From the NCBI RefSeq assembly GCF_007994135.1, contig NZ_VLKF01000001.1, positions 1,612,001-1,676,000 on the forward strand: a DNA stretch of 64,000 nt. Reading direction: 5' to 3'. The notes beneath the pieces were generated by a model. The model made no database searches and had not been told where the DNA came from. It saw nothing but the letters and a program-made list of their open reading frames with translations. The stretch is from Modestobacter roseus (GTDB lineage: Bacteria > Actinomycetota > Actinomycetes > Mycobacteriales > Geodermatophilaceae). Positions 1-64,000 of this stretch are shown one piece after another. Made by a program: the position numbers and the translations under genes. Each line of letters begins with the position of its first letter. Position 1 is the stretch's first letter.

Positions 1-167
1 TAGTACTCGGCGCGGTGGTGCTCGCCGATGCCGAACGAGTACAGCCCCACCTGGTCGGCGAGGGCGATCTCCTCCAGCAGGTGCTCCATCCGCTCCTCGG
101 GGCCGATGAGGCGCTCGGTCGAGGGGTCGGTGACGGCCGAGACGAAGCTGTCGACGCCGAGGTGCAC
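1..167 (-). CDS. LLM-class flavin-dependent oxidoreductase, N-terminal part (cut by window edge)
   Basis: This is the N-terminal 55 residues of a luciferase-like (bacterial luciferase fold) monooxygenase; the rest lies beyond base 1. The start is read as GTG at 167-165 because GGAGG sits five bases upstream on the minus strand. The peptide opens HLGVDSFVSAVTDP, continues with a glutamate-rich helix (PEERMEHLLEEIALADQVG) and reaches GIGEHHRAEY. This GEHH segment of the first barrel strands is typical of LLM proteins that use reduced flavin. The substrate cannot be read. The gene lies downstream of the SRPBCC gene on the same strand with 87 bases between them, and that gap carries a cluster of GTTGAAC-like repeats. 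Confidence 0.8.
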   Translation of the reverse strand, partial: MHLGVDSFVSAVTDPSTERLIGPEERMEHLLEEIALADQVGLYSFGIGEHHRAEY

Positions 168-205
168 GGGGTCCTCCAGAAGGGTGGCGAGGCGGGACCG
201 ATCAA

Positions 206-239
206 GTTCAACGTTCAACCACAGTGAACCAGACTGAAC
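206..239. promoter_or_regulatory. Candidate operator: GTTCA/TGAAC repeat cluster
   Basis: GTTCA occurs at 206-210 and 213-217, and its complement TGAAC at 225-229 and 235-239. On the minus strand this includes two adjacent copies of the heptamer GTTGAAC. The cluster sits about 40-70 bases upstream of the monooxygenase start, where a regulator would bind. No regulator gene is visible next to it, so the assignment rests on symmetry and position alone. Confidence 0.35.
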
Positions 240-254
240 GCCCCGGGGCAGGCG

Positions 255-869
255 TCAGCCTCCGGGACGCTCCCCCTCGACCGCCACGCCGGGCGCGAAC
301 TGCTGGCGGGCCAGCAGGACCATGGCGGCGATCTCCTCGGACGTCGCGGCGTCCCCGGCGGCGAGGGCCCAGTGCTCGATCGCCGTGGCCGCCGCCTGCT
401 GCACCGCCGGGCTGACCTCCCAGGCCCGGGGGTCGGCGACCTCGTCCCCGGCGAGGTACCCGGCCAGCCCGAGCAGCTGGACGTCCCACCCGGGCCCCAG
501 GAGGAGCGCGGCGTCGCCGGTCTGGAAGACCGTGTGCTCCAGCTCCAGCGACGTGCCCTCCCCGTCGGCGGACAGCCGCACCCGGACGACGCTGGCCGGC
601 CCGCCCCAGGTGACGTCCAGCGCGCGCGGCGGCTCGCACTCGCGCACCGCGCCGATCTCCTCACCCGCCACCCGGAGGACACCGCCCGGCCGGAGCTCAC
701 CGGTGACCACGACGTACCAGCGGCCCAGCCGCTCCGGGTCGGTGATCGCGCGCCACACGTCGGTGACGGCCGCGTCGTACCGGCGCCGCAGGCCGACGGC
801 GACCCCGTCGCTCCCCCGCTGCCGCACCTCGCGGTGCACCAGGCCGAGCTCCTCGACCAGATCCCGCAC
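255..869 (-). CDS. SRPBCC (AHSA1-like) domain protein
   Basis: A 204-residue protein of the START/Bet v1-like SRPBCC fold, a helix-grip fold that forms a hydrophobic ligand cavity. The hallmark near residue 30 is RRYDAAVTDVWRAITDPERLGRW, where the family has its pattern of a polar strand, VWxALTdPexlxxW, and then a beta sheet. Further strands (GEIGAVRECEPPRALDVTWG, TSLELEHTVF) follow the AHSA1 layout. The C-terminal 60 residues are alpha-helical. The start is GTG at 869 with GGGAGG directly upstream. Such proteins are often stress-related or bind small molecules, and I cannot assign a ligand. It lies upstream of the partial monooxygenase on the same strand. Confidence 0.8.
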   Translation of the reverse strand: MRDLVEELGLVHREVRQRGSDGVAVGLRRRYDAAVTDVWRAITDPERLGRWYVVVTGELRPGGVLRVAGEEIGAVRECEPPRALDVTWGGPASVVRVRLSADGEGTSLELEHTVFQTGDAALLLGPGWDVQLLGLAGYLAGDEVADPRAWEVSPAVQQAAATAIEHWALAAGDAATSEEIAAMVLLARQQFAPGVAVEGERPGG

Positions 870-965
870 GATCCTCCCTCGGTGTCGGTCGCGACCGTGG
901 CAGAGCGCGGCACGTCACTCCACCGGTTTCCGGGCGGCCGGGTCCGGATCGCGGGACACTGAGGC

Positions 966-2237
966 GTGACCGACGTGGCAGTGCAGTGGGCAGGGATCAA
1001 CTGGGCCGGCAACTACGAGTACGGCGCGAGGGAGCTGCACCGGCCGGCGAGCGTGGCCGAGCTGCAGGAGCTGGTCGCGCGGACCCCCCGACTGCGGGCG
1101 CTCGGTTCCCGGCACTCGTTCACCGCGATCCCCGACTCCGCCGAGCTGGTCAGCCTCGAGGAGCTGACCGGCACCGACGTCGACGTCGCCGCAGACCGGC
1201 GGACCGTGACCGTCGACGCGGGCATCCGCTACGGCGAGCTGGCCGCCGCGCTGCACCGCGAGGGGCTGGCGCTGCACAACCTCGCCTCGCTCCCGCACAT
1301 CTCGGTGGCCGGCGCCGTCGCCACCGCCACGCACGGCTCCGGGGTCGGCAACCGCAACCTGGCCGGCGCCGTCGCCGGGCTGCAACTGGTCACCTCCGAC
1401 GGCGAGCTGCTGCGGGCCACCCGCGGCGACGCGGACTTCCCCGGCCTGGTCGTCGGCCTCGGCGCGCTCGGCGTCGTCACCCGGGTCACCCTCGACGTCG
1501 AGCCGGCCTTCGAGGTGCGGCAGCGGGTCTTCGAGCAGCTGCCCTGGGACACCCTCTTCGAGCGCTTCGACGACGTCGTCTCCGCCGGCTACAGCGTCAG
1601 CCTCTTCACCCTGTTCGGCGACGCGCTGGACATGATCTGGGTGAAGTCGCGCACCGACGCCGGCGCGGGCCCGGTGGGCGAGCTGTTCGGCGCCCGCGAG
1701 GCCGACGGCGAGCGGCACCCGATCCCCGGCATCGACCCCGCGCCGACCACCGGCCAGCTGGGCGCCCCCGGGTCGTGGTCGGACCGGCTGCCGCACTTCC
1801 GGATGGGCTTCACGCCCAGCAACGGCGACGAGATCCAGTCGGAGTTCCTCCTCCCCCGCGACCAGGCCGTCCCCGCGCTGCAGGCGCTGCTCCGGCTGGG
1901 CCCGCGCATCCGGCCGCTGCTGCAGACCTGCGAGATCCGCACGATCGCCGCCGACGACCTCTGGATGAGCACCGCGTACGAGCAGGACTCGATCGCGCTG
2001 CACTTCACCTGGGTGCAGGACCAGCAGGCGGTCGAGGCGCTGCTGGTCGACCTGGAGGCCGCGCTCGAGCCGTTCGGCCCGCGGCCGCACTGGGGCAAGC
2101 TCTTCCTCGCCGACGCCGCGGCGCTCGCCCCGCGCTACCCGCGGCACGCCGACTTCCTCGCCCTGGTCGAGCGGCTGGACCCCCGCGGGGCCTTCCGCAA
2201 CGACTGGTTCGAGCGGTACGTCACCGGGTCGCGCTGA
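966..2237 (+). CDS. FAD-dependent alditol oxidase (AldO/xylitol oxidase family)
   Basis: A 423-residue flavoprotein of the VAO superfamily with a D-arabinono-lactone oxidase-type C-terminal domain. It should oxidise a polyol such as xylitol or sorbitol at C1 and produce hydrogen peroxide. The N-terminal FAD domain has GSRHSF near residue 46, where the His matches the covalent FAD attachment site of Streptomyces AldO. It also has LPHISVAGAVATATHGSG near residues 109-126. The C-terminal half carries QTCEIRT and RPHWGK, both present in AldO as I remember it. Overall length agrees with AldO. The GTG start has no strong ribosome site. The gene is divergent from the SRPBCC gene and convergent with ppk2. 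Its substrate may belong with the sugar/polyol locus downstream, but this is inference. Confidence 0.88.
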   Translation: MTDVAVQWAGINWAGNYEYGARELHRPASVAELQELVARTPRLRALGSRHSFTAIPDSAELVSLEELTGTDVDVAADRRTVTVDAGIRYGELAAALHREGLALHNLASLPHISVAGAVATATHGSGVGNRNLAGAVAGLQLVTSDGELLRATRGDADFPGLVVGLGALGVVTRVTLDVEPAFEVRQRVFEQLPWDTLFERFDDVVSAGYSVSLFTLFGDALDMIWVKSRTDAGAGPVGELFGAREADGERHPIPGIDPAPTTGQLGAPGSWSDRLPHFRMGFTPSNGDEIQSEFLLPRDQAVPALQALLRLGPRIRPLLQTCEIRTIAADDLWMSTAYEQDSIALHFTWVQDQQAVEALLVDLEAALEPFGPRPHWGKLFLADAAALAPRYPRHADFLALVERLDPRGAFRNDWFERYVTGSR

Positions 2238-2261
2238 CTGCACCCTCGACGGGCGACCCGC

Positions 2262-3098
2262 TCAGGGGACGGTGTCGGGCACGATGTGCTGGCTCTCCTT
2301 GGGCGGCCGGACGTAGTCCTCCCGCACCTCGGGCCGGGGCGGCAGCTCCGGCGCGGGCGGGGTGAGGTCCTCGTACGGCACCTGGGTCAGCAGGTGGGCC
2401 ATCACGTTGAGCCGGGCCCGCTTCTTCACCTCGGCCTCCACCACCCACCACGGCGCCTCGGGGATGTCGGTCGCGGCGAACATCGCGTCCTTGGCCCGGG
2501 AGAAGTCGACCCAGCGGTTGCGTGCCTCGAGGTCCATCGGACTCAGCTTCCAGCGCTTCGTCGGGTCCTCGAGCCGCTTCTGGAAGCGCTTCTCCTGCTC
2601 GGTGTCGCTGACCGAGAACCAGTACTTCACGACCGTGATCCCGCTGCGCACCAGCATCCGCTCGAACTCCGGGCACGAGCGCAGGAACTCCTCGTACTCC
2701 TCGTCGGTGCAGAAGCCCATCACCCGCTCGACGCCGGCGCGGTTGTACCAGGACCGGTCGAACAGCACCATCTCCCCCGGGCCGGGCAGGTGCGCCACGT
2801 ACCGCTGGAAGTACCACTGCCCCTTCTCCCGGTCGGTGGGCGCGGCGAGGGCGACGACGTGCGCGTGCCGGGGGTTGAGGCTCTCGGTGATCCGCTGGAT
2901 CGCGCCGCCCTTGCCGGCGGCGTCGCGGCCCTCGAAGAGGACGACGACCCGCAGGCCCCGCGCGCGGATGTGCTCCTGCTGCTTCACCAGCTCCGTCTGC
3001 AGCCGGGCCAGCTCCCGCTCGTAGTACTTCTTGTCGACCTTGCCGGTGGACTGCGGGGTCTCCTCGACCGACGACGTGGGACCGGGTGCGGTGGCCAT
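2262..3098 (-). CDS. ppk2: Polyphosphate kinase 2 family protein
   Basis: A single-domain PPK2 enzyme of 278 residues, a P-loop kinase that transfers phosphate between inorganic polyphosphate and nucleoside diphosphates. The Walker A motif is FEGRDAAGKGG, the Walker B region is LFDRSWYNRAGVE, and the lid helix follows in EQEKRFQKRLEDPTKRWKLS. These are the standard PPK2 blocks in the usual order, so the protein looks active. ATG at 3098 is used as the start. A GTG seven codons upstream (3119) is equally possible, because neither has a clear ribosome site. The gene is convergent with the alditol oxidase (24 bases between the stops) and lies downstream of a strong hairpin that separates it from the sugar operon. 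Confidence 0.9.
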   Translation of the reverse strand: MATAPGPTSSVEETPQSTGKVDKKYYERELARLQTELVKQQEHIRARGLRVVVLFEGRDAAGKGGAIQRITESLNPRHAHVVALAAPTDREKGQWYFQRYVAHLPGPGEMVLFDRSWYNRAGVERVMGFCTDEEYEEFLRSCPEFERMLVRSGITVVKYWFSVSDTEQEKRFQKRLEDPTKRWKLSPMDLEARNRWVDFSRAKDAMFAATDIPEAPWWVVEAEVKKRARLNVMAHLLTQVPYEDLTPPAPELPPRPEVREDYVRPPKESQHIVPDTVP

Positions 3099-3142
3099 GT
3101 GACGAGCATCACTGCTCACCGTCCCGCGGGCAACCGGCGTCC

Positions 3143-3179
3143 GGCCGGCCGCGGGGCCCCGTGGACCCCGCGGCCGGCC
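3143..3179 (-). terminator. Hairpin terminator after the sugar isomerase operon
   Basis: A perfect 14-bp stem, GGCCGGCCGCGGGG (3143-3156) with its complement (3166-3179), closes a 9-base loop. It begins 4 bases downstream of the isomerase stop on the minus strand. There is no T tract, as is common in high-GC actinobacteria. Confidence 0.65.
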
Positions 3180-3182
3180 AGG

Positions 3183-4190
3183 TCAGGCCCCGCTGGCGAA
3201 GGCGGAGTCGAACACCGCCGCGGGCGGGTCGAACGCGAGCCGGCGGACGAACTCCAGCGCCTCGGGCGCGCCGACCAGCCGGTCCATCCCGGCGTCCTCC
3301 CACTCCACCGAGATCGGGCCGGTGTAGCCGATGGTGTTGAGCATCCGGAAGCAGGCCTCCCACGGGACGTCACCGTGCCCGGTGGAGACGAAGTCCCAGC
3401 CGCGCCGCGGGTCGGCCCAGGGCAGGTGCGAGCCCATCCGGCCGTTGCGCCCGTTGCCCACCTGCTTCGTCGCGTCCTTGCAGTCGACGTGGTAGATCCG
3501 GTCCTTGAAGTCCCAGAGGAACCCGACCGGGTCCAGGTCCTGCCAGACGAAGTGGCTGGGGTCCCAGTTGAGCCCGAAGGCCTCCCGGTGGCCGATCGCC
3601 TCCAGGGTGCGCACCGTCGTCCAGTAGTCGTAGGCGATCTCGCTCGGGTGCACCTCGTGCGCGAACTTCACGCCCACCTCGTCGAACACGTCCAGGATCG
3701 GGTTCCAACGGGCAGCGAAGTCGGCGTAGCCGTCGTCGATCATCGAGTCGGGCACCGGCGGGAACATGGCCACGGTCTTCCAGATCTTCGACCCGGTGAA
3801 CCCGACGACGACGTCGACACCCAGCGCCCGGGCCGCCCGCGCCGTCGCCTTCATCTCCTCCGCCGCGCGCTGCCGCACGCCCTCCGGGTCGCCGTCGCCC
3901 CACACCCGCGGGTGCACCATGCCGCGGTGCCGCTCGTCGATCGGGTCGTCGCAGACGGCCTGGCCGTTGAGGTGGTTGGAGATGGCGAACACCTGCAGCC
4001 CGTGCCGCTCGAGCTGGGCCAGCTTCTCCTTGACGTAGGACGGGTCCTCGGCAGCCCGGACGACGTCGAGGTGGTCGCCCCAGCAGGCGATCTCCAGGCC
4101 GTCGTAGCCCCACCCGGAGGCCAGCCGGCACACCTCCTCGAACGGCAGGTCGGCCCACTGGCCGGTGAACAGGGTGACGGGGCGGGGCAT
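3183..4190 (-). CDS. Sugar phosphate isomerase/epimerase family protein (TIM barrel)
   Basis: A 335-residue AP-endonuclease-2-fold (xylose isomerase-like) TIM barrel. It opens with [20 protein letters not shown] and carries the likely metal-binding segments [25 protein letters not shown] and [11 protein letters not shown]. Together these supply the Glu, Asp, His and Glu ligands expected of this family. The ATG at 4190 overlaps the stop of the upstream Gfo/Idh gene by one base, so the two are translationally coupled. Pairs of this kind act in inositol, levoglucosan and related sugar pathways, the dehydrogenase making a keto-sugar that the barrel enzyme isomerises or dehydrates. The exact substrate cannot be read. 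A terminator hairpin follows. Confidence 0.85.
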
Positions 4191-5380
4191 CAGTTCTCTC
4201 CCTCGGCAGCGGTGGTCCGGATCTCGGTGAAGGCGGAGTTGTCGGCGGCGCTGCGCTCCACGGCGGCGAGCACCCGCTGCACCTGCAGCCCGTCGGCGAA
4301 GGACGGCGTGGGCTGCTCCCCGGCGGCCAGCGCGGTGACCAGGTCGACCACCTGGTGGGTGAAGCCGTGCTCGTAGCCCAGCCCGTGCCCGGCCGGCCAC
4401 CAGGCGCCCACGTAGGGGTGCTCGGGCTCGGTGACCACGATCCGGCGGAAACCCGCGGTCGACGCCGGCTCGGCGCCGTCGTAGAAGTGCAGGACGTTCA
4501 TGTCCTCGAAGTCGAACGCCAGGCTGCCGGCCGAGCCGTTGACCTCGATCCGGATGGCGTTCTTCCGGCCGAGGGCGAACCGGGTGGCCTCGAAGGTGGC
4601 CAGTGCGCCCCCGGTGAACCGGCCGAGGAACACGGCGGCGTCGTCCACGGTGACCTCGCCCATCCCCTCTCCCCCGACCCCGCCGAGCTTCCCGTGGCTG
4701 GCCGGCAGCGGCCGCTTCTTCACGAACGTCTCCAGCAGCGCGCTGACGCCGGTGAGGAGCTGCCCGGTGATGAACTGGGTGAGGTCGACGATGTGCGCGC
4801 CGATGTCGCCCAGCGCACCGGAGCCGGCCCTGTCCTTCTCCAGCCGCCAGGACATCGGCGCCGCGGGGTCGGCGATCCAGTCCTGCAGGTACTGGGCGCG
4901 CACGTGCCGGATCTCCCCCAGCCGCCCGTCGGCGACCAGCTGCCGGGCGAAGGCGATGGCGGGCACCCGGCGGTAGGTGAACCCGACCATCGCGCGGACG
5001 CCGGAGGCCGCGGCGCGCTCGGCCGCGGCGGCCATCGCCTCGGCCTCGGCGACCGTGTTGGCCAGCGGCTTCTCGCACAGCACGTGCTTGCCGGCCTCCA
5101 GCGCCGCGATCGCCATCTCCGCGTGGGTGTCGCCGGGGGTGCAGATGTCGACCAGGTCGACGTCGTCGCGCTCGAGCAGCCGGCGCCAGTCGGTCTCGGT
5201 CGACGACCAGCCGAGCGTGCCGGCGGCCTCGGCGACGCGGGTGGCGTCGCGGCCCACGAGCACGGTCAGCTCGGGGGCGAGCGGCAGGTCGAAGAAGCGG
5301 GGCGCGGTGCGCCAGGCGTGGGAGTGGGCGGCGCCCATGAAGGCGTGGCCGATCAGGCCGACGCCGAGGGTGGGGGGCAT
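4190..5380 (-). CDS. Gfo/Idh/MocA family sugar dehydrogenase
   Basis: A 396-residue NAD(P)-dependent oxidoreductase. The N-terminal Rossmann fold has [26 protein letters not shown] near residue 105 carries the conserved lysine, and [10 protein letters not shown] carries the Asp and His that line the active site. The stretch [10 protein letters not shown] followed by [17 protein letters not shown] resembles, from memory, levoglucosan dehydrogenase-like members, so an anhydrosugar, inositol or related keto-forming substrate is plausible. GGAGG lies four bases before the ATG. The order ROK regulator, this gene, TIM-barrel isomerase suggests one minus-strand operon, divergent from the sugar ABC transporter. 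Confidence 0.9.
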
Positions 5381-5428
5381 GGCACCTCCATGTCGGGCCG
5401 GGTACCCGGCCGGTGGTCCGTACGACGG

Positions 5429-6706
5429 TCAGGCCAGCACGCGGTCGAGCTGAGGAGGTGCGAGGACGTGCTCCACGACCATCGCAGCGGCACCCAGCAC
5501 CCCCGCGCGGTCCCCGGTCTGGCTCAGCTCGACCCGCAGGTCCAGCGCAGCCAGCGGCAGCGTCCGCCGGTAGATGACCTCCCGGACCCCGGCGAGCAGT
5601 CCGTCGTTGGCCAGCGCCCCGCCGATGACGATGACCGAGGGGTTCAGCAGGCTGACCACGTCGGCCATGATCTGGCCGATCAGCCGGCCGGAGTCACGCA
5701 GCACCGTGACGACCTCGGGTACGCCGGCGCGGCCCAGGCGGGCGACGTCCGCGCTGGTGGACACCTGGACGCCGTCGGCCCGCAGGCGGTGCACCATCGC
5801 CCCACCGCCGGCCACGGCCTCCAGGCAGCCGGTGTTGCCGCAGCGGCACACGACCCCCTCCGCCCGCGCGACCTGCACGTGCCCGAGGTCGCCCGCGGCG
5901 CCCCGCGCCCCGCGCCGCAGCGCGCCGTCGGAGATGATGCCGCTGCCGATGCCGGTGGACACCTTCACGAACACCAGGTCGTCGGTCGCGGGCCAGACGG
6001 CGGACCGCTCACCCAGGGCCATCACGTTCACGTCGTTGTCGACGACCGCCGGGCAGCCCAGCGCCGCCTCGAGCCGGGCGACGACGTCGAACCCGTCCCA
6101 GCCGGGCATGATCGGTGGTGACACGGGACGCCCGGTGGCGTGCTCGACGGGCCCGGGGAGACCGATCCCGACGCCCAGCAGGACCTCGCGGGGCTGCCCG
6201 ACCGAGCTCAGCAGGGCGAGCCCCTGGGTGCACACCCACTCCAGGACCACCTCCGGCCCGGCCGCGATGTCGCAGTCGTCCTCCACGATCGCGAGGACGA
6301 CGCCGGCCATGTCGGTGAGGGCGAGCCGGGCGGAGGTGACGTCGAGGTCGGCGGCCAGGACGAGCCGGGCGCGCGGGTCGAACGCGAAGCGCGTCGGCGG
6401 CCGGCCACCGGTGGACGACGCCTCGCCCACGGCCTGGACCAGGCCGCTGGCCAGCAGCGCGTCGACCCGCTGCGCGACGGTGGACCGGGCCAGACCGGTC
6501 GCCTCGACCAGCTCCGGCCGGGTGCGCGGGTTCCCGTCGCGCAGCAGCGCCAGCATCCCGGCCACGCCCACGCCCACGGAGGTGGGCGTGGGCGGGGCCA
6601 GGGCAGCGACAACCGCCCCGTCCCCGGAGATCCGCGAGGCGCTGGACACGGTGCGCCCGTCGGCTCCGGACCGGAGCTGACCCGGCCCGGTCGTGTGCTG
6701 CGTCAC
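5429..6706 (-). CDS. ROK family transcriptional regulator
   Basis: A 425-residue repressor of the ROK (NagC/Mlc/XylR) type. A winged helix-turn-helix lies around residues 50-105 ([30 protein letters not shown]). It is followed by a sugar-kinase-like ROK domain with [28 protein letters not shown] and the zinc motif [11 protein letters not shown]. The start chosen is GTG at 6706 (VTQHTTGPG). Upstream codons remain open to 6832 but would run through the intergenic operator region. It is divergent from the ribose-type ABC transporter and heads the operon with the Gfo/Idh dehydrogenase and isomerase. It therefore very likely controls both arms of this locus in response to a sugar. Confidence 0.9.
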
Positions 6707-6712
6707 GATCGG

Positions 6713-6747
6713 GAGTCTAACGACACTTCCGCCGACCGCTAGACACA
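6713..6747. promoter_or_regulatory. Candidate ROK operator between divergent sugar operons
   Basis: An imperfect inverted repeat has GTCTA at 6715-6719 and TAGAC at 6740-6744. It extends to GAGTCTAACG on one arm and the complement of CGCTAGACAC on the other. It lies just upstream of the ROK start and 130 bases from the transporter start, between two divergent units. A repressor bound here could close both promoters. Confidence 0.45.
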
Positions 6748-6873
6748 AGCGGATAACGGCGACATCACTTCTGCTTGACCATCGGCGAAACCCCTGCCAC
6801 GGTCGCTCCATGCCAGTGACCTCCGTCACCACTGCACCGACGCAGGGTGGCCCCGGAGCCCCGGGAGACGCGC

Positions 6874-8382
6874 ATGCCTGAGGTGAACAGGACGCCGCTC
6901 GTCGCGATGACCGGCGTCAGCAAGTCCTTCCTGGGCACCGAGGTGCTGCACTCGGTCGACCTGGACATCCACCCGGGCGAGGTGCACGCCCTGGTCGGGG
7001 AGAACGGCGCGGGCAAGTCGACGCTGATGAAGATCCTGGCCGGCGTGCACCCGGCCGACTCCGGCACGATCACGCTCGCGGGCGAGACCGTGCACCTCAC
7101 CACCCCGCTCCAGGCGCAGGCCGCCGGCATCTCCACGGTGTTCCAGGAGTTCAACCTGCTCCCCGAGCGCACCGTGGCCGAGAACGTCTTCCTGGGCCGC
7201 GAGCCGCGCCGCCGGGGCCTGGTCGACGCCGCCCGGATGGACCGGGACACCGAGGCGCTGCTCGCCGACCTCGGGGTCGGGGACATCTCCGCCCGCACCC
7301 CCGTCCGCGCGCTGTCGGTCGCCCAGCAGCAGGTCGTGGAGATCGTGAAGGCGATGTCGCACGAGGCCCGGCTCATCTCCATGGACGAGCCGACCGCCGC
7401 GCTCGCCGAGCACGAGGTGGCCCTGCTCTACCGGCTGGTGCGGACCCTGCAGGAACGCGGCATCGCGGTGCTGTACGTGTCCCACCGCCTGAAGGAGGTC
7501 TTCGACCTCTGCGACCGGATCACGATCCTCAAGGACGGATCGCTGGTCGACACGGTCGCCAGCGCCGACATCACCCCCGACGACCTGGTCCGCCGGATGG
7601 TCGGGCGCGAACTGGGTGGCTACTTCCCGGCCAAGGACCCGGCGGTCCTGCCCGGGCCGGTCCGGCTGGCCGTCCGCGGGGGCGGCAACGCCCAGGTCGA
7701 CGGGATCGACCTGGAGGTCCGTGCTGGTGAGATCGTCGGCCTGGCCGGCCTGCAGGGCAGCGGCCGGACCGAGCTGGCCCAGGCCGTCTTCGGCATCGCC
7801 CCGTTCACCCGTGGTGAGGTCCTCGTCGACGGCGCGCCGGTGCGGCCGAGGTCGCCGCGTCAAGCCGTCCGGGCCGGGATCGCCCTGGTCACCGAGGACC
7901 GCAAGGCCCAGGGGCTGGTGCTCAACCAGTCGGTGCTCGCCAATGCCCGGCTCGTGCTCGACGCGGTGCTGCGCCGCGGCGGCCAGGAGCGCGCCCGGTC
8001 GATCCCCGGCATCCTGTCCTCCCTCGAGCTGACCGCGCGCAGCGGCTCACGCGAGGTCCGCTACCTCTCCGGTGGCAACCAGCAGAAGGTCGTGCTCGCC
8101 AAGTGGCTGGTCACCGAACCGGCCGTGATGGTGCTGGACGAGCCGACCCGCGGCATCGACGTGGGGGCCAAGCGGGCCGTCTACGACATGATGCGCGACC
8201 TGTCCGCACGCGGGGTCGCCATCCTGATGATCAGCTCCGAGCTGCCCGAGCTGATCGGGATGGCCGACCGCATCGTGGTGCTGCACGACGGCGTCGTCAG
8301 CGGGACCGCCCCGGGCGGCACCGACGAGGAGACCGTCATGGCGCTGGCCACGCGCACCGCGCCCGCCGGGAGGGCGGCATGA
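6874..8382 (+). CDS. Ribose-type (CUT2) sugar ABC transporter ATP-binding protein
   Basis: A 502-residue double ATPase of the RbsA/XylG/MglA type that powers uptake of a monosaccharide or polyol. The first half has Walker A GENGAGKST, a divergent signature LSVAQQQVVE, and Walker B with LISMDEPTAAL. The second half has a degenerate Walker A (GLQGSGRTE), the strong signature LSGGNQQKVVLAKWL, and VLDEPTRGIDVGAK. One active and one degenerate site is normal for this family. ATG at 6874 is chosen because GGGAGA sits five bases upstream; a GTG at 6847 is in frame but has no such site. The stop overlaps the first permease start (ATGA). Confidence 0.93.
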   Translation: MPEVNRTPLVAMTGVSKSFLGTEVLHSVDLDIHPGEVHALVGENGAGKSTLMKILAGVHPADSGTITLAGETVHLTTPLQAQAAGISTVFQEFNLLPERTVAENVFLGREPRRRGLVDAARMDRDTEALLADLGVGDISARTPVRALSVAQQQVVEIVKAMSHEARLISMDEPTAALAEHEVALLYRLVRTLQERGIAVLYVSHRLKEVFDLCDRITILKDGSLVDTVASADITPDDLVRRMVGRELGGYFPAKDPAVLPGPVRLAVRGGGNAQVDGIDLEVRAGEIVGLAGLQGSGRTELAQAVFGIAPFTRGEVLVDGAPVRPRSPRQAVRAGIALVTEDRKAQGLVLNQSVLANARLVLDAVLRRGGQERARSIPGILSSLELTARSGSREVRYLSGGNQQKVVLAKWLVTEPAVMVLDEPTRGIDVGAKRAVYDMMRDLSARGVAILMISSELPELIGMADRIVVLHDGVVSGTAPGGTDEETVMALATRTAPAGRAA

Positions 8383-9473
8383 CCGCGACCCGGCAGGCCG
8401 AGACCGCCACGCCCGCCGACGAGCCACGCCGGCGGGCGCGGACCCCGCGCCTCGGGACGACCGGCATCATCTACCTCGCCCTGGTCGGCATCGTGGTGCT
8501 CGGCGCCCTCCTCGTGGGGCTCACCGGCGAGAGCCTGCTCACCGGCAACAACGTCATCGACATGCTGACCCGCACCAGCGTGCTGGGCTTCATCGCCATC
8601 GGTCAGACGTTCGTCGTCCTCTGCCGGTCCCTCGACCTGTCCGTCGGTTACGTCGCCGCGCTCAGCAGCCTGGTGGGCGCGACCACGATGGACGGCGACC
8701 CGGACCGGCTCGTTCCGGGCATCGTCGCCGCCCTGCTCGTGGCGGGGGGCGTCGGCCTGGTCAACGGGCTGGTCGTCACCAAGCTCAGGGTGAACCCGTT
8801 CATCGCCACCCTCGGCATGTCGCTGATCATCGCCGGCTACCTCGACACCCGGTACCAGGGCCCCGCCGGCGCCGTGCCGGACTCCTTCGAGGCCTTCGGC
8901 TACACGCGCATCGGGGTCGTCCCGCTGTCGACCGCCGTGCTCGCCGTGGTAGCGGTCGCCGCCGCCGTCTTCCTGCGCCGGACGCGGACCGGCTACGCGA
9001 TGTACGCGGTCGGCGGGAACGACGAGGTCGCGCGCCTGTCGGGGATCCGGACCGACCGCACGCTGATCGTCGCGCACGTCCTGTCGGCCGCGGCCGCCGG
9101 CGTGGCCGGTCTGCTGCTCGCCGCCCGGTTCAGCACCGGGGTGGCCGCGCAGATCTACAGCGCGGGGTACGAGCTGGAGTCCATCGCGGCCGTCGTGCTC
9201 GGCGGCACCCTGCTGATGGGCGGCCGGGGTGGTGTCGCCGGGACGATCGCCGGGGTCCTCATCCTCGCCGTCCTCGACACGGTGTTCCGCATCCTGGAGA
9301 TCGACCCGTTCTTCCGGGACGTGCTGCGCGGCGTGGTGATCATCGTCGCCGTCGCCGTCTACGCCCGGCGCCAGATCGACCGCCGCGGCAACCTCGCCCG
9401 CTTCGGCCCGGGCCTGCGTGGTCCCGGGGCCGCCGAACAGTCCGCGGCCGGTCCCCGGGAGGTCCGATCATGA
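8379..9473 (+). CDS. Ribose-type sugar ABC transporter permease 1
   Basis: A 364-residue membrane protein of the RbsC/AraH family. About ten hydrophobic segments begin near residue 28 after a basic cytoplasmic leader (RRRARTPRLGTTG). Family signatures are visible: GQTFVVLCRSLDLSVGYVAAL, VNGLVVTKLRVNPFIATLGM and the loop YAVGGNDEVARLSGIRTD, which contacts the ATPase. It starts with an ATGA overlap on the ATPase gene and ends with another overlap on the second permease. The transporter therefore uses a heterodimeric membrane domain. The C-terminal 35 residues are polar and likely cytoplasmic. Confidence 0.92.
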   Translation: MTATRQAETATPADEPRRRARTPRLGTTGIIYLALVGIVVLGALLVGLTGESLLTGNNVIDMLTRTSVLGFIAIGQTFVVLCRSLDLSVGYVAALSSLVGATTMDGDPDRLVPGIVAALLVAGGVGLVNGLVVTKLRVNPFIATLGMSLIIAGYLDTRYQGPAGAVPDSFEAFGYTRIGVVPLSTAVLAVVAVAAAVFLRRTRTGYAMYAVGGNDEVARLSGIRTDRTLIVAHVLSAAAAGVAGLLLAARFSTGVAAQIYSAGYELESIAAVVLGGTLLMGGRGGVAGTIAGVLILAVLDTVFRILEIDPFFRDVLRGVVIIVAVAVYARRQIDRRGNLARFGPGLRGPGAAEQSAAGPREVRS

Positions 9474-10591
9474 GCGCGACCACCTCACCGGCACGGCCCT
9501 CGGCCCGAGCCTCGTCCGCCGGCTCCTCGTTGCTGCGGCTGTTCGGCGGCGGCAGCGCGACCGTCTTCGCGCTGCTGATCGTCGTGCTCCTGGCGATCAC
9601 GGTGCTCAACCCGTCGTTCGCGGAGCCGCCGTCCCTGATGGCCTTCCTGCGCAGTGCCGCACCGCTGGTCATCCTGGCCGTCGGCCAGTACTTCGTCATC
9701 GTCTCCGGCGAGTTCGACCTGTCCGTGGGCAGCCTGGTGGGCGCCCAGGTCGTCATCGCCGCCAAGCTCATCGACGGCGAGGAGAGCCGGACCTACGGCG
9801 TCATCGCGCTGATGTTCGCCTTCGGGCTCCTGGTGGGTCTGGTCAACGGCCTGATCACCACGATCCTGCGGGTGCCGTCGTTCATCACCACGCTGGGCAC
9901 CCTGCTCATCCTGGCCGGCGCGGTGCGGCTGTGGACCGGCGGCGCCCCGACCGGAGCCCTCTCGGACAGCTTCCGCCAGTGGGGCCGGCAGGGCATCGAC
10001 CTGCCCGTCCTCCGCCAGCTGCCGTACGCGCTGATCGTGATGGTCGTCCTCGGCATCGGCGCGGTCCTGCTGATGCGCGCCCCCTTCGGCCGGATCCTGA
10101 TGGCCTCCGGGGACAACGCCGAGGCCGCCGGCTTCTCGGGGGTGCGCGTCTGGCGGACCCGGACGGTGGCGTTCGTGCTGTCCAGCACGCTCGCGACCGT
10201 GGCCGCCATCCTGATCGGCGGCTTCGCGGGGGTGACCGCCCAGGTCGGGCAGGGGCTCGAGTTCACCGCGATCACCGCCGTCGTCCTGGGCGGCGTCGTG
10301 CTGGGCGGCGGGCGCGGGTGGGTGGTGGCCGCCATGGCCGGCGCGCTCACGTACCAGGCCATCGAGCGGCTGTTCACCCAGCTGGCTCTGCCGTCGACGG
10401 CGCGACCGGCGCTGCAGGGCCTCATCATCATCGCCGCCGTCGCGTACGCGGCCAGGAGCGGCGTCCGACGCCCGGCCCGCCCCCCGCTCGACGTCCCGAC
10501 CGGGGACGACCCGTCCGGTCCGGCGGCGTCACCGGCCGACCCGGACGACGGCCGGGACGGCCGTGCACCCGGACCCGGGACGTCCCCGTGA
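9470..10591 (+). CDS. Ribose-type sugar ABC transporter permease 2
   Basis: A 373-residue paralogue of the preceding permease with the same fold. The key motifs are GQYFVIVSGEFDLSVGSLVG, VNGLITTILRVPSFITTLGT and the coupling-loop sequence ASGDNAEAAGFSGVRV. The first 30 residues are Ser/Ala rich and cytoplasmic. The last 45 (Pro, Asp and Gly rich) form a disordered tail longer than usual. The ATG overlaps the stop of permease 1 by four bases. The gene is followed 83 bases later by the binding-protein gene. Two permease genes per CUT2 cassette is a common actinobacterial arrangement. Confidence 0.92.
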   Translation: MSATTSPARPSARASSAGSSLLRLFGGGSATVFALLIVVLLAITVLNPSFAEPPSLMAFLRSAAPLVILAVGQYFVIVSGEFDLSVGSLVGAQVVIAAKLIDGEESRTYGVIALMFAFGLLVGLVNGLITTILRVPSFITTLGTLLILAGAVRLWTGGAPTGALSDSFRQWGRQGIDLPVLRQLPYALIVMVVLGIGAVLLMRAPFGRILMASGDNAEAAGFSGVRVWRTRTVAFVLSSTLATVAAILIGGFAGVTAQVGQGLEFTAITAVVLGGVVLGGGRGWVVAAMAGALTYQAIERLFTQLALPSTARPALQGLIIIAAVAYAARSGVRRPARPPLDVPTGDDPSGPAASPADPDDGRDGRAPGPGTSP

Positions 10592-10674
10592 CGGCCGGCG
10601 CCCGGCCGCACCCCACCCACCCCGCACCGCCCGCACTGCCAGCGCAGCGTCGCTGGCCCACCCTAGGAGGAACC

Positions 10675-11886
10675 TTGCGAGGTACCAGGATCACGTTCGC
10701 CTGTCTCGCCGTGACCAGCCTGGCACTCACGGCGTGCTCCACCGACCAGCCCGAGGGGGGCGGCACGTCGGCCGGTGAGGAGGCCGTCGGCGGCGAGTCC
10801 CCTGCCGAGGGCGAGTTCTTCGTCCGGGCCGACTACGAGCGCCAGCTCGCCCAGCGCGACATCGAACCCACCGGCGACGCCGCCGAGCCGTGGCTGCAGG
10901 CCATCGAACCGGAGATGGTCGACACCTCCCAGTACGCGATGGAAGGTCCGGCGACCGTCTGCTTCTCCAACGCCTCGGTCAGCAACCCCTGGCGGGTCAC
11001 CGGCTTCATCACGATGCAGCAGCAGGTCGAGGTCTTCCAGGAGTCGGGCGAGATCGGCGAGTTCCGCGTCTCGGACGCCGCCGACGACGACAACAAGCAG
11101 ATCTCCGACATCCAGGCGTTCGTCCGCTCCGGCGACTGCGACGCGATCATCATCTCGCCGTCCACCACCGCCACCCTGACCCCCGCGGTCGAGGCGGCGT
11201 GCGAGAGCGGTGCCCCGGTCATCGTCTTCGACCGCGGCGTGAACACCGACTGCCCGGTGACCTTCATCCACCCCATCGGCGGCTACGCCTACGGGGCCGA
11301 CGGGGCCGAGTTCCTGGTGGAGAACCTGGAGCCGGGTGACACCGTGCTGGCGCTGCGCATCCTCCCCGGCGTCGACGTGCTGGAGAACCGCTGGGCGGCG
11401 GCGCAGGAGATCTTCGCCGACAGCGAGCTGGAGGTGCTCGGCGACGAGTTCACCGGGGGCGACGCCGCGCAGATCAAGGACCTGGTCACCCAGTACCTGC
11501 AGCGTGGTGACGTGGACGGCATCTGGATGGACGCCGGGGACGGCGCCGTCGCGGCGGTCGAGGCGTTCGAGGACGCCGGGGCCGACTACCCGGTGATGGT
11601 CGGCGAGGACGAGCTCAGCTTCCTGCGCAAGTGGCAGGAGACGGACATGACGGCGATCGCGCCGGTGTACTCCAACTTCCAGTGGCGTACGCCGATCCAC
11701 GCCGCCGTGCGGATCCTGAACGGCGAGGAGGTCCCTGCGGAGTGGGTGCTCCCGCAGGAGCCCATCACCGAGGACGACCTGGACGAGTTCCTCGAGGCCA
11801 ACGAGGGGCTGCCGAGCCTGCACTACGCCAAGTTCGGCGGCGAGGACCTGCCCGGGTTCCCCGACGCCTGGGTGGACCGCGACTGA
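10675..11886 (+). CDS. Sugar ABC transporter substrate-binding lipoprotein
   Basis: A 403-residue periplasmic-binding-protein-1 type lipoprotein. The signal peptide ends in the lipobox LALTAC, so Cys21 should be lipidated and the protein held at the outer face of the membrane. The start is TTG at 10675, supported by a perfect AGGAGG four bases upstream. The mature protein has an acidic linker, then the PBP1 fold with CFSNASVSNPWR, DAIIISPSTTATLTPAVEAA, PVIVFDRGVNTD and a second lobe with DGIWMDAGDGAVAAVEAF. The DRG segment is typical of ribose- and inositol-type binding proteins. A strong hairpin just after the stop may protect or terminate this mRNA. Confidence 0.92.
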   Translation: MRGTRITFACLAVTSLALTACSTDQPEGGGTSAGEEAVGGESPAEGEFFVRADYERQLAQRDIEPTGDAAEPWLQAIEPEMVDTSQYAMEGPATVCFSNASVSNPWRVTGFITMQQQVEVFQESGEIGEFRVSDAADDDNKQISDIQAFVRSGDCDAIIISPSTTATLTPAVEAACESGAPVIVFDRGVNTDCPVTFIHPIGGYAYGADGAEFLVENLEPGDTVLALRILPGVDVLENRWAAAQEIFADSELEVLGDEFTGGDAAQIKDLVTQYLQRGDVDGIWMDAGDGAVAAVEAFEDAGADYPVMVGEDELSFLRKWQETDMTAIAPVYSNFQWRTPIHAAVRILNGEEVPAEWVLPQEPITEDDLDEFLEANEGLPSLHYAKFGGEDLPGFPDAWVDRD

Positions 11887-11897
11887 CCGCACCGTTC

Positions 11898-11939
11898 GTA
11901 CCGGCCGCCGGGGGCGAGCTCTCCCCCGGCGGCCGGTAC
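11898..11939 (+). terminator. Long GC hairpin after the binding-protein gene
   Basis: A perfect 17-bp stem, GTACCGGCCGCCGGGGG (11898-11914) with its complement at 11923-11939, closes an 8-base loop. It starts 11 bases after the lipoprotein stop. Because the epimerase gene follows on the same strand 43 bases further on, it may act as a partial terminator or mRNA-stabilising stem that lets the binding protein be made in excess. Confidence 0.6.
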
Positions 11940-11981
11940 GTCGTCACCCGCACGGATCTGCCACCGAGACGAGGACGCGAC

Positions 11982-12839
11982 ATGGACCGCCGCATCGGGG
12001 TCAACACGTGGGTCTGGGACTCACCGCTCACCGACCAGGGGCTGGCCGCGCTGGCACCGCGGGTCCGCGACTGGGGCTTCGACGTGCTCGAGCTGCCGGT
12101 GGAGGACCTCGGCGACTGGGACCCCGGCCGGGCGAGGACGCTGCTCGACGGACTCGGCCTGGGCGCCACCGTGTGCCTGGTCATGGCACCCGGACGCGAC
12201 CTCGTCGCCACCGAGCCGGCCGTGGTGCGGGCCACCCAGGACTACCTCCGCGGGGTCGTCGACGTCGCCGTCGAGGTCGGCGCCGACGTCGTCGGCGGGC
12301 CGGCCTACGCGGCCACCGGCCGGACCTGGCGGATGACCACCGCGGAGCGCGACGCCGCCTACGGCGAGCTCGCCGCCAACCTGTCGCCCGTCGTGGAGCA
12401 CGCCCGGCAGGCCGGGCTGCGGATCGCCGTCGAGCCGCTCAACCGGTACGAGACGTCGCTGCTCAACACCGTCGACCAGGCGCTGCAGGCCCTCGAGCCG
12501 CTGCCGGTGGAGGGGTGCGGACTGCTGCTGGACGTCTACCACATGAACATCGAGGAGCAGGACGTCGCGGCCGCGATCCGCCGGGCGGGCGAGCGCATCG
12601 CGCACGTCCAGGTCTGCGCCAACGACCGGGGCACGCCCGGCGCTGATCACCTCGACTGGCCGGGTCTCCTCGCCGCCCTGGACGACGCGGGGTACGCCGG
12701 TCCGCTGTGCATCGAGTCGTTCACCGGCGAGAACGAGAGCATCGCCACCGCCGCGTCGATCTGGCGGCCGCTCGCCGCCACCCAGGACGCGATCGCGGTG
12801 GACGGGCTCGCCCACCTGCGCCGGCTCACCACCGGCTGA
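11982..12839 (+). CDS. Sugar isomerase/epimerase, D-tagatose 3-epimerase-like
   Basis: A 285-residue TIM-barrel protein. Its likely metal ligands lie in IAVEPLNRYETSLLNT, LDVYHMNIEEQ and LCIESFTGENESI, the same blocks found in D-tagatose/D-allulose 3-epimerases; the second keeps the DxxHMNIEE core. It should interconvert ketoses at C3 using Mn or Co. The start is ATG at 11982. It is the last gene of the transporter operon and the second isomerase-type enzyme of the locus, so the imported sugar is probably epimerised and then handled by the divergent dehydrogenase and isomerase. The substrate is inferred, not proven. Confidence 0.85.
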   Translation: MDRRIGVNTWVWDSPLTDQGLAALAPRVRDWGFDVLELPVEDLGDWDPGRARTLLDGLGLGATVCLVMAPGRDLVATEPAVVRATQDYLRGVVDVAVEVGADVVGGPAYAATGRTWRMTTAERDAAYGELAANLSPVVEHARQAGLRIAVEPLNRYETSLLNTVDQALQALEPLPVEGCGLLLDVYHMNIEEQDVAAAIRRAGERIAHVQVCANDRGTPGADHLDWPGLLAALDDAGYAGPLCIESFTGENESIATAASIWRPLAATQDAIAVDGLAHLRRLTTG

Positions 12840-13006
12840 GCCCCGGGGACGGCCGGCCCGACCCGGCCCGGCGGGGTGCGCGACGACTGCCGTGGTCGCA
12901 CGCTCCCGACCCCGACGAGCGGCGTACCGGTACACCCGGTCCCGGCAGCCCGGACCCGTGGGCGAGGATCAGCCGACCGCACCGTCCCGGGAGGAGCACC
13001 GCCGCC

Positions 13007-14767
13007 ATGACCGCGACCACGCCGGGCGCCCGGTTCGACGACCTGGTCGCCGGCACCGCGCTCCGCTGCCCGCCCCCGGACCGGGTGCTGGTCGCCGAGC
13101 GGGCCGACCAGGTGGCCGGCGTGCTGGCCGAGGTGGAGCGGGCCACGGCGGCCGGCAGCTGGGCGTTCGGCTGGCTGGCCTACGAGGCCGCCCCCGGGCT
13201 GGACCCGTCGCTGCCGGTGGCCGAACCCGCCGGCGACGGCCCGCCGCTGGCCTGGTTCGGCCTGTGCGGCGCCCCCGAGGACGTCCCACCGGTCGACCCC
13301 ACCCCCGGGGATCGACCGCCGGTGCACTGGGCGCCGGACTGGACCGACGACGAGCACGCCCGGGCGGTGGCCGCCGTCCGCGAGCACATCGCCGCCGGCG
13401 AGACCTACCAGTGCAACCTCACCGACCGGCTGCGCGCCCGCGACGTCGGCGACCCCGCGCGGCTCTACGCCGACCTGGCGCTGGCCCAACGAGGTGCGTA
13501 CAACGCCCTGCTGGACACCGGCCGGTTCGTGGTGGCCAGCGCCAGCCCGGAGCTGTTCTTCGAGTGGGACGGCGCCCGGCTGCGCACCCGCCCGATGAAG
13601 GGCACCGCCGCCCGCGGCCGGAACACCGCCGAGGACGCCACCCGGGCGGCCGCGCTGCGGGCCAGCGCCAAGGAGCAGGCCGAGAACCTGATGATCGTCG
13701 ACCTGCTGCGCAACGACGTCGCCCGGGTCGCCGAGGTGGGCAGCGTGGCGGTGCCGGAGCTCTTCGCCCTCGAGCGCTACCCGACGGTCTGGCAGCTGAC
13801 CTCCGAGGTCACCGGCCGCACCCGGGACGACGTCGGGCTGGTCGACGTGCTGCGCGCGCTCTTCCCCTGCGGCTCGATCACCGGGGCGCCCAAGCGGCGG
13901 ACCATGCAGCTGATCGCCGACCTGGAGCCCCGCCCGCGCGGCGTGTACTGCGGCGCCGTCGGCCTGGTCGCTCCCCCGGGGGCGGCGCCGTTCCGGGCCC
14001 GGTTCAACGTCGCCATCCGGACCGTCGTCGTCGACCGGGCCACCGGTGCGGCGGTCTACGGCGTCGGCGGCGGCATCACCTGGGGCTCGGACCCGGGAGC
14101 CGAGCGCGCCGAGGTACGGGCCAAGGCCGCGGTGCTGACCGAGCCGGCCGGCGACCACCAGCTGATCGAGACGATGGCCCTCGCCGACGGCAGGGTGCGC
14201 GACCTCGACCGGCACCTCGCGCGACTGACCGACTCCGCCGCCTTCCTCGGGTTCACCTGCGACCCGGCCCGGGTGCGGGCCGCGGTGGCCGAGGCCGTGG
14301 CGGGGCGGGCCACCGGGGCCCGGGTGCGCCTGCTGCTGGACCGGGACGGCGCGGTCACCGTCGACCTCGCCGACCTGCCGGCGCCGCCGTCGGGGCCGGT
14401 CCGGCTGGTCGTCGACCCCGAACCGGTCGACTCCGCGAGCCGGTGGCTGCAGCACAAGACCACCCGGCGCGAGGTCTACACCGCCCGGGCCGCGCGGCAC
14501 CCGGACGCCGACGACGTGGTGCTGGTCAACGAACGGGGCGAGGTCACCGAGACGACGGTGGCGACGCTCGCCGTGCGGATCGGGGGCACCTGGTGGACCC
14601 CGCCGGTCGACTCCGGCTGCCTCCCCGGGGTGGCGCGCGGCCGGCTGCTGGCGGAAGGGGTGCTCCGCGAGCGTGTGCTGCGGGTCGCCGACCTGGCCGC
14701 CGCCGAGGAGCTCGCGCTGGTCAGCTCGTTGCGCGGCTGGCGCCCGGCGGTGCTGGCCGAGGGCTGA
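13007..14767 (+). CDS. pabB: Aminodeoxychorismate synthase I fused to aminodeoxychorismate lyase (PabB-PabC)
   Basis: A 586-residue bifunctional protein. Residues 1 to about 385 form the chorismate-binding PabB domain, with TYQCNLTDRLR, RPMKGTAARG (the Lys that distinguishes PabB-type enzymes), EQAENLMIVDLLRNDVARV, FPCGSITGAPKRRTM and YGVGGGITWGSD. Residues about 390-586 form a class IV aminotransferase (PabC-like) domain with LQHKTTRREVY carrying the probable PLP lysine and LVNERGEVTETT. Together they turn chorismate into p-aminobenzoate for folate, with ammonia from a PabA subunit encoded elsewhere. The start is ATG after GGGAGGAG. Fusions of this kind are known in many bacteria. Confidence 0.92.
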   Translation: MTATTPGARFDDLVAGTALRCPPPDRVLVAERADQVAGVLAEVERATAAGSWAFGWLAYEAAPGLDPSLPVAEPAGDGPPLAWFGLCGAPEDVPPVDPTPGDRPPVHWAPDWTDDEHARAVAAVREHIAAGETYQCNLTDRLRARDVGDPARLYADLALAQRGAYNALLDTGRFVVASASPELFFEWDGARLRTRPMKGTAARGRNTAEDATRAAALRASAKEQAENLMIVDLLRNDVARVAEVGSVAVPELFALERYPTVWQLTSEVTGRTRDDVGLVDVLRALFPCGSITGAPKRRTMQLIADLEPRPRGVYCGAVGLVAPPGAAPFRARFNVAIRTVVVDRATGAAVYGVGGGITWGSDPGAERAEVRAKAAVLTEPAGDHQLIETMALADGRVRDLDRHLARLTDSAAFLGFTCDPARVRAAVAEAVAGRATGARVRLLLDRDGAVTVDLADLPAPPSGPVRLVVDPEPVDSASRWLQHKTTRREVYTARAARHPDADDVVLVNERGEVTETTVATLAVRIGGTWWTPPVDSGCLPGVARGRLLAEGVLRERVLRVADLAAAEELALVSSLRGWRPAVLAEG

Positions 14768-14868
14768 CCAGCGGCCCGCCGGCGCGGGACGTTCGGCCCC
14801 TCCGCGGGTGATCACCGCTGGGCAGGCTCGGAGCTGACACCCGCAGACCTCCCCGAACGGAGAGCGCC

Positions 14869-15879
14869 ATGAAGGCCGCCGTCGTCACCGAGCTCGGTTC
14901 CCCCCTCCAACTGCAGGACCGCCCCGTACCGCAGCCCGGCCCCGGCCAGCTGCTGGTGCGCATGGAGACCAGCGGGCTCTGCCACACCGACATCCACGCC
15001 GCGCGCGGCGACTGGCCGGTGAAGCCCACGCCCCCGTTCGTCCCCGGCCACGAGGGCATCGGCGTGGTCGAGGCGCTGGGCGAGGGCGTGACCGGGCGGG
15101 CCGTCGGCGACCGGGTGGCCATCGCCTGGCTGGGCTCGGCGTGCGGCGAGTGCCGGCACTGCATCGGCGGCTGGGAGACCCTCTGCGAGTCCCAGCAGAA
15201 CTCCGGCTACTCCGTCGACGGCGCGTTCGCCGAGTACGCCCTCGTCACCGCTGCCTACGCCACGCCGGTGCCCGCCGGGGTGTCCAGCACCGACGCCGCC
15301 CCGCTGACCTGCGCCGGGGTGACCACGTACAAGGCGGTCAAGGTCGCCGGGGTCGCACCGGCGGAGACCGTGGCCGTCTTCGGCATCGGCGGGCTGGGGC
15401 ACCTGGCGCTGCAGTACGCCCGGATCGCCGGCGGCTTCGTGGTCGCCGTCGACGTCCAGGACGACAAGCTGGCGATGGCCCGCGAGCTCGGCGCCGACGA
15501 GGTGGTCAACGCGGCCACCACCGACCCGGTCGAGGCGATCCAGGCGATGGGCGGCGCCGACGTCGCCATCGCCCTGGCCGCCTCCCCGCAGTCGTTCGAC
15601 CAGGCCTACCGGTCGCTGCGCCGGGGTGGCCGGCTGGTCTGCGTGGCGCTGCCGGCCGACGGCACGATGCAGCTGCCGATCTTCGACACGGTGCTGGCCG
15701 GCAAGACGGTGATCGGGTCGATCGTCGGCACCCGCAACGACCTGGCCGACGTCTTCGCGCTGCACGCCGCCGGCCGCACGAGGGTGATCTCGGTCGACCG
15801 CAAGCTCGAGGACGTCAACGAGGCGATGGCCGACGTCCTCTCCGGCGCCATCCCCGCCCGGGTGGTCTTCCAGTTCTGA
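14869..15879 (+). CDS. Zinc-dependent alcohol dehydrogenase (AdhP-like)
   Basis: A 336-residue medium-chain dehydrogenase. The catalytic zinc site is shown by GLCHTDIHAARGDW and PFVPGHEGIG. The structural zinc loop keeps all four cysteines in CGECRHCIGGWETLC. The Rossmann signature is FGIGGLGHLALQYA and an Asp (VVAVDVQDDK) favours NAD over NADP. The length and the DWPVKPTPPF segment match the AdhP/AdhA group that oxidises ethanol and other primary alcohols. The start is ATG with CGGAGAG upstream. The gene stands alone between pabBC and the alpha-glucosidase. Confidence 0.92.
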   Translation: MKAAVVTELGSPLQLQDRPVPQPGPGQLLVRMETSGLCHTDIHAARGDWPVKPTPPFVPGHEGIGVVEALGEGVTGRAVGDRVAIAWLGSACGECRHCIGGWETLCESQQNSGYSVDGAFAEYALVTAAYATPVPAGVSSTDAAPLTCAGVTTYKAVKVAGVAPAETVAVFGIGGLGHLALQYARIAGGFVVAVDVQDDKLAMARELGADEVVNAATTDPVEAIQAMGGADVAIALAASPQSFDQAYRSLRRGGRLVCVALPADGTMQLPIFDTVLAGKTVIGSIVGTRNDLADVFALHAAGRTRVISVDRKLEDVNEAMADVLSGAIPARVVFQF

Positions 15880-16095
15880 CGTCACGGGATCCGGCGGCGA
15901 GAACGGCACCAGCGGGGTCATCCGACACGGGTGGCCCCCCTGGCGCCGTGGTGATCATGCCGTGCGGCAACGCTCCCACCGGTGGCGAGCACCGATGCAT
16001 GGCGCACGGCCTTGTCGAGAACCGCCGAACTCTGACGCCGATGTTCGTGACCTGAGCCACAGCGGACACGGCGGCGAGCTGCCGATGATCGGGGC

Positions 16096-17742
16096 ATGGC
16101 AACTCGGCTCGCAACGGCGCGGACCTCCCGGCAGGCCTTCACCCCGGAGGCGACCACCGACCCGTGGTGGCGCTCGGCGGTGGTCTACCAGGTCTACCTG
16201 CGCTCCTTCGCCGACGGCAACGGCGACGGCATCGGTGACCTGGCCGGCCTGCGCGCCCGGCTGCCCTACCTGTCCTGGCTGGGCGTCGACGCGCTGTGGA
16301 TCAACCCGCACTACCCCTCCGGCGGTGCCGACGGCGGCTACGACATCAGCGACTACCGCGCCGTCGACCCCGACTACGGCGACGTCGCCGACCTGGAGGC
16401 GCTCGTCGCCGACGCCCGCGCCCTGGGCCTGCGGGTGGTGCTGGACGTCGTCCCCAACCACACCTCCGACCAGCACCCCTGGTTCCAGGCGGCGCTGGCC
16501 GACCCGGAGTCCCCGGAGGCCTCCCGCTACCACTTCGCCCCCGCCTCCGAGCAGCCGCCGAACAACTGGCAGTCGCTGTTCGGCGGGCCGGCGTGGTCGC
16601 GCACCCCGGACGGCCGCTGGTACCTGCACCTGTTCGCCCCCGAGCAGCCCGACCTGAACTGGCGCGACCCGGCGGTGGCCGCCGACTTCGAGCAGACCCT
16701 GCGCTTCTGGCTGGACCGGGGCGTCAGCGGCTTCCGGGTCGACGTCGCCTACGGCCTGTTCAAGGACGCCGGCCTGCGCGACAACCCCGGCGCCTACTCC
16801 CCCACCCTCTTCGGGCACGGGCCGGAGCAGGCGATGACCTGGAACCAGCCCGAGGTGCACGACGTGTGGCGGCGCTGGCGCTCGATCTGCGACGAGTACC
16901 CCGAGACCATGCTGGTCGGCGAGGTCTGCCTGGCCGACCTGGAGCAGGTGGCGCTGTACTCCCGCCCCGACGAGATGCACCAGTCCTTCTCCTTCCGGCT
17001 GCTGAAGTCGCCGTGGTCCACCGAGGCCTTCGCCGACGGCGTGCGCACCGCGCTGGACGCGTTCGGCGCGGTGGGCGCCCCGGTCTCCTGGGTGCTGGGC
17101 AACCACGACAAGGACCGGCAGGTCACCCGGTTCGGCGGCGGCGAGGTGGGCACCGCCCGCGCCCGGGCCGCGGCGCTGCTGATGCTGGCGCTGCCGGGCT
17201 CGGCCTACGTCTACGCCGGCGACGAGCTGGGGCTGCCGCAGGCCGTCGTCCCCGACGAGGCCAAGCAGGACCCGATCTTCCACCGCAGTGGCGGGGCCCG
17301 GGCCGGCCGGGACGGCTGCCGGGTGCCGATGCCGTGGAACGACACCGCCGGGGTCGGCTTCTCCGGTGAGGCACTGTCCGGCGAGCGTGCTGCCGAGCCG
17401 TGGCTGCCGGTGCCGGCGGACTGGGACCGGTTCGCCGTGTCCCGGCAGACCCGGGACGGCGGCTCGATGCTGACCCTCTACCGCCGGGCACTGGCGCTGC
17501 GCGACGCGCACCCGGCGCTCGGGTCGGGCGAGGCGACGGTGGACACCCGCGGGGACGTGCTCACCGTGCGCTGCACCGCCGCCGACGGCTCGGTGGTGCG
17601 GTGCGTGGTCAACATGGGCGCCGGCACGACGCTGGTGCGCACCCGGGGCACCGTGCTGCTGGCCTCGACCACCCGGGTCCGCCGCTCCGCGGGCAGCATC
17701 GCACTGCCCGCCGACAGCGCGGTCTGGCTCACCGAGGACTGA
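16096..17742 (+). CDS. GH13 alpha-glucosidase (alpha-amylase family)
   Basis: A 548-residue cytoplasmic glycoside hydrolase with a (beta/alpha)8 barrel. The conserved regions are DVVPNHTSDQH, GFRVDVAYGL (nucleophile Asp), LVGEVCL (acid/base Glu) and VLGNHDKDR (transition-state Asp). QPDLNW, the region V form seen in alpha-glucosidases, supports maltase or isomaltase activity rather than true amylase. A C-terminal beta domain fills the last 80 residues. There is no signal peptide. The 3 prime end overlaps the stop of the convergent heme oxygenase gene by 14 bases. The ribosome site before ATG 16096 is weak. Confidence 0.9.
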   Translation: MATRLATARTSRQAFTPEATTDPWWRSAVVYQVYLRSFADGNGDGIGDLAGLRARLPYLSWLGVDALWINPHYPSGGADGGYDISDYRAVDPDYGDVADLEALVADARALGLRVVLDVVPNHTSDQHPWFQAALADPESPEASRYHFAPASEQPPNNWQSLFGGPAWSRTPDGRWYLHLFAPEQPDLNWRDPAVAADFEQTLRFWLDRGVSGFRVDVAYGLFKDAGLRDNPGAYSPTLFGHGPEQAMTWNQPEVHDVWRRWRSICDEYPETMLVGEVCLADLEQVALYSRPDEMHQSFSFRLLKSPWSTEAFADGVRTALDAFGAVGAPVSWVLGNHDKDRQVTRFGGGEVGTARARAAALLMLALPGSAYVYAGDELGLPQAVVPDEAKQDPIFHRSGGARAGRDGCRVPMPWNDTAGVGFSGEALSGERAAEPWLPVPADWDRFAVSRQTRDGGSMLTLYRRALALRDAHPALGSGEATVDTRGDVLTVRCTAADGSVVRCVVNMGAGTTLVRTRGTVLLASTTRVRRSAGSIALPADSAVWLTED

Positions 17743-18415
17743 ACCCGGCCATCCAGCGGGTGCCGAGGTCGGCGAAGAGCGCGGCGTTGAGCCGGTAGCC
17801 CAGCCCGACCTCCTCGACCACCGCCTGCTGCTCCGCCGGGGACCAGGGGGCGGTGTCCAGGCTGGCCCGGTAGGCGTCCTTGAACGGCTTGACCCGGCCG
17901 ACGTCGTCGAACACGTAGAACCGCAGGCCGTCGAGCTCCAGCCCGTAGGCCCGGCCCACCAGCCGGCGGATCACCTGACCGCCGGAGAGGTCGCCCAGGT
18001 AGCGCAGGTAGTGGTGGGCCACCAGCGCCGTCGGGGAGTCGAAGGCGACGTCGCGCAGCCGCTGCACGTACCGGGCGGTGGCCGGCAGCGGCACCAGGTC
18101 GGCCCGCCAGCCGGGCCCCAGCAGGTACGCCAGGTCGGCCTCGAGGGCGGGCAGCCGCCGCAGGCCCGGGTGCAGGAAGGGGCGCACCTCGGCGACGTCG
18201 GCCTGGGCGGCGACCGCCTGCTCGAGCACGTCGTAGACCAGGTGCGTCTGGGCGAGCAGCCCGGCGTAGGCCGCGCGCGGCAGTCGGCCGTCCAGGAGCG
18301 CGCCCACGAACGCGGAGCCCTCCGCGGCGGTGTGGTCGGCCTGGGTCGCTGCCTTGAGGCGGGCGGCGAAGCCGGCGGGGACGGCCCGGTTGGTGGGGAC
18401 GGCGGCGGCGGTCAT
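17729..18415 (-). CDS. hmuO: Heme oxygenase (biliverdin-producing)
   Basis: A 228-residue HmuO/HO-1 family enzyme that opens heme to biliverdin, carbon monoxide and ferrous iron, releasing iron from imported heme. The proximal heme ligand is His28 in ATQADHTAAEGSAF, and the distal helix carries the flexible glycine motif GDLSGGQVIRR near residue 140. RYVQRLRD and PFKDAYRASLD are also family features. The start is ATG at 18415 with GGAGG upstream. It is the last gene of the heme locus, next to the membrane protein gene whose reading frame, if one base is restored, would end in an ATGA overlap with this start. Confidence 0.95.
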   Translation of the reverse strand: MTAAAVPTNRAVPAGFAARLKAATQADHTAAEGSAFVGALLDGRLPRAAYAGLLAQTHLVYDVLEQAVAAQADVAEVRPFLHPGLRRLPALEADLAYLLGPGWRADLVPLPATARYVQRLRDVAFDSPTALVAHHYLRYLGDLSGGQVIRRLVGRAYGLELDGLRFYVFDDVGRVKPFKDAYRASLDTAPWSPAEQQAVVEEVGLGYRLNAALFADLGTRWMAGFSPR

Positions 18416-19472
18416 CGGGGGGTTCCTCCGGTCGGCTGGAGCAGGTCGGGTGCGGGGGCGGGGTCACGGTGTGCGCCGGCTCCCGCCGCGCACGCTGCCG
18501 CCGGCGGAGCCACCACCACCCCAGGAGCAGGAGCAGCACGCCCAGCACCGCCACGCTGGTGGGGCCGACCGCGGTGCCGGACGACGCCGCGGTGACGGGG
18601 TCGGCGGGCACGTCGGAGGCGCCGACCGCCGCGGGCACGAGCGCCACCTCGGCGGTCAGCGCGCCCAGTGCCGGCACGTCGGGCACGGTGAGCTCCACCG
18701 GCACCGACGCGCCGGCGAGCAGCTCCGGTGTCCGGGCGGGTGCCGTGGTGTGGCTGCCCAGCCCGAACGGGCCGGTGAGTCGGACCACCTGGTCGGCCGC
18801 CACGCGGGTGTTGCCGGTGTTGGTCAGGGTGAAGCCGACGACGGCGCTGCCCGGGGCGAAGGGCACCAGCGAGGGCCGGAAGTCGACGGTGAGGTCGCTG
18901 ACCGCCATCCCGGCGGTGAGCTCACCGCTGACCAGGGCGTGCACCCGCACCCCGAGCCGGCGGTCGACCGAGACGCCGGTCGCGCCGGCGTCGGAGACCA
19001 GTGAGGTGACGATCGCCCCGGAGTGGTCACCGGCGGCCGCGTCGGCGGGGACGGTCAGCGTGAAGGGCACCTCCACGCGCTCGCCGGGGGCGAGCTCCAC
19101 TGCGGAGGTGGCCAGCTGCACCCAGGTGCCCAGGTCGGTGGAGGCCGTACCGGTGGGCAGCACGTCGAGTTCACCGGCGTCGGTGGTGAACCCGTCGGCG
19201 GCGTAGAGGCCCAGCGCCAGCGGGGTAGCCCCGAGGTTGGTGACCACGACGGCGTCGTCGACCACCGCACCGGGGTCGAGCACGAAGCCGTAGTTGGGGC
19301 GGGCTCCGTCGTCGGTGGCGCGGGGGGCGACCGACCACTGGACGGTCTCCGCGACCGCGGGCGGCGCGGCGGCCAGCAGGGCCGCCAGCGAGCCGGCCAG
19401 CAGCACGCATGCGGTCACCAGGCCCCGCAGCGGGGTGCGTCCGGGCGCGGACCGGTGGACGGGGACGGGCAT
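18412..19472 (-). CDS. DUF916 membrane protein, WxL-interacting-protein-like (apparent frameshift at 3 prime end)
   Basis: The coding part gives about 350 residues: signal peptide (1-41), a DUF916 domain (about 43-160, with NYGFVLDPGAVVDDAVVVTN and PFTLTVPADAAAGDHSGAI), a second Ig-like domain (about 170-282), a membrane helix (about 304-322) and a basic tail. This is the layout of WxL-interacting proteins, which bind peptidoglycan and WxL domains outside the cell. The frame has no stop of its own and stays open through hmuO to 17478. Adding one G to the six-G run at 18417-18422 would make it end at TGA 18414-18412, overlapping the hmuO start as ATGA; I use that end. GAGAGG precedes the ATG. 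It pairs logically with the WxL-like tail of the HtaA protein upstream. Confidence 0.72.
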
Positions 19473-19551
19473 CGGGGGCCTCTCGGTGGGAGGACGGGAC
19501 AGCGGCTGGGGAACGGGTGCTGCCGGGCATCGCGCCGGTACGGTGGACCAA

Positions 19552-19582
19552 CCCTCGGGGCCCCTCCCATGGGCCCCGAGGG
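19552..19582 (-). terminator. Terminator hairpin after htaA
   Basis: A perfect 12-bp stem, CCCTCGGGGCCC (19552-19563) and its complement (19571-19582), closes a 7-base loop. It lies 29 bases downstream of the HtaA stop on the minus strand and upstream of the DUF916 gene. The DUF916-hmuO pair therefore probably has its own promoter or depends on read-through. Confidence 0.7.
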
Positions 19583-19610
19583 CCGGTCCGCCCGACCGGC
19601 CGTCAGCAGG

Positions 19611-20795
19611 TCAGCTGAGGGCGGTGAGCGTCAGGGTCGCCGCGTAGGTCCCCGCGGCGGTGCCGGTGGGCAGCTCCAGGTCGAGGTCGGCGCCGAGGGT
19701 CGCCGTCCCGGGCTCGTGACCGGTGGGTGCCCCACCCAGGGTCGAGGTCTCCGCCAGCCCGCTGCCGGTGAGCCGGCCGGAGGGCACGACCTCCCCGGCG
19801 GTGGCCCCACCGCCGGCGGTCACCACCTCCGGCGTCCAGCCGAGGTACTTGCCCGGCAGGGTCGCCGAGCCGGCGGTGAAGTCGCTGACCTGGGCGCTGA
19901 TCGACCAGGCCGACCGGGTGCTCCGCGTGTCGGTCACGACCACCGGCTTGAGCTGACCGGCGGCGGCCAGGTGGTCGCCCTCGTCGGTGGCGGTGCCGAG
20001 GCTGACCACCGAGTCGTCCCCGCTGATCTCCCAGGAGAACGTGCCGGGCTCGGGCTCCACGGCGCCCTCGGCAACGACGACGGTGAGCTGCTGCTCGTTC
20101 TCCGCCGGGGTCCCCGGGTCGGGGTCGGTGCCCGGGTCCGGGTCGGTGCCGGGGTCCGGGTCGACCGGTGCGGCGTCGTCGGCGACGACGGTGAAGCTCA
20201 GCGGGTCCAGCGCCGTGCCGGCCGAGTAGAAATCGGCGAACGCCGGGGCCCCCGCCTCGGTCATCGTGGCCGGGACGCCGGTCCAGCTGTACCCGTCGGC
20301 GGTCGCCACCGGGCTGACCCCGCTCAGGTCCAGCGCGGCGAGCTCGACGTCCGGGTAGGACTCGATGGTGCCGCCGCTGAGGCTCTTGGAGTCGACGTCG
20401 GCCACGAGCACCCCGCTGGTGCCGTCGATGTGCACCTCCAGGCCGGCGATGGTCAGGGCGAGCTGCCCGGAGTGACCGGTGAAGTGCACCGACCCGGCGA
20501 ACGCGGCGTCGACGGTGGTGCCGTCGACCGTGCCGGTGCCCGACGGGAACTGGAACGTGCCGTCGCCCGCGGTGGTGGCACCGCCCGCGGCGGTGACCGA
20601 GCCGTGCGCGATCGGCCCGGCGATGTAGCTGCGGAAGGACTGCTTGACGCCCCAGCTGAGCGTGCCGTCGGAGACGGTCTCCGCGGCGGCGGCCGGACCG
20701 GCGGCCACCACGACGACTCCGGCGCCGAGCGCGGCGGCACCGGCCACGCCGACGGCGCGGGTCACCCACCGGGGGCGGGTGGAGGTGTGGTTCAT
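19611..20795 (-). CDS. htaA: Secreted heme-binding HtaA-domain protein with C-terminal WxL-like domain
   Basis: A 394-residue exported protein. The signal peptide ends near AAAA at 35-38. Residues about 42-205 form an HtaA domain: WGVKQSFRSYI holds Ser53 and Tyr57, and FTGHSGQL holds His108, matching the Tyr/His pair that binds heme in corynebacterial HtaA. An acidic PDPGTD linker (211-230) follows. Residues about 235-394 resemble a WxL wall-binding domain, with SWEI (255) and AWSI (297), VSDFTAGSATLPG, and an ending AGTYAATLTLTALS. There is no C-terminal membrane helix, unlike corynebacterial HtaA, so retention may rely on the DUF916 protein. ATG 20795 has AGGAG five bases upstream; a DtxR-like box lies 35 bases before it. 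Confidence 0.85.
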   Translation of the reverse strand: MNHTSTRPRWVTRAVGVAGAAALGAGVVVVAAGPAAAAETVSDGTLSWGVKQSFRSYIAGPIAHGSVTAAGGATTAGDGTFQFPSGTGTVDGTTVDAAFAGSVHFTGHSGQLALTIAGLEVHIDGTSGVLVADVDSKSLSGGTIESYPDVELAALDLSGVSPVATADGYSWTGVPATMTEAGAPAFADFYSAGTALDPLSFTVVADDAAPVDPDPGTDPDPGTDPDPGTPAENEQQLTVVVAEGAVEPEPGTFSWEISGDDSVVSLGTATDEGDHLAAAGQLKPVVVTDTRSTRSAWSISAQVSDFTAGSATLPGKYLGWTPEVVTAGGGATAGEVVPSGRLTGSGLAETSTLGGAPTGHEPGTATLGADLDLELPTGTAAGTYAATLTLTALS

Positions 20796-20830
20796 GGTTC
20801 TCCTCGCGTGGGATGCGCCTGACCTGTTGG

Positions 20831-20849
20831 TTAGGCAAGCCTCACCTAA
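20831..20849 (-). promoter_or_regulatory. DtxR/IdeR-like iron box upstream of htaA
   Basis: TTAGGCAAGCCTCACCTAA agrees with the 19-base DtxR/IdeR consensus (TTAGGTTAGSCTAACCTAA) at 16 positions, including both TTAGG and CCTAA ends. It lies 36-54 bases upstream of the htaA start. Iron-loaded DtxR or IdeR should repress htaA here. The regulator gene itself is not in the window. Confidence 0.85.
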
Positions 20850-20875
20850 TAGCTCGATCGGGTGGACTGTCAAGA

Positions 20876-22951
20876 TCAGTTCTCACGCACGGCGACGGAC
20901 TCGGCCGACCGGCCGGCGGAGCGCCGCCACACCACCAGGGCGGCCAGCAGCAGGCCCGCGCCACCGCCCCACCAGCCGAGGTCGCGCGGACCCGGTACCG
21001 GCGCGAACAGCCCGGCCAGGTCGGTGCCCGCACCACCGGCCACGTGCACCGTCCGGGTGCCGGCGAGCAGTTGCTGCTCCCCCACCACGCCCGGCGCCAT
21101 GGCACCCGACCCCACGGTGGCGGGGGCCGGGGCGGCCCGCGGCGTGGCCGGGCGCGCCGCAGCCGCCGGCGGAGCCGGCGGAGGTGCGCTGCGCCGGGTC
21201 GGCGGCGTCGCCACGACGTTCTCGGGTGCCGCAGCCGGAGTGGTGACCGGGGCGGCCGCGGGCGGGGTGACGGGCGCGGCGGCGGAGAAGCTCACCGTCA
21301 GCGGCAGCGGCACCTTGAACCGGTCGGTGGGGCCGCCGCTGGAGTACCAGTAGGGGGCCTGCCCGACCCGCACCTGGAAGTCGACGAAGCTCGCCGGGAA
21401 GGCCCCCCACGCCGCCCCCTCCCGCCGCTGCGGGGTGACGGTGCTGCCGGCCGGCGGGTCGTAGCGCACCCCGGCGTATCGCGGCGTGACGGTGAAGCCC
21501 GCGCCGTCCAGGGGCACCGCACCCAGCTCGGCGAGCACCACCTCGGTCTCCGGCAGCGGCTCCCAGCGGGTCGGGTCGGCCTGGTCGGCGCCGAACCCGC
21601 CCAGCGTGGCGGTCACCTGCCCGACCCCGCCGGAGACGGTGAGCACCGGGTCGGCGACGGTGAAGAAGGTCAGCCCGCTGTAGAAGGCGACGGTGAACTC
21701 GCCGTCCCAGCGGATCGTGGCGGTGCCGGCCGCCGGGTCGACCGTGCCGGAGCCGCCGTCGATCACCACCTGGTGGTCGCTGAACAGCCCGGCGGTGGCC
21801 GACGTCAGCGGCTGACCGGTGGGCGTGGTGGTGAGCCCGGCGTAGGTGGCCGGTGCGTAGGAGCCGTCCGGTTGTCGCTTCTCGATCCGGACCCGGCCAC
21901 TGCTGGCCGCCCACCGGTCCGCGCCGATCTGCTGGTCCGGGCCGGTGTCGGGCACCCGGCCGGCCGACAGCAGGTTCACCGTGCCGGGTGCGAACGCGGC
22001 GTTGCCGGTCTCCTGGTTGACGCCCCAGCGGAACTGCGCGTCGCTCACGACGGTGCCCGTGGCCGGTGGCGCCGGGGCGGGCGCCGGGGCGGGCGTCGGG
22101 GTGGGCGTCGGGGTGGGCGTCGGGGTGGGCACAGGCCAGGTGACGCGCAGCGGCAGGGGCAGCTTCGCCGGGTCGGTCGCCGCCCCGGTGGAGTACCAGG
22201 CGCCCGCCTGGCCGATCTCCCCGGCGACGGCGACGAGCGACGCAGGGAAGGAGCCCCAGCAGTCACCGGTCCGGTCCTGCGGTGGCGCGCCGTCGGGAGC
22301 GTCGTGCGCCACCTCCGGGTACGCCGGGGCCACCTCCAGACCCGTGTCGGTCAGCTCGGCGCCGGGCAGGTCGGCGAGGGTCACCTCCCGCGGGTCGGCG
22401 GTCACACCGCCGCCGGAGCCGTGCACCGTGGCGGTCAGCCGGCCGGCACCGTCCTCGACGACCATCCGGGGATCGGTGAGCGTGAGCAGCGCGGCGCCCC
22501 CCGCGGAGACGAGGGTGACGCTGCCCCGCCAGGAGAGCTCCGCGCTGCCGCCGGCCGGGTCGACGGTGCCGGCGCCGCCGGTGAGCACCACGACGAGCCC
22601 GGACGAGCCGTCAGCCGGGTCGGTGAGCGGGACGCCGCCGGGGGTCGCACGCAGCCCGGCCCAGGTGGCGGGTGCGGTCGAGCCGTCGGGTTGCTGCTGC
22701 TCGATCCGGACCGCGCCGTCGGCGGCCGCCCACTCCTCCTCGGCGAACACGCCGTCGTCGCCCGCGGTCACCTCCCCGGCGGAGACCAGGTCGACAGCCC
22801 CGGGCACCTCGGCCGCGTTCGACACCTCCGCCGAGATGCCCCAGCGGAGCTCGACGCCGGACACCGGTGCCCCCGTCGCGGCGGCGGTGCCCGGGCTCAG
22901 CACCAGAGCGGCGAGGGTGAGGCCGGCGGTGAGCGTGGCGGCCCGCTTCAC
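20876..22951 (-). CDS. Membrane-anchored surface protein with two divergent HtaA-like domains
   Basis: A 691-residue exported protein: signal peptide 1-26, two homologous regions (about 33-270 and 305-555), a PT/PA linker between them (about 272-298), a Pro/Ala-rich stalk (about 555-625), and a C-terminal membrane helix with a charged tail. Each repeat opens with [LF]RWGIxxE or FRWGVNQE and has an HtaA-like beta pattern (GTATIRWDGEFTVAFY, TVADPVLTV). However, the Tyr and His heme ligands of canonical HtaA are not evident at the matching places, so heme binding may use other residues or be lost. ATG 22951 overlaps the upstream surface-protein stop by four bases, making this the last gene of the hmuTUV transcript. 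Confidence 0.78.
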   Translation of the reverse strand: MKRAATLTAGLTLAALVLSPGTAAATGAPVSGVELRWGISAEVSNAAEVPGAVDLVSAGEVTAGDDGVFAEEEWAAADGAVRIEQQQPDGSTAPATWAGLRATPGGVPLTDPADGSSGLVVVLTGGAGTVDPAGGSAELSWRGSVTLVSAGGAALLTLTDPRMVVEDGAGRLTATVHGSGGGVTADPREVTLADLPGAELTDTGLEVAPAYPEVAHDAPDGAPPQDRTGDCWGSFPASLVAVAGEIGQAGAWYSTGAATDPAKLPLPLRVTWPVPTPTPTPTPTPTPAPAPAPAPPATGTVVSDAQFRWGVNQETGNAAFAPGTVNLLSAGRVPDTGPDQQIGADRWAASSGRVRIEKRQPDGSYAPATYAGLTTTPTGQPLTSATAGLFSDHQVVIDGGSGTVDPAAGTATIRWDGEFTVAFYSGLTFFTVADPVLTVSGGVGQVTATLGGFGADQADPTRWEPLPETEVVLAELGAVPLDGAGFTVTPRYAGVRYDPPAGSTVTPQRREGAAWGAFPASFVDFQVRVGQAPYWYSSGGPTDRFKVPLPLTVSFSAAAPVTPPAAAPVTTPAAAPENVVATPPTRRSAPPPAPPAAAARPATPRAAPAPATVGSGAMAPGVVGEQQLLAGTRTVHVAGGAGTDLAGLFAPVPGPRDLGWWGGGAGLLLAALVVWRRSAGRSAESVAVREN
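22091..22126. repeat. Tandem 12-bp repeat coding a PT linker
   Basis: Three perfect copies of GGGCGTCGGGGT (plus strand) lie inside the two-domain surface protein gene. They are preceded by related GCCGGGGCGG units. On the coding strand they give a PTPT run followed by PAPA, a stiff linker between the two HtaA-like regions. Copy number could vary by slippage. Confidence 0.85.
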
Positions 22952-24099
22952 CGGCCGCCCACCACGGTGACGGCGCGCCGGGCACGTCGGCGGGTCACCG
23001 CCGCGGTGAGCACCACGAAGAACACCAGGGCGGCGAGGAAGAAGAAGGCCAGCGCCGCCGGGGCGGGCTGCGTCGGTGTGCTGTCGGCGACCTCGGCGAC
23101 GGACAACGCCCCGGCGTCGGACTGCACGGAGAAGGTGACGGTGGGCAGCCCGCCGGTGGTGGTCCCGGTCAGCCGGAGCTCGTGGTTGCCGCCGGGCACC
23201 GTCTCCGGCAGCTCGAGCAGGCCCGCGACGGTGCCCTGGGCGCTGACCGGCAGCGGGCCGACCGAGGCCAGGCCGTCGTCGAGCGTCGCGAGCACCTGCT
23301 CACCGGCGACCAGACCGGTCGCGGTGAAGCTGAGCACCCGCCCGGCGACGGCGGTGGCCGGGTCGATGGTCACCGCCGGCGGACCGCTCGGCGGGGGCGG
23401 TGCGGTGCCGGGTGCCGGAGCGGCGGGGGCCGGGGCTGCGCTGGCCGGCGCATCGGCCCCCGGACCGGCGCCGTCCCCACCGCCCCCGCCGGCGGACGGA
23501 GCGCCCGCCGGCGCCTCGGTGTACACGTCGGTGAAGGTCACCGGGGTGAACGTCTCGTTGGCCGCGTTCACCACGCCGTGCGCACCGATGGTGAGCACCC
23601 CGCAGGTCACCTGGCGGCAGTCGACGGAGACGGTCTGCCCGTCCCGGTCCAGCGAGGAGAAGGTGGGGCCGGGCACGTACATCTGCACCGACCAGCTGCC
23701 GTCGGCGGCGAGCACCCCTCCGTTCGCCTCCTCGGCGGTCGCGCTGCCGGGGAAGGCGACGAACCGCTGGAAGCCGGCGTTGTCGGCGGACTCGCTGTCG
23801 GGCACGTACCGGTAGTCGGCGCCGGTCTGCCCACCTTGGCTGGGCCGCCAGCCGCCCCCGGGGTCGTCGACCCAGCCGAAGAGCACGTAGATGCCGCCGA
23901 ATCCACCGGCCACCGACTGGAAGCCGGTGCCGCGCACGGTGATCGGCGTGGAGTAGGTGGTGTCGGCGGCCGCCGCGCCGAACTCGTTGGCCACGGTGAC
24001 CCGTGCCGCGGCCTGGGCCGGCACAGCGAGGGCGACCGCACCGACGAGCAGCAGGCACGCGGCGAGCAGGGCCGGCAGCAGCCGACGGCGAACGGTCAC
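22948..24099 (-). CDS. Heme-locus cell-surface protein of unassigned family
   Basis: A 383-residue exported membrane protein. The signal peptide (about 1-33) ends PAQAAA. The mature N-terminal domain (about 35-185) includes VTVRGTGFQS, YVLFGWVDDPGGGW and CGVLTIGAHGVVNAANETFTPV, with a Cys pair (CRQVTC) likely to form a disulfide. A Gly/Ala/Pro linker leads to a second beta domain (about 235-335), then a membrane helix (about 344-366, ALAFFFLAALVFFVVL) and an Arg-rich cytoplasmic tail. The fold resembles Ig-like or neocarzinostatin-type domains, but I cannot name a family. The GTG start overlaps the hmuV stop (GTGA) and the stop overlaps the next gene, so it is made with the heme ABC transporter and may pass heme to it. 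Confidence 0.75.
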   Translation of the reverse strand: MTVRRRLLPALLAACLLLVGAVALAVPAQAAARVTVANEFGAAAADTTYSTPITVRGTGFQSVAGGFGGIYVLFGWVDDPGGGWRPSQGGQTGADYRYVPDSESADNAGFQRFVAFPGSATAEEANGGVLAADGSWSVQMYVPGPTFSSLDRDGQTVSVDCRQVTCGVLTIGAHGVVNAANETFTPVTFTDVYTEAPAGAPSAGGGGGDGAGPGADAPASAAPAPAAPAPGTAPPPPSGPPAVTIDPATAVAGRVLSFTATGLVAGEQVLATLDDGLASVGPLPVSAQGTVAGLLELPETVPGGNHELRLTGTTTGGLPTVTFSVQSDAGALSVAEVADSTPTQPAPAALAFFFLAALVFFVVLTAAVTRRRARRAVTVVGGR

Positions 24100-24899
24100 G
24101 AGGAGACCTCCAGGAGAGCGGCGGTGCGCCGGGGCAGCACGAGCGGCGCCCCGGTCACCGGGTGCGGGAGGACGTCGACCGGGTGCCGGTAGACGTCGGA
24201 GAGCAGCGGGCCGGTGAGCACGTGCGCCGGGGGGCCCAGCGCCCGGAGCCGGCCCTCGGCCAGCACCGCGACGACGTCGGCGTGCGCGGCGGCGAGGGTG
24301 AGGTCGTGCAGCACCGCGACGACGGCGCCACCGGCCCGGGCGACCGCCCGCGCCGAGTCGAGCAGCCGTTCCTGGTGGTGGATGTCGAGCGCCGCGGTGG
24401 GCTCGTCGAGCAGCAGCACCGGCACGTCCTGGGCGAGCACGCGGGCGAAGGCGGTCCGGGCCCGCTCCCCGCCGGAGAGCGTCGGGTGCAGCCGGTCGAC
24501 CAGCGTGGCGACGTCGGCCTCGGCCAGCGCGGCGTCGACCAGCCGCTCGTCGTCGGCGGCACGGTCGGTGCGCCGCCACGGGGTGCGCCCCATCTCGACG
24601 ACCTGGCGCACCCGGAAGGAGAAGGCGACCCGCTGCTCCTGCAGCAGCACCGCCCGCGCCCGGGCCAGCTGCCCCGGCGGCTCGCCGGCCAGGTCCCGCC
24701 CGGCCAGCCGGACCACCCCACCGGTCGGCGACCGGTCCCCGGCGAGCACCCCGAGCAGCGTCGACTTGCCCGCGCCGTTGGGGCCGACCAGTGCCACCAG
24801 CTCACCGGCGTGCACCGGCAAGCTCACGTCGTCCAGCAGCCGCCGCCCGCCGACGTCGACGGTGACGCCGACGGCGGTCAGGGCGGGGACGGCGGTCAC
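24096..24899 (-). CDS. hmuV: Heme ABC transporter ATP-binding protein
   Basis: A 267-residue ATPase of the FecCD/BtuCD importer class. Walker A is GPNGAGKST, the Q loop follows in LLQEQRVAFSF, the signature is LSGGERARTAFARVLAQ, Walker B is VLLLDEPTAALD, and the switch His lies in VAVLHDLTLA. The length and the HPVTGAPLVLP tail match HmuV. The GTG start at 24899 overlaps the hmuU stop by four bases, and its own stop overlaps the next surface-protein start in the same way. Confidence 0.93.
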   Translation of the reverse strand: MTAVPALTAVGVTVDVGGRRLLDDVSLPVHAGELVALVGPNGAGKSTLLGVLAGDRSPTGGVVRLAGRDLAGEPPGQLARARAVLLQEQRVAFSFRVRQVVEMGRTPWRRTDRAADDERLVDAALAEADVATLVDRLHPTLSGGERARTAFARVLAQDVPVLLLDEPTAALDIHHQERLLDSARAVARAGGAVVAVLHDLTLAAAHADVVAVLAEGRLRALGPPAHVLTGPLLSDVYRHPVDVLPHPVTGAPLVLPRRTAALLEVSS

Positions 24900-25990
24900 G
24901 CCCAGCCACCGGCGGTGCGGCGGGAGCGGCGGAGCAGCCAGAAGAAGACCGGGCTGCCGACCAGGGCGGTGAGCATGCCGATGGGGAGGTCGGCGTAGGC
25001 GACGGCGTTGCGGGCGACCAGGTCGGCGGCGAGCAGCAGCACCGCACCGCCCAGGGCGCTGGCCGGCACGAGCACCCGGTGCCCGGGGCCGCAGACCATC
25101 CGCACCAGGTGCGGCACGACCAGGCCGACGAAGGCGATGATCCCGCAGAAGGCCACCGCGGCCGCGGCCAGGAGGGCGACCAGCACGATGCAGACCAACC
25201 GCAGCCGCTCGACGTCGACGCCCACGTGCCGGGCCGCCCGGTCGCCCAGTGCCAGCAGGTCCAGCCGGCGGGCGACCAGGAACGCCCCGGCCAGGCCGAC
25301 CGCCACCAGCGGGGCGACCACGCCCACGTACTGCCAGCGGCTGCCGTTGAGGCTGCCCAGCTGCCAGAAGACGATCTGCTCCCGCGCCTGGGTGTCGCCC
25401 AGGAAGGTCAGGAAGCCGAGCCCCGCGCCGGTGAAAGCGTTCAGCGCCACCCCGGTGAGCACCAGGGTGACCACCTCGGTGCGGCCGTCGGCGCGGGCGA
25501 GGACGTAGACCAGCAGGGTGGCGACCAGCCCGCCGACGAAGGCCGCGGCCGCCAGCGTCCAGGGGCCCAGCACGGTGATGCCGAAGACGATCGTGGCGCT
25601 CGCCGCCAGCGCCGCACCCGAGGAGACACCGACCACCCCGGGTTCGGCCAGCGGGTTGCCGAACACCCCCTGCATGACCGCGCCGGCCGTGGCCAGCGCG
25701 GCACCGACCAGCACCGCCATGGCGACCCGGGGGAAGCGGATGCTCCACAGCGCGGCGTCGCCGTTCGGGTGGCTGGGCAGCGGCCCGACGTCCAACCCGA
25801 TCCGGTGCAGCACCGACCCGACGACCTCGGCCGGCGGCACCGACAGCTGACCGATCCCGGCGGCGAGCACGGCGAGCACGAGCAGCGCCGTCCCGAGGAC
25901 GGCGAAGGTGAGCGCCGCCCGGCGGCGGTGCCGGACCGGACGGGCCGCGGGCAGGCCGGCCACGGCGGGAGCCGGCGGCGCGACCGTCAC
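24896..25990 (-). CDS. hmuU: Heme ABC transporter permease (FecCD family)
   Basis: A 364-residue permease with about ten membrane helices. Family signatures are visible: RFPRVAMAVLVGAALATAGAVMQGVFGNPLAEPGVVGVSSGAALAA in segments, WQLGSLNGSRW, GCGIIAFVGL-like FCGIIAFVGLVVPHLVRM, and the C-terminal DLPIGMLTALVGSPVFFWLL. These cover the coupling helix and the substrate path of FecCD importers. The GTG at 25990 overlaps the hmuT stop (GTGA), and the stop overlaps hmuV. No internal frameshift is seen. Confidence 0.93.
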   Translation of the reverse strand: MTVAPPAPAVAGLPAARPVRHRRRAALTFAVLGTALLVLAVLAAGIGQLSVPPAEVVGSVLHRIGLDVGPLPSHPNGDAALWSIRFPRVAMAVLVGAALATAGAVMQGVFGNPLAEPGVVGVSSGAALAASATIVFGITVLGPWTLAAAAFVGGLVATLLVYVLARADGRTEVVTLVLTGVALNAFTGAGLGFLTFLGDTQAREQIVFWQLGSLNGSRWQYVGVVAPLVAVGLAGAFLVARRLDLLALGDRAARHVGVDVERLRLVCIVLVALLAAAAVAFCGIIAFVGLVVPHLVRMVCGPGHRVLVPASALGGAVLLLAADLVARNAVAYADLPIGMLTALVGSPVFFWLLRRSRRTAGGWA

Positions 25991-27117
25991 CGCGGGACCT
26001 CCGTGGGCACGGTGGCGCCCGGGGCGTAGACCGCGGTGGCCAGGGCGTCGAGGACGTCGGCGGTCCGCGGGCCGAAACCCAGCACCTGGCTGTCGGCCAT
26101 GTCGACGATCCGGTGGCGCTGGCCCGCCGGGGTCTGCGCGAGCGCCGGCACCTGCTCCAGCAGCCCCTCGACGCCGCCGACCGAGCGCAGCCCCTCGGTC
26201 ATCACCAGGACCAGGTCCGGCTGGGCGGCGACCAGGCCTTCGTCGGTGAGCGGCTTCATCCCCGACCAGCCGATCTCGCCGGCGACGTCCCGGCCGCTCA
26301 GCGCGGTGATCAGCGAGTCCGCACCCGAGTCGCGGCCGAACATGTAGTAGACCCCGGCCTGCCCGCGCAGGTAGAGGAAGAGCATCCGCAGCCGGCGCTC
26401 CGGTTCCTGTGGCGCCACCGCGGCGATCTCGGCGACCTTGGCGGTGATCTCCGCCGCGGTCGCCTCGGCCAGCTGCTCCCCGGCACCGGGGACGCCCAGC
26501 GCCGCGGCGACCTGGCCGATCAGCGTGCCGACGCCGTCGACGGTGCGGTGGGAGTCGACGACGACCACCGGGATGCCGGCGTCGCGGACCTGGAGGACCA
26601 CGTCCCAGGGCCCGAGCGTGGTGTCGGTGATGAGCACCGTCGGCGCCAGCTCGAGCACGGCCTCCCCGTTGAGCGTGTGCCCACCCTGCGTGACCAGCGG
26701 CAGTTCGTCGCTGCCCGGGAACGACGAGGAGGTGTCCCGCCCCACCAGGCGCTCCCCGAGGCCGAGGTCGTAGGTGATCTGGGAGAGGGTGCCGTAGAGG
26801 TCCAGGGCGAGCACCCGGCTCACGTCGGTGACGGTCACCTCGGTGCCCTGGACGTCGGTGAGGGTGACCGGCAGCTGCGGTTCGGCGGCGGGCAGCGGGT
26901 CGCCGTCCGGCGCGCCGAGCACCGCCGTCGAGGGGCCCACGTAGCTCGCCGGGTCGGCGAGCGGGGTGCTGTCGGCGAGCCGCACGACCGGGGCGTCGGA
27001 CGCTCCCCCGCCGTCGGGCTGCGCGCCGGCGGCGCAGCCGGCCAGCAGCAGGCCGGTCAGGGCAACCGCGACGACGGCCCCGGCACGGGGGGTCCGGAGT
27101 GGGACGGGGACGGGCAC
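25987..27117 (-). CDS. hmuT: Heme ABC transporter substrate-binding lipoprotein
   Basis: A 376-residue lipoprotein of the PeriBP_2 class. The signal ends in the lipobox LLLAGC, so Cys28 should carry lipid. I chose GTG at 27117 because GGAGG is four bases upstream and it gives a normal signal length. The frame is open to 27204 but that would add 29 unlikely residues and crowd the iron box. Mature features include DVSRVLALDLYGTLSQITYDLGLGERLVG, ELAPTVLITDTTLGPWD and a long helix before the second lobe (MFLYLRGQAGVYYMFG). Conserved Tyr and His residues that hold heme in HmuT are plausible in those segments. It is the first gene of a five-gene overlapping operon. Confidence 0.92.
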   Translation of the reverse strand: MPVPVPLRTPRAGAVVAVALTGLLLAGCAAGAQPDGGGASDAPVVRLADSTPLADPASYVGPSTAVLGAPDGDPLPAAEPQLPVTLTDVQGTEVTVTDVSRVLALDLYGTLSQITYDLGLGERLVGRDTSSSFPGSDELPLVTQGGHTLNGEAVLELAPTVLITDTTLGPWDVVLQVRDAGIPVVVVDSHRTVDGVGTLIGQVAAALGVPGAGEQLAEATAAEITAKVAEIAAVAPQEPERRLRMLFLYLRGQAGVYYMFGRDSGADSLITALSGRDVAGEIGWSGMKPLTDEGLVAAQPDLVLVMTEGLRSVGGVEGLLEQVPALAQTPAGQRHRIVDMADSQVLGFGPRTADVLDALATAVYAPGATVPTEVPR

Positions 27118-27214
27118 CGGGCCTCCGCGGGGCACTGGCCGCGCCGCGGCCGGGGACCGGTGCCGCACGGGCACCGGGGCGATGATGATCACCACCGAAC
27201 GCACCGTACACAGG

Positions 27215-27233
27215 GAAGGCTTGCCTAACCAAG
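27215..27233. promoter_or_regulatory. DtxR/IdeR-like iron box between hmuT and the divergent epimerase gene
   Basis: GAAGGCTTGCCTAACCAAG keeps the right half GCCTAACC and AAGG of the left half of the 19-base DtxR/IdeR consensus, a weaker match than the htaA box. It sits about 100 bases upstream of hmuT and 90 bases upstream of the plus-strand gene at 27320. It probably gives iron control of hmuTUV; an effect on the divergent genes is possible. Confidence 0.65.
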
Positions 27234-27319
27234 GGTCCCCTTACCGAGTCCTCGCCCTGCGCGGCCGGCGGCCGTGGGTGAGGCTGTCCGCTGGCAGTCG
27301 CAACGGTGGAGGGACGCAG

Positions 27320-28177
27320 ATGGCACGGGTCGCGGTCACGGGCAGCAGCGGGAAGCTCGGCAGGGTGGTGGTCGACCACCTGGTCGAGCACGGGTGGGAC
27401 GTGCTCGCCCTGGACCGGGTGCCGAGCCCGCGGGCCGACGTCGAGTCCGCGGTGGTCGACCTGACCGACGCCGGTCAGGCGGTGGAGGCGCTCGGCGGGT
27501 TCGACGAGCACCGCCCGGTCGACGCGCTGGTGCACCTGGCCGCCGTCCCGGCGCCGGGGCTGATGCCCAACGCGGCGACGTTCGCCAACAACGTGACGGC
27601 GTCGTTCAACGTCTACACCGCGGCGCTGCGCGCGGGCGTGCGCAGCATCGTGTGGGCCTCCAGCGAGACCGTGCTCGGGCTGCCGTTCGACGAGGCGCCG
27701 CCGTACCTGCCGGTCGACGAGGAGTACCACCCCCGGCCGAACAGCGCCTACTCCCTGGTGAAGACCCTGGAGGAGGAGATGGCCCGCCAGCTGTGCCGGT
27801 GGCACCCCGACCTGTCGATGACCGGGCTGCGGTTCAGCAACGTGATGCACCCCGAGGAGTACGCGGGCTTCCCCGCCTTCGACGCCGACCCGCAGCTGCG
27901 CCGGTGGAACCTGTGGGGCTACATCGACGCCCGCGACGGCGCCCAGGCGGTGCGCCGAGCGCTGGAGCAGCGGCTGCCCGGCCCGGAGGTGTTCATCGTC
28001 GCCAACGCCGACACGGTCATGTCCCGGCCGACGGCGGAGCTGGCCGCCGAGGTCTTCCCCGACGTCCCGGTGACCCGGGACCTGGGCGAGCACGAGACGC
28101 TGCTGTCGATCGACAGGGCCCGCCGGCTGCTCGGCTTCGCGCCCGAGCACTCCTGGCGCGACGCCGTGGGCCGGTGA
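27320..28177 (+). CDS. NAD-dependent epimerase/dehydratase family protein
   Basis: A 285-residue extended short-chain dehydrogenase. The N-terminal nucleotide motif is VTGSSGKLGRVVV. The catalytic segment has SSET near residue 114 and Y-S-L-V-K (SAYSLVKTLEEEMA) supplying the Tyr and Lys. HLAAVPAP and FSNVMHPEEY fit sugar-acid or nucleotide-sugar enzymes; uronate dehydrogenase-like proteins also look like this. The ATG has GGAGGGA upstream. The stop overlaps the GTG of the G6PDH-like gene (GTGA), so the two act together, perhaps in oxidation of a sugar or sugar phosphate. Confidence 0.85.
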   Translation: MARVAVTGSSGKLGRVVVDHLVEHGWDVLALDRVPSPRADVESAVVDLTDAGQAVEALGGFDEHRPVDALVHLAAVPAPGLMPNAATFANNVTASFNVYTAALRAGVRSIVWASSETVLGLPFDEAPPYLPVDEEYHPRPNSAYSLVKTLEEEMARQLCRWHPDLSMTGLRFSNVMHPEEYAGFPAFDADPQLRRWNLWGYIDARDGAQAVRRALEQRLPGPEVFIVANADTVMSRPTAELAAEVFPDVPVTRDLGEHETLLSIDRARRLLGFAPEHSWRDAVGR

Positions 28178-29484
28178 TCACCCGGCTCCTGCTGCTGGGC
28201 GCGACCGGCGACCTCGCCGGCCGGTTCCTGCTGCCCGCGCTCGCCGAGCTGACCGCCGCCGGCCAGCTGCCCGAGGGCCTGCAGCTGGTCGGCGCGGCCG
28301 AGCCGGACTGGGACGACGCCCGGTTCGCAGAGCACGTCGCGGCCCGGCTGGCCGAGCACGCCGGCGACGTGCCGGCCGCCGCCCGGCAGGCGCTGGTGGC
28401 CGGCGCCCGGTACCGGCGGGTCGACCTGGGCGACCCGGCGACCGTGGCGGCCGCGGTCGCCGCCTCCCCCGGTGGCGGTCCGGTGGCCGCCTACCTCGCG
28501 CTGCCCCCGTCGCTGTTCCCCGCCGCGGTCCGCGCCCTGGGCGACGCCGGCCTGCCGCCGGGCAGCCGGATCGCGGTGGAGAAGCCGTTCGGCCGGGACC
28601 TGGCCGACGCCCGGGCGCTGAACGCGCTGCTGGCGGAGGCGACCGGTGGGGTCGAGGCGGCGGCCTTCCGGGTCGACCACTTCCTGGGCATGCCCGCGGT
28701 GGCCGGGCTGCCCGCGCTGCGCGCACCGGGCAGTGCACTGGCCGGGCAGTGGGACGGCGAGCACCTCGCGCAGGTCGACGTCGTGTGGGAGGAGACCCTG
28801 GACGTCGGGGGCCGCGCCGGGTTCTACGACCGGACCGGCGCCCTGCGCGACGTGCTGCAGAACCACCTGGTGCAGACGCTGACGCTGCTGGCGATGGAGC
28901 TGCCCGCCACCGCGGCCGAGGAGGACCTGCACCGCGAGCGGCTGGCGCTCCTCCGGGCGGTGCGGGTGCCCGCGCCGTCGGCCACCCGCCGGGCGCGGTA
29001 CACCGCGGGCCCGGCCGGCCGGGCGTACGTCGACGCGGACGGCGTCGACCCCGCCCGGGGCACCGAGACGCTCGCCGAGCTGGTGCTCGAGGTCGGCACG
29101 CCCCGCTGGGCCGGCACCCGGTTCGTGCTGCGCACCGGCAAGGCGATGGCGGCCGACCGCAAGCAGGTCGTGCTGCACCTGCGCGCGCCCGCGCCCGACG
29201 GGCTCCCACCCGAGGTCGAGCGGGTCGCCGACGACCGGCTGGCGATCGCCCTGGACGCCGCCCAGCAGGCCACCGACGGCGTCCGGGTGCACGCCCCGGG
29301 TGAGCGCACCGCCTACGGCGCCGTGCTCGCCGACGTGCTGGCCGGCGGCAGCCGCACCGCCGTCAGCGCCGCCGAGGCGGAGGAGGCCTGGCGCTTCGTC
29401 GACCCGGTGCGGCAGGCCTGGTCCGACGGCGAGCCGCCGCTGCTGGAATACCCCGCCGGCTCCCCCGGTCCGGACGCCGACTGA
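28174..29484 (+). CDS. Glucose-6-phosphate dehydrogenase-like protein (divergent)
   Basis: A 436-residue member of the G6PDH family, shorter than the usual 480-510. The N-terminal motif LLGATGDLAGRFLLPALAEL and EKPFGRDLADA match the family, and the probable catalytic His lies in LQNHLVQTLTLLAMELP. The substrate motif, normally RIDHYLGK, reads RVDHFLGM. The His is kept, but the Tyr is Phe and the phosphate-binding Lys is Met. This suggests a weaker or different phosphate-group preference than ordinary Zwf. It is translationally coupled to the upstream epimerase-type gene, which is not the usual zwf context (tal, pgl, opcA). Confidence 0.85.
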   Translation: MITRLLLLGATGDLAGRFLLPALAELTAAGQLPEGLQLVGAAEPDWDDARFAEHVAARLAEHAGDVPAAARQALVAGARYRRVDLGDPATVAAAVAASPGGGPVAAYLALPPSLFPAAVRALGDAGLPPGSRIAVEKPFGRDLADARALNALLAEATGGVEAAAFRVDHFLGMPAVAGLPALRAPGSALAGQWDGEHLAQVDVVWEETLDVGGRAGFYDRTGALRDVLQNHLVQTLTLLAMELPATAAEEDLHRERLALLRAVRVPAPSATRRARYTAGPAGRAYVDADGVDPARGTETLAELVLEVGTPRWAGTRFVLRTGKAMAADRKQVVLHLRAPAPDGLPPEVERVADDRLAIALDAAQQATDGVRVHAPGERTAYGAVLADVLAGGSRTAVSAAEAEEAWRFVDPVRQAWSDGEPPLLEYPAGSPGPDAD

Positions 29485-29613
29485 CCGGGGCCCGCCGACG
29501 CGGCCCGTTCACGGTCTCCTCACAGCACGGCCACGGAGGCGTCCGCCGCCGGCTGTCTCCGCGCGGCACGGTCGGCCGGCCCGATCCACCGCCCGAGCCA
29601 GGGAGACCCACCC

Positions 29614-30870
29614 GTGCGCCGTCCATCCCGCCGTGCCGCCGCGACCCTCACCGCAGCCGGTCTGCTGACCGCCGTCGCCGTGCCAGCCATCGCCGTGCCG
29701 GCGCTCGCCGGCCCCGCCCCCACCGCGCCCTCGGGCAACGGCACCCAGCAGGCCGAGCTCGTCGCCCGCTCCGTGCTGCCGTCGGCCACCTTCGGTGAGC
29801 AGATCCCCTCCGGCGCGCTGGCCAGCCCGGCCAACGGCGTCACCACGCCGTTCGCCGCCCAGCCGATCCAGGGGTTCTCCGGCCTGCTGAAGGACGGCGA
29901 CGACTGGCTGGTGCTGGAGGACAACGGCTACGGCACGAAGGCCAACAGCGCCGACTTCCTGCTGCGGGTCATCCGGGTGCACATCGACACCACCACCCAG
30001 CGGACGACGGTGCTCGACGGCGGGTTCAGCCTGTCCGACCCCGACCGCAAGCTGCCGTTCCCGCTCACCCGCGCCGACCGCCGGCTCACCGGTGCGGACC
30101 TGGACCCCGAGTCGTTCCAGCGGATGCCCGACGGCACGTTCTGGATCGGCGAGGAGTTCGGCCCGAGCGTGGTGCACGTCGACGCGCAGGGCCGGGTGCT
30201 GTCCGCGCCGGTCCAGCCCGACGGCGTCCGCTCCCCCGACGCCTGGAACCTCAACGGCGCGGCCCCGACCCTCGGCAGCAGCAAGGGCTTCGAGGGCATG
30301 GCGCTGGGCGTCGACGGCAACACGCTGTACCCGATGCTCGAGGGCGCCGTCGCCGGCGACGACCCGGCCACCCGCCGGATCTACTCCTTCGACACCCACC
30401 GTGGCGTCTACACCGGCCTGAAGGCCAAGGTGCGGTTCGAGGTGCCGAACAACGCCCTCGGCGACATGGTGGCGCTGGACCAGAACCGCTTCCTGATCCT
30501 GGAGCGGGACGGCGGTCAGGGGCCGACGGCGCAGCTCAAGGCCGTGTACCTCGTCGACACCCGGGACGTCGACCGGGACGGCTACGCCGACAAGCGGCTG
30601 ATCTCGAACCTGATGGCCATCCCGGACCCGCAGGGCGTGGCCGGTACGAAGGGCGGCTACGCCACCTTCCCGTTCGTCACCATCGAGCAGATCGCCGTGC
30701 TGGACGACCACCGGATCATCGTCGGCAACGACAACAACTACCCGGGCTCGGCCGGGCGCACCGCCGGCGTGCCCGACGACAACGAGCACGTCGTGATCCA
30801 GGTCGACGAGGACCTGCAGGTCGACCCGGCGCTGGCCTCGATCAACGCCCGCGGCGGCCGCGCGCGCTGA
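29614..30870 (+). CDS. Secreted phytase-like (esterase-like) domain protein
   Basis: A 418-residue exported protein. An Arg-rich start and hydrophobic stretch end in AVPALAGPAP, a Sec signal. The mature part has the PF13449 phytase-like beta-propeller features: QGFSGLLKDGDDWLVLEDNGYG, GADLDPESFQRMPDGTFWIGEEFGPSVVHVD, KGFEGMALG and IVGNDNNYPGS. These carry the acidic residues around the propeller centre seen in this family. The enzymatic role is not settled for the family; phosphoesterase activity is a guess. The GTG start at 29614 has GGGAG upstream. A bidirectional terminator follows. Confidence 0.85.
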   Translation: MRRPSRRAAATLTAAGLLTAVAVPAIAVPALAGPAPTAPSGNGTQQAELVARSVLPSATFGEQIPSGALASPANGVTTPFAAQPIQGFSGLLKDGDDWLVLEDNGYGTKANSADFLLRVIRVHIDTTTQRTTVLDGGFSLSDPDRKLPFPLTRADRRLTGADLDPESFQRMPDGTFWIGEEFGPSVVHVDAQGRVLSAPVQPDGVRSPDAWNLNGAAPTLGSSKGFEGMALGVDGNTLYPMLEGAVAGDDPATRRIYSFDTHRGVYTGLKAKVRFEVPNNALGDMVALDQNRFLILERDGGQGPTAQLKAVYLVDTRDVDRDGYADKRLISNLMAIPDPQGVAGTKGGYATFPFVTIEQIAVLDDHRIIVGNDNNYPGSAGRTAGVPDDNEHVVIQVDEDLQVDPALASINARGGRAR

Positions 30871-30888
30871 CCACCACCGGACGTGGCA

Positions 30889-30918
30889 GGGCCCGCCAGG
30901 TGGTCACCTGGCGGGCCC
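30889..30918. terminator. Bidirectional terminator between convergent genes
   Basis: A 13-bp perfect stem, GGGCCCGCCAGGT (30889-30901) with its complement at 30906-30918, closes a GGTC loop. It lies 19 bases after the phytase-like stop and 10 bases after the desaturase stop on the other strand, so it can end both transcripts. Confidence 0.8.
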
Positions 30919-30927
30919 CGTCGTGTG

Positions 30928-32145
30928 TCACGCGGCCTGGCTGCCCTGGTTCCAGGCGGCGCCCTGCAGCTGGCGGCGGACCTTCGGCCCACCCGTCGTC
31001 ATCTTGTAGAGCTTGGCCACCTGGGCCGGGGCGTTCGCCGGGGTGGTCTCGGCCAGCCAGCCGTTGGGCAGCGAGAGCCGGAGCACCTTGTGCCACGCCG
31101 AGCCGACCTGACGCGGGAGCGACGCGGTGTGGTACCGCAGGCCGTAGCGGGCGAACAGGTCGCGGATCTGCGGCGCGATCTCGGCGTACCGGTTGCTCGG
31201 CAGGTCCGGGAACAGGTGGTGCTCGACCTGGTGGGACAGGTTGCCGGTCATGATGTGCATGGCCTTGCTGCCGGAGATGTTGGCCGAGCCGAGCATCTGG
31301 CGCAGGTACCACTCGCCGCGGGTCTCCCCGTCGATCGACTTCTTCTCGAAGGTCTGCACGCCCTCCGGGAAGTGCCCGCACATGATCACCGAGTGCGACC
31401 ACAGGTTGCGCACCACGTTGGCGGTGAAGTTGGCGGCCAGGGTGGGCAGGAACGACGGACCCGACAGCGCCGGGTGCACGACGTAGTCCTTGGTCATCTG
31501 CTTGCCGATCTTCTTCAGCACCTGCTTGCCGCGGGCGCGGAAGCCGGGGTCGGCCCGCCGCTCCTTCGTGGCCAGGTTCTTGCCCAGCTCCAGGTCGTAG
31601 GCGGCGATGCCGTACTCGAAGAAGCAGGCGTTGACGAAGTTCCACACCGGCTGCGCCAGGTACAGCGGCACCCACTTCTGGTCCTCGTCGACGCGCATGA
31701 TGCCGTAGCCGAGGTCGTTGTCCTTGCCGATCACGTTCGTGTACGTGTGGTGCAGCACGTTGTGCGAGTGCTTCCACTGCTCGGCCGGGCTGGCCATGTC
31801 CCACTCCCACGTCGTGGAGTGGATCTTCGGATCGCGCATCCAGTCCCACTGGCCGTGCAGGATGTTGTGCCCGATCTCCATGTTCTCCAGGATCTTGGCG
31901 ACCGAGAGCCCGGCGGTGCCCAGCACCCAGGCCGGCGGGAACTTGGAGAACAGCAGCACCGCCCGGCTGGCCAGCTCCAGCTTGCGCTGCACGTCGATGA
32001 TCCGGCGGATGTAGGCGGCGTCGTCCTCGCCGCGGCTGTCCACCACGGACTGCCGGATGGCGTCGAGCTCGCGGCCGATGGCCTCGATGTCGGCCTCGGA
32101 GAGGTGGGCGATCGGGTTGTCGGACTTCTTCTGCAGGACGGTCAT
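30928..32145 (-). CDS. Fatty acid (acyl-CoA) desaturase, DesA3-like
   Basis: A 405-residue membrane desaturase with the three histidine boxes: GHNILHGQ (near residue 93), HSHNVLHHTYTN (near 126) and HQVEHHLFPDLP (near 317). Together they hold the di-iron centre. Hydrophobic segments lie between the boxes. Layout and partner gene resemble mycobacterial DesA3 with its reductase, which makes oleoyl-CoA from stearoyl-CoA; delta-9 specificity is inferred. The start is ATG at 32145. It lies 32 bases after the ferredoxin-reductase gene on the same strand, which supplies electrons. Confidence 0.92.
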   Translation of the reverse strand: MTVLQKKSDNPIAHLSEADIEAIGRELDAIRQSVVDSRGEDDAAYIRRIIDVQRKLELASRAVLLFSKFPPAWVLGTAGLSVAKILENMEIGHNILHGQWDWMRDPKIHSTTWEWDMASPAEQWKHSHNVLHHTYTNVIGKDNDLGYGIMRVDEDQKWVPLYLAQPVWNFVNACFFEYGIAAYDLELGKNLATKERRADPGFRARGKQVLKKIGKQMTKDYVVHPALSGPSFLPTLAANFTANVVRNLWSHSVIMCGHFPEGVQTFEKKSIDGETRGEWYLRQMLGSANISGSKAMHIMTGNLSHQVEHHLFPDLPSNRYAEIAPQIRDLFARYGLRYHTASLPRQVGSAWHKVLRLSLPNGWLAETTPANAPAQVAKLYKMTTGGPKVRRQLQGAAWNQGSQAA

Positions 32146-32177
32146 GGGCGTGGCTCCTCAGCTCTGGGGTGCGGGGA

Positions 32178-33284
32178 TCAGTGGTCGATGTCGCAGGCGT
32201 CGGCGGCGGCGCTGACGCAGGTCTGGATCAGGACGCCGTCACCGGGTGAGGCGGTGGTCAGCTCCCCGTTGCGCAGGTCGCGGACGGCGCCCTCGCGCAG
32301 CGGCAGGACGCAGCCGTAGCAGATGCCCATCCGGCAGCCGCTGGGCATGAGCAGCCCGGCCTCCTCGGCGGCGTCGAGGATCGGGGTCGCGCCGTCGACC
32401 TCCAGCGTGCGCTCGGACTTCGCGAACGTGACGGTGCCGCCCTCGCCGGTGACCAGCACCCGCGGGCGGAAGCGCTCGGTGTAGAGCCGGTCGGCGATGC
32501 CCTGGTCGGCCCAGTGCTCCTCCAGCGCCTCGAGCAGGCCGACCGGGCCGCAGGCCCAGGTGGCCCGCTCGGCCAGGTCGGGCACCAGGTCGGCGATCGC
32601 CGGGGCGTCCAGCAGGCCGGCGTCCTTCGTGTGGTGCTCGACCAGCCGGATCCGGCCGGCGGCCGCCAGCTCGCGCAGCTCGGCACCGAAGATGACGTCC
32701 TCGACGGTGGGCGCGGAGTGCACCAGGACGACGTCGCACCCGGCGTCCTCGCCCAGGTTGCGCAGGATGCCCATCACCGGGGTGATCCCGGAACCGGCCG
32801 TCACGAACAGCGCCTTGGCCGGCCGCGCCTCGGGCAGGACGAAGTCACCGGTCGCCTGGTCCAGCTGCACGACGGTGCCCGGCTTCGCCCGGTGCACCAG
32901 GTGGTTGCTGACCGTGCCGTCGGGGATCGCCTTCACGGTGATGCTGAAGCAGCCATCGGCGCGGCCGAGCACCGAGGTGATCGAGTACGCCCGCCACAGC
33001 CGGACGCCGTCGATGTCGATGCCGATCCGGACGTACTGGCCCGGGGTGTGCGGCAGCCAGTCGCGGCCGGGGCGGATCACGATGCTCGCCGCGTCCGGGG
33101 TCTCGCGGTGCACGGACTCGATCCGGCCGCGCAGCGCGGCACCGGAGCGCAGCGGGTCGACCAGGTCGAGGTAGTCGCTGGGCAGCAGCGGCGTGGTGAC
33201 GAGTTCGGCCAGCTTCAGCGCGCGGTCACGCAGCGTCGTGAGCAGCGGCCGCGCGGCGACCGGGCGCGGGACGGTGGCGGTCAT
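32178..33284 (-). CDS. Ferredoxin reductase-type electron donor for the desaturase
   Basis: A 368-residue protein with, in order, a ferredoxin-NADP reductase FAD domain (RAYSITS near residue 95), an NAD(P) domain (FVTAGSGITPVMGIL, and WACGPVGLLEAL) and a C-terminal plant-type 2Fe-2S ferredoxin with CRMGICYGC and a later Cys in LIQTC. It should pass electrons from NADPH to the desaturase encoded downstream, as proposed for the mycobacterial Rv3230c-DesA3 pair. ATG at 33284 gives MTATVPRP; a further ATG ten codons upstream is in frame. The gene is divergent from the PucR-type regulator with 95 bases between them. Confidence 0.92.
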   Translation of the reverse strand: MTATVPRPVAARPLLTTLRDRALKLAELVTTPLLPSDYLDLVDPLRSGAALRGRIESVHRETPDAASIVIRPGRDWLPHTPGQYVRIGIDIDGVRLWRAYSITSVLGRADGCFSITVKAIPDGTVSNHLVHRAKPGTVVQLDQATGDFVLPEARPAKALFVTAGSGITPVMGILRNLGEDAGCDVVLVHSAPTVEDVIFGAELRELAAAGRIRLVEHHTKDAGLLDAPAIADLVPDLAERATWACGPVGLLEALEEHWADQGIADRLYTERFRPRVLVTGEGGTVTFAKSERTLEVDGATPILDAAEEAGLLMPSGCRMGICYGCVLPLREGAVRDLRNGELTTASPGDGVLIQTCVSAAADACDIDH

Positions 33285-33379
33285 GTACTGAGTCTTTCCC
33301 AGCCTGGCGATCAATCACCTGTGCCCCGGACGTGAATCGGGCGGTACCTTCTGTTCCCTGCGAACAACGGAGGTCACCG

Positions 33380-34651
33380 GTGGCTGAGCAGCTGCCCCCC
33401 AGCATCCCCGCTCCGGCGGCGCCCGCCATCGGGGACCCGATCACGTTCCCGCCGGCGGTCGTCGCGGCCATGCTGGCCGAGCTGCCGGCGGTCGCCGAGC
33501 GCACCGTGGCCAGCATCGTGGTCGAGGTGCCCAGCTACGCAGGGGCGTTCGCCGGGGAGATGGGCCGGGCGATCCAGCGCGCGGTCCAGGTCGCCCTGGG
33601 CGGGTTCCTGGAGCTGGCCACCGACGGCGGGGGCGTCGACCCCAGCCGGCCGATCGCGCCGGCCCTCGCCGGCGCCTACGCGCTGGGCCGGGGCGAGGCG
33701 CGCAGCGGCCGGTCGATGGACGCGCTGCTGTCGGCCTACCGGGTGGGTGCCCGGGTCTCCTGGCGGCACATGAGCGAGACCGCCGTCTCCGCCGGGCTCA
33801 CCGTCGGCTCCCTGGCCCGCTTCGCCGAGCTGGTGTTCGCCTACATCGACCAGCTGTCCGCCGCCAGCGTCGCCGGCCACGCCGACGAGCTGGCCACCAG
33901 CGGGCGGGTGCGCCAGCACCACCTGGAGCGGCTGGGCGCGGTCCTCCTCGCCGGGCGGCCCCTGCACGACCTGACCGCCGCCGCCGAGCGCGCCGACTGG
34001 ACCCCGCCGCGGACGCTCACCGCCGTCGTGCTGCCGGAGACCCGGGCCCGCAACGCGCTGGCCCTGCTGGACGCCCGCACGCTGCAGGTGACCGAGGAGG
34101 CCGCCGGTCCCGGTGGCGAGGAGGAGCGCGCCGTCCTGCTGGTGCCCGACGCCGGGGGCGGGGCGCGGGCCGGTCTGCTCCGCGTGCTGGACGGGCTCGG
34201 CGCCGCCGTCGGCCCCGCCCGGCCGTGGCACGACGTCGCCGCCTCGCACCGCCGGGTGCTGCGCGCCCTGCGGCTGGGGCCGGCCCCGGACACCGCTCCC
34301 CTGGACACCGCTCCCCTTGACACCGCTCCCCTTGACACCGAGGCCCGGCTCGTCGAGCTGGTGCTGCGCGCCGACGAGGAGGCGCTCACCGATCTGCGCA
34401 CCGCCGTCCTCGCCCCGCTGGACCAGGTCACCCCCGCCACCCGGGAGAAGCTCACCGCCACGCTGCGCTCCTGGTTGCTGCACCACGGCCGCCGGGAACG
34501 GATCGCCGCGGAGCTCTTCGTGCACCCGCAGACCGTCCGCTACCGGATGGGGCAGCTGCGCGACCTGTTCGGCGACCGGCTGGAGGACCCGGCGACGCTG
34601 CTGCAACTGACGCTGGCGCTGGGCTGTGCCCCGCGGGAGCCCAGCGCCTGA
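33380..34651 (+). CDS. PucR/CdaR-type helix-turn-helix regulator
   Basis: A 423-residue regulator. The C-terminal HTH_30 domain is clear: LRSWLLHHGRRERIAAELFVHPQTVRYRMGQLRDLFGDRL with the helix-turn-helix around residues 370-400. The N-terminal 200 residues resemble the RsbRD/PucR sensory region of actinobacterial regulators (YRVGARVSWRHM, ELVFAYIDQLSAASVAGHADEL). GTG at 33380 is chosen because GGAGG lies six bases upstream. A threefold 15-base repeat in the middle codes a DTAPL run. It is divergent from the desaturase operon and likely controls it, possibly with a fatty-acid signal; this is inference from position. Confidence 0.85.
   Translation: MAEQLPPSIPAPAAPAIGDPITFPPAVVAAMLAELPAVAERTVASIVVEVPSYAGAFAGEMGRAIQRAVQVALGGFLELATDGGGVDPSRPIAPALAGAYALGRGEARSGRSMDALLSAYRVGARVSWRHMSETAVSAGLTVGSLARFAELVFAYIDQLSAASVAGHADELATSGRVRQHHLERLGAVLLAGRPLHDLTAAAERADWTPPRTLTAVVLPETRARNALALLDARTLQVTEEAAGPGGEEERAVLLVPDAGGGARAGLLRVLDGLGAAVGPARPWHDVAASHRRVLRALRLGPAPDTAPLDTAPLDTAPLDTEARLVELVLRADEEALTDLRTAVLAPLDQVTPATREKLTATLRSWLLHHGRRERIAAELFVHPQTVRYRMGQLRDLFGDRLEDPATLLQLTLALGCAPREPSA
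34289..34340. repeat. In-frame 15-bp tandem repeat in the PucR-type gene
   Basis: Three copies of GACACCGCTCCCCTK (34289-34303, 34304-34318, 34319-34333) and a partial fourth copy code DTAPL three times plus DT. Copies two and three are identical. The repeat lies in the linker before the HTH domain and could change length by slippage without shifting the frame. Confidence 0.9.
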
Positions 34652-34663
34652 CAGGGTGGGCAG

Positions 34664-35146
34664 GTGCCCCGCTGGCCCGCCACCCCCGCGCCCGACGCCC
34701 TCGGCCCCGTGGTGCTCGGCGTCGTGGTGCACGGCCCGGTGCTGCTGGCGCGCTCCCCCGGCATCGCCGCCGGGCTGCGGTGCGTGTTCGCCCACCCCGG
34801 CGGCCTGCACCTGCCGATCGTGGTCCGCGCCACGGGCGTGCAGGCCGAGGCCGCCGGACGGCGCACCTTCCCCCGCCGCGACGGGGAGCCGCAGCCGTGG
34901 TCCGGCCTGCTGGTCACCCTCACCGTCGACGGCGTGACCGGGCCCGCCGACCCGGTCGGTCCCACCTCCAGCGGCGGCGCCGACTCGTTCCGCTCGGAGG
35001 GGTCCTGGTGGGCCGGTGCGCTGCCGAACGACGGCCGGCTGACCGTCACCGTCGGCTGGCCCGCAGCCGGGCTGGCCGAGGCGACCACGGTGCTGCAGCT
35101 CGACCCGCTCGACGACGTCGCCGACCGCGTCGTGCCCCTGCACTGA
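34664..35146 (+). CDS. Hypothetical protein
   Basis: A 160-residue soluble protein that I do not recognise. It starts at GTG 34664 with GGGTGGG upstream, only 13 bases after the regulator stop. The sequence alternates in the manner of a beta-sandwich: VVLGVVVHGPVLLARSP, FAHPGGLHLPIVVRATG, LLVTLTVDGVTG and GRLTVTVGWPAAGL. There is no signal peptide or membrane helix. Third-position GC is as high as in its neighbours, which supports real coding. Possible co-transcription with the regulator gives no clear hint of function. Confidence 0.7.
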   Translation: MPRWPATPAPDALGPVVLGVVVHGPVLLARSPGIAAGLRCVFAHPGGLHLPIVVRATGVQAEAAGRRTFPRRDGEPQPWSGLLVTLTVDGVTGPADPVGPTSSGGADSFRSEGSWWAGALPNDGRLTVTVGWPAAGLAEATTVLQLDPLDDVADRVVPLH

Positions 35147-35319
35147 CGGCCGTCGCGGCCCCGCCCCACCCGTGGGCCACCTCGAGTGGCACGGCGCCGC
35201 CGGTGCCGACAGAGTGGGCAGGGTCCGGGCCGTGGCGACCTGCCACCGGCCCGGGCGGCGCCGGCTCCGGTCCGGCGTCCGGTGTGTCCGTTCACGGGGG
35301 AGGACGGGGGAACTCTGCG

Positions 35320-35688
35320 ATGACGCTCTACGAGCGACTGGGCAACGACGTCGGCATCCGCACCGCGGTCGACGACTTCTACGAGCGGGTGGTGGCCGAC
35401 CCGGAGCTCACCGGATGGTTCGAGGGCGTGGACATGCCCCAGCTGCGCCGCCACCAGACCGCGCTGCTGGTGCAGGTCACCGGCGGCCCGGTGGAGTACT
35501 CCGGCCGTGAGCTGGCCGAGGGCCACGGCGACCTCGCCATCACCGGCGACGCCTTCGACCGGGTGGTCGGCCACCTGGTCGACACCCTCACCGAGCTGGG
35601 TGTCTCCGGCGAGGACATCGGCCAGGTCGGTGCCGCGCTCGGCGCGCACCGCGACGAGATCGTCACCGAGCCCGCACCGGCCGGCTGA
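35320..35688 (+). CDS. glbN: Group I truncated hemoglobin
   Basis: A 122-residue 2-over-2 globin. TLYERLGNDVGIRTAVDDFYERVVADPEL contains the B10 Tyr used to hold oxygen or nitric oxide. LRRHQTALLVQVTGGPVEYSG contains the proximal His (F8) and the glycine motif of group I proteins. It probably binds O2 or NO and helps detoxify NO. The ATG at 35320 follows a GGGGGA stretch. The flavohemoprotein gene starts 23 bases after its stop, so the two hemoglobins probably share a transcript. Confidence 0.93.
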   Translation: MTLYERLGNDVGIRTAVDDFYERVVADPELTGWFEGVDMPQLRRHQTALLVQVTGGPVEYSGRELAEGHGDLAITGDAFDRVVGHLVDTLTELGVSGEDIGQVGAALGAHRDEIVTEPAPAG

Positions 35689-35711
35689 GCCGGCGCGCCG
35701 AGGAGACGCCT

Positions 35712-36851
35712 GTGGACATCCCCGCGATGCGGGCCAGCTTCGCCAAGGCCGCCGCGCACGGCGACGACGTGCCGCTGTGGTTCTACTCGCACCTGTTCCT
35801 GACCCACCCCGAGACCCGGGAGATGTTCCCGGTCTCGATGGCGCACCAGCGCGACCGGCTCTTCGCCGCGCTGGGCGAGGTGGTGGCGCGGGTCGACGAC
35901 CTGGACTCGCTGGTGCCGATCCTGCAGCAGCTGGGCCGCGACCACCGGAAGTTCGGGGCGGTCGCCGCGCACTACCCGGCGGTCGGCGCGAGCCTGCTGG
36001 CCACGCTCGAGCACTTCGACGACGAGTGGGACGAGGCGCTGGCCGCCGACTGGACCGCGGCCTACCAGCTGATCGCGCAGGTGATGCTGGAGGCCGCCGA
36101 CGAGGCCGACGACCAGCCGCCGTGGTGGGAGGCGGAGGTGGTGGCCCACGAGCGGCGCACCATCGACGTGGCCGTGCTGACCCTGGCCCCGCGCCAGCGG
36201 CTGGACTACCTCCCGGGGCAGGCGCTCTCGGTCGAGTCCGACCTGCGGCCCCGGCTGTGGCGGTGGTACTCCCCCGCGAACGCACCACGCCCGGACGGCT
36301 CCCTGGAGCTGCACGTCAAGGCGCGGGACGGCGGCCCGCTGAGCACCGCGCTGGTGCGGCTGGCCCGCGTTGGCGAGGTGGTGCGACTGGGGCCGCCGGT
36401 GGGACGGCTGAGCCTGGACACCGACTCCGACCGGGACCTGCTGCTGGTGGCCGGGGGCACCGGGCTGGCGCCGCTGAAGGCGGTCGTCGACCAGGTCGCC
36501 CGCTCCGGCCCGGCCCGCCGCGTCGACCTGTTCGTCGGTGCCCGCACCGAGGAGGACCTCTACGACCGCGCCGACCTGCACCGGCTGACCCAGGAGAACC
36601 CCTGGCTGACGGTGACCGAGGCCGTCTCCCATGACAAGACCTCGACCGTGGAGCACGGTGACGTCGCCGACGTCGTCCTGCGGCACGGCCCGTGGACCGG
36701 GCGGGACGCCTACGTGGCGGGCAACCCGCCCATGGTCGAGGACACCGTGACCCGGCTGCACGCCGCGGGTCTGGCGATGGGCCGGATCCGCACCGAGGTC
36801 TTCGCCGCCAGCCGACAGAGCCCGACCCTCGACGGGAAGGTGACCGAATGA
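35712..36851 (+). CDS. hmp: Flavohemoprotein (globin plus FAD/NAD reductase)
   Basis: A 379-residue protein. The globin domain (about 1-130) has the CD1 Phe in REMFPVSMAHQRDRLFAAL and the proximal His in LGRDHRKFGAVAAHYPAVG. The FAD domain has WRWYSPANAP, the RxYS flavin motif. The NAD domain has LLLVAGGTGLAPLKAVVDQV and AYVAGNPPMVEDT. It should act as a nitric oxide dioxygenase using NAD(P)H. GTG at 35712 has AGGAGA upstream. The stop overlaps the DivIVA-domain gene start (ATGA), which is an unusual partner. Confidence 0.93.
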   Translation: MDIPAMRASFAKAAAHGDDVPLWFYSHLFLTHPETREMFPVSMAHQRDRLFAALGEVVARVDDLDSLVPILQQLGRDHRKFGAVAAHYPAVGASLLATLEHFDDEWDEALAADWTAAYQLIAQVMLEAADEADDQPPWWEAEVVAHERRTIDVAVLTLAPRQRLDYLPGQALSVESDLRPRLWRWYSPANAPRPDGSLELHVKARDGGPLSTALVRLARVGEVVRLGPPVGRLSLDTDSDRDLLLVAGGTGLAPLKAVVDQVARSGPARRVDLFVGARTEEDLYDRADLHRLTQENPWLTVTEAVSHDKTSTVEHGDVADVVLRHGPWTGRDAYVAGNPPMVEDTVTRLHAAGLAMGRIRTEVFAASRQSPTLDGKVTE

Positions 36852-37558
36852 CCACCAGCGAGCAGGCACCCGGGTCCGGTGGCCCCGACCACCGGCTCAC
36901 GCCGGACGACGTGCGCAGCGCGCGCTTCTCGCACGGCTCCCTGCTGCACCCGGGCTACACCGAGGCGGAGGTCGACGGCTTCGTCGGCCTGGTCGCCGAG
37001 GAGGTGGCCCGGCTGAGCGGGGAGAACGACCAGCTGCGCGCCCAGCTCGACCGGCTGGAGGGGCAGCTGACCGAGGCCGCCGACCGGCCCGCCCCCAGCG
37101 ACCAGGCGGTCGGCATCCTGGCGACCGCCCAGCGCACCGCCGACGCCTACGTCGCCGAGGCGGAGGAGTTCAGCCGGCAGATGACCGCGGAGGCCCGCGC
37201 CCAGTACGAGGAGCACCTCGGTCAGGCGCGGGACAAGGCCGGCGCGATCATCCAGGCCGCGCAGGAGGCCGCGACCCGGGTCGTCGGCGAGGCACCCCGC
37301 CCGGCCGTGGGGCAGCCGGAGACCGAACAGCTGCAGGAGCAGATCGCCTACCTGCGCGCGTTCGGGCAGGCGACCCGCACCCAGCTGCGGGCCTACCTGG
37401 AGGCGCTGCTGGCCGACGTGGAGAAGGAGTGGGGCCACGCCCACCCGGCGGGGCTGCCGCCCGTGCCCCGGCCGTCCGGGGAGGACCGGGCCCCCGGGCA
37501 GCCGGCCACCTTCGTGGCCAACGCGGCGGCCACGGCCCCGGGCGAGCGGGACTCCTGA
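36848..37558 (+). CDS. DivIVA-domain coiled-coil protein
   Basis: A 236-residue protein. Residues about 18-60 resemble the DivIVA/Wag31 N-terminal domain (LTPDDVRSARFSHGSLLHPGYTEAEVDGFVGLVAEEVARL), which binds curved membranes. A short coiled coil (to about 80) and a long Ala/Glu-rich helix (about 95-160) follow, and the C-terminus is Pro-rich and disordered. It is too short and divergent to be the main polar-growth protein. Its ATG overlaps the flavohemoprotein stop by four bases, so the two are translated together. A link between NO defence and polar or septal location is possible but unproven. Confidence 0.85.
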   Translation: MTTSEQAPGSGGPDHRLTPDDVRSARFSHGSLLHPGYTEAEVDGFVGLVAEEVARLSGENDQLRAQLDRLEGQLTEAADRPAPSDQAVGILATAQRTADAYVAEAEEFSRQMTAEARAQYEEHLGQARDKAGAIIQAAQEAATRVVGEAPRPAVGQPETEQLQEQIAYLRAFGQATRTQLRAYLEALLADVEKEWGHAHPAGLPPVPRPSGEDRAPGQPATFVANAAATAPGERDS

Positions 37559-37583
37559 GCCCGAGCGCAGGACCGAGGTAGGG

Positions 37584-37617
37584 CCCGGGGACGGCCGGTC
37601 AGGCGGCCGTCCCCGGG
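37584..37617. terminator. Bidirectional terminator between DivIVA-like and MFS genes
   Basis: A perfect 14-bp stem, CCCGGGGACGGCCG (37584-37597) with its complement at 37604-37617, closes a 6-base loop. It lies 25 bases after the DivIVA-like stop and 66 bases downstream of the convergent exporter stop. Confidence 0.75.
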
Positions 37618-37683
37618 GACTCCGCTCAGCCGCCGGGCCGCCGCGCCTCAGCTGCCGGGCCGCCACGCCGGGATCTGCGCGGG

Positions 37684-39270
37684 TCAGCCGTGGGTGGCGT
37701 GGCCGTGGGCGTGCACCCGCCCGTACTCGTCCGCCACCTCGGGCCCGTCCCCGCCGTCGTCCCCGGGGGCGGCGCCGTCCGGTCGGCGTTCAGCCGCGGC
37801 CCGGGCCGCCTCCCGGCCCTCGTCACGCCGGTCGTGCCGCCAGTCCAGGAAGCCGATCACCAGCGCCGCGAGCGACCCGACGACGGCAATGCCCAGCGCC
37901 GCGGCCGCCGCGCGCGGGTAGTCCTGCTCCGTGGAGCCGAGCACGAGGTAGAAGAGCCCGGGCAGCGCCGCGGTGCCGATCGCGCCGCCGAAGCGCTGGA
38001 AGGTCTGCAGCCCCCCGCCGGCCGAGCCGGCCATCCGGACCGGGACGTCGCGGAGCGTGAGGGTGACGTTCGGCGAGATGACGAAGCCCCCGCCGATGCC
38101 GGCCAGCAGCAGCGTCGGGGCGGTCGCCCACCCGCTCATGTCCGACGGTGCCAGCAGCAGCACCGCCGCCGTCCCGGTGAGCCCCACGGCGACGCCGCTG
38201 AGCCCGAACACCGTCAGCGCCCGGCCGTAGCGCTCGACCAGGCGGCCGGCGATCACCGCGGCCGACGCCGAGCCGATGGCGAACGGCGTCACCGCCAGTC
38301 CCGACTGCAGCGGCGTCCAGCCCAGCCCGGTCTGGAAGAACAGCGCGAAGACAAGCCAGATGCCGCTGAAGCCGACGAAGTAGACCGTGCCCAGCGCGAT
38401 CCCGGGGCCGTAGCCGCGGGTGGCGGTGACCAGGCGCGGGTCGAAGATCGGCTCACCCGCACCGCGCACCACCCGGCGCTCCCACAGCACGAAGGACACC
38501 AGCAGGACCGCCCCGATCGGGAACAGCCACCACAGCCGGGTCAGCCCGCCGGACTCCGCCTCCACCAGCGGCAGCAGCAGGGCGAGCGCACCGGCGCCCA
38601 GCAGACCGACGCCGACGACGTCGATCCGGCCGTGCCCGCGGCTGGTCGGGCGGGGCAGCAGCCGGAGGGCGAGCACGAAGGCGACCACGCCGATGGGCAC
38701 GTTGACGTAGAAGATCCAGCGCCAGCCGCCCGGGCCGGACGCCAGCGCGAGCAGCGCACCGCCGACGACCGGGCCGACGGCGGTGGAGATGCCGACGGTG
38801 GCGCCGAAGAACCCGAACGCCCGGCCCCGCTCCGGCCCGCGGAACAGCTGCTGGATGAGCGCGGAGTTCTGCGGTGCGAGGCAGCCGGCGGCCACCCCCT
38901 GCAACAGCCGGGCGACGATCAGCAGCTCGATGCCGGGCGCCGCGCCGGCCGCCGCGCTGCACACCACGAAGGCGACCAGGCCGATCAGGAACATCCGGCG
39001 TCGGCCGAACGCGTCGCCCAGCCGGCCGGCGGGCACCAGCGCCAGCGCGAAGGTCAGCGCGTAGCCGGAGACGACCCACTGCACGGCGGAGGCGGAGGCG
39101 CCCAGGTCCTCCTGCAGGGACGGCAGCGCGACCGAGACGATGCTCACGTCGAGCAGGGTCATGAACCCGACGACGAGGGTCACCCACAGCGCGTGCCAGC
39201 GGTTCGGGTCGGCGCCCTCCGGCGGCTCGGCCGGGCGCTGCCCGGCACGGTCGACGGCAGAGTCGGTCAC
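37684..39270 (-). CDS. DHA2-type MFS drug exporter (EmrB/QacA family)
   Basis: A 528-residue transporter with 14 hydrophobic segments. The first helix and motif (TLLDVSIVSVALPSLQEDLGAS), GRLGDAFGRRRMFLIGL (motif A) and GPVVGGALL (motif C, proton antiport) are typical of the 14-helix drug:H+ antiporters. The start is GTG at 39270, chosen because GGAGG lies seven bases upstream; the reading frame begins eight codons earlier. The last 40 residues are acidic and then His-rich (VHAHGHATHG), unusual for the family and possibly metal-binding. No regulator gene is adjacent. Confidence 0.92.
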   Translation of the reverse strand: MTDSAVDRAGQRPAEPPEGADPNRWHALWVTLVVGFMTLLDVSIVSVALPSLQEDLGASASAVQWVVSGYALTFALALVPAGRLGDAFGRRRMFLIGLVAFVVCSAAAGAAPGIELLIVARLLQGVAAGCLAPQNSALIQQLFRGPERGRAFGFFGATVGISTAVGPVVGGALLALASGPGGWRWIFYVNVPIGVVAFVLALRLLPRPTSRGHGRIDVVGVGLLGAGALALLLPLVEAESGGLTRLWWLFPIGAVLLVSFVLWERRVVRGAGEPIFDPRLVTATRGYGPGIALGTVYFVGFSGIWLVFALFFQTGLGWTPLQSGLAVTPFAIGSASAAVIAGRLVERYGRALTVFGLSGVAVGLTGTAAVLLLAPSDMSGWATAPTLLLAGIGGGFVISPNVTLTLRDVPVRMAGSAGGGLQTFQRFGGAIGTAALPGLFYLVLGSTEQDYPRAAAAALGIAVVGSLAALVIGFLDWRHDRRDEGREAARAAAERRPDGAAPGDDGGDGPEVADEYGRVHAHGHATHG

Positions 39271-39384
39271 CGGCACTCCTCCACACTTCGGCATGCGGGC
39301 GCCGGTCCCGGCCCCATCGGTCCATCGTTGCCCGCCACGTCGTCCCCCGCTCCCCGGGCGACGAGCATCACGGGACGGCCAGCG

Positions 39385-40002
39385 TCACGGGAGGGCGAGC
39401 GTCGTCGTCACCCGGACGACCGCGGGGTCCCGCGGCACCGAGCCGAAGCCGAAGGTCACCGGTGGGTGCACCGGCGCGCGGCCGCCCAGCGGGGCGCCGT
39501 CCCAGGACGCCCGGACGGCGCCGAGGGCGCGCAGGTCCTGCACGCCGTACCACTCGGTGCGCCCGTTGCCGGCCGAGCCGGTGGTGCGCAGCCCGGTGAG
39601 CACCCGCGCCGGCCGGTCGAGCAGCCCGACCCACGCCGGGGTGCGGGCCAGCGGAGGCGGCACCGCACGCAGCAGCCATCCCAGCGCGGGCCGGCGGCCG
39701 GTGCGCAGCTCCAGGTCGAGCGGCCCGGCGCGCACCGCCCACGTGTCCGGGTCCGGGCGGCGCACGGTGACGTCGACCACCCGGACGTCGTCGAAGGTGT
39801 ACGTGGCGGCGACGACGTCGGCGAGCTCGGCGGTCTGCGCCAGCAGCACCCGATGGCCGTCGGGCCGCTGCACCATGACGTCGGAGACCGGGCCGAGGGG
39901 CGAGCGGGGCCAGTGGCCGACCACCAGCCGGGTGCCGGAGGTGGTGCCGGTGCCGAGGATCCAGCCGTCGAACCGCAGCCGCTCGCCGCGTCGGGTGCCC
40001 AC
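39385..40002 (-). CDS. Hypothetical protein divergent from oleA
   Basis: A 205-residue soluble protein of no family I recognise. GTG at 40002 (VGTRRGERLRFDGWILG) is taken as the start; the open frame runs 40 codons further but those have poor third-position GC. Beta-rich stretches include RLVVGHWPRSPLGPVSDVMVQ and TYTFDDVRVVDVTVRRPDPDTW, and it ends with PPVTFGFGSVPRDPAVVRVTTTL. It shares a 155-base intergenic region with the olefin synthesis genes, so it may be co-regulated with them, but nothing in the sequence shows a role in lipid metabolism. Confidence 0.65.
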   Translation of the reverse strand: MGTRRGERLRFDGWILGTGTTSGTRLVVGHWPRSPLGPVSDVMVQRPDGHRVLLAQTAELADVVAATYTFDDVRVVDVTVRRPDPDTWAVRAGPLDLELRTGRRPALGWLLRAVPPPLARTPAWVGLLDRPARVLTGLRTTGSAGNGRTEWYGVQDLRALGAVRASWDGAPLGGRAPVHPPVTFGFGSVPRDPAVVRVTTTLALP

Positions 40003-40157
40003 CGGTCGACGGTGCCCGGTCCGGCGCCGTCCACACCCGCTGTGCTCCCCGTCGCAGGGGGCGAGAGCGAATACCGCGGGCTGACGGGGGTAGAACTGGA
40101 GCCGAACAGGGCGGAGAGACACCAGGAGTCAGCCCTCCTCAGGACTGGAGCCCGCCC

Positions 40158-41183
40158 ATGAGCGGCAATGCCACCCACCGGTTCAGCAACACCAGCGTGC
40201 TGACGGTGCAGACGGCGGACGCGACCCAGGTGATCACCTCCGACGCGATCGACGAGCAGCTGCTGGACACCTACCAGCGCGTGCGCCTCCGACCCGGGCT
40301 GCTCGAGCGCCTGGCCGGGATCACGGAGCGCCGCTGGTGGGCCGACGGCGTCACCTTCGTCGACGGCGCGGCCATGGCCGGCGCCAAGGCGATCAGCGAG
40401 AGCGGCGTCGACCCCGCGGCGATCGGGCTGATGGTGAACACCTCGGTCAGCCGCCAGCACCTGGAGCCCTCGACCGCCGTCGCCGTGCACCACGCACTGG
40501 ACCTGCCCCGGTCGTGCAAGAACTTCGACATCACCAACGCCTGCCTCGGCTTCGTCAACGGCATCGAGCTGGCCGCCGCGATGATCGACTCCGGCTTCAT
40601 CGAGTACGCGCTGATCGTGAACGGCGAGGACTCGCAGAAGGTGCAGGAGCGCACCATCGCGCGGCTGCAGGGCCCGGGCACCCGCTCCCGCGACGTGATC
40701 GACCAGTTCGCCACCCTGACGCTGGGCTCCGGCGCGGCGGCGATGGTGCTGGGCCGCAGCGACCGGCACCCCGAGGGGCACCGGGTGGTCGGCTCGGTGA
40801 GCCGGGCGGGCACCGAGCACCACGAGCTGTGCACCGGCGACAACGAGCAGATGGACACCGACCTCAAGGGCCTGCTGGACGCCGGGATCGCGCTGTCGGC
40901 CGACATGTGGGAGGAGGCGGCCGGCGAGTTCGACTGGCAGCGCGGCATGGACCGCTACGTGATGCACCAGGTCTCCAAGGTGCACACCCAGGCGATGTGC
41001 GACCGGTTCGGCGTCGACCCCGCCCGGGTGCCGCAGACGTTCCCGACCCGCGGCAACCTCGGCCCGGCGTCGGTGCCGTTCACCCTCGCCTCCGACGCCG
41101 ACTCGCTGGTCGACGGCGACCGCGTGCTGCTGATGGGGATCGGCTCGGGGCTCAACGCCTCGTGCATGGAGATCGCCTGGTGA
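40158..41183 (+). CDS. oleA: OleA, fatty acyl-CoA head-to-head condensing thiolase
   Basis: A 341-residue thiolase-fold enzyme that joins two fatty acyl-CoAs to a beta-keto acid, the first step of long-chain olefin synthesis. The catalytic set is complete: nucleophile Cys129 in FDITNACLGFVNG, His270 in RYVMHQVSKVH and Asn300 in TRGNLGPASVP. Glu103 in SRQHLEPSTA matches the OleA glutamate that enters the active site from the partner subunit and separates OleA from FabH. The start is ATG with GGAG upstream. The stop overlaps the oleBC GTG (GTGA). Confidence 0.95.
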   Translation: MSGNATHRFSNTSVLTVQTADATQVITSDAIDEQLLDTYQRVRLRPGLLERLAGITERRWWADGVTFVDGAAMAGAKAISESGVDPAAIGLMVNTSVSRQHLEPSTAVAVHHALDLPRSCKNFDITNACLGFVNGIELAAAMIDSGFIEYALIVNGEDSQKVQERTIARLQGPGTRSRDVIDQFATLTLGSGAAAMVLGRSDRHPEGHRVVGSVSRAGTEHHELCTGDNEQMDTDLKGLLDAGIALSADMWEEAAGEFDWQRGMDRYVMHQVSKVHTQAMCDRFGVDPARVPQTFPTRGNLGPASVPFTLASDADSLVDGDRVLLMGIGSGLNASCMEIAW

Positions 41184-43801
41184 GCGGTCCGGCCCCGCTG
41201 ACCACGAACCCTGCTCTCCCGAAGGGCCTGCCCGGGCTGGACCCCGCCTGGTCGCGTCGGTTGACCGTGGCCGACGCCACCGGGGCGAAGCACGAGTGGC
41301 ACGTGCTGGACAACGGCGTCCGGGAGCCGGTGGGCACCCTGGTGTGCGTCCACGGGAACCCGACCTGGTCCTACCTGTGGCGGCGGCTGCTGGCCGCGGC
41401 ACCGCCCGGCTGGCGGGTGATCGCCCCCGACCACCTGGGCATGGGCTTCTCCGCACGGCTCACCGCCCCCCGGTCCCTGGCCGAGCGGGTCGCCGACCTC
41501 GGCGACCTCACCGCCGCGCTCGGCGTGACCGGGCCGGTGGTCACGGTCGGCCACGACTGGGGCGGCATCCTCTCCCTCGGCTGGGCGCTGGCGCACCGCG
41601 ACCAGCTGCGCGGCGTGGTGCTCACCAACACCGCGGTCGCCATGCCCGAGGGCGACACCGGGCCGGCGCTGATCCGGGCGGCCGACCTGCCCGGGGTGCG
41701 GGGCGCGGTCACCGTCGGGACGCCGCTGTTCGTCCGGGCCACGACGGCGCTGTCCTGGCCGCCGCTGCCGGCCGGGGTGCGGAACGCCTTCGCCGCCCCG
41801 TACCGCGGGGCGGGCCGGCGGGGCTCGGTCGGTGACTTCGTCGCCGACATCCCGTTCGCCCCCGACCACCCCTCCCGGCCGGACCAGGAGGCGATCGCGG
41901 AGGGCATCCGCGACCTCGACGTCCCGGCGCTGCTGATGTGGGGCCCGCGCGACCCGGTGTTCGGCGAGCGGTACCTGACCGACCTGCGCTCCCGGCTGCC
42001 GCATGCGGAGGTGCACCGGTTCGAGGGTGCCTCGCACCTGCTGCCGGAGGACGCACCCCGCTACGCCGCCGCCGTCGCCCAGTTCGTCGCCGACCTCGAC
42101 GCGCCCCCGGTTCCCGCGCTGCCCCGGCCGGCGGTCCCCGCCGACCGGCGGCCGTGGTCGGCGCTCACCGAACGGGCCGACGACGACTCGCCCGCGGTGG
42201 TCACGGTGGGAGGCAACACGGTCGGCGGCGGCACCGTGAGCTGGGCGGCCCTACACCACCGGGTCGAGGCGCTCGCCGCGGGGCTGCGCGCCGCCGGGGT
42301 GCAGCCAGGTCATCGCGTCGCACTGCTGGTGGAGCCCTCCGCCGACCTCACCGCATCGGTGTACGCGGTGTGGCGGGCCGGCGGCGCGATCGTCGTCGTC
42401 GACCGTGGCCTGGGCGTGGCCGGTATGCGCCGGGCGCTGCGCGGGGCGTCGGTCGATGCCGTCATCGGCACCGCGCGCGGCCTGGCCGCCGCGCGGGCCA
42501 TGGGCCTGCCCGGGCTGCGGATCGCCGCCGGCCGGCTGCCCGCGACCGCCCGCCGCGCGCTGGGCGTCGACCACGACCTGACGGAGCTGGAGCGGCTCGG
42601 CCGCGCCACCGGGCCGGTCCCCGACGAGTCCACCGCCACCGACGACCGGGCGGTGCTGTTCACCTCCGGCGCCACCGGCCCGGCCAAGGGCGTGGTCTAC
42701 ACGCAGGCGCAGGTCGTCGCCCAGATCGCGCTGGTGCGGGAGGCCTACGGGCTGACCGCGGACGACCGCTTCGTCGCCGCCTTCGCGCCGTTCGCCATCC
42801 TCGGGCCGGCGCTGGGGATCGCCTCCGCAGTGCCGGACATCGACGTCACCGCGCCGGGCACGCTCACCGCTCCGGCCCTCGCCGACGCCGTCGCCGCTGT
42901 GGACGCCACGGTGGTGTTCGCCGCGCCCGCGGCGCTGCGCCGGGTGGTGGCCACCGCCGCCGAGCTCACCGACGCCCAGCGGGGCGCCCTGGGCCGGGTC
43001 CGGCTGGTGATGTCGGCGGGTGCCCCGGTGCCGTCCTCGCTGCTGCGCGCGCTGCGGGACGTGCTGCCCGCCGCGGAGGCGCACACGCCCTACGGGATGA
43101 CCGAGGCGCTGCCGGTCACCGACGTCTCGCTGGCCGGGATCGAGGCCGCCGAGCAGGAAGCGGGCGGGCTGCCGGACGGCGTCTGCGTGGGCCGGCCGCT
43201 GCCCGGGGTCGAGGTGCGGGTCAGCCCGCTGGACGCCACCGGTGCGGCCGTCGGCCCGCTGGGCACCGCACCGGGCGTCACCGGCGAGGTCTGCGTGCGG
43301 GGCGCGCACGTCAAGGACCGCTACGACGCGCTGTGGATCACCGAGCGGCTCTCCTCCCGCGACGCCGGCTGGCACCGCACCGGCGACGTCGGGCACCTGG
43401 ACGCCGACGGCCGGCTGTGGATCGAGGGCCGGTTGCCGCACGTGGTCACCACCGCCGCCGGACCGGTCACCCCGGTGGGCGTCGAGCAGCGGGTCGAGCA
43501 GCTGCCCGAGGTGGCCGCGGCCGCCGCCGTCGGGATCGGGCCGGCCGGCACCCAGGCGCTCGTCGTCGTGGTGGTGCCCGCCGGGCGGGACGCTCGGCGA
43601 CCGGCGCTGCAGCTGGCGGACGACGAGCTCACCGAGGCGGTCCGGGAACGGGCGGCGGTGCGGGTGGCCGCGGTGCTCACCGCGCGCCGGCTGCCGGTGG
43701 ACATCCGGCACCAGTCCAAGGTCGACCGGGCCGAGGTCGCGCGGCAGGCCGCCCGGCTGCTCGCCGGCTCGCGCACCGGCCTGCGCCGTCCCGGGGCGTG
43801 A
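41180..43801 (+). CDS. oleBC: OleBC fusion: beta-lactone decarboxylase plus beta-lactone synthetase
   Basis: An 873-residue two-domain protein. Residues 1 to about 305 are OleB, an alpha/beta hydrolase related to haloalkane dehalogenases, with HGNPTWSYLW, the nucleophile Asp126 in VGHDWGGI and the His in EGASHLLPED. It converts the beta-lactone to a cis-olefin and CO2. Residues about 325-873 are OleC, an AMP-forming ligase-fold enzyme with LFTSGATGPAKGVVYT, AHTPYGMTEALPV and WHRTGDVGHLD, which makes the beta-lactone from a beta-hydroxy acid with ATP. This fusion is known in Actinobacteria such as Micrococcus. The GTG overlaps the oleA stop, and oleD follows after 7 bases. Confidence 0.95.
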   Translation: MSGPAPLTTNPALPKGLPGLDPAWSRRLTVADATGAKHEWHVLDNGVREPVGTLVCVHGNPTWSYLWRRLLAAAPPGWRVIAPDHLGMGFSARLTAPRSLAERVADLGDLTAALGVTGPVVTVGHDWGGILSLGWALAHRDQLRGVVLTNTAVAMPEGDTGPALIRAADLPGVRGAVTVGTPLFVRATTALSWPPLPAGVRNAFAAPYRGAGRRGSVGDFVADIPFAPDHPSRPDQEAIAEGIRDLDVPALLMWGPRDPVFGERYLTDLRSRLPHAEVHRFEGASHLLPEDAPRYAAAVAQFVADLDAPPVPALPRPAVPADRRPWSALTERADDDSPAVVTVGGNTVGGGTVSWAALHHRVEALAAGLRAAGVQPGHRVALLVEPSADLTASVYAVWRAGGAIVVVDRGLGVAGMRRALRGASVDAVIGTARGLAAARAMGLPGLRIAAGRLPATARRALGVDHDLTELERLGRATGPVPDESTATDDRAVLFTSGATGPAKGVVYTQAQVVAQIALVREAYGLTADDRFVAAFAPFAILGPALGIASAVPDIDVTAPGTLTAPALADAVAAVDATVVFAAPAALRRVVATAAELTDAQRGALGRVRLVMSAGAPVPSSLLRALRDVLPAAEAHTPYGMTEALPVTDVSLAGIEAAEQEAGGLPDGVCVGRPLPGVEVRVSPLDATGAAVGPLGTAPGVTGEVCVRGAHVKDRYDALWITERLSSRDAGWHRTGDVGHLDADGRLWIEGRLPHVVTTAAGPVTPVGVEQRVEQLPEVAAAAAVGIGPAGTQALVVVVVPAGRDARRPALQLADDELTEAVRERAAVRVAAVLTARRLPVDIRHQSKVDRAEVARQAARLLAGSRTGLRRPGA

Positions 43802-43808
43802 TGCCGCG

Positions 43809-44771
43809 GTGAAGGTGCTGGTCACCGGCGCGAGCGGGATGCTCGGCCGGGCCACCGCCACGGCGCTGGTCGAGCGCGGCGACGAGGTGACCGTGCTGCA
43901 GCGCCGCCCGGCCGGGCTGCCGTGCGCGGAGGTGCTCGCCGACGTCGCCGACGCCGACGCGGTGGCCCGCGCCGTCTCCGGGCACGACGCTGTCGTGCAC
44001 CTGGCCGCCAAGGTCGACGTCGTCGGGCCGTGGGCGGAGTACCAGCGGGCCAACGTCGAAGGCACCCGGTCGGTGGTCGACGCCTGCCAGGCGGCGGGCG
44101 TCGGGCGGCTGGTGCACGTCTCCTCGCCGTCGGTGGCGCACGCGGGCGCAGCGCTGGCCGGGGAAGGCGCCGGGCCGGCCGACCCGGTGCGGGCCCGCGG
44201 CAGCTACGCCCGCTCGAAGGCGCTGGCCGAGCAGGCGGCCCTCGCGGCGGACTCCGCGTCGCTGGCCGTGCTCGCCGTCCGCCCGCACCTGGTGTGGGGG
44301 CCGGGCGACCCGCAGATGGTCGAGCGGATCGTGGCCCGGGCGCGCGCCGGCCGGCTGCCGGTGATCGGCACGGGGGCGGCGCTGATCGACACCACCTACG
44401 TCGACAACGCCGCCGCCGCGCTCGTCGCTGCGGTCGACGCGTGCGGGCCGGTGCACGGGGAGGCGCTGGTGGTCTCCAACGGCGAGCCCCGGCCGGTCGC
44501 CGAGGTGCTGCACCGGCTGTGCCGGGCCGCCGGGGTCCCGGGCCCGTCCCGGCACGTCCCGTTCCCCCTCGCCTGGGCGGCCGGCGTCGCCGTCGAGGGC
44601 GTCTGGCGGTTGACCGGCCGCCGGGACACTCCCCCGCTCACCCGCTTCCTCGCCGAGCAGCTGGCCACCGCGCACTGGTTCGACCAGCGCCGCACCCGCG
44701 AGGCGCTGGGCTGGCGGCCCGCGGTGTCGCTGGACGAGGGCTTCGGCCGGCTCGCCGCCGCGGCCGGCTGA
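43809..44771 (+). CDS. oleD: OleD, NADPH-dependent 2-alkyl-3-ketoacid reductase
   Basis: A 320-residue extended SDR enzyme that reduces the beta-keto acid made by OleA to the beta-hydroxy acid used by OleC. The nucleotide motif is VTGASGMLGRATA; VHVSSPSV and YARSK supply the Ser-Tyr-Lys set. RPHLVWGPGDPQMVERIVARARAGRLPVIG and TTYVDNAAAALV match 3-beta-HSD-like OleD proteins. The start is GTG at 43809. An ATG at 43801 is in another frame and stops after three codons. It ends the ole operon; the next gene begins 20 bases later with its own strong ribosome site. Confidence 0.93.
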   Translation: MKVLVTGASGMLGRATATALVERGDEVTVLQRRPAGLPCAEVLADVADADAVARAVSGHDAVVHLAAKVDVVGPWAEYQRANVEGTRSVVDACQAAGVGRLVHVSSPSVAHAGAALAGEGAGPADPVRARGSYARSKALAEQAALAADSASLAVLAVRPHLVWGPGDPQMVERIVARARAGRLPVIGTGAALIDTTYVDNAAAALVAAVDACGPVHGEALVVSNGEPRPVAEVLHRLCRAAGVPGPSRHVPFPLAWAAGVAVEGVWRLTGRRDTPPLTRFLAEQLATAHWFDQRRTREALGWRPAVSLDEGFGRLAAAAG

Positions 44772-44791
44772 CCGCTGTCGGAGGAGACGGG

Positions 44792-46672
44792 GTGGACGGG
44801 CAGGACGGGTTCGCGGAGTTCGTCGCCGCGCACCGGCACGACCTGCTCGGCACGGCCCTGCTGCTCACCGGTGACCGGCTCGACGCCGAGGAGCTCGTCC
44901 AGGCCGCCCTGGTGCGCACCCGCCGGGCCATGTCGTCGGCGACCGGGCCTCCGGCCGATCCGCTGGGCACCGCCCGCCGGGCGCTGGTCACCCGGGCCAC
45001 GCGGCGCGACTCCTGGCGGCCGGCCGGCGGGGAGGTCGTCGGAGAGGTGCCCGACCAGCCCGCTGCCGCGGTGGACGACGAGCTGGCCCGGGCGCTGCGG
45101 GAGCTGCCGCACCGCACCCGGGCCGCCGTCGTGCTCCGGCACCACGACGGGCTCGACGAGGCGTCGGTCGCGGCCCAGCTGGGCTGCCCGGTGCCGACCG
45201 CCGCGGCCGAGGTCGCCCGCGGCGTCGCGCAGCTGCGTCCCGCGGTCCGGCCCGACCCGTACCGGCCGGCGCACCCGGTGTCCGACGAGCAGCGGCTGCA
45301 CGACGCCCTGGCCCGGCTCGCCACGGCGCCCGGCCGGTGGCGGCTGGACGGGCCGCAGGCCGTCGCGGACGTCGGGTCCCGGCGTGCCGGACGGCGCCGG
45401 CGGGCGCTCGGCGCGGTGGTGCTCGCCGGCCTGCTCGTGGCCGGCGTGGTTACGCTGGACCGGCCGGCACCGGTGCCCGCGCCGTCGGCGGACGCGGCCA
45501 CCGCCGCCGAGCCCGCGGCACCGGCCGACCCACTGCCCCCCGTACCCGTGCTGACCGGCCCGGCCCGCGGCTCCCTCGTCGGCGACCCGGCGTTCCTCGC
45601 CGCTGCCCAGCAAGCCGGCTGGGGGTCGATGGAGGCGCCGCGGGTGGCCGACCGGACCGTCGTCTTCGCCGGGGACACCCCGTCCGGCCGGGCGGTGCTG
45701 GTCGTCGGCACCGTGCTGGAGGACTTCCGCGGGGTGTGGCTGACCGGCCCGGTCGGCGCGCCGCCGTCGGAGCTGACCCCGCACGTGCCCCGCGGGCTCG
45801 GCGAGAGCCGGCCGTTGTCCCTCCTGCTGGGTGGCCCGGGGCCGGCGTCGCTCGTCGTGCTGGCCGGGCGGGAGGACGTCGTGGAGGTGTCCGACCGGCT
45901 GCTGGTCGGGCCCCGCGGCACCGTGGGCCGCCGCTACACGCCCGTGGAGACCGTCGACGGGGTGGCGGTCGTGCCGGCCAGCACCACGGAGGACGGGCCG
46001 GCCATCAGCGTCCGGGTCACGCGCGAGGGACGGGTGGTGCACCGTTCGGCCGTCGACTGGCCCGGCGACCGGCCGGGCCGCACGGTCCCGTTGCCCGAGC
46101 TGACCTCGCTGCGCCCCACCGCCGGCCCGGCCGACGGGCGGGTGCTCGCCGCGGCACTGGTCGGGGTGGCCGTGCCGCTGGGCGTCGAGCCGGCCCAGCT
46201 ACAGCCGGAGCTGCTGTGGAACGGCGAGCTGCCGCTCAGCACCGGACCCGGATCGGTGGTCGTCGTGCTGGCCCGCAGCCCGGGGGGCTCCCTGGTGGTG
46301 ACCACCTGGGCCGGGGGCGGCGGTGGCGCGGTCACCTGCGGCACCCAGACGCCCGCGGGCAGCACCGACCCGGCCACGCTGACCATCGTCCGGGTCTGCG
46401 ACGTCGAGCCGCCCGGACTCCGCTGGGCCGACGGCCTCCAGTGGCTGGTCGTCACCGCACCTGCCGCGGGGACCGTGGCGGAGGTGCTCGACGACGGCGA
46501 GCAGGTGCTGACGTCGCTGCCGCTCGCGGGGGGCGGCGCCGTGACCGTGCTGCCGCAGGGCGCCCGGTCGGTGCGGGTGCTCGACGCCACGGGCGCACCG
46601 GTCGCCCGTGCCCCCGTCCCGGCCCCGCCGACCCAGCCCTTCGGCGACTTCGGGTCCGGGCTCCAGCGCTGA
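44792..46672 (+). CDS. Sigma-factor-like N-terminus fused to membrane-anchored extracytoplasmic domain
   Basis: A 626-residue protein. Residues about 5-50 look like sigma-70 region 2 (FAEFVAAHRHDLLGTALLLTGDRLDAEELVQAAL). Residues about 96-150 look like region 4 (LRELPHRTRAAVVLRHHDGLDEASVAAQLGCPVPTAAAEVARG), as in SigE-family ECF factors. The recognition helix lacks the usual GTVKS pattern and may not read a promoter. A membrane helix follows (about 205-222, after RRAGRRRR), a Pro/Ala linker, then a 390-residue beta-rich outer domain with no family I can name. GTG 44792 has GGAGGAGA upstream. One frame covers the whole, with even codon use, so the fusion looks real. Confidence 0.8.
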   Translation: MDGQDGFAEFVAAHRHDLLGTALLLTGDRLDAEELVQAALVRTRRAMSSATGPPADPLGTARRALVTRATRRDSWRPAGGEVVGEVPDQPAAAVDDELARALRELPHRTRAAVVLRHHDGLDEASVAAQLGCPVPTAAAEVARGVAQLRPAVRPDPYRPAHPVSDEQRLHDALARLATAPGRWRLDGPQAVADVGSRRAGRRRRALGAVVLAGLLVAGVVTLDRPAPVPAPSADAATAAEPAAPADPLPPVPVLTGPARGSLVGDPAFLAAAQQAGWGSMEAPRVADRTVVFAGDTPSGRAVLVVGTVLEDFRGVWLTGPVGAPPSELTPHVPRGLGESRPLSLLLGGPGPASLVVLAGREDVVEVSDRLLVGPRGTVGRRYTPVETVDGVAVVPASTTEDGPAISVRVTREGRVVHRSAVDWPGDRPGRTVPLPELTSLRPTAGPADGRVLAAALVGVAVPLGVEPAQLQPELLWNGELPLSTGPGSVVVVLARSPGGSLVVTTWAGGGGGAVTCGTQTPAGSTDPATLTIVRVCDVEPPGLRWADGLQWLVVTAPAAGTVAEVLDDGEQVLTSLPLAGGGAVTVLPQGARSVRVLDATGAPVARAPVPAPPTQPFGDFGSGLQR

Positions 46673-46724
46673 CCGCGCCCTCACGCCCGGGCCCGTTCCG
46701 CTGTGCGGTCCACCTTGCCGCCGC

Positions 46725-46751
46725 GTAACGCGGCGCGCGGCCGGGGGTAAC
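46725..46751 (+). promoter_or_regulatory. Possible GlnR half-sites upstream of nirB
   Basis: GTAAC occurs at 46725-46729 and 46747-46751, exactly 22 bases apart. This matches the distance between successive a-sites (GTnAC) in actinobacterial GlnR operators, where a- and b-sites alternate every 11 bases. The expected b-sites (GAAAC-like) are poor here. nirBD is a known GlnR target in related bacteria, so the placement 67-93 bases before nirB is sensible. Confidence 0.4.
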
Positions 46752-46817
46752 ACGCGCTGCCTAGCTTTCCCGCCAGCGGCGGGCCGGCCGGCCCACCGCC
46801 GCCCGCGGAGGAGCAGC

Positions 46818-49433
46818 GTGATCGTGAGCAACCCAGGTCCCCGTCAGCTGGTCGTCGTCGGCGGGGGCATGGTCGCCCACCGCCTGGTGGAGGCGCTGGT
46901 GGACCGGGGCGGGGTCGGCCCCGCCGGCTGGCAGGTCACCGTGCTGGCCGAGGAGCCCCGCGCGCCCTACGACCGGGTGGCGCTGACCTCCTACTTCTCC
47001 GGCCGCGACCCCGAGGACCTGTCCCTGGGGCAGCCCGAGCTGTGGGAGACGCCGGGCGTCACGCTGCGCCGCGGCGAGCAGGTGACCGCCGTCGACCGGG
47101 CCGCGCAGCGGGTCACCACGGCCACGGGGCGGGAGCTGCGCTACGACGCGCTGGTGCTGGCGACCGGCTCGTCGGCGTTCGTGCCGCCGGTCGAGGGCCG
47201 GGACCTCGCCGGCTGCTTCGTGTACCGGACCATCGACGACGTCGCGGCGCTGCGCCAGTACGTGACCGACCGGCAGCGGGAGCTGCCCCGCACCGTCACC
47301 GGCGCCGTCGTCGGCGGCGGGCTGCTCGGCCTGGAGGCCGCCGGTGCGCTCACCGCCCTCGGCGTCGACACCTCGGTGGTCGAGTTCGCGCCGCGGCTGA
47401 TGCCGCTGCAGGTCGACGACGGCGGCGGCGAGGCGCTGGCCCGGCTGGTCGGCGCGCTGGGCGTGCGCGTCCACGCGGGGACGGCGACGGCGAAGCTGAC
47501 CGCGGGCCGCGACGGCCGGGTGGGCCGGATGCACGCCGCGGTGGGGTCGGCGACCGGGCTGGAGCAGCTGGACGTCGACGTGGTGGTCTTCGCCGCCGGC
47601 GTGCGCCCGCGCGACGAGCTGGCCCGCACCGCCGGGCTGCCGGTGGGGCCGCGCGGCGGGGTGCTGGTCGACGCGGGCTGCCGCAGCGAGGACCCGGCGG
47701 TGTTCGCGATCGGCGAGGTCGCCGCCGTCGACGGGCGGACCTACGGCCTGGTGGCGCCGGGCTACACGATGGCCGAGGTGGTCGCCGACCGGCTGCTCGG
47801 CGGCGCCGCGGAGTTCCCGGGCGCGGACCTGTCCACGAAGCTGAAGCTGCTCGGGGTCGACGTCGCGAGCTTCGGTGACGCGTTCGGCACCACCCCGGGG
47901 GCGCTGTCGGTGGTCTACGGCGACCCGGTGGCCGGGGTCTACAAGAAGCTGGTGCTCTCCGACGACGCCCGGACGCTGCTCGGCGGGATCCTGGTCGGCG
48001 ACGCCACGGCCTACGCCGGGCTGCGACCGCTGGTCGGCCGCGAGCTGGGCGGTGACCCGGCGGCCTGGCTGCTGCCGGAGGGCGCGGAGGGCGGGCCGGC
48101 CTCGGCCGAGCTGCCCGACGACGCTGCGGTGTGCTCCTGCAACAACGTGTCCGCGGGCACGATCCGGGACGCCGTTCGGTGCGGTGACTGCACCGACCTC
48201 GGTGCGGTGAAGGCGTGCACGAGGGCGGGCACCAGCTGCGGGTCGTGCCTGCCGCTGGTGAAGAAGCTGGTCACCGCCGAGCTGGAGGCCGCCGGGGTCA
48301 GCGTGAGCCGGGCGCTGTGCGAGCACTTCGACGTGAGCCGGGCGCAGCTGTTCGACATCGTGCGGGTCACCGGGATCACCAGCTTCAGCGCGCTGGTGGC
48401 CCGGCACGGCCGCGGGCGGGGGTGCGACATCTGCCGGCCGGTGGTGGCCTCGATCCTGGCGAGCCTGGACGGCCGGCACGTGCTGGACGGCGAGCGGGCC
48501 GCGCTGCAGGACACCAACGACCACGTGATGGCCAACATCCAGAAGGACGGCACCTACTCGGTGGTGCCGCGGGTGCCCGGTGGGGAGATCACGCCGGAGG
48601 GGCTGATCGCGATCGGCGAGGTCGCCCGTGACTTCGGGCTGTACACGAAGATCACCGGCGGGCAGCGGATCGACCTGTTCGGCGCGCGGATGGAGCTGCT
48701 GCCGGCGATCTGGCAGCGCCTGGTGGACGCCGGGTTCGAGTCGGGGCACGCCTACGGGAAGGCGTTGCGCACGGTGAAGTCGTGCGTCGGGTCGACGTGG
48801 TGCCGCTACGGGGTGCAGGACTCCGTCGCGCTCGCGGTGGCGCTGGAGCTGCGGTACCGGGGGCTGCGATCGCCGCACAAGATCAAGCTGGGGGTGTCCG
48901 GCTGCGCGCGGGAGTGCGCGGAGGCGCGCGGCAAGGACGTCGGGGTGATCGCCACCGACAAGGGGTGGAACGTCTACGTGGGTGGCAACGGCGGGTTCAC
49001 CCCGCGGCACGCGCAGCTGCTGGCCGAGGACCTGGACACCGAGACGCTGGTGCGGACGATCGACCGGTTCCTCGTCTACTACGTGCGCACCGCCGACCGG
49101 CTGCAGCGCACCGCACCGTGGCTGGAGGAGATCGAGGGCGGCCTGGCGCACGTGCGCGCCGTCGTGCTCGAGGACTCCCTGGGCATCGGCGCCGACCTGG
49201 ACGCGGCGATGACGGCGCACGTCGAGGGCTACACCGACGAGTGGCGGGCGACGCTGGAGGACCCGGAGAAGCTGCGCCGGTTCGCCGCGTTCGTGAACGC
49301 GCCCGACTCCCCCGACCCGTCGCTGGCGTACGTGGTCGAGCGCGGGCAGCCGCGCCCGGCGACCGCCGCCGACGCCGACCGCCCCGGTGCCGTGCTGGTG
49401 GCCGGCCCCCGCCTGGAGGTGCTCCCCCGATGA
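46818..49433 (+). CDS. nirB: Assimilatory nitrite reductase large subunit
   Basis: An 871-residue NAD(P)H-nitrite reductase. The FAD/NAD part (about 1-400) has VVVGGGMVAHRLVEAL and AVVGGGLLGLEAAGAL. BFD-type 2Fe-2S regions have CSCNNVSAGTIRDAV, CTRAGTSCGSC and a second CDICRP segment. The C-terminal sulfite/nitrite reductase half keeps the siroheme and 4Fe-4S cysteines in SCVGSTWCRYG and KLGVSGCARECAEA. It reduces nitrite to ammonium in six electrons. GTG 46818 has GGAGGAG upstream; a second GTG two codons later is possible. The stop overlaps nirD (ATGA). Confidence 0.96.
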   Translation: MIVSNPGPRQLVVVGGGMVAHRLVEALVDRGGVGPAGWQVTVLAEEPRAPYDRVALTSYFSGRDPEDLSLGQPELWETPGVTLRRGEQVTAVDRAAQRVTTATGRELRYDALVLATGSSAFVPPVEGRDLAGCFVYRTIDDVAALRQYVTDRQRELPRTVTGAVVGGGLLGLEAAGALTALGVDTSVVEFAPRLMPLQVDDGGGEALARLVGALGVRVHAGTATAKLTAGRDGRVGRMHAAVGSATGLEQLDVDVVVFAAGVRPRDELARTAGLPVGPRGGVLVDAGCRSEDPAVFAIGEVAAVDGRTYGLVAPGYTMAEVVADRLLGGAAEFPGADLSTKLKLLGVDVASFGDAFGTTPGALSVVYGDPVAGVYKKLVLSDDARTLLGGILVGDATAYAGLRPLVGRELGGDPAAWLLPEGAEGGPASAELPDDAAVCSCNNVSAGTIRDAVRCGDCTDLGAVKACTRAGTSCGSCLPLVKKLVTAELEAAGVSVSRALCEHFDVSRAQLFDIVRVTGITSFSALVARHGRGRGCDICRPVVASILASLDGRHVLDGERAALQDTNDHVMANIQKDGTYSVVPRVPGGEITPEGLIAIGEVARDFGLYTKITGGQRIDLFGARMELLPAIWQRLVDAGFESGHAYGKALRTVKSCVGSTWCRYGVQDSVALAVALELRYRGLRSPHKIKLGVSGCARECAEARGKDVGVIATDKGWNVYVGGNGGFTPRHAQLLAEDLDTETLVRTIDRFLVYYVRTADRLQRTAPWLEEIEGGLAHVRAVVLEDSLGIGADLDAAMTAHVEGYTDEWRATLEDPEKLRRFAAFVNAPDSPDPSLAYVVERGQPRPATAADADRPGAVLVAGPRLEVLPR

Positions 49434-49846
49434 CCGCCACCCTCGGCAACCCGACCCCCGCCACGACCGGCACCGATGCCCCCACCATTACTGCCACTGC
49501 AACAACCGGCACCGCCACCGCGGACGCGTGGACGCCGATCTGCGCGTTCGACGACCTGCTGCCCGAGCGTGGGGTGGCGGCGCTGGTGGACGGCGTCCAG
49601 GTCGCGGTGTTCCGGCTGTTCGACGGCAGCCTGCACGCGGTCGGCCACCGTGACCCGTTCAGCGGCGCGTACGTGCTGGCCCGCGGGCTCGTCGGCACCC
49701 GCGGGAACGCCCCGACGGTGGCGTCGCCGATGTACAAGCAGGTGTTCGACCTGCGCACCGGCGCCTGCCTGGACGACCCGTCGGTCTCAGTCCCCGTGCA
49801 CCGGGTGCGCGTGCGAGACGGCCAGGTCGAGGTCGCCCTCGGCTGA
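49430..49846 (+). CDS. nirD: Nitrite reductase small subunit
   Basis: A 138-residue Rieske-fold protein that partners NirB. The domain runs from about residue 34 (WTPICAFDDLLPERGVAALVDG) to the end, with FDGSLHAVGHRDPFSGAYVLARG and SPMYKQVFDLRTGACLDDPSVSVPVH. As usual for NirD, the Cys and His ligands of a true Rieske cluster are absent. The first 33 residues are a Thr/Ala-rich low-complexity extension. The ATG overlaps the nirB stop by four bases. Confidence 0.94.
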   Translation: MTATLGNPTPATTGTDAPTITATATTGTATADAWTPICAFDDLLPERGVAALVDGVQVAVFRLFDGSLHAVGHRDPFSGAYVLARGLVGTRGNAPTVASPMYKQVFDLRTGACLDDPSVSVPVHRVRVRDGQVEVALG

Positions 49847-49965
49847 CTCACCAGCCGTTCGGTCGCTCCCACCGTCGGTCGCCCCACCTCGTCGAGAGGA
49901 CACGTCGACACGGGCACCGAGCGGGCTCGTCGACATGGCGGCATGGCGACCTCTCCCGGGTCGAC

Positions 49966-51492
49966 TCAGAAGGGTGGCGGGTCGTCGTCGGTGGACCTGG
50001 ACTCCGCTGGTGGAGGCGGTCCGGCTGTCGGATCGGGTGGTGACTCGGGCGGCGGTGGTGGTTCGGGTTCTCGTGGTCGGAGGCCGGGTGGGCGGGTGCT
50101 GCGGGTGACCCCGGACGGGGTGGTGACCTGCAGGGTGCCGTCGGGGGTCATGGCGAACCGCCAGCCGGGGGCGTGGGTCTTGAGCCGGTGATGGGAGCGG
50201 CACAGGCAGCAGAGGTTGGCGCAGGCGGTGGCCCCGCCCTGCGAGTGCGGGACGACGTGGTCGAGGTCGGCCCAGCCCACGCGCTGCCCGCAGTTGGGGA
50301 ACCGGCAGCGCCGATCCCGGGCACCGATGAAGGCTCGCTGCCGCTCGGTGGGCCGGTAGTTCGTGGTCTCTGGCGGCGGCCCGGCTACCGCACACCCGCA
50401 GTCGCCCGCGGGGTGCTGCGGGCAGCCACGCTTGGCCAGCCGCTCCAGTTCGGCGGGGGTGAGAGTGGCCAGCAGTTCCCCGTCCGGGCCGGTGACCGCG
50501 TAGGCCAGGGACCCGCCGTCGGGGGTGGTGACGCCGAGTGCGGCCAGGCGGGTGAGCAGGTCGCGCAGGTGGGCGGCGGTGATGACCAGGCCGTTGACCT
50601 CACCCGGCGTGTTCCCGCCCTCCAACGCGTCCAGCGCGGCGGTGATCCTCAGGTTCGCGGTGACCAGCGGCAGCCCGTTGTCGGCCGGGTGCAGGATCAG
50701 CGCGGAGGCCACCAGCGTGCGCAGCAGCCCGATCGGCCGCTCGTCCCCATCGGCCTTCAACATCCGGGCGAGCTGGTCGAACAAGTCCTTCGCCGCAGCG
50801 GCCTCCTCGGCCGGCAGGTCCACCGCCAGCACCGCCCGCCCATCAGCAGGTGAGGGGTAGACGTGCACGTCGGCGGTCTTCGCCGCCTCCACCCGCGCCT
50901 CCTCCGCCGCCGCGGCGTCCAGCTGCAGCACCAGCTCCGCGGCCCGGGTACCGACCCGGGTCACCGACAGATCCCGCGCCTCACCCAGCAGTCGTTCCTC
51001 CACCCGGGCGGCCACGTCGGCGGGGACGTCCTTCACCGCATCAGCCAGCTGCTGCGCCCGCCGCTCATCCAGCTCCCCAGCCCGCAGCGCCGCGAACGTC
51101 GCGGGCAGCTTCCGCACCCAGGTCAACGCCCGGGTCAACCGGATCGCCGCCGTCCCCCGCCCGACGTTGAGCACGGCCGCCAGCTCCGCGGTGCAGAACT
51201 CACTCACCTCACCGTCACCCGGCTGCGCCGTCCACCCCGCCCGCCGCGCACCCGGATGCTCCGGCGCCGGATCCGCCGCGGCAGGCCGCTGCCCGGCCAA
51301 CGCCAGGATCAGCTCGGCCTCCTCCGCGGCAGCCTGGGCCCGCCGCCGCTGCAGCCGCTGCAGCCGCGCGGCCAGCAGGTCATCCGGCGATCCCGGCGCC
51401 GGTGCGCACGCTGGCCTGGGGGTCAGTGACAGCAGGTCGACCACCGTGGCGAGCGGGACCGACGGCGGGGGCAGGGCCGCGGTCTCCGTCAT
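49966..51492 (-). CDS. DUF222 / HNH endonuclease domain protein (13E12-repeat-like)
   Basis: A protein of about 508 residues. The N-terminal two thirds are the helical DUF222 region (FCTAELAAVLNVGRGTAAIRLTRALTWVRKLP and ELDERRAQQLADAV). The C-terminal third holds an HNH nuclease with zinc cysteines: CRFPNCGQRVGWADLDHVVPHSQGG and NLCCLCRSHHRLKTHA. The tail is Pro/Glu rich. Such genes occur in many copies in Geodermatophilaceae and mycobacteria and are often linked to DNA damage or mobile DNA. ATG 51492 is chosen because an SOS-like box covers the other candidate (51504). The gene is convergent with nirD. Confidence 0.88.
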   Translation of the reverse strand: MTETAALPPPSVPLATVVDLLSLTPRPACAPAPGSPDDLLAARLQRLQRRRAQAAAEEAELILALAGQRPAAADPAPEHPGARRAGWTAQPGDGEVSEFCTAELAAVLNVGRGTAAIRLTRALTWVRKLPATFAALRAGELDERRAQQLADAVKDVPADVAARVEERLLGEARDLSVTRVGTRAAELVLQLDAAAAEEARVEAAKTADVHVYPSPADGRAVLAVDLPAEEAAAAKDLFDQLARMLKADGDERPIGLLRTLVASALILHPADNGLPLVTANLRITAALDALEGGNTPGEVNGLVITAAHLRDLLTRLAALGVTTPDGGSLAYAVTGPDGELLATLTPAELERLAKRGCPQHPAGDCGCAVAGPPPETTNYRPTERQRAFIGARDRRCRFPNCGQRVGWADLDHVVPHSQGGATACANLCCLCRSHHRLKTHAPGWRFAMTPDGTLQVTTPSGVTRSTRPPGLRPREPEPPPPPESPPDPTAGPPPPAESRSTDDDPPPF

Positions 51493-51497
51493 GCACC

Positions 51498-51512
51498 CGA
51501 ACATACGTACGA
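51498..51512 (-). promoter_or_regulatory. LexA (SOS)-like box at the DUF222-HNH start
   Basis: CGAACATACGTACGA matches the actinobacterial LexA pattern CGAAC-N4-GTTCG with one mismatch (GTACG). It begins 6 bases upstream of the chosen start codon. LexA control of 13E12-family genes is known in mycobacteria, which supports this reading. Confidence 0.55.
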
Positions 51513-51652
51513 GGTACGACAGTTCTGGCAGGTCAGCGAGGAGACGGAATGTGGGCCGGCTCGTGTCGCCCGACCCCACGCCGGTCGCGCGGCAAGGCGG
51601 GCACGGGTCGCCTCACCCGCCGCCACGAGCATCAACACACCAGCACCACCGT

Positions 51653-51670
51653 TGTGTACGGTTGTACACA
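51653..51670. promoter_or_regulatory. Palindromic operator for the adjacent TetR regulator
   Basis: TGTGTAC (51653-51659), GGTT, GTACACA (51664-51670) is a perfect 7-bp inverted repeat. Its last base is the A of the first ATG of the acetyltransferase gene. The TetR gene is second in the same operon, so autoregulation through this site is likely. The position implies a leaderless or nearly leaderless transcript, or a start at the next ATG (51688). Confidence 0.7.
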
Positions 51671-52236
51671 TGGACGACGGCCGCAGCATGCGCGAGCGGA
51701 TGCTCGCCGGCGACCTCTACATCGCCGACGACCCGGAGCTGGCCGCCGAGAGCACCCGCGCGCAGCAGCTCACCCATCGCTACAACACGATGGACCCCAC
51801 CGACGGCGCCGCCCGCCGTGCGGTGCTGGAGGAGCTGCTGGCGGCGTTCGGCCCGGGCAGCGAGCTGCGCCCGCCGTTCCACTGCGACTACGGCCACCAG
51901 ACGACGATCGGTGCGCGGACCTTCGCCAACTTCGGCCTGGTCGTGCTCGACGTCGCCCGGGTGACCATCGGCGACGACGCGCAGCTCGGGCCCAACGTCC
52001 AGCTGCTCACCGCCACCCACCCCGTCGAGCCCGGCCCCCGGCGCGACAAGTGGGAGAGCGCGGCACCGATCGTGCTCGAGGACAACGTGTGGCTCGGTGG
52101 CGGCGTCATCGTCTGCCCGGGCGTGACGATCGGGGCGAACACCGTCGTCGGAGCCGGCGCCGTGGTCACCCGCGACCTGCCCGCGAACGTGGTCGCGGTC
52201 GGCAACCCCGCACGCGTCGTCCGCGAGATCGGGTGA
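51670..52236 (+). CDS. Sugar O-acetyltransferase (maltose/galactoside acetyltransferase family)
   Basis: A 188-residue left-handed beta-helix enzyme. The Maa N-terminal helix region is MRERMLAGDLYIADDPELAAESTRAQQL. The hexapeptide repeats run from about 70 to 180 (TIGARTFANFGLVVLDVARVTIGDDAQLGPN, VWLGGGVIVCPGVTIGANTVVGAGAVV). TATHPVEPGPRR carries the catalytic His. It transfers acetyl from acetyl-CoA to a sugar hydroxyl. ATG 51670 directly adjoins the operator, and no ribosome site precedes it, which fits leaderless translation. The stop overlaps the TetR GTG. Confidence 0.92.
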   Translation: MDDGRSMRERMLAGDLYIADDPELAAESTRAQQLTHRYNTMDPTDGAARRAVLEELLAAFGPGSELRPPFHCDYGHQTTIGARTFANFGLVVLDVARVTIGDDAQLGPNVQLLTATHPVEPGPRRDKWESAAPIVLEDNVWLGGGVIVCPGVTIGANTVVGAGAVVTRDLPANVVAVGNPARVVREIG

Positions 52237-52799
52237 CCCCCCGCCGCCACGACCCGCAGCGTGCCGACCGGATCGTCGACGCGGCGCTGGACGTCATCGC
52301 CGAGCACGGCGTCGCGAACACCACGCACCGGCTCATCGCGGCCGCCGCCGACGTGCCGCTGGGGTCGCTCACCTACCACTTCACCGGCCTCGACGACCTG
52401 CTCGCCCAGGCCTTCGCCCGGCACGCCGAGCGCATGGCGGTCACCTACGAGGCGCACTTCGACCAGGTGCGCAGCGCCGACGACGTCGTCACGGCGGTCA
52501 CCGACCTGGTGCACGCCGACGCCGGCGCCGACGACCGGGACTGGGCGGTCGTCTACGAGCTGTACCTGGCCGCGCTGCGCGAGCCGTCGCTGCGCACGGT
52601 CACCGAGTCGTGGATGCGCCGCAGCCGCAGCGTGCTGGAGCGCTTCGTCGACCCGACCACCGCCCGCGGCGTCGACGCCCTCATCGAGGGGCTGGTCATG
52701 CACAAGGTGCTGGCCACCACCCCGGTCGACCGGGCCCAGACCACCGAGATCATCGCCCGCGTCGTGCGGGCCGGCACCGCCTCCGAGGAGCACGCATGA
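52233..52799 (+). CDS. TetR family transcriptional regulator
   Basis: A 188-residue repressor. The N-terminal helix-turn-helix spans about residues 8-55: RADRIVDAALDVIAEHGVANTTHRLIAAAADVPLGSLTYHFTGLDDLLAQAF, with LTYHF in the recognition region. The C-terminal helical ligand domain has no recognisable substrate signature. The GTG overlaps the acetyltransferase stop (GTGA) and the stop overlaps the MFS start (ATGA), so three genes are coupled. The palindrome in front of the operon is its probable target and the MFS substrate its probable inducer. Confidence 0.92.
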   Translation: MTPRRHDPQRADRIVDAALDVIAEHGVANTTHRLIAAAADVPLGSLTYHFTGLDDLLAQAFARHAERMAVTYEAHFDQVRSADDVVTAVTDLVHADAGADDRDWAVVYELYLAALREPSLRTVTESWMRRSRSVLERFVDPTTARGVDALIEGLVMHKVLATTPVDRAQTTEIIARVVRAGTASEEHA

Positions 52800-54031
52800 C
52801 CGCCACCACCGACGCGACCGGGCCGTCGGCCGCACAGGTGCAGGCCGCCACCCGGGCGACCTACGTCGCCTTCATCGGGGCCGGCTTCGCCTTCGCCAGC
52901 TGGGCCTCGCGCATCCCACAGGTGCGCACCCGGCTGGACCTCGACCCGGCCGCGCTGGGCCTGGTGCTGCTGGCGATCGCCGCCGGGTCGGTGAGCGCGC
53001 TGCCGCTGTCCGGGCCGGTGATCGCCCGGCTGGGCTCCCGGCGCACGGTGACCCTGATGGCCGGGCTGCTCACCGTCGCGCTGGTCGTCGTGGCGGTGGC
53101 ACCGCTGATCGGCGTGCTCCCGCTGGTGGTCGGGCTGTTCGTCATGGGCTTCGCGAACGGCGCCTGGGACGTCGGCATGAACGTGCAGGGCGCCGTGGTG
53201 GAGCGGCACCTGCGCCAGGCTGTGATGAGCCGCTTCCACGCCGGTTTCAGCCTCGGCACGGTCATCGGCGCGCTGGGCGGGGCGGCGATGGTCGCCCTCG
53301 ACGTGTCGGTCACCGCGCACCTGCTCGGCGTCGCCGTCCTGATCGTGGCGGTGGTGCCCGCGGCGGTGCGGGCGTTCGTCGCCGACGTCGAGGAGACCCC
53401 GGACGGCGCGCGCCCGCCGGAGGCCGGTGGCGCGCTCGCCCGGTGGAAGGAGCCGCGCACCCTGCTGATCGGCCTGTTCGTGCTGGCCTTCGCCTTCGCC
53501 GAGGGGACGGCGAACGACTGGATCAGCATCGCGCTCATCGACGGCTACGGCCTCAGCCCCGCGCTGGGCACCCTGGGCTTCGCGCTGTTCCTCACCGCGA
53601 TGACCGCGGCCCGCTGGGTCGGTCCGCCGCTGCTCGACCGCTTCGGCCGGGTGCCGCTGGTGCGGGCCCTCGCCGGGCTGGCGGTGGTCGGGCTGCTGCT
53701 GTTCGTGTTCGGCCCGAACGCGGGCGTCGCCTTCGCCGGCGCGCTGCTGTGGGGCGCCGGCACCTCGCTGGGCTTCCCGGTCGGCATGAGCGCCGCCGCC
53801 GACGACCCGGCGCACGCCGCGACCCGGGTCAGCGTGGTCGCCTCGATCGGCTACTGCGCGTTCCTGGCCGGCCCGCCGCTGATCGGCTTCCTCGGCCACG
53901 AGCTGTCGGTGCTGCGCGCGCTGACCGTGGTGGCCGTGCTGCTCGCCGTCGCCACCGCGATCGCCGGCGCCCTGCGGGAGCCCGAGACGGCCGCCGAGCC
54001 CGAGACGGCTGCCGAGCCCACCGGGCGCTGA
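52796..54031 (+). CDS. MFS transporter
   Basis: A 411-residue, 12-helix major facilitator. It begins ATYVAFIGAGFAFASWASRIPQVRTRLDLD, has the motif A-like loop VIARLGSRRTVTLM, and ANGAWDVGMNVQGAVVERHLRQAVMSRFHAGFSLGTV, a stretch typical of the YfkF/YbjJ-like sugar or drug exporter group. The C-terminus has an EPETAA duplication from an 18-base repeat. It is coupled to TetR by ATGA overlap and is the probable effector of the operon. Substrate unknown. Confidence 0.92.
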   Translation: MTATTDATGPSAAQVQAATRATYVAFIGAGFAFASWASRIPQVRTRLDLDPAALGLVLLAIAAGSVSALPLSGPVIARLGSRRTVTLMAGLLTVALVVVAVAPLIGVLPLVVGLFVMGFANGAWDVGMNVQGAVVERHLRQAVMSRFHAGFSLGTVIGALGGAAMVALDVSVTAHLLGVAVLIVAVVPAAVRAFVADVEETPDGARPPEAGGALARWKEPRTLLIGLFVLAFAFAEGTANDWISIALIDGYGLSPALGTLGFALFLTAMTAARWVGPPLLDRFGRVPLVRALAGLAVVGLLLFVFGPNAGVAFAGALLWGAGTSLGFPVGMSAAADDPAHAATRVSVVASIGYCAFLAGPPLIGFLGHELSVLRALTVVAVLLAVATAIAGALREPETAAEPETAAEPTGR

Positions 54032-54047
54032 GCAGCGCCGGCGCGGG

Positions 54048-55729
54048 TCAGTCCGCCAGCAGCTGGTCGCGCACCTGACGGCGCAGCACCTTGCCGATCT
54101 GCGAGCGGGGCAGGTCCTCGACCGGCACCAGCCGGCGCGGCACCTTGTAGCCGGCCAGCTGCTCGCGGGCCCGGGCGCGCACGGCATCGAGGTCCAGGTC
54201 CGGGTCGTCGAGCACGACGGCGGCGACGACCTCCTCACCGCCGTCCGGGCCGGGCAGCCCGACCACGGCGGCGTCCCGGATGCCGGGCACGGCCCGGAGC
54301 ACCTCCTCGACCTCCGAGGGGTGCACGTTGAAGCCGCCGGTGATGACCAGTTCCTTGATCCGGTCGACCACGGTGACGAAGCCGTCGTCGTCGGCGACCA
54401 CGATGTCGCCGGTGCGCAGCCAGCCGTCGGCCAGCAGCACCTCGGCGGTCTCCTCCGGCCGGTTCCAGTAGCCGGAGAACACCTGCGGCCCGCGCACCAG
54501 CAGCTCCCCCGCTCCCCCGGTGCCCGCTCGACGGCCGGGTCCTCCGGGTCGACGATCCGCATCTCCGTCGAGGGGAAGGGCAGGCCGACGGTGCCCGGCC
54601 GGCGGGACGGGCCGACCGGGTTGCCCAGCACGATCGGTGAGGTCTCGGTCATCCCGTAGCCCTCCACGACCAGCCCGCCGGTGAGCTCCTCCCACCGCTG
54701 CGCCGTCGCGGCGGGCAGCGGCATGGCCCCGGACAGGGCGAACCGGGTGCTGGACAGGTCGGCGCCACGTTCGGCGGCGGCGGTGGCCAGCCGGTCGTAC
54801 ACCGGCGGCACCGCCGGCAGGAAGGTGGGCGGCAGCCGGCGGGCCGCGCTCAGCACCTGGTCGATGTCGAACCGCGGGAAGAGCACCAGCGTCGCGCCCA
54901 GCCGGACGGCGGCGACCAGGCCCAGCAGCATCCCGTAGGCGTGGAAGAGCGGCAGGACGCCGTAGAAGACCTCCTCCCCCTCCCGCAGCCCCGGCACCCA
55001 CGCCACCGACTGGGTGACGTTGGCCAGCAGGTTCCGGTGGGTGAGCACCGCGCCCTTCGGGGTGCCGGTGGTGCCGCCGGTGTACTGCAGCAGCGCGACG
55101 TCGGTGTGCGCCGGCCCCGGGTGCGCCGGGTCCAGCGCGGGTGCCTCGGCGACGAGGTGCTCCCAGCCCAGCGCACCGGGCGCCGGGCCGGTGATGGCCG
55201 ACCGGGTGGCCCGGGCCTTCGGCACCGGCAGCCGCAGCGCGAGCCGCTTCGGCCACGGCAGCGCCCGGGTCAGGTCGACGGCGACGACGGTGCGCCGGCC
55301 GGGGAGGTCCAGCCCCTGCACCAGCGGGGCGACCTTGTCCCAGACGACCGCGACGGTCGCGCCGTGGTCGGCGAACTGGGTCCGCAGCTCATCGGCGGTG
55401 TACAGCGGGTTGTGCTCGACCACCACCGCCCCGAGCCGCAGCGCGGCGTAGAACGCGACGACGTGCTGCGGGCAGTTGGGCAGCACCAGGGCCACCCGGT
55501 CGCCGGGGCCGACGCCGAGCCGGCGCAGCGCCTCTGCTGCGCGGGCCACCTGGTCGCGGAGCTCGGCGTAGCTCGTGGCGGCCCCGGAGAAGTCCAGCGC
55601 CGCGCGGTCGGGGAAGCGCGCCGCGGCCTCGGTCAGCAGGTCGCCGACGGTCTGCTCGGGCACGTCCACCCGGGCAGGCACCCCGGGGGCGTAGCTGCGG
55701 ACCCAGTGCGGCACCGGTTCGGTGGTCAC
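54048..55729 (-). pseudogene. Long-chain acyl-CoA ligase (AMP-binding), one-base frameshift
   Basis: A complete AMP-forming ligase is encoded but split over two frames. The N-terminal 405 or so residues have LLQYTGGTTGTPKGAVLTHRN (A3 motif) and VEGYGMTETSPIVLGNP. At APGERG the frame breaks. The rest continues one frame over with GELLVRGPQVFSGYWNRPEE, GWLRTGDIVVADDDGFV, VDRIKELVITGGFNVHP and the catalytic Lys region RSQIGKVLRR. A sixth G in the coding-strand run (C5 at 54506-54510) restores one frame, so a sequencing error is more likely than decay. It should activate fatty acids with CoA. GTG 55729 is the start and the ribosome site is weak. It is convergent with the MFS gene. Confidence 0.88.
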
Positions 55730-55766
55730 CCGGACAGCGAACCACGCACGGCAGGTGGGCCGCAGG

Positions 55767-57019
55767 TCAGTCCCCGCCGGGCGGCTCGTCCTCGACCGCG
55801 ACCAGCTCGTACCGGCGTCCGTAGGTCTCGATGACCGCCTGCACCGCGGCGACCACCGGGATCGCCACCAGCGCCCCGACGGCGCCGAAGAGCGCGGCCC
55901 CCACGATGACCGCCCCGAGCGCCACCGCCGGGTGCACCTGGACGGTGCGGGCGGTGATCCGCGGGCCGAGCAGGTAGTTCTCGACCTGCTGGTAGACGAC
56001 GCCGAACGCGACCACCGCGACCGCGTCGGCGGGCTGGCCGGACAGCGCGACCAGGGCGGGCACCCCGATGGCCAGGTAGGTGCCGATGGTCGGCACGAAC
56101 TGGGAGACCGCACCGGTCCAGATCGCCAGAGGCAGCCAGAACGGCACCCCGAGCAGCCACAGGACGACGCCGGTCAGCAGCGTGCTGATCGCGGCGAGCA
56201 CCAGCCGGGACACCAGGTAACCGCCGGTCTTCGCCACGGCGATCTCCCACACCGTGGCGATCACCCGCTGGTGCCGCGGCGGGAACCAGCGGGAGACCGT
56301 CCGCCGCAGCTGCGGCCCCTGCGCGGACATGTAGAAGGCGAACAGCAGGAAGGTGAGCAGCTGGAACACCAGCCCGACCAGCGAGGAGACGATCCCCACC
56401 ACGCCCGGGGTCAGCTCCTGGGCGAGCGTCTGCAGCCGCGCGGGGGTGAGCTGGAGCGACTCGACGACGTCCCCGGCGCTGAACTCCGCGTCGAAGGTCC
56501 GGTTGACCCACGCCACCCCGTCGCGCACGAAGCCGGGCAGCGCGCTGATCAGCTGACCGAGCTGGTCGACCAGCAGCGCGCCGAAGACGCCCACGAAGGC
56601 CGCGATCAGGCCGACCAGGCCGAGCAGCACCAGCCCGGTGGCCGCCCCCCTGCGCAGCCCACGGCGGGCCAGCGCGTCCACCACCGGCTCGACCCCGACG
56701 GAGAACAGCCACGCGCAGAACACCAGCCCCAGGAAGCCGCGCAGGTTGCCGAACGCCCACAGCGCGACCTGGAAGACGGCGAGGGAGAGGAAGACCAGCA
56801 CCACGCCCCGCCGCAACCACGGTGGGGCTTCCCCCGGCAGCCCGGACCGTCCGCTGGGCCCCGCGGCGAGATCCTCGCGGGGGGTCCGGCTGCGGGGCGC
56901 CACCGGTTCGGTGAGCGGCGGCGGGTCCACCGGCGGGGAGGTGGCGGGCAGGCCGGCCGGGGCGGGCCGGTGCGCGCGGGGTCGGTGCGCGCGGGGTCGG
57001 TGGGGACGGACTGGCCCAT
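55767..57019 (-). CDS. AI-2E family transporter (PerM-like), apparent frameshift near the N-terminus
   Basis: The main frame gives a permease of about 370 residues with eight hydrophobic segments. It starts at PPWLRRGVVLVFLSLAVFQVALWAFGNLRG, runs through the large loop DQLGQLISALPGFVRDG, and ends with the family block FVPTIGTYLAIGVPALVAL and VYQQVENYLLGPRI. The only start with a strong ribosome site (GGAGGAGGGG before ATG 57019, peptide MGQSVPTDPARTDPARTGPP) is in a different frame. Adding one base near the G runs at 56959-56966 joins the two. Two 15-base repeats lie at 56971-57000. The substrate of such proteins is usually unknown. Confidence 0.8.
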
Positions 57020-57214
57020 CGCCCCTCCTCCCCGGTCCCGGCCGCACTGGTTCGAGCCTGGCGACCCTAGGCGCGTCGGGCGGGTGCGGACCAGGGGCGG
57101 CGGGCCCCATCCGCACGTGGAGATCTCGTGACGATCCCGCGCCTGAGGTGCCATCGGGTGTGTCCCCGAGCACACCGATGGCACCACCTCCCCGCCGACC
57201 CCAGGAGGCCCGAG

Positions 57215-57937
57215 ATGCCGACCCCCTCGTCCCGACCGTCGGCCCGGCTCTGGCGCGGGGTGGTCCGGGCCAGCCGGCTCGCCGCCCCCGCGCTGTACGT
57301 GGGCACCGCCCTGCTGGGCGCCACCGCGACGTCGCTGACGTCCCTGCTGCTGGTCGGGCTGCTCGCCGGTGCGGCCATCGGCGTGACGGTCGCCCTGGCC
57401 GACCCGGGCTTCCCGGGTTCGGCGGCCGCCCGCCGCCGGGCGGTCTACGCCGCCGGCATCGGCGTGCTGCTGCTGCCGTTCGCCACCGGCATCGGGATGC
57501 TGGGCACCGCGGGCACGCTGGTGGTCCCGCTGCTGCTGGTGCTGTGCGCCGTGACGGCCGCCGGGTGGCTGGCCGAGCTGGACACCAGCGAGGCGCCGCC
57601 GGCCCGGCAGGGCGTAGCGACACCCCGGGAGACCGCATCCCGGGAGGCCGGACGCCGAGAGACCGGACGCCGGGAGACGGCGCCTCGAACCGACGTGCCG
57701 GACCTGCCGCGCCGCCCGGTCGACCAGCTGACCACCGACCAGCTGTTCGCCACCTGGACGGCCACCGGCGAGCAGCTGCGCCGGCCGGTGTCGCCGGTCA
57801 CCCGCGTCGAGCTGGCCGACCTGCGGTCGGCGCTGCTGGACGAGCTGCTGCGGCGGGAACCGGAGACCACCGCCCGCTGGCTGGAGCAGGGCGCACCCGC
57901 CCACGGCCACCACCGGGACGGCGGCACGCCGGTCTGA
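57215..57937 (+). CDS. Hypothetical membrane protein
   Basis: A 240-residue protein I do not recognise. ATG 57215 has a perfect AGGAGG six bases upstream. Four hydrophobic segments fall in about residues 20-125 (APALYVGTALLGATATSLTSLLLVGLLAGAAIGVTVALA, VYAAGIGVLLLPFATGIGML, LVVPLLLVLCAVTAAGWLAEL). A charged Arg/Glu/Thr repeat region (REAGRRETGRRET) follows, then a soluble helical tail (VDQLTTDQLFATWTATGEQLRR, ELADLRSALLDELLRREPE). The tail resembles small domains found on other actinobacterial membrane proteins. It is divergent from the AI-2E gene and convergent with the cold-shock protein gene. Confidence 0.72.
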   Translation: MPTPSSRPSARLWRGVVRASRLAAPALYVGTALLGATATSLTSLLLVGLLAGAAIGVTVALADPGFPGSAAARRRAVYAAGIGVLLLPFATGIGMLGTAGTLVVPLLLVLCAVTAAGWLAELDTSEAPPARQGVATPRETASREAGRRETGRRETAPRTDVPDLPRRPVDQLTTDQLFATWTATGEQLRRPVSPVTRVELADLRSALLDELLRREPETTARWLEQGAPAHGHHRDGGTPV

Positions 57938-58002
57938 GCTGGACCCACCCGTGCGGGCTGCGACCGGCTGACCTGCCGACCCGGGACGTGCGCGTGGGAC
58001 GG

Positions 58003-58034
58003 CTGTGGGCCGCCGGTCACCCGGCGGCCCACAG
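58003..58034. terminator. Bidirectional terminator
   Basis: A perfect 14-bp stem, CTGTGGGCCGCCGG (58003-58016) with its complement at 58021-58034, closes a TCAC loop. It lies between the convergent membrane-protein and cold-shock-protein genes, 20 bases after the stop of the latter. Confidence 0.8.
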
Positions 58035-58053
58035 TCGGGTCACGACCGCTGGG

Positions 58054-59226
58054 TCAGAGCGGCTGGACGTCCTCCGCCTGCAGCCCCCGGTCGCCCGGCC
58101 GGGCGGAGAACTCCACCCGCTGGCCCTCGTCCAGGCTGCGGTAGCCGCCCCGGTCGGCGATGGCGGAGAAGTGCACGAACACGTCCTCGCCGCCGTCATC
58201 GGGCTCGATGAACCCGAAGCCCTTCTCCGCGTTGAACCACTTCACCGTGCCCTGGCCGCCGCCGCCCCCGCCGCTGCGGCGAGCCGGGCGGGACTCCCGC
58301 GCCGGCCGCTCGTCGCGGTAGCGGTCGTCCCGGCCGTAGGAGTCACGGCCACGGGAGTCCCCGTAGGAGTCCCGGCCACCCCGCGACGGCCGTCCGCCGC
58401 CGCCGATGGGCTCGACCGAGTCGGCCTGCGGGCCGCGGTCGCCGGGGCTGGCGGTGAAGGAGACCCGCTGCCCCTCGTCCAGGCTGCGGTACCCGCCGTC
58501 GTCGGCGATGACGGAGAAGTGCACGAACACGTCCTGCCCGCCGTCATCGGGCTCGATGAAGCCGAAGCCCTTGTCCGCGTTGAACCACTTCACCGTGCCC
58601 TCGGACCCGGCACCGCCGCGGCCGCGCGCGGGGCGCTCGTCCCGCCGCCGGTCGTCCCGCCGGTCGTCGCGCCGGTCGAACTGCTCCCGCGCCGGCCCGC
58701 GGCCCAGCGCCTCGACCGAGTCGGCCTGCATGCCGCGCTGGCCGGGGCTGGCGGTGAAGGAGACCCGCTGCCCCTCGTCCAGGCTGCGGTACCCGCCGTG
58801 GTCGGCGATGGCGGAGAAGTGCACGAACACGTCCTCGCCGCCGTCGTCGGGCTCGATGAACCCGAAGCCCTTGTCCGCGTTGAACCAGCGGACGGTGCCC
58901 TCGCTGCCGCCGCCGCCGTGGCGCGGCGCCCGCTCCGGCCGGCGGCCGTACTCCTCGCGGGGCTCGTCCCGCCGGGACTGCTCACGGCCCGACTGCTCAC
59001 GACCCCGCCGGGGTGCGCCGCCGAGCGGCTGCACCGCGTCGGCCTGCAGGCCGCGCTGACCCGGGCTGGCGGAGAACTCCACCCGCTGTCCCTCGTCCAG
59101 GCTGCGGAAACCACCGTCGTCCGCGATGGCGGAGAAGTGCACGAAGACGTCCTCGCCGCCCTCGTCGGATTCGATGAACCCGAATCCCTTCTCCGCGTTG
59201 AACCACTTCACCGTGCCCTGGGGCAT
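58054..59226 (-). CDS. Four-domain cold-shock protein with Arg/Gly/Asp-rich linkers
   Basis: A 390-residue protein with four complete cold-shock domains at about 1-68, 109-174, 209-274 and 325-390. Each has [15 protein letters not shown] (RNP1; domain 2 reads TVRWF) and DVFVHFS (RNP2), so all four should bind single-stranded RNA or DNA. The linkers (about 40, 34 and 50 residues) are disordered and rich in Arg, Gly, Asp and Tyr, with RGRGG, DRRDDRR and SRGGRDSYG. Bacterial Csps are normally one domain of about 67 residues. The start is ATG 59226 with GGAAGAG upstream. Domains 2 and 3 are most alike, which suggests internal duplication. It is monocistronic with a strong terminator. Confidence 0.93.
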
Positions 59227-59607
59227 CCGTCTCTTCCCTGCTCTCGACATCCCCCGGCCCCGTCTCCGGGCCGGTCCATCCACCGGTGCACCTCGCCCGC
59301 TCGTCCTCGAGCGCGCGGCACCGGTCCCCCTCCACTGTGACAGGTGGGAGCGCGGACGGCGGAACGGACCGGGAACCGCCGATCCGCCGGGGGCGCCTGC
59401 CGGGCTCGGGGACCGGTGGCGGCGGACGGCTGACGCGTCACGTGCACGCTCCTCCTCCGCCCTGGTTCCTGCCGCAGCACGCGCCGGCGCTGGCCTCCGC
59501 GCAGGCCGGACGCGCCACCGAGCTCCACGGCTGGTTCACCCGCCAGGTCGCGCGGACCGGCCGCCTGAGTCCGGCCGGCCCCGGGCGGCTGCTCTAGCGT
59601 TCCCCGG
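59227..59607. other. 381-base intergenic region between csp-like and Gfo/Idh genes
   Basis: This divergent region should hold the promoters of both flanking genes and probably a long 5 prime leader for the cold-shock gene. I see no clear -35/-10 pair and no strong hairpin. A small frame at 59442-59597 (plus, 51 codons, GTG start) has high third-position GC after its first codons but no ribosome site; it is noted only as a possibility. Confidence 0.5.
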
Positions 59608-60681
59608 GTGACCTCCCCGTTCATCGCCGTGCCCGCCCTCCCCGCCGACGCCGACCCGCGGGAGGCCACCGGCCGTCCCGTCCGGTGGGGCGTGGTCGCC
59701 ACCGGCTCCATCGCCGCCACCGTGACCGCCGACCTCGCGCTGCTCCCCGACGCCGTGCTGCAGGCGGTGAGCTCCCGCGACGCCGGGCGCGCGCAGGCCT
59801 TCGCCGAGCAGTTCGGCTTCGCGTCCTGGTACGCCGACGGCGACGGCGGCACCGGCCTGGACCAGCTGCTGGCCGACCCGGAGGTCGAGGCGGTCTACGT
59901 CGCCACCCCGCACGCCCAGCACGCCGCGGTGGTGCGGGCGGCGCTGACCGCGGGCAAGCACGTGCTCTGCGAGAAGCCGCTCACCATCAACGCCCGCGAG
60001 GCCCGCGAGGTCGCCGAGCTGGCCCGGGACCGGGGGCTGTTCCTGATGGAGGCGGTGTGGACCCGCTTCCTGCCCGCGTTCCAGCGGGCGATGGCCATCG
60101 CCGCCTCCGGGGAGATCGGCACCGTGCAGTGGGTGGCCGCCGAGGTCGGCTTCCCCGCCCCCGCCGACCCGACCGCCCGGATCTGGGCCCGGGCCGACGG
60201 CGGCGGCTCGCTGCTCGACCTCGCCGTCTACCCGCTGCTGTGGGCGTGGGGCACCCTGGGCCGGCCCGCGGAGGTGACCGCCGTCGGCACGCTCAACGGC
60301 GAGGGCGTGGACGCCCAGGCCGCGCTGTCGCTGCAGTGGCCCACCTGTGCGCAGGCCCAGCTGACCACGTCGCTGCTGGCCCGCTCGCCGCACACCGCGC
60401 TGGTCTGCGGCACCGACGGCTGGATCCGCACCACCGGCGAGCACGCGGTGTACCGGCCCACCCGGCTGGACGTGCAGGCCGGCGAGGGCCCGCTGCGCAC
60501 CGAGGAGTTCCCGCTGATCGGCTCGGGCTACCCGTGGGAGCTGCGCGAGGCCACCCGCTGCATCCAGGCCGGGCTCACCGAGAGCCCCACCATGCCGGTG
60601 GCCGACACCGTCGCGACGATGGAGCTGCTCGACGGCGTCCGTCGGCAGCTCGGGGTCAGCTACCCCAACGACGAGGTCTGA
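59608..60681 (+). CDS. Gfo/Idh/MocA family oxidoreductase
   Basis: A 357-residue NAD(P)-dependent dehydrogenase. The Rossmann motif is WGVVATGSIAATVTADL, with CEKPLTIN carrying the conserved Lys and VEAVYVATPHAQHAAVV before it. FLMEAVWTRFLPAF and GGSLLDLAVYPLLWAWGTLG resemble dihydrodiol dehydrogenase and 1,5-anhydrofructose reductase-like members. It is not closely similar to the Gfo/Idh protein at 4190-5380. GTG 59608 is the start. It is convergent with the DUF1349 gene (9 bases between stops), and the substrate is unknown. Confidence 0.9.
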   Translation: MTSPFIAVPALPADADPREATGRPVRWGVVATGSIAATVTADLALLPDAVLQAVSSRDAGRAQAFAEQFGFASWYADGDGGTGLDQLLADPEVEAVYVATPHAQHAAVVRAALTAGKHVLCEKPLTINAREAREVAELARDRGLFLMEAVWTRFLPAFQRAMAIAASGEIGTVQWVAAEVGFPAPADPTARIWARADGGGSLLDLAVYPLLWAWGTLGRPAEVTAVGTLNGEGVDAQAALSLQWPTCAQAQLTTSLLARSPHTALVCGTDGWIRTTGEHAVYRPTRLDVQAGEGPLRTEEFPLIGSGYPWELREATRCIQAGLTESPTMPVADTVATMELLDGVRRQLGVSYPNDEV

Positions 60682-60690
60682 GCCCCGGGA

Positions 60691-61272
60691 TCAGTGCAGG
60701 GCGGCGTCGGCCGGTCCGGTCGCCCACCGGCGGAACCGGACCACCAGGCCCGCCCGGGTCGGGGCGCAGCAGTACGGGCCGGCGCCCACCGGGACGCCGG
60801 GCGGGAAGGCGGCCACCCGGACCAGCCGGAACGGCTCGTCGTCGACCCGGGCCCGCACGGTCACCGCGTCGCCGGAGCGGCTGGCCCGCACGGTGACCGT
60901 GCGGCCGGCCCACTCCGGCACCGGCGACACCGACCAGTCCGAGCGGCCCAGGGTGACCACGGCGCCCAGCTGCGGGGCCCCGTCGGAGAACTCGACGCCG
61001 GCCTTGAGCCAGGTCTCGGCGCCGGCGCGCAGCACCAGCCCGGCCTGGTCGAACTGCTGGTCGTAGTCGACGTCGACGGTCACCTCGACCGCGCCCGGGT
61101 CGCCCAGCGGGGCCAGCAGCGCATGGGCGTCGTCGTGCACGAAGCCGTAGGAGGTGTGCCGCCAGGCGTCGCTGCCCTCGACGGCGGTGACGAGCAGGTC
61201 CGGGCCGTCGGTGGTCACGGCTGCCGGTGGGGCGGTCCAGCTGCCGGCCGACCAGGGCTGCGGTGTGGTCAC
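60691..61272 (-). CDS. DUF1349 domain protein (concanavalin-like fold)
   Basis: A 193-residue soluble protein. DUF1349 features are EVTVDVDYDQQFDQAGLVLRAGAETWLKAGVEFSDGAPQLGAVVT and GPYCCAPTRAGLVVRFRRW, forming a jelly-roll fold related to carbohydrate-binding lectin-like domains; yeast Ree1 is a member. The start is GTG 61272 (TTPQPWSAGSW). It is divergent from the P450 gene with 123 bases between them and could share its regulation. The function is unknown. Confidence 0.85.
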   Translation of the reverse strand: MTTPQPWSAGSWTAPPAAVTTDGPDLLVTAVEGSDAWRHTSYGFVHDDAHALLAPLGDPGAVEVTVDVDYDQQFDQAGLVLRAGAETWLKAGVEFSDGAPQLGAVVTLGRSDWSVSPVPEWAGRTVTVRASRSGDAVTVRARVDDEPFRLVRVAAFPPGVPVGAGPYCCAPTRAGLVVRFRRWATGPADAALH

Positions 61273-61395
61273 CGGGCCAGTCCACCACGCCCGACGAGCC
61301 GTCCACCACCCGCACAGGGATGCGTGGGATGGTCGGGGCAGCCAGTGGCACACGCAGAGTCGATGGCCCACGCACAGTCGAGTTGGACGGGGAGC

Positions 61396-62709
61396 ATGCC
61401 TGCGAACGACGTTCCACCACGCCGGCGACGGCGCGGACCCCGCGCAGCGATCGGGACGGTGCTGGGCCGGCTGGCGCAACGCCGGATCCGCGCGAAGGGC
61501 CTCGACGTCGCCTCGCTGACGTTCCTGCCCGAGGCCGCCCGGCTGCCCCTGCTGCGCACCGGCACCGACCCGGTGCCCGAGCTCGCCGAGCTGCGCGCCC
61601 GCTGCCCGGTGGAGCGGCTGGACCTGCCCTTCGGCTTCGCCGTCCACCTGGTGACCGGCTACGACCAGGCGCGCACCGTGCTCGCCGACCGCAGCTCCTA
61701 CAGCAACGACATCCGGCACCTGTTCGGCGACGCCGGCCCCGGTTCGACCGCGGACGTCGGCGGCCTCGGCTTCACCGACCCGCCGCTGCACACCCGGCTG
61801 CGCAAGCTCGTGGCCCCGGAGTTCACCCGGCAGCGGCTGGCCGGGCTGGAGCCGGCGGTCGAGGCCACCGTGGCCCACCGGCTGGACGAGCTGGCCGCCG
61901 CGGGGTCGCCGGCCGACCTCGCCGAGCTGGTCTCCTGGCGGGTCCCGATGGACGTGATCTGCGACCTGCTCGGGCTCGACGACGCCGACCACGAGGCGTT
62001 CCTCCGGCTGGGCACCCAGCGGTTCGACGCCACCGGGGGCATGTCGGCGGCGCTGGGTGCGGTGTCGGAGCAGAAGCGGATCCTGCTGGACGTGGTGGCC
62101 CGGCAGCGCTCCGCGCCGGGCACGGGTCTGATCGGGCGGATCATCCAGGCCGAGGGCGACGCCGTCTCCGACGACGAGCTCGCCGGGCTGGTCGACGGGA
62201 TCGTGACCGGCGGGTACGAGACCACCGCGAGCTCGATCTCGCTGGGCACCGCGGTGCTGCTGCGCGACCCCGCGCACGCCGCGCTCGCCCGGGACGGCTC
62301 ACCCGCCGACGTCGACCGGCTGGTCGAGGAGCTGCTGCGCTACCTGTCGGTGGTCCAGGTGGCGTTCCCCCGGTTCGCCACCCGGGACCTGGAGGTGGCC
62401 GGGTGCCCCGTCCGCGAGGGCGACGCCGTCGCCGTCTCGCTCAGCGGCGCCGACCGCGACCCGGCCTGGGCGGGCGCCGACCCCGACCGCTTCGACCCGG
62501 CGCGCACGGCCACCGGCAGCCACCTCGCCTTCGGCCACGGGGTGCACCGGTGCGTGGGTGCGGAGCTGGCCCGGATGGAGCTGCGCATCCTCTTCCCGGC
62601 GCTGTTCCGCCGCTTCCCCGACCTGGCGCTCGCCGTGCCGGAGGAGCAGCTGCGCTGGCGGGAGCTCTCGTTCGTGCACGGCGTCGAGGAGCTGCCGGTC
62701 CGCTTCTGA
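61396..62709 (+). CDS. Cytochrome P450
   Basis: A 437-residue bacterial P450 monooxygenase, soluble. The I-helix motif is VTGGYETTASS, the ExxR motif is EELLRYLSVVQ, and the heme loop is LAFGHGVHRCVGAELARME with the cysteine ligand. LGFTDPPLHTRLRKLVAPEFT matches the class I CYP105/CYP107-like pattern, which takes electrons from ferredoxin. No ferredoxin or reductase gene is adjacent. ATG 61396 has GGGGAG just upstream; another ATG ten codons earlier is possible. The basic N-terminal leader (RRRRRGPRAA) is unusual. Confidence 0.93.
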   Translation: MPANDVPPRRRRRGPRAAIGTVLGRLAQRRIRAKGLDVASLTFLPEAARLPLLRTGTDPVPELAELRARCPVERLDLPFGFAVHLVTGYDQARTVLADRSSYSNDIRHLFGDAGPGSTADVGGLGFTDPPLHTRLRKLVAPEFTRQRLAGLEPAVEATVAHRLDELAAAGSPADLAELVSWRVPMDVICDLLGLDDADHEAFLRLGTQRFDATGGMSAALGAVSEQKRILLDVVARQRSAPGTGLIGRIIQAEGDAVSDDELAGLVDGIVTGGYETTASSISLGTAVLLRDPAHAALARDGSPADVDRLVEELLRYLSVVQVAFPRFATRDLEVAGCPVREGDAVAVSLSGADRDPAWAGADPDRFDPARTATGSHLAFGHGVHRCVGAELARMELRILFPALFRRFPDLALAVPEEQLRWRELSFVHGVEELPVRF

Positions 62710-62721
62710 CCGGCACCTCGG

Positions 62722-63573
62722 CTACTGCCGCAGCACCTCGGCCAGCGGGGTGGCCGGGCGGCCCAGCAGGTCCGGGACGGCGGTGCTCACGGCCGCCAGC
62801 TCGCCGGCGGCGATCGCCGTGTAGGTGGACACCCAGGCGTCGACGAGCCAGCGGGGCGCGTCGTAGCGGGCCCGGGAGGCGTACGCCTCCTCGACGGTCT
62901 CCGGCTCGTAGCGCGCCGCCCGGCCGGTGACCTCGGCGACCGTCGCGGCGACCTCGGTCAGGGTGAGCGCCGCCGGGCCGGTGAGGTCGTAGGTCGCGCC
63001 GGCGTGCCGCACCGGGTCCCGCAGCACGGTCACCGCGACGTCGGCGACGTCGCTGATCGCGACCACCGAGGCCCGGCCGTCACCGGCCGGACCGCGGAGC
63101 ACGCCGTCGTCGCCGACCATCCCGGGCAGGTCGTCGGCGTACAGCCCGTCGCGGAGGAACGTGGTGGTCAGGCCGAGCGACCGGGCGTGCTGCTCGGTGG
63201 CCCAGTGGTCGCGGGCCAGCAGGAACGTCGCGTCCGGGGCGGCGCCGAGGAACGAGGTGTAGACCACGTGCCCGACGCCGGCCCCGGCCGCCGCGTCGAG
63301 GACGGTGCGGTGCTGGTCGACCCGGTCGGCGGACTCGCTGCCGGACACCATGAAGAGCGTGTCGACGCCGGTCAGCGCCTCCCGGGCCGCCGCCCCGTCG
63401 GCGTAGGGGGCGACCGCCACGGTGGCGCCGGCCAGCTGCGGAGCCCGCGCCGGGTCGCGCACCAGGAGGCGCTGCCGGACCCCGGCGTCGGCGAGCAGCC
63501 GGGCGACCCGGCCGCCGAGCCGTCCGGTCGACCCGGTCACGGCGAGGGTGGGCGCTGCGGGATCGGTCACCAC
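62722..63573 (-). CDS. NmrA-like NAD(P)-binding protein (QOR2-like SDR)
   Basis: A 283-residue atypical short-chain dehydrogenase. The nucleotide motif is LAVTGSTGRLGGRVARLL, followed by RLLVRDPARAPQLAGA, DTLFMVSGSESADRVDQH and FLRDGLYADDLPGM, a pattern shared with quinone oxidoreductase 2 and NmrA-type redox sensors. The start is one of two adjacent GTG codons (63573 or 63570). It is convergent with the P450 gene (12 bases between stops) and lies 49 bases downstream of the amidase gene on the same strand. Confidence 0.88.
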   Translation of the reverse strand: MVTDPAAPTLAVTGSTGRLGGRVARLLADAGVRQRLLVRDPARAPQLAGATVAVAPYADGAAAREALTGVDTLFMVSGSESADRVDQHRTVLDAAAGAGVGHVVYTSFLGAAPDATFLLARDHWATEQHARSLGLTTTFLRDGLYADDLPGMVGDDGVLRGPAGDGRASVVAISDVADVAVTVLRDPVRHAGATYDLTGPAALTLTEVAATVAEVTGRAARYEPETVEEAYASRARYDAPRWLVDAWVSTYTAIAAGELAAVSTAVPDLLGRPATPLAEVLRQ

Positions 63574-63622
63574 CCGATCGTCGCCGACGAGCACCGTCCC
63601 CGCCCGTCGACGGACCCGGCCG

Positions 63623-64000
63623 CTACCTGCGCCGGTCGGCGAGGAAGGGGAAACGCTCGCGGGTGGCCGCCACCTCGGCGGCGTCGACGTCGGCCAGCAC
63701 GATCGTCTCCACGCCGGCCGCGGTGGCCAGCGGCTCCCCGCTGGGGCTGACGACGCAGCTGTCGCCGGCGTGCTCCACGCCGTCACCGGCGGTGCCCACC
63801 CGGTTGCACCCGACGACGTAGGCCTGGTTCTCGATCGCCCGGGCCCGCAGCAGCGTCTGCCAGTGGTGCCGGCGGGCGGCAGGCCAGTTGGCCGGCACCA
63901 GGTAGACGTCGGTGTCGGGTGCGGCGTCCCAGAAGACGTTCGCGAACCGCAGGTCGTAGCAGATGAACGGGGTGACCCGCAGCCCGCCGACCTCGACGGT
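63623..64000 (-). CDS. Omega-amidase-like nitrilase family protein, C-terminal part (cut by window edge)
   Basis: The last 125 residues of a carbon-nitrogen hydrolase. The nucleophile Cys lies in TPFICYDLRFANVFW. LVPANWPAARRHHWQTLLRARAIENQAYVVGCNRVG and GDSCVVSPSGEPLA match NIT2/YafV-type omega-amidases, which hydrolyse alpha-ketoglutaramate in methionine salvage and glutamine metabolism. The N-terminal Glu and the Lys of the catalytic triad lie beyond base 64000. No frameshift is seen. Confidence 0.9.
   Translation of the reverse strand, partial: TVEVGGLRVTPFICYDLRFANVFWDAAPDTDVYLVPANWPAARRHHWQTLLRARAIENQAYVVGCNRVGTAGDGVEHAGDSCVVSPSGEPLATAAGVETIVLADVDAAEVAATRERFPFLADRRR

Follow-up and report, generated by a model that had tools for sequence, protein, structure and literature searches.

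The window analysed here is a stretch of 64,000 nucleotides from Modestobacter roseus. A gene on its minus strand (19611..20795), called htaA-WxL in this work, encodes a protein of 394 amino acids with a signal peptide, an HtaA domain, a linker of DPDPGT repeats (residues 212–229; 20109..20162, minus strand, read from the sequence) and a WxL-like C-terminal domain. The neighbouring WxLIP-type gene (18460..19472, minus strand) encodes a signal peptide, a DUF916/PGBD-like domain, a second Ig-like domain and a C-terminal helix; the part translated amounts to 337 amino acids, and no in-frame stop occurs where one would be expected, the reading frame staying open to 17478. It is followed, as had been claimed from the sequence alone, by the heme oxygenase gene hmuO (17729..18415, minus strand; PF01126 Heme_oxygenase, 3.8e-52). 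On the other side of htaA-WxL, also on the minus strand, lie the genes for a second HtaA-type protein with two HtaA-like regions (20876..22951; PF04213, 2.5e-9, two stretches), for a secreted protein with a C-terminal helix and no Pfam match which recurs in heme loci (22951..24096), and for an hmuT-like binding protein (25987..27204; PF01497, 2.5e-27). The hmuU- and hmuV-like genes, named from their translations, occupy about 24096–25987. A C-terminal hydrophobic stretch in the second HtaA-type protein is seen by eye only and was not called by hydropathy. A DtxR/IdeR-like iron box, TTAGGTGAGGCTTGCCTAA, is located at 20831..20849 (minus strand), 36–54 bases upstream of the htaA-WxL start. It differs at three positions from what we take to be the DtxR consensus, and none is expected from 100 shuffles.

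The HtaA domain (residues 43–202; 20190..20669, minus strand) is matched by Pfam PF04213 with 178.2 bits against a cut-off of 24 (2.5e-52), and a PDB sequence search with the protein finds the solved CR domain 6jsa (2.5e-27). Tyr57 and His108, which the sequence-only reading took for the heme site, are both present in this domain at those positions, and Ser53 and Tyr190 were located in it by spacing and profile. Roles for the axial Tyr, the helper residue and the propionate Ser/Tyr of HtaA domains are described in the available part of PMC12494546. Among 16 aligned HtaA domains, the axial Tyr is present in all 14 that have a letter at this position, while the position of His108 is held by His in seven, Pro in seven and Ser in two, the Pro cases having a His two residues further on. 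Hydropathy analysis reveals that the sole hydrophobic stretch of the HtaA-WxL protein is its signal peptide (residues 14–32) and finds no membrane anchor of its own besides it, in agreement with the earlier observation that a C-terminal membrane helix is absent. The full protein is patchily distributed in the genus (2 of 23 genomes), and two pattern matches in viral contigs gave no confirmed case.

The WxL-like domain comprises residues 230–394 (19614..20108, minus strand; from profile and model) and is C-terminal on a secreted protein, as in WxL proteins. The last 165 residues alone match Pfam WxL (PF13731) with 20.5 bits (E 5.1e-4) at residues 51–107 of the fragment, which rules out the DPDPGT linker as the source of the score. 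The curated cut-off is 25, so the match falls short of it; among the relatives that share the tail profile, some exceed this value (32.6 bits for L013 and 32.2 bits for L014). Pfam WxL is matched by all 18 aligned tails, and WxLIP_PGBD by nine of ten aligned partners (E up to 0.1), whereas no family apart from WxL matches more than three of the 18 tails. On this strong family evidence, the predicted identity of the protein as an HtaA domain fused to a WxL-like tail holds up. One further tail match, in G065/L005, looks false; its frame reads by eye like a ribokinase.

Family alignments place the first WxL motif at W297-S-I299, so that of the two W-x-I motifs proposed earlier the one at 297 is retained and the one at 255 is not. 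In 138 relatives this motif has Trp in 133, is a strict W-x-L in 74 and fits W-x-[LIV] in 121. The distal motif of Firmicute WxL domains is given as YXXX(L/I/V)TWXLXXXP in the accessible part of PMC5817068. Its counterpart in the HtaA-WxL protein is Y384-AATLT-L; the ending AGTYAATLTLT, which had been likened to that of WxL proteins, thus shares the Tyr and the Thr of the distal motif but has Leu in place of the Trp. The same 138 relatives keep the Tyr in 135 cases and the Thr in 136, and at the distal Trp position they have L (105), F (21), I (8) or V (4) and never W. The tail model has a mean pLDDT of 91.2, and its fold matches are general beta-sandwiches. The WxLIP-WxL entry 9i25 is absent among its best 50 PDB structure matches, and PDB sequence searches with the tail profiles retrieved no WxL chain (best PsaK, 0.0023, and GH123, 0.013).

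In the neighbouring protein, residues 61–154 (19011..19292, minus strand) match WxLIP_PGBD, which is DUF916, with 25.9 bits (E 1.1e-5), below the cut-off of 27.3; the best such match among the ten aligned partners is 1.7e-9. Its top Pfam score, NPCBM_assoc with 32.4 bits (cut-off 24.4), is a general Ig-like match that is also given by six of the ten members of the partner alignment, this WxLIP included. Hydropathy places a C-terminal TM-like stretch at residues 299–317 (18522..18578, minus strand), where the predicted model also has a helix, and a second, borderline hydrophobic stretch at residues 266–284. A DUF916-type neighbour with a C-terminal helix, as first proposed, is supported by these observations. 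The window's WxLIP sequence alone found no WxLIP in the PDB; the profile of the ten partners matches the solved WxLIP of Enterococcus faecium (9i25_C, 1.6e-7; 9i1y_A, 1.8e-7). When tail and WxLIP were folded as a single chain, the best PDB matches were again 9i25 and 9i1y (E 2.9e-9 and 3.3e-9; TM by target 0.57 and 0.55), the former titled 'WxLIP from Enterococcus faecium locus A bound to long WxL'. This match to the E. faecium WxLIP spans 273 columns, which is consistent with the second Ig-like domain claimed earlier at the level of fold; by Pfam, DUF3324 matches neither this WxLIP nor the ten aligned partners.

WxL-like and WxLIP genes are nearly constant companions in Actinobacteria. Both are present on the same strand and at most 3 kb apart in 74 of 80 fetched regions, taken as the surroundings of WxL-like places, and in 28 of 32 named loci, some records being shared between the two sets (duplicates L097/L197, L098/L190, L105/L192 and L119/L196). 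The recurrence of the pair in other Actinobacteria, anticipated in the sequence-only reading, is also seen in 48 genomes contributing no sequence to the profiles, where a WxLIP stands beside the WxL-like gene in 55 of 59 regions. Scoring of all 94 WxL-like and all 84 WxLIP candidates in the M. roseus genome itself (4.5 Mb) left one place of each kind, both at the htaA-WxL locus, and their adjoining position counts against coincidence. When 394 genomes of the class were searched with a profile, scoring at most nine candidates per genome, at least 94 had the WxL-like domain, a lower bound, and such tails are therefore no rarity among Actinobacteria. The earlier statement that WxL systems are known mainly from Firmicutes is true of print (over 91% Firmicute in PMC9772566) but needs qualifying for the domain, which is common in this class; the unusual feature is a heme receptor that carries it, not the tail itself.

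The single-chain model of tail and WxLIP, a structure prediction of the kind suggested earlier, reached a pTM of 0.49 and contains no confident interface between the two; WxLIP loop residues 96–111 stay below 50 pLDDT in this model. Comparison of the WxL-like and WxLIP profiles by hhalign saw no relation (probability 0.7%). One could imagine that the tail binds peptidoglycan directly, the WxLIP merely stabilising it or being a separate surface protein, since the HtaA-WxL protein has no other anchor and Firmicute WxL proteins were shown to attach to the wall without a covalent bond, even if supplied externally (PMC5817068). We consider this unlikely, because the gene pairing and the solved WxLIP-WxL complex indicate that the partner matters, and because the distal Trp is lost in all 138 relatives.

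Of the 139 WxL-like reading frames, a count that includes duplicates, 20 carry an HtaA-type domain; in 15 of them it is HtaA proper, and 14 of these are distinct. These HtaA-WxL fusions occur in six families, and the same fusion is present in Thermobifida, Nocardiopsis and Micromonospora. Genes like hmuT or hmuU lie inside the fetched stretch at nine of the 15 fusion loci; none was seen at the other six, some of which are ended by contig ends. The 'hmuV' matches at many loci are mere ABC ATPases and were not used as evidence for heme uptake. Counting HtaA rows against all others, the tail tree requires at least seven changes, and a group table of the labelled rows only requires four; this number of origins is rough, since eight identical tails were merged before the tree was built, that of the Nocardiopsis fusion and that of its neighbour lacking HtaA among them. 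In the 30 top-ranking HtaA loci, a complete C-terminal end is available for 24 HtaA reading frames, and 22 of these have a C-terminal TM stretch. The WxLIP profile matches one of the 30 loci, the window's own; since each locus spans only about 3.4 kb, this control is weak. Ordinarily anchored HtaA proteins that lack a DUF916 neighbour, thought beforehand to speak against the proposal, separate the two kinds of receptor and do not refute it.

A released hemophore cycling between medium and cell, with the WxLIP as its docking receptor, would also explain the missing anchor of the HtaA-WxL protein, and PMC12494546 describes two C. diphtheriae proteins, ChtA and HtaA, as hemophores that are secreted. 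However, 119 of the 139 WxL-like reading frames are without a detectable HtaA-type domain, which suggests that the tail serves for anchoring in general and is not specific to hemophores; it is also found on choice-of-anchor M heads (2 of 10 heads scanned). In our judgement the hemophore is unlikely, slightly more so than direct wall binding. A reading of the tail as a plain Ig-like spacer with a coincidental WxL score and neighbour, as the single-protein scores under cut-off and the beta-sandwich matches might suggest, is very improbable given the family-wide WxL matches, the pairing and the adjoining sole WxL-like and WxLIP places of the genome.

The iron box recurs with the fusion. Allowing up to four mismatches, a box lies nearest at 167–252 bases before the HtaA domain in ten of 14 distinct fusion loci, and with the window included, 11 of 15 distinct loci have one ahead of the htaA-WxL gene. 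Only three of 72 other WxL-like loci have any such box (six matches in 721,743 bases), and two of these three, L133 and L155, have hmuT-like genes. No box was seen near the fusions of L138, L158, L161 and L162. L148 and L160, two loci with the other HtaA-type fusion, are likewise without one.

Taken together, the locus probably represents an iron-regulated display of a heme receptor that uses neither a sortase, a lipid nor a membrane helix of the receptor itself. The domain identities, the gene order, the iron-box-like site and the recurrence of both pair and fusion are observed. In the proposed mechanism, low iron would release a DtxR/IdeR-type repressor from the box at 20831–20849, and htaA-WxL, the WxLIP gene and hmuO would then be expressed, presumably from a single transcript. 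The secreted HtaA-WxL protein may take up hemin in its HtaA domain, with Tyr57 as axial ligand and His108 as helper, and its WxL-like domain would dock on the neighbouring WxLIP, itself fixed in the cell membrane through its C-terminal helix. Heme could be handed from the held HtaA domain to the neighbouring HtaA-type protein and HmuT, imported by HmuUV and opened by HmuO. The sequence-only reading, which had seen here a new way to mount a heme receptor on the surface, is thus partly supported: the tail, the partner with its helix, the heme context and the pair stand, and we infer docking and surface placing.

More speculatively, and with much less confidence than in the display itself, Actinobacteria may possess their own large branch of WxL systems lacking the distal Trp. 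In it, a membrane-held, chaperone-like WxLIP would act as strand donor and, by strand complementation, clip the tails, which resemble pilins, of receptors that can be exchanged for one another. Such a branch would serve nutrient uptake and not host adhesion, with heme here and perhaps other ABC-linked surface proteins elsewhere. The WxL-like/WxLIP pairs described here extend far beyond gut Firmicutes, for example to Thermobifida and Micromonospora, neither of which is, to our knowledge, a host-bound genus. They bear on the placing of the WxLIP helix, which the available text puts in the bacterial membrane in Siezen 2006 (CscA; PMC1534035) and in the host membrane in Hassan 2023 (PMC10599100); a nutrient-uptake role would argue for a helix in the membrane of the bacterium itself and contradict the idea of host-cell entry. 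Heme uptake in Actinobacteria would gain a receptor mount that is neither a membrane helix, a lipid nor a sortase link. In the literature searched, 'WxL' and 'HtaA' as whole words never occur together in one paper.

Among known systems, the Firmicute WxL/WxLIP clusters (CscA-B-C, DUF916-DUF3324), as far as PMC10599100 and PMC1534035 were available, share with this locus a large secreted protein ending in a WxL domain and, next to its gene, a WxLIP gene whose product has a signal peptide, a pair of Ig-like domains and a helix at the C-terminus. They differ in that the present locus has lost the distal Trp and has an HtaA head, an iron-box-like site and a heme operon; moreover, the Firmicute cluster definition asks for two WxL genes, whereas this genome has one. 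Choice-of-anchor M proteins (NF038134, TIGR03769 repeat) carry the same WxL-like tail in L139 and L143, but with another head domain and no known heme function. The likeness to chaperone-usher pili is weak and at the level of fold: the tail model resembles Csu, Cfa and Fim pilins (TM about 0.3–0.45), and the chain of tail and WxLIP resembles PapD-type chaperones, ranked below the WxLIP entries, but no sequence match was seen and there is no usher. The corynebacterial HtaA/ChtA-HmuTUV-HmuO system shares the hmu genes, the DtxR-like box and an HtaA (CR) domain containing the axial Tyr and its helper His; whereas a C-terminal membrane helix is common among HtaA proteins, the protein described here has a WxL-like end and a WxLIP partner.

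The htaA-WxL gene (19611-20795, minus strand) encodes a protein of 394 residues, P0001, in which residues 43 to 202 form an HtaA domain (Pfam PF04213, 2.5e-52) related to the solved heme-binding CR domain 6jsa (2.5e-27). The heme-site residues named in the sequence-only reading, Tyr57 and His108, are both present together with Ser53 and Tyr190, as assigned by spacing and profile. In HtaA/ChtA of C. diphtheriae, iron is bound by Tyr backed by His (or Tyr) and propionate is held by Ser and Tyr, according to passages of PMC12494546. The signal peptide is the sole hydrophobic stretch of P0001, which agrees with the claimed lack of a C-terminal membrane helix. A DPDPGT linker of three repeats (20109-20162, minus strand) is present too in the nearest relative, G022.

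Analysis of 30 HtaA loci reveals 45 HtaA reading frames, 24 of them with a complete C-end. Because 22 of these 24 end in a transmembrane stretch, the others being the window's own and one 69-residue fragment, the tail of P0001 is, judged from sequence, located at the position of the membrane helix in other HtaA proteins. Of 10 head regions scanned on such tails, 2 are of the choice-of-anchor M / TIGR03769-repeat kind, so fused at L139 (3620-5479) and L143 (4009-5517). The family name 'choice-of-anchor' reflects a choice among anchors; the choice-of-anchor M and TIGR03769 families are both named for 'anchored repeat' ABC transporters.

Scanned alone, the P0001 tail reaches 20.5 bits against Pfam WxL, below the cut-off of 25 whether or not the linker is included, but all 18 family tails match when scanned singly (E up to 0.1; best 4.4e-8), and no other Pfam family matches more than 3 of the 18. 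Of the W-x-I motifs claimed at 255 and 297, W297-S-I is the first motif (Trp in 133 of 138 relatives, strict W-x-L in 74), whereas W255 belongs to neither motif. At the distal motif, Tyr is conserved in 135 and Thr in 136 of the 138 relatives, but Trp in none, its place being taken by Leu, Phe, Ile or Val. We term the tail WxL-like because profile and position fit WxL while the motif consistently varies; on these sequence criteria it is a WxL-related domain with a consistent variant motif.

Within the class, Pfam WxL itself matches in 27 of 394 genomes (17 above cut-off); of 14 control genomes, one has a match, that of Lactococcus lactis. The claim that WxL is mainly a Firmicute system has support in print, PMC9772566 placing more than 91% of 938 WxL sequences there, and WxLIP too is known from Firmicutes, but a profile built from 18 tails matches in at least 94 of the 394 genomes. 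In the window genome, with all candidates scored, one WxL-like and one WxLIP place are present, both at this locus. Distribution is patchy: full P0001 was found in 2 of 23 genus genomes, and among 112 genomes of the family the tail alone matched in 3, of which one match is judged not credible.

The neighbour, P0002, is secreted and has the C-terminal helix ascribed to it. Its DUF916 match (WxLIP_PGBD in Pfam) scores 25.9 bits, where the cut-off is 27.3; of 10 aligned family partners, 9 match this family (E up to 0.1; best 1.7e-9). A general NPCBM_assoc match is seen in 6 of the same 10, and no DUF3324 match was found by Pfam in P0002 or these partners. The ten-partner profile matches the solved E. 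faecium WxLIP chains 9i25_C (1.6e-7) and 9i1y_A (1.8e-7); P0002 by itself gave no match to solved WxLIP chains in a PDB search. From the title of entry 9i25, a WxLIP in complex with a long WxL (E. faecium), WxL-WxLIP binding appears to have been solved structurally for Enterococcus. As claimed, hmuO (17729-18415, minus strand) follows the WxLIP gene. Ahead of hmuO the WxLIP frame meets no stop, and over 17478-18460 (minus strand) it runs on across that gene in a different frame, open as far as 17478, third-position GC moving from the WxLIP to the hmuO frame near 18500-18420; the WxLIP gene of G022 ends normally.

The search for this pair in other Actinobacteria bore the proposal out. We compared 80 regions, 79 around WxL-like places from the class profile search, which gave further ones, and one around G022. 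A WxLIP is located within 3 kb on the same strand in 74 of them, and was not found within that distance in L114, L117, L163, L164, L166 (which stops at a contig end) and L168. Leaving out profile-contributing genomes, the pair is present in 55 of 59 regions from 48 genomes. One peptide pattern, run over 84,980 species, led to 32 named loci that were confirmed, four of whose records are common to the 80 regions; 28 have the pair, which was not found in L189, L193 (contig end), L204 and L207. Among 30 loci chosen by HtaA, a weak control at about 3.4 kb each, the WxLIP profile matches in one, the window's own.

An HtaA-type domain is present in 20 of 139 WxL-like reading frames, 15 with HtaA proper (14 distinct) and 5 resembling the second repeat of P0003, the window's other HtaA-type protein. 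The former span six families (f1, f3, f5, f15, f19, f47) and include Thermobifida fusca, T. cellulosilytica, Nocardiopsis ansamitocini, four Micromonospora, G022 and further genomes; hmuT- or hmuU-like genes lie within the stretch compared in 9 of the 15 (L115, L158, L161, L175, L194, L198, L200, L202, L208). The P0003-like second domain is fused to the tail at L191 and L193 (Bifidobacteriaceae MAGs), L148, L160 and L189, four of these five stretches having hmuU-like genes. At the N. ansamitocini locus L194, adjacent genes (9392-10435 and 10580-11770) carry identical WxL-like tails, one with HtaA and the other with a sub-threshold neocarzinostatin-like domain. The gene at 22951-24096 (minus strand) encodes a secreted protein that has a C-terminal helix and matches no Pfam family; this protein recurs at heme loci L175, L191, L193, L148, L158, L160, L161, L162, L155, L138 and L133. 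By eye it looks like the middle of a Micromonospora-type HtaA-WxL protein (L026); phmmer found no match to it in Micromonospora-type fusion loci.

A DtxR-like box, TTAGGTGAGGCTTGCCTAA (20831-20849), is located 36 bases upstream of the htaA-WxL start codon. It has 3 mismatches to what we take to be the DtxR consensus, with 0 expected from 100 shuffles, and is the sole site with 3 or fewer across the 64 kb window. With up to 4 mismatches, a box lies upstream in 10 of 14 distinct fusion loci, and in the window, the nearest being 167-252 bases ahead of the HtaA domain; none was found upstream of that domain in L138, L158, L161 and L162. Among 72 other WxL-like loci, which take in L148 and L160 with the second HtaA-type domain, any iron box is present in only 3 (L133, L154, L155), with hmuT-like genes at L133 and L155.

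Most likely, the system works as follows, its heme and pairing parts being based on the results given so far. Iron shortage would open the operon, and the exported HtaA-WxL protein would capture hemin. The WxL-like tail would dock on the WxLIP, itself probably anchored in the cell membrane through its C-terminal helix, keeping HtaA-WxL at the surface, and heme may then be passed to HmuT/UV and HmuO.

The tail is predicted as a confident, mostly beta domain (mean pLDDT 91.2, pTM 0.80). Among the best 50 of 811 PDB matches to this model the top one is a GH123 enzyme (6.1e-5), and 9i25 is absent from those 50. The WxL-like family (alignments A1 and A5) is weakly like GH123 enzymes (profile 5l7v, 0.013; fold 5l7u, 6.1e-5). 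Tail and WxLIP were also folded as one chain, using the window's WxLIP frame with TGA read as Trp (mean pLDDT 75.8, pTM 0.49). The top three structural matches of this model are E. faecium WxLIP entries (E 2.9e-9 to 2.0e-8), and P0002 loop 96-111, the putative hairpin, has pLDDT below 50. A WxLIP hairpin is predicted to complete the WxL sandwich in a passage of Hassan 2023 (PMC10599100).

A literature search, with subscription papers outside its reach, returned no paper with both WxL and HtaA and, judged by titles and abstract openings, and by passages for PMC5817068 and PMC12537917, no actinomycete WxL system; a passage of PMC12537917 mentions DUF916 as encoded beside members of a family of metal-binding domains. 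Chaperone-usher pilins are a weaker fold match to the tail model (TM about 0.3-0.45), and PapD-type chaperones match the tail-WxLIP chain too, ranked under the WxLIP entries. Strand exchange is the working principle of pilins and their chaperones. We regard the HtaA-WxL/WxLIP pair as a variant of the known WxL/WxLIP systems.
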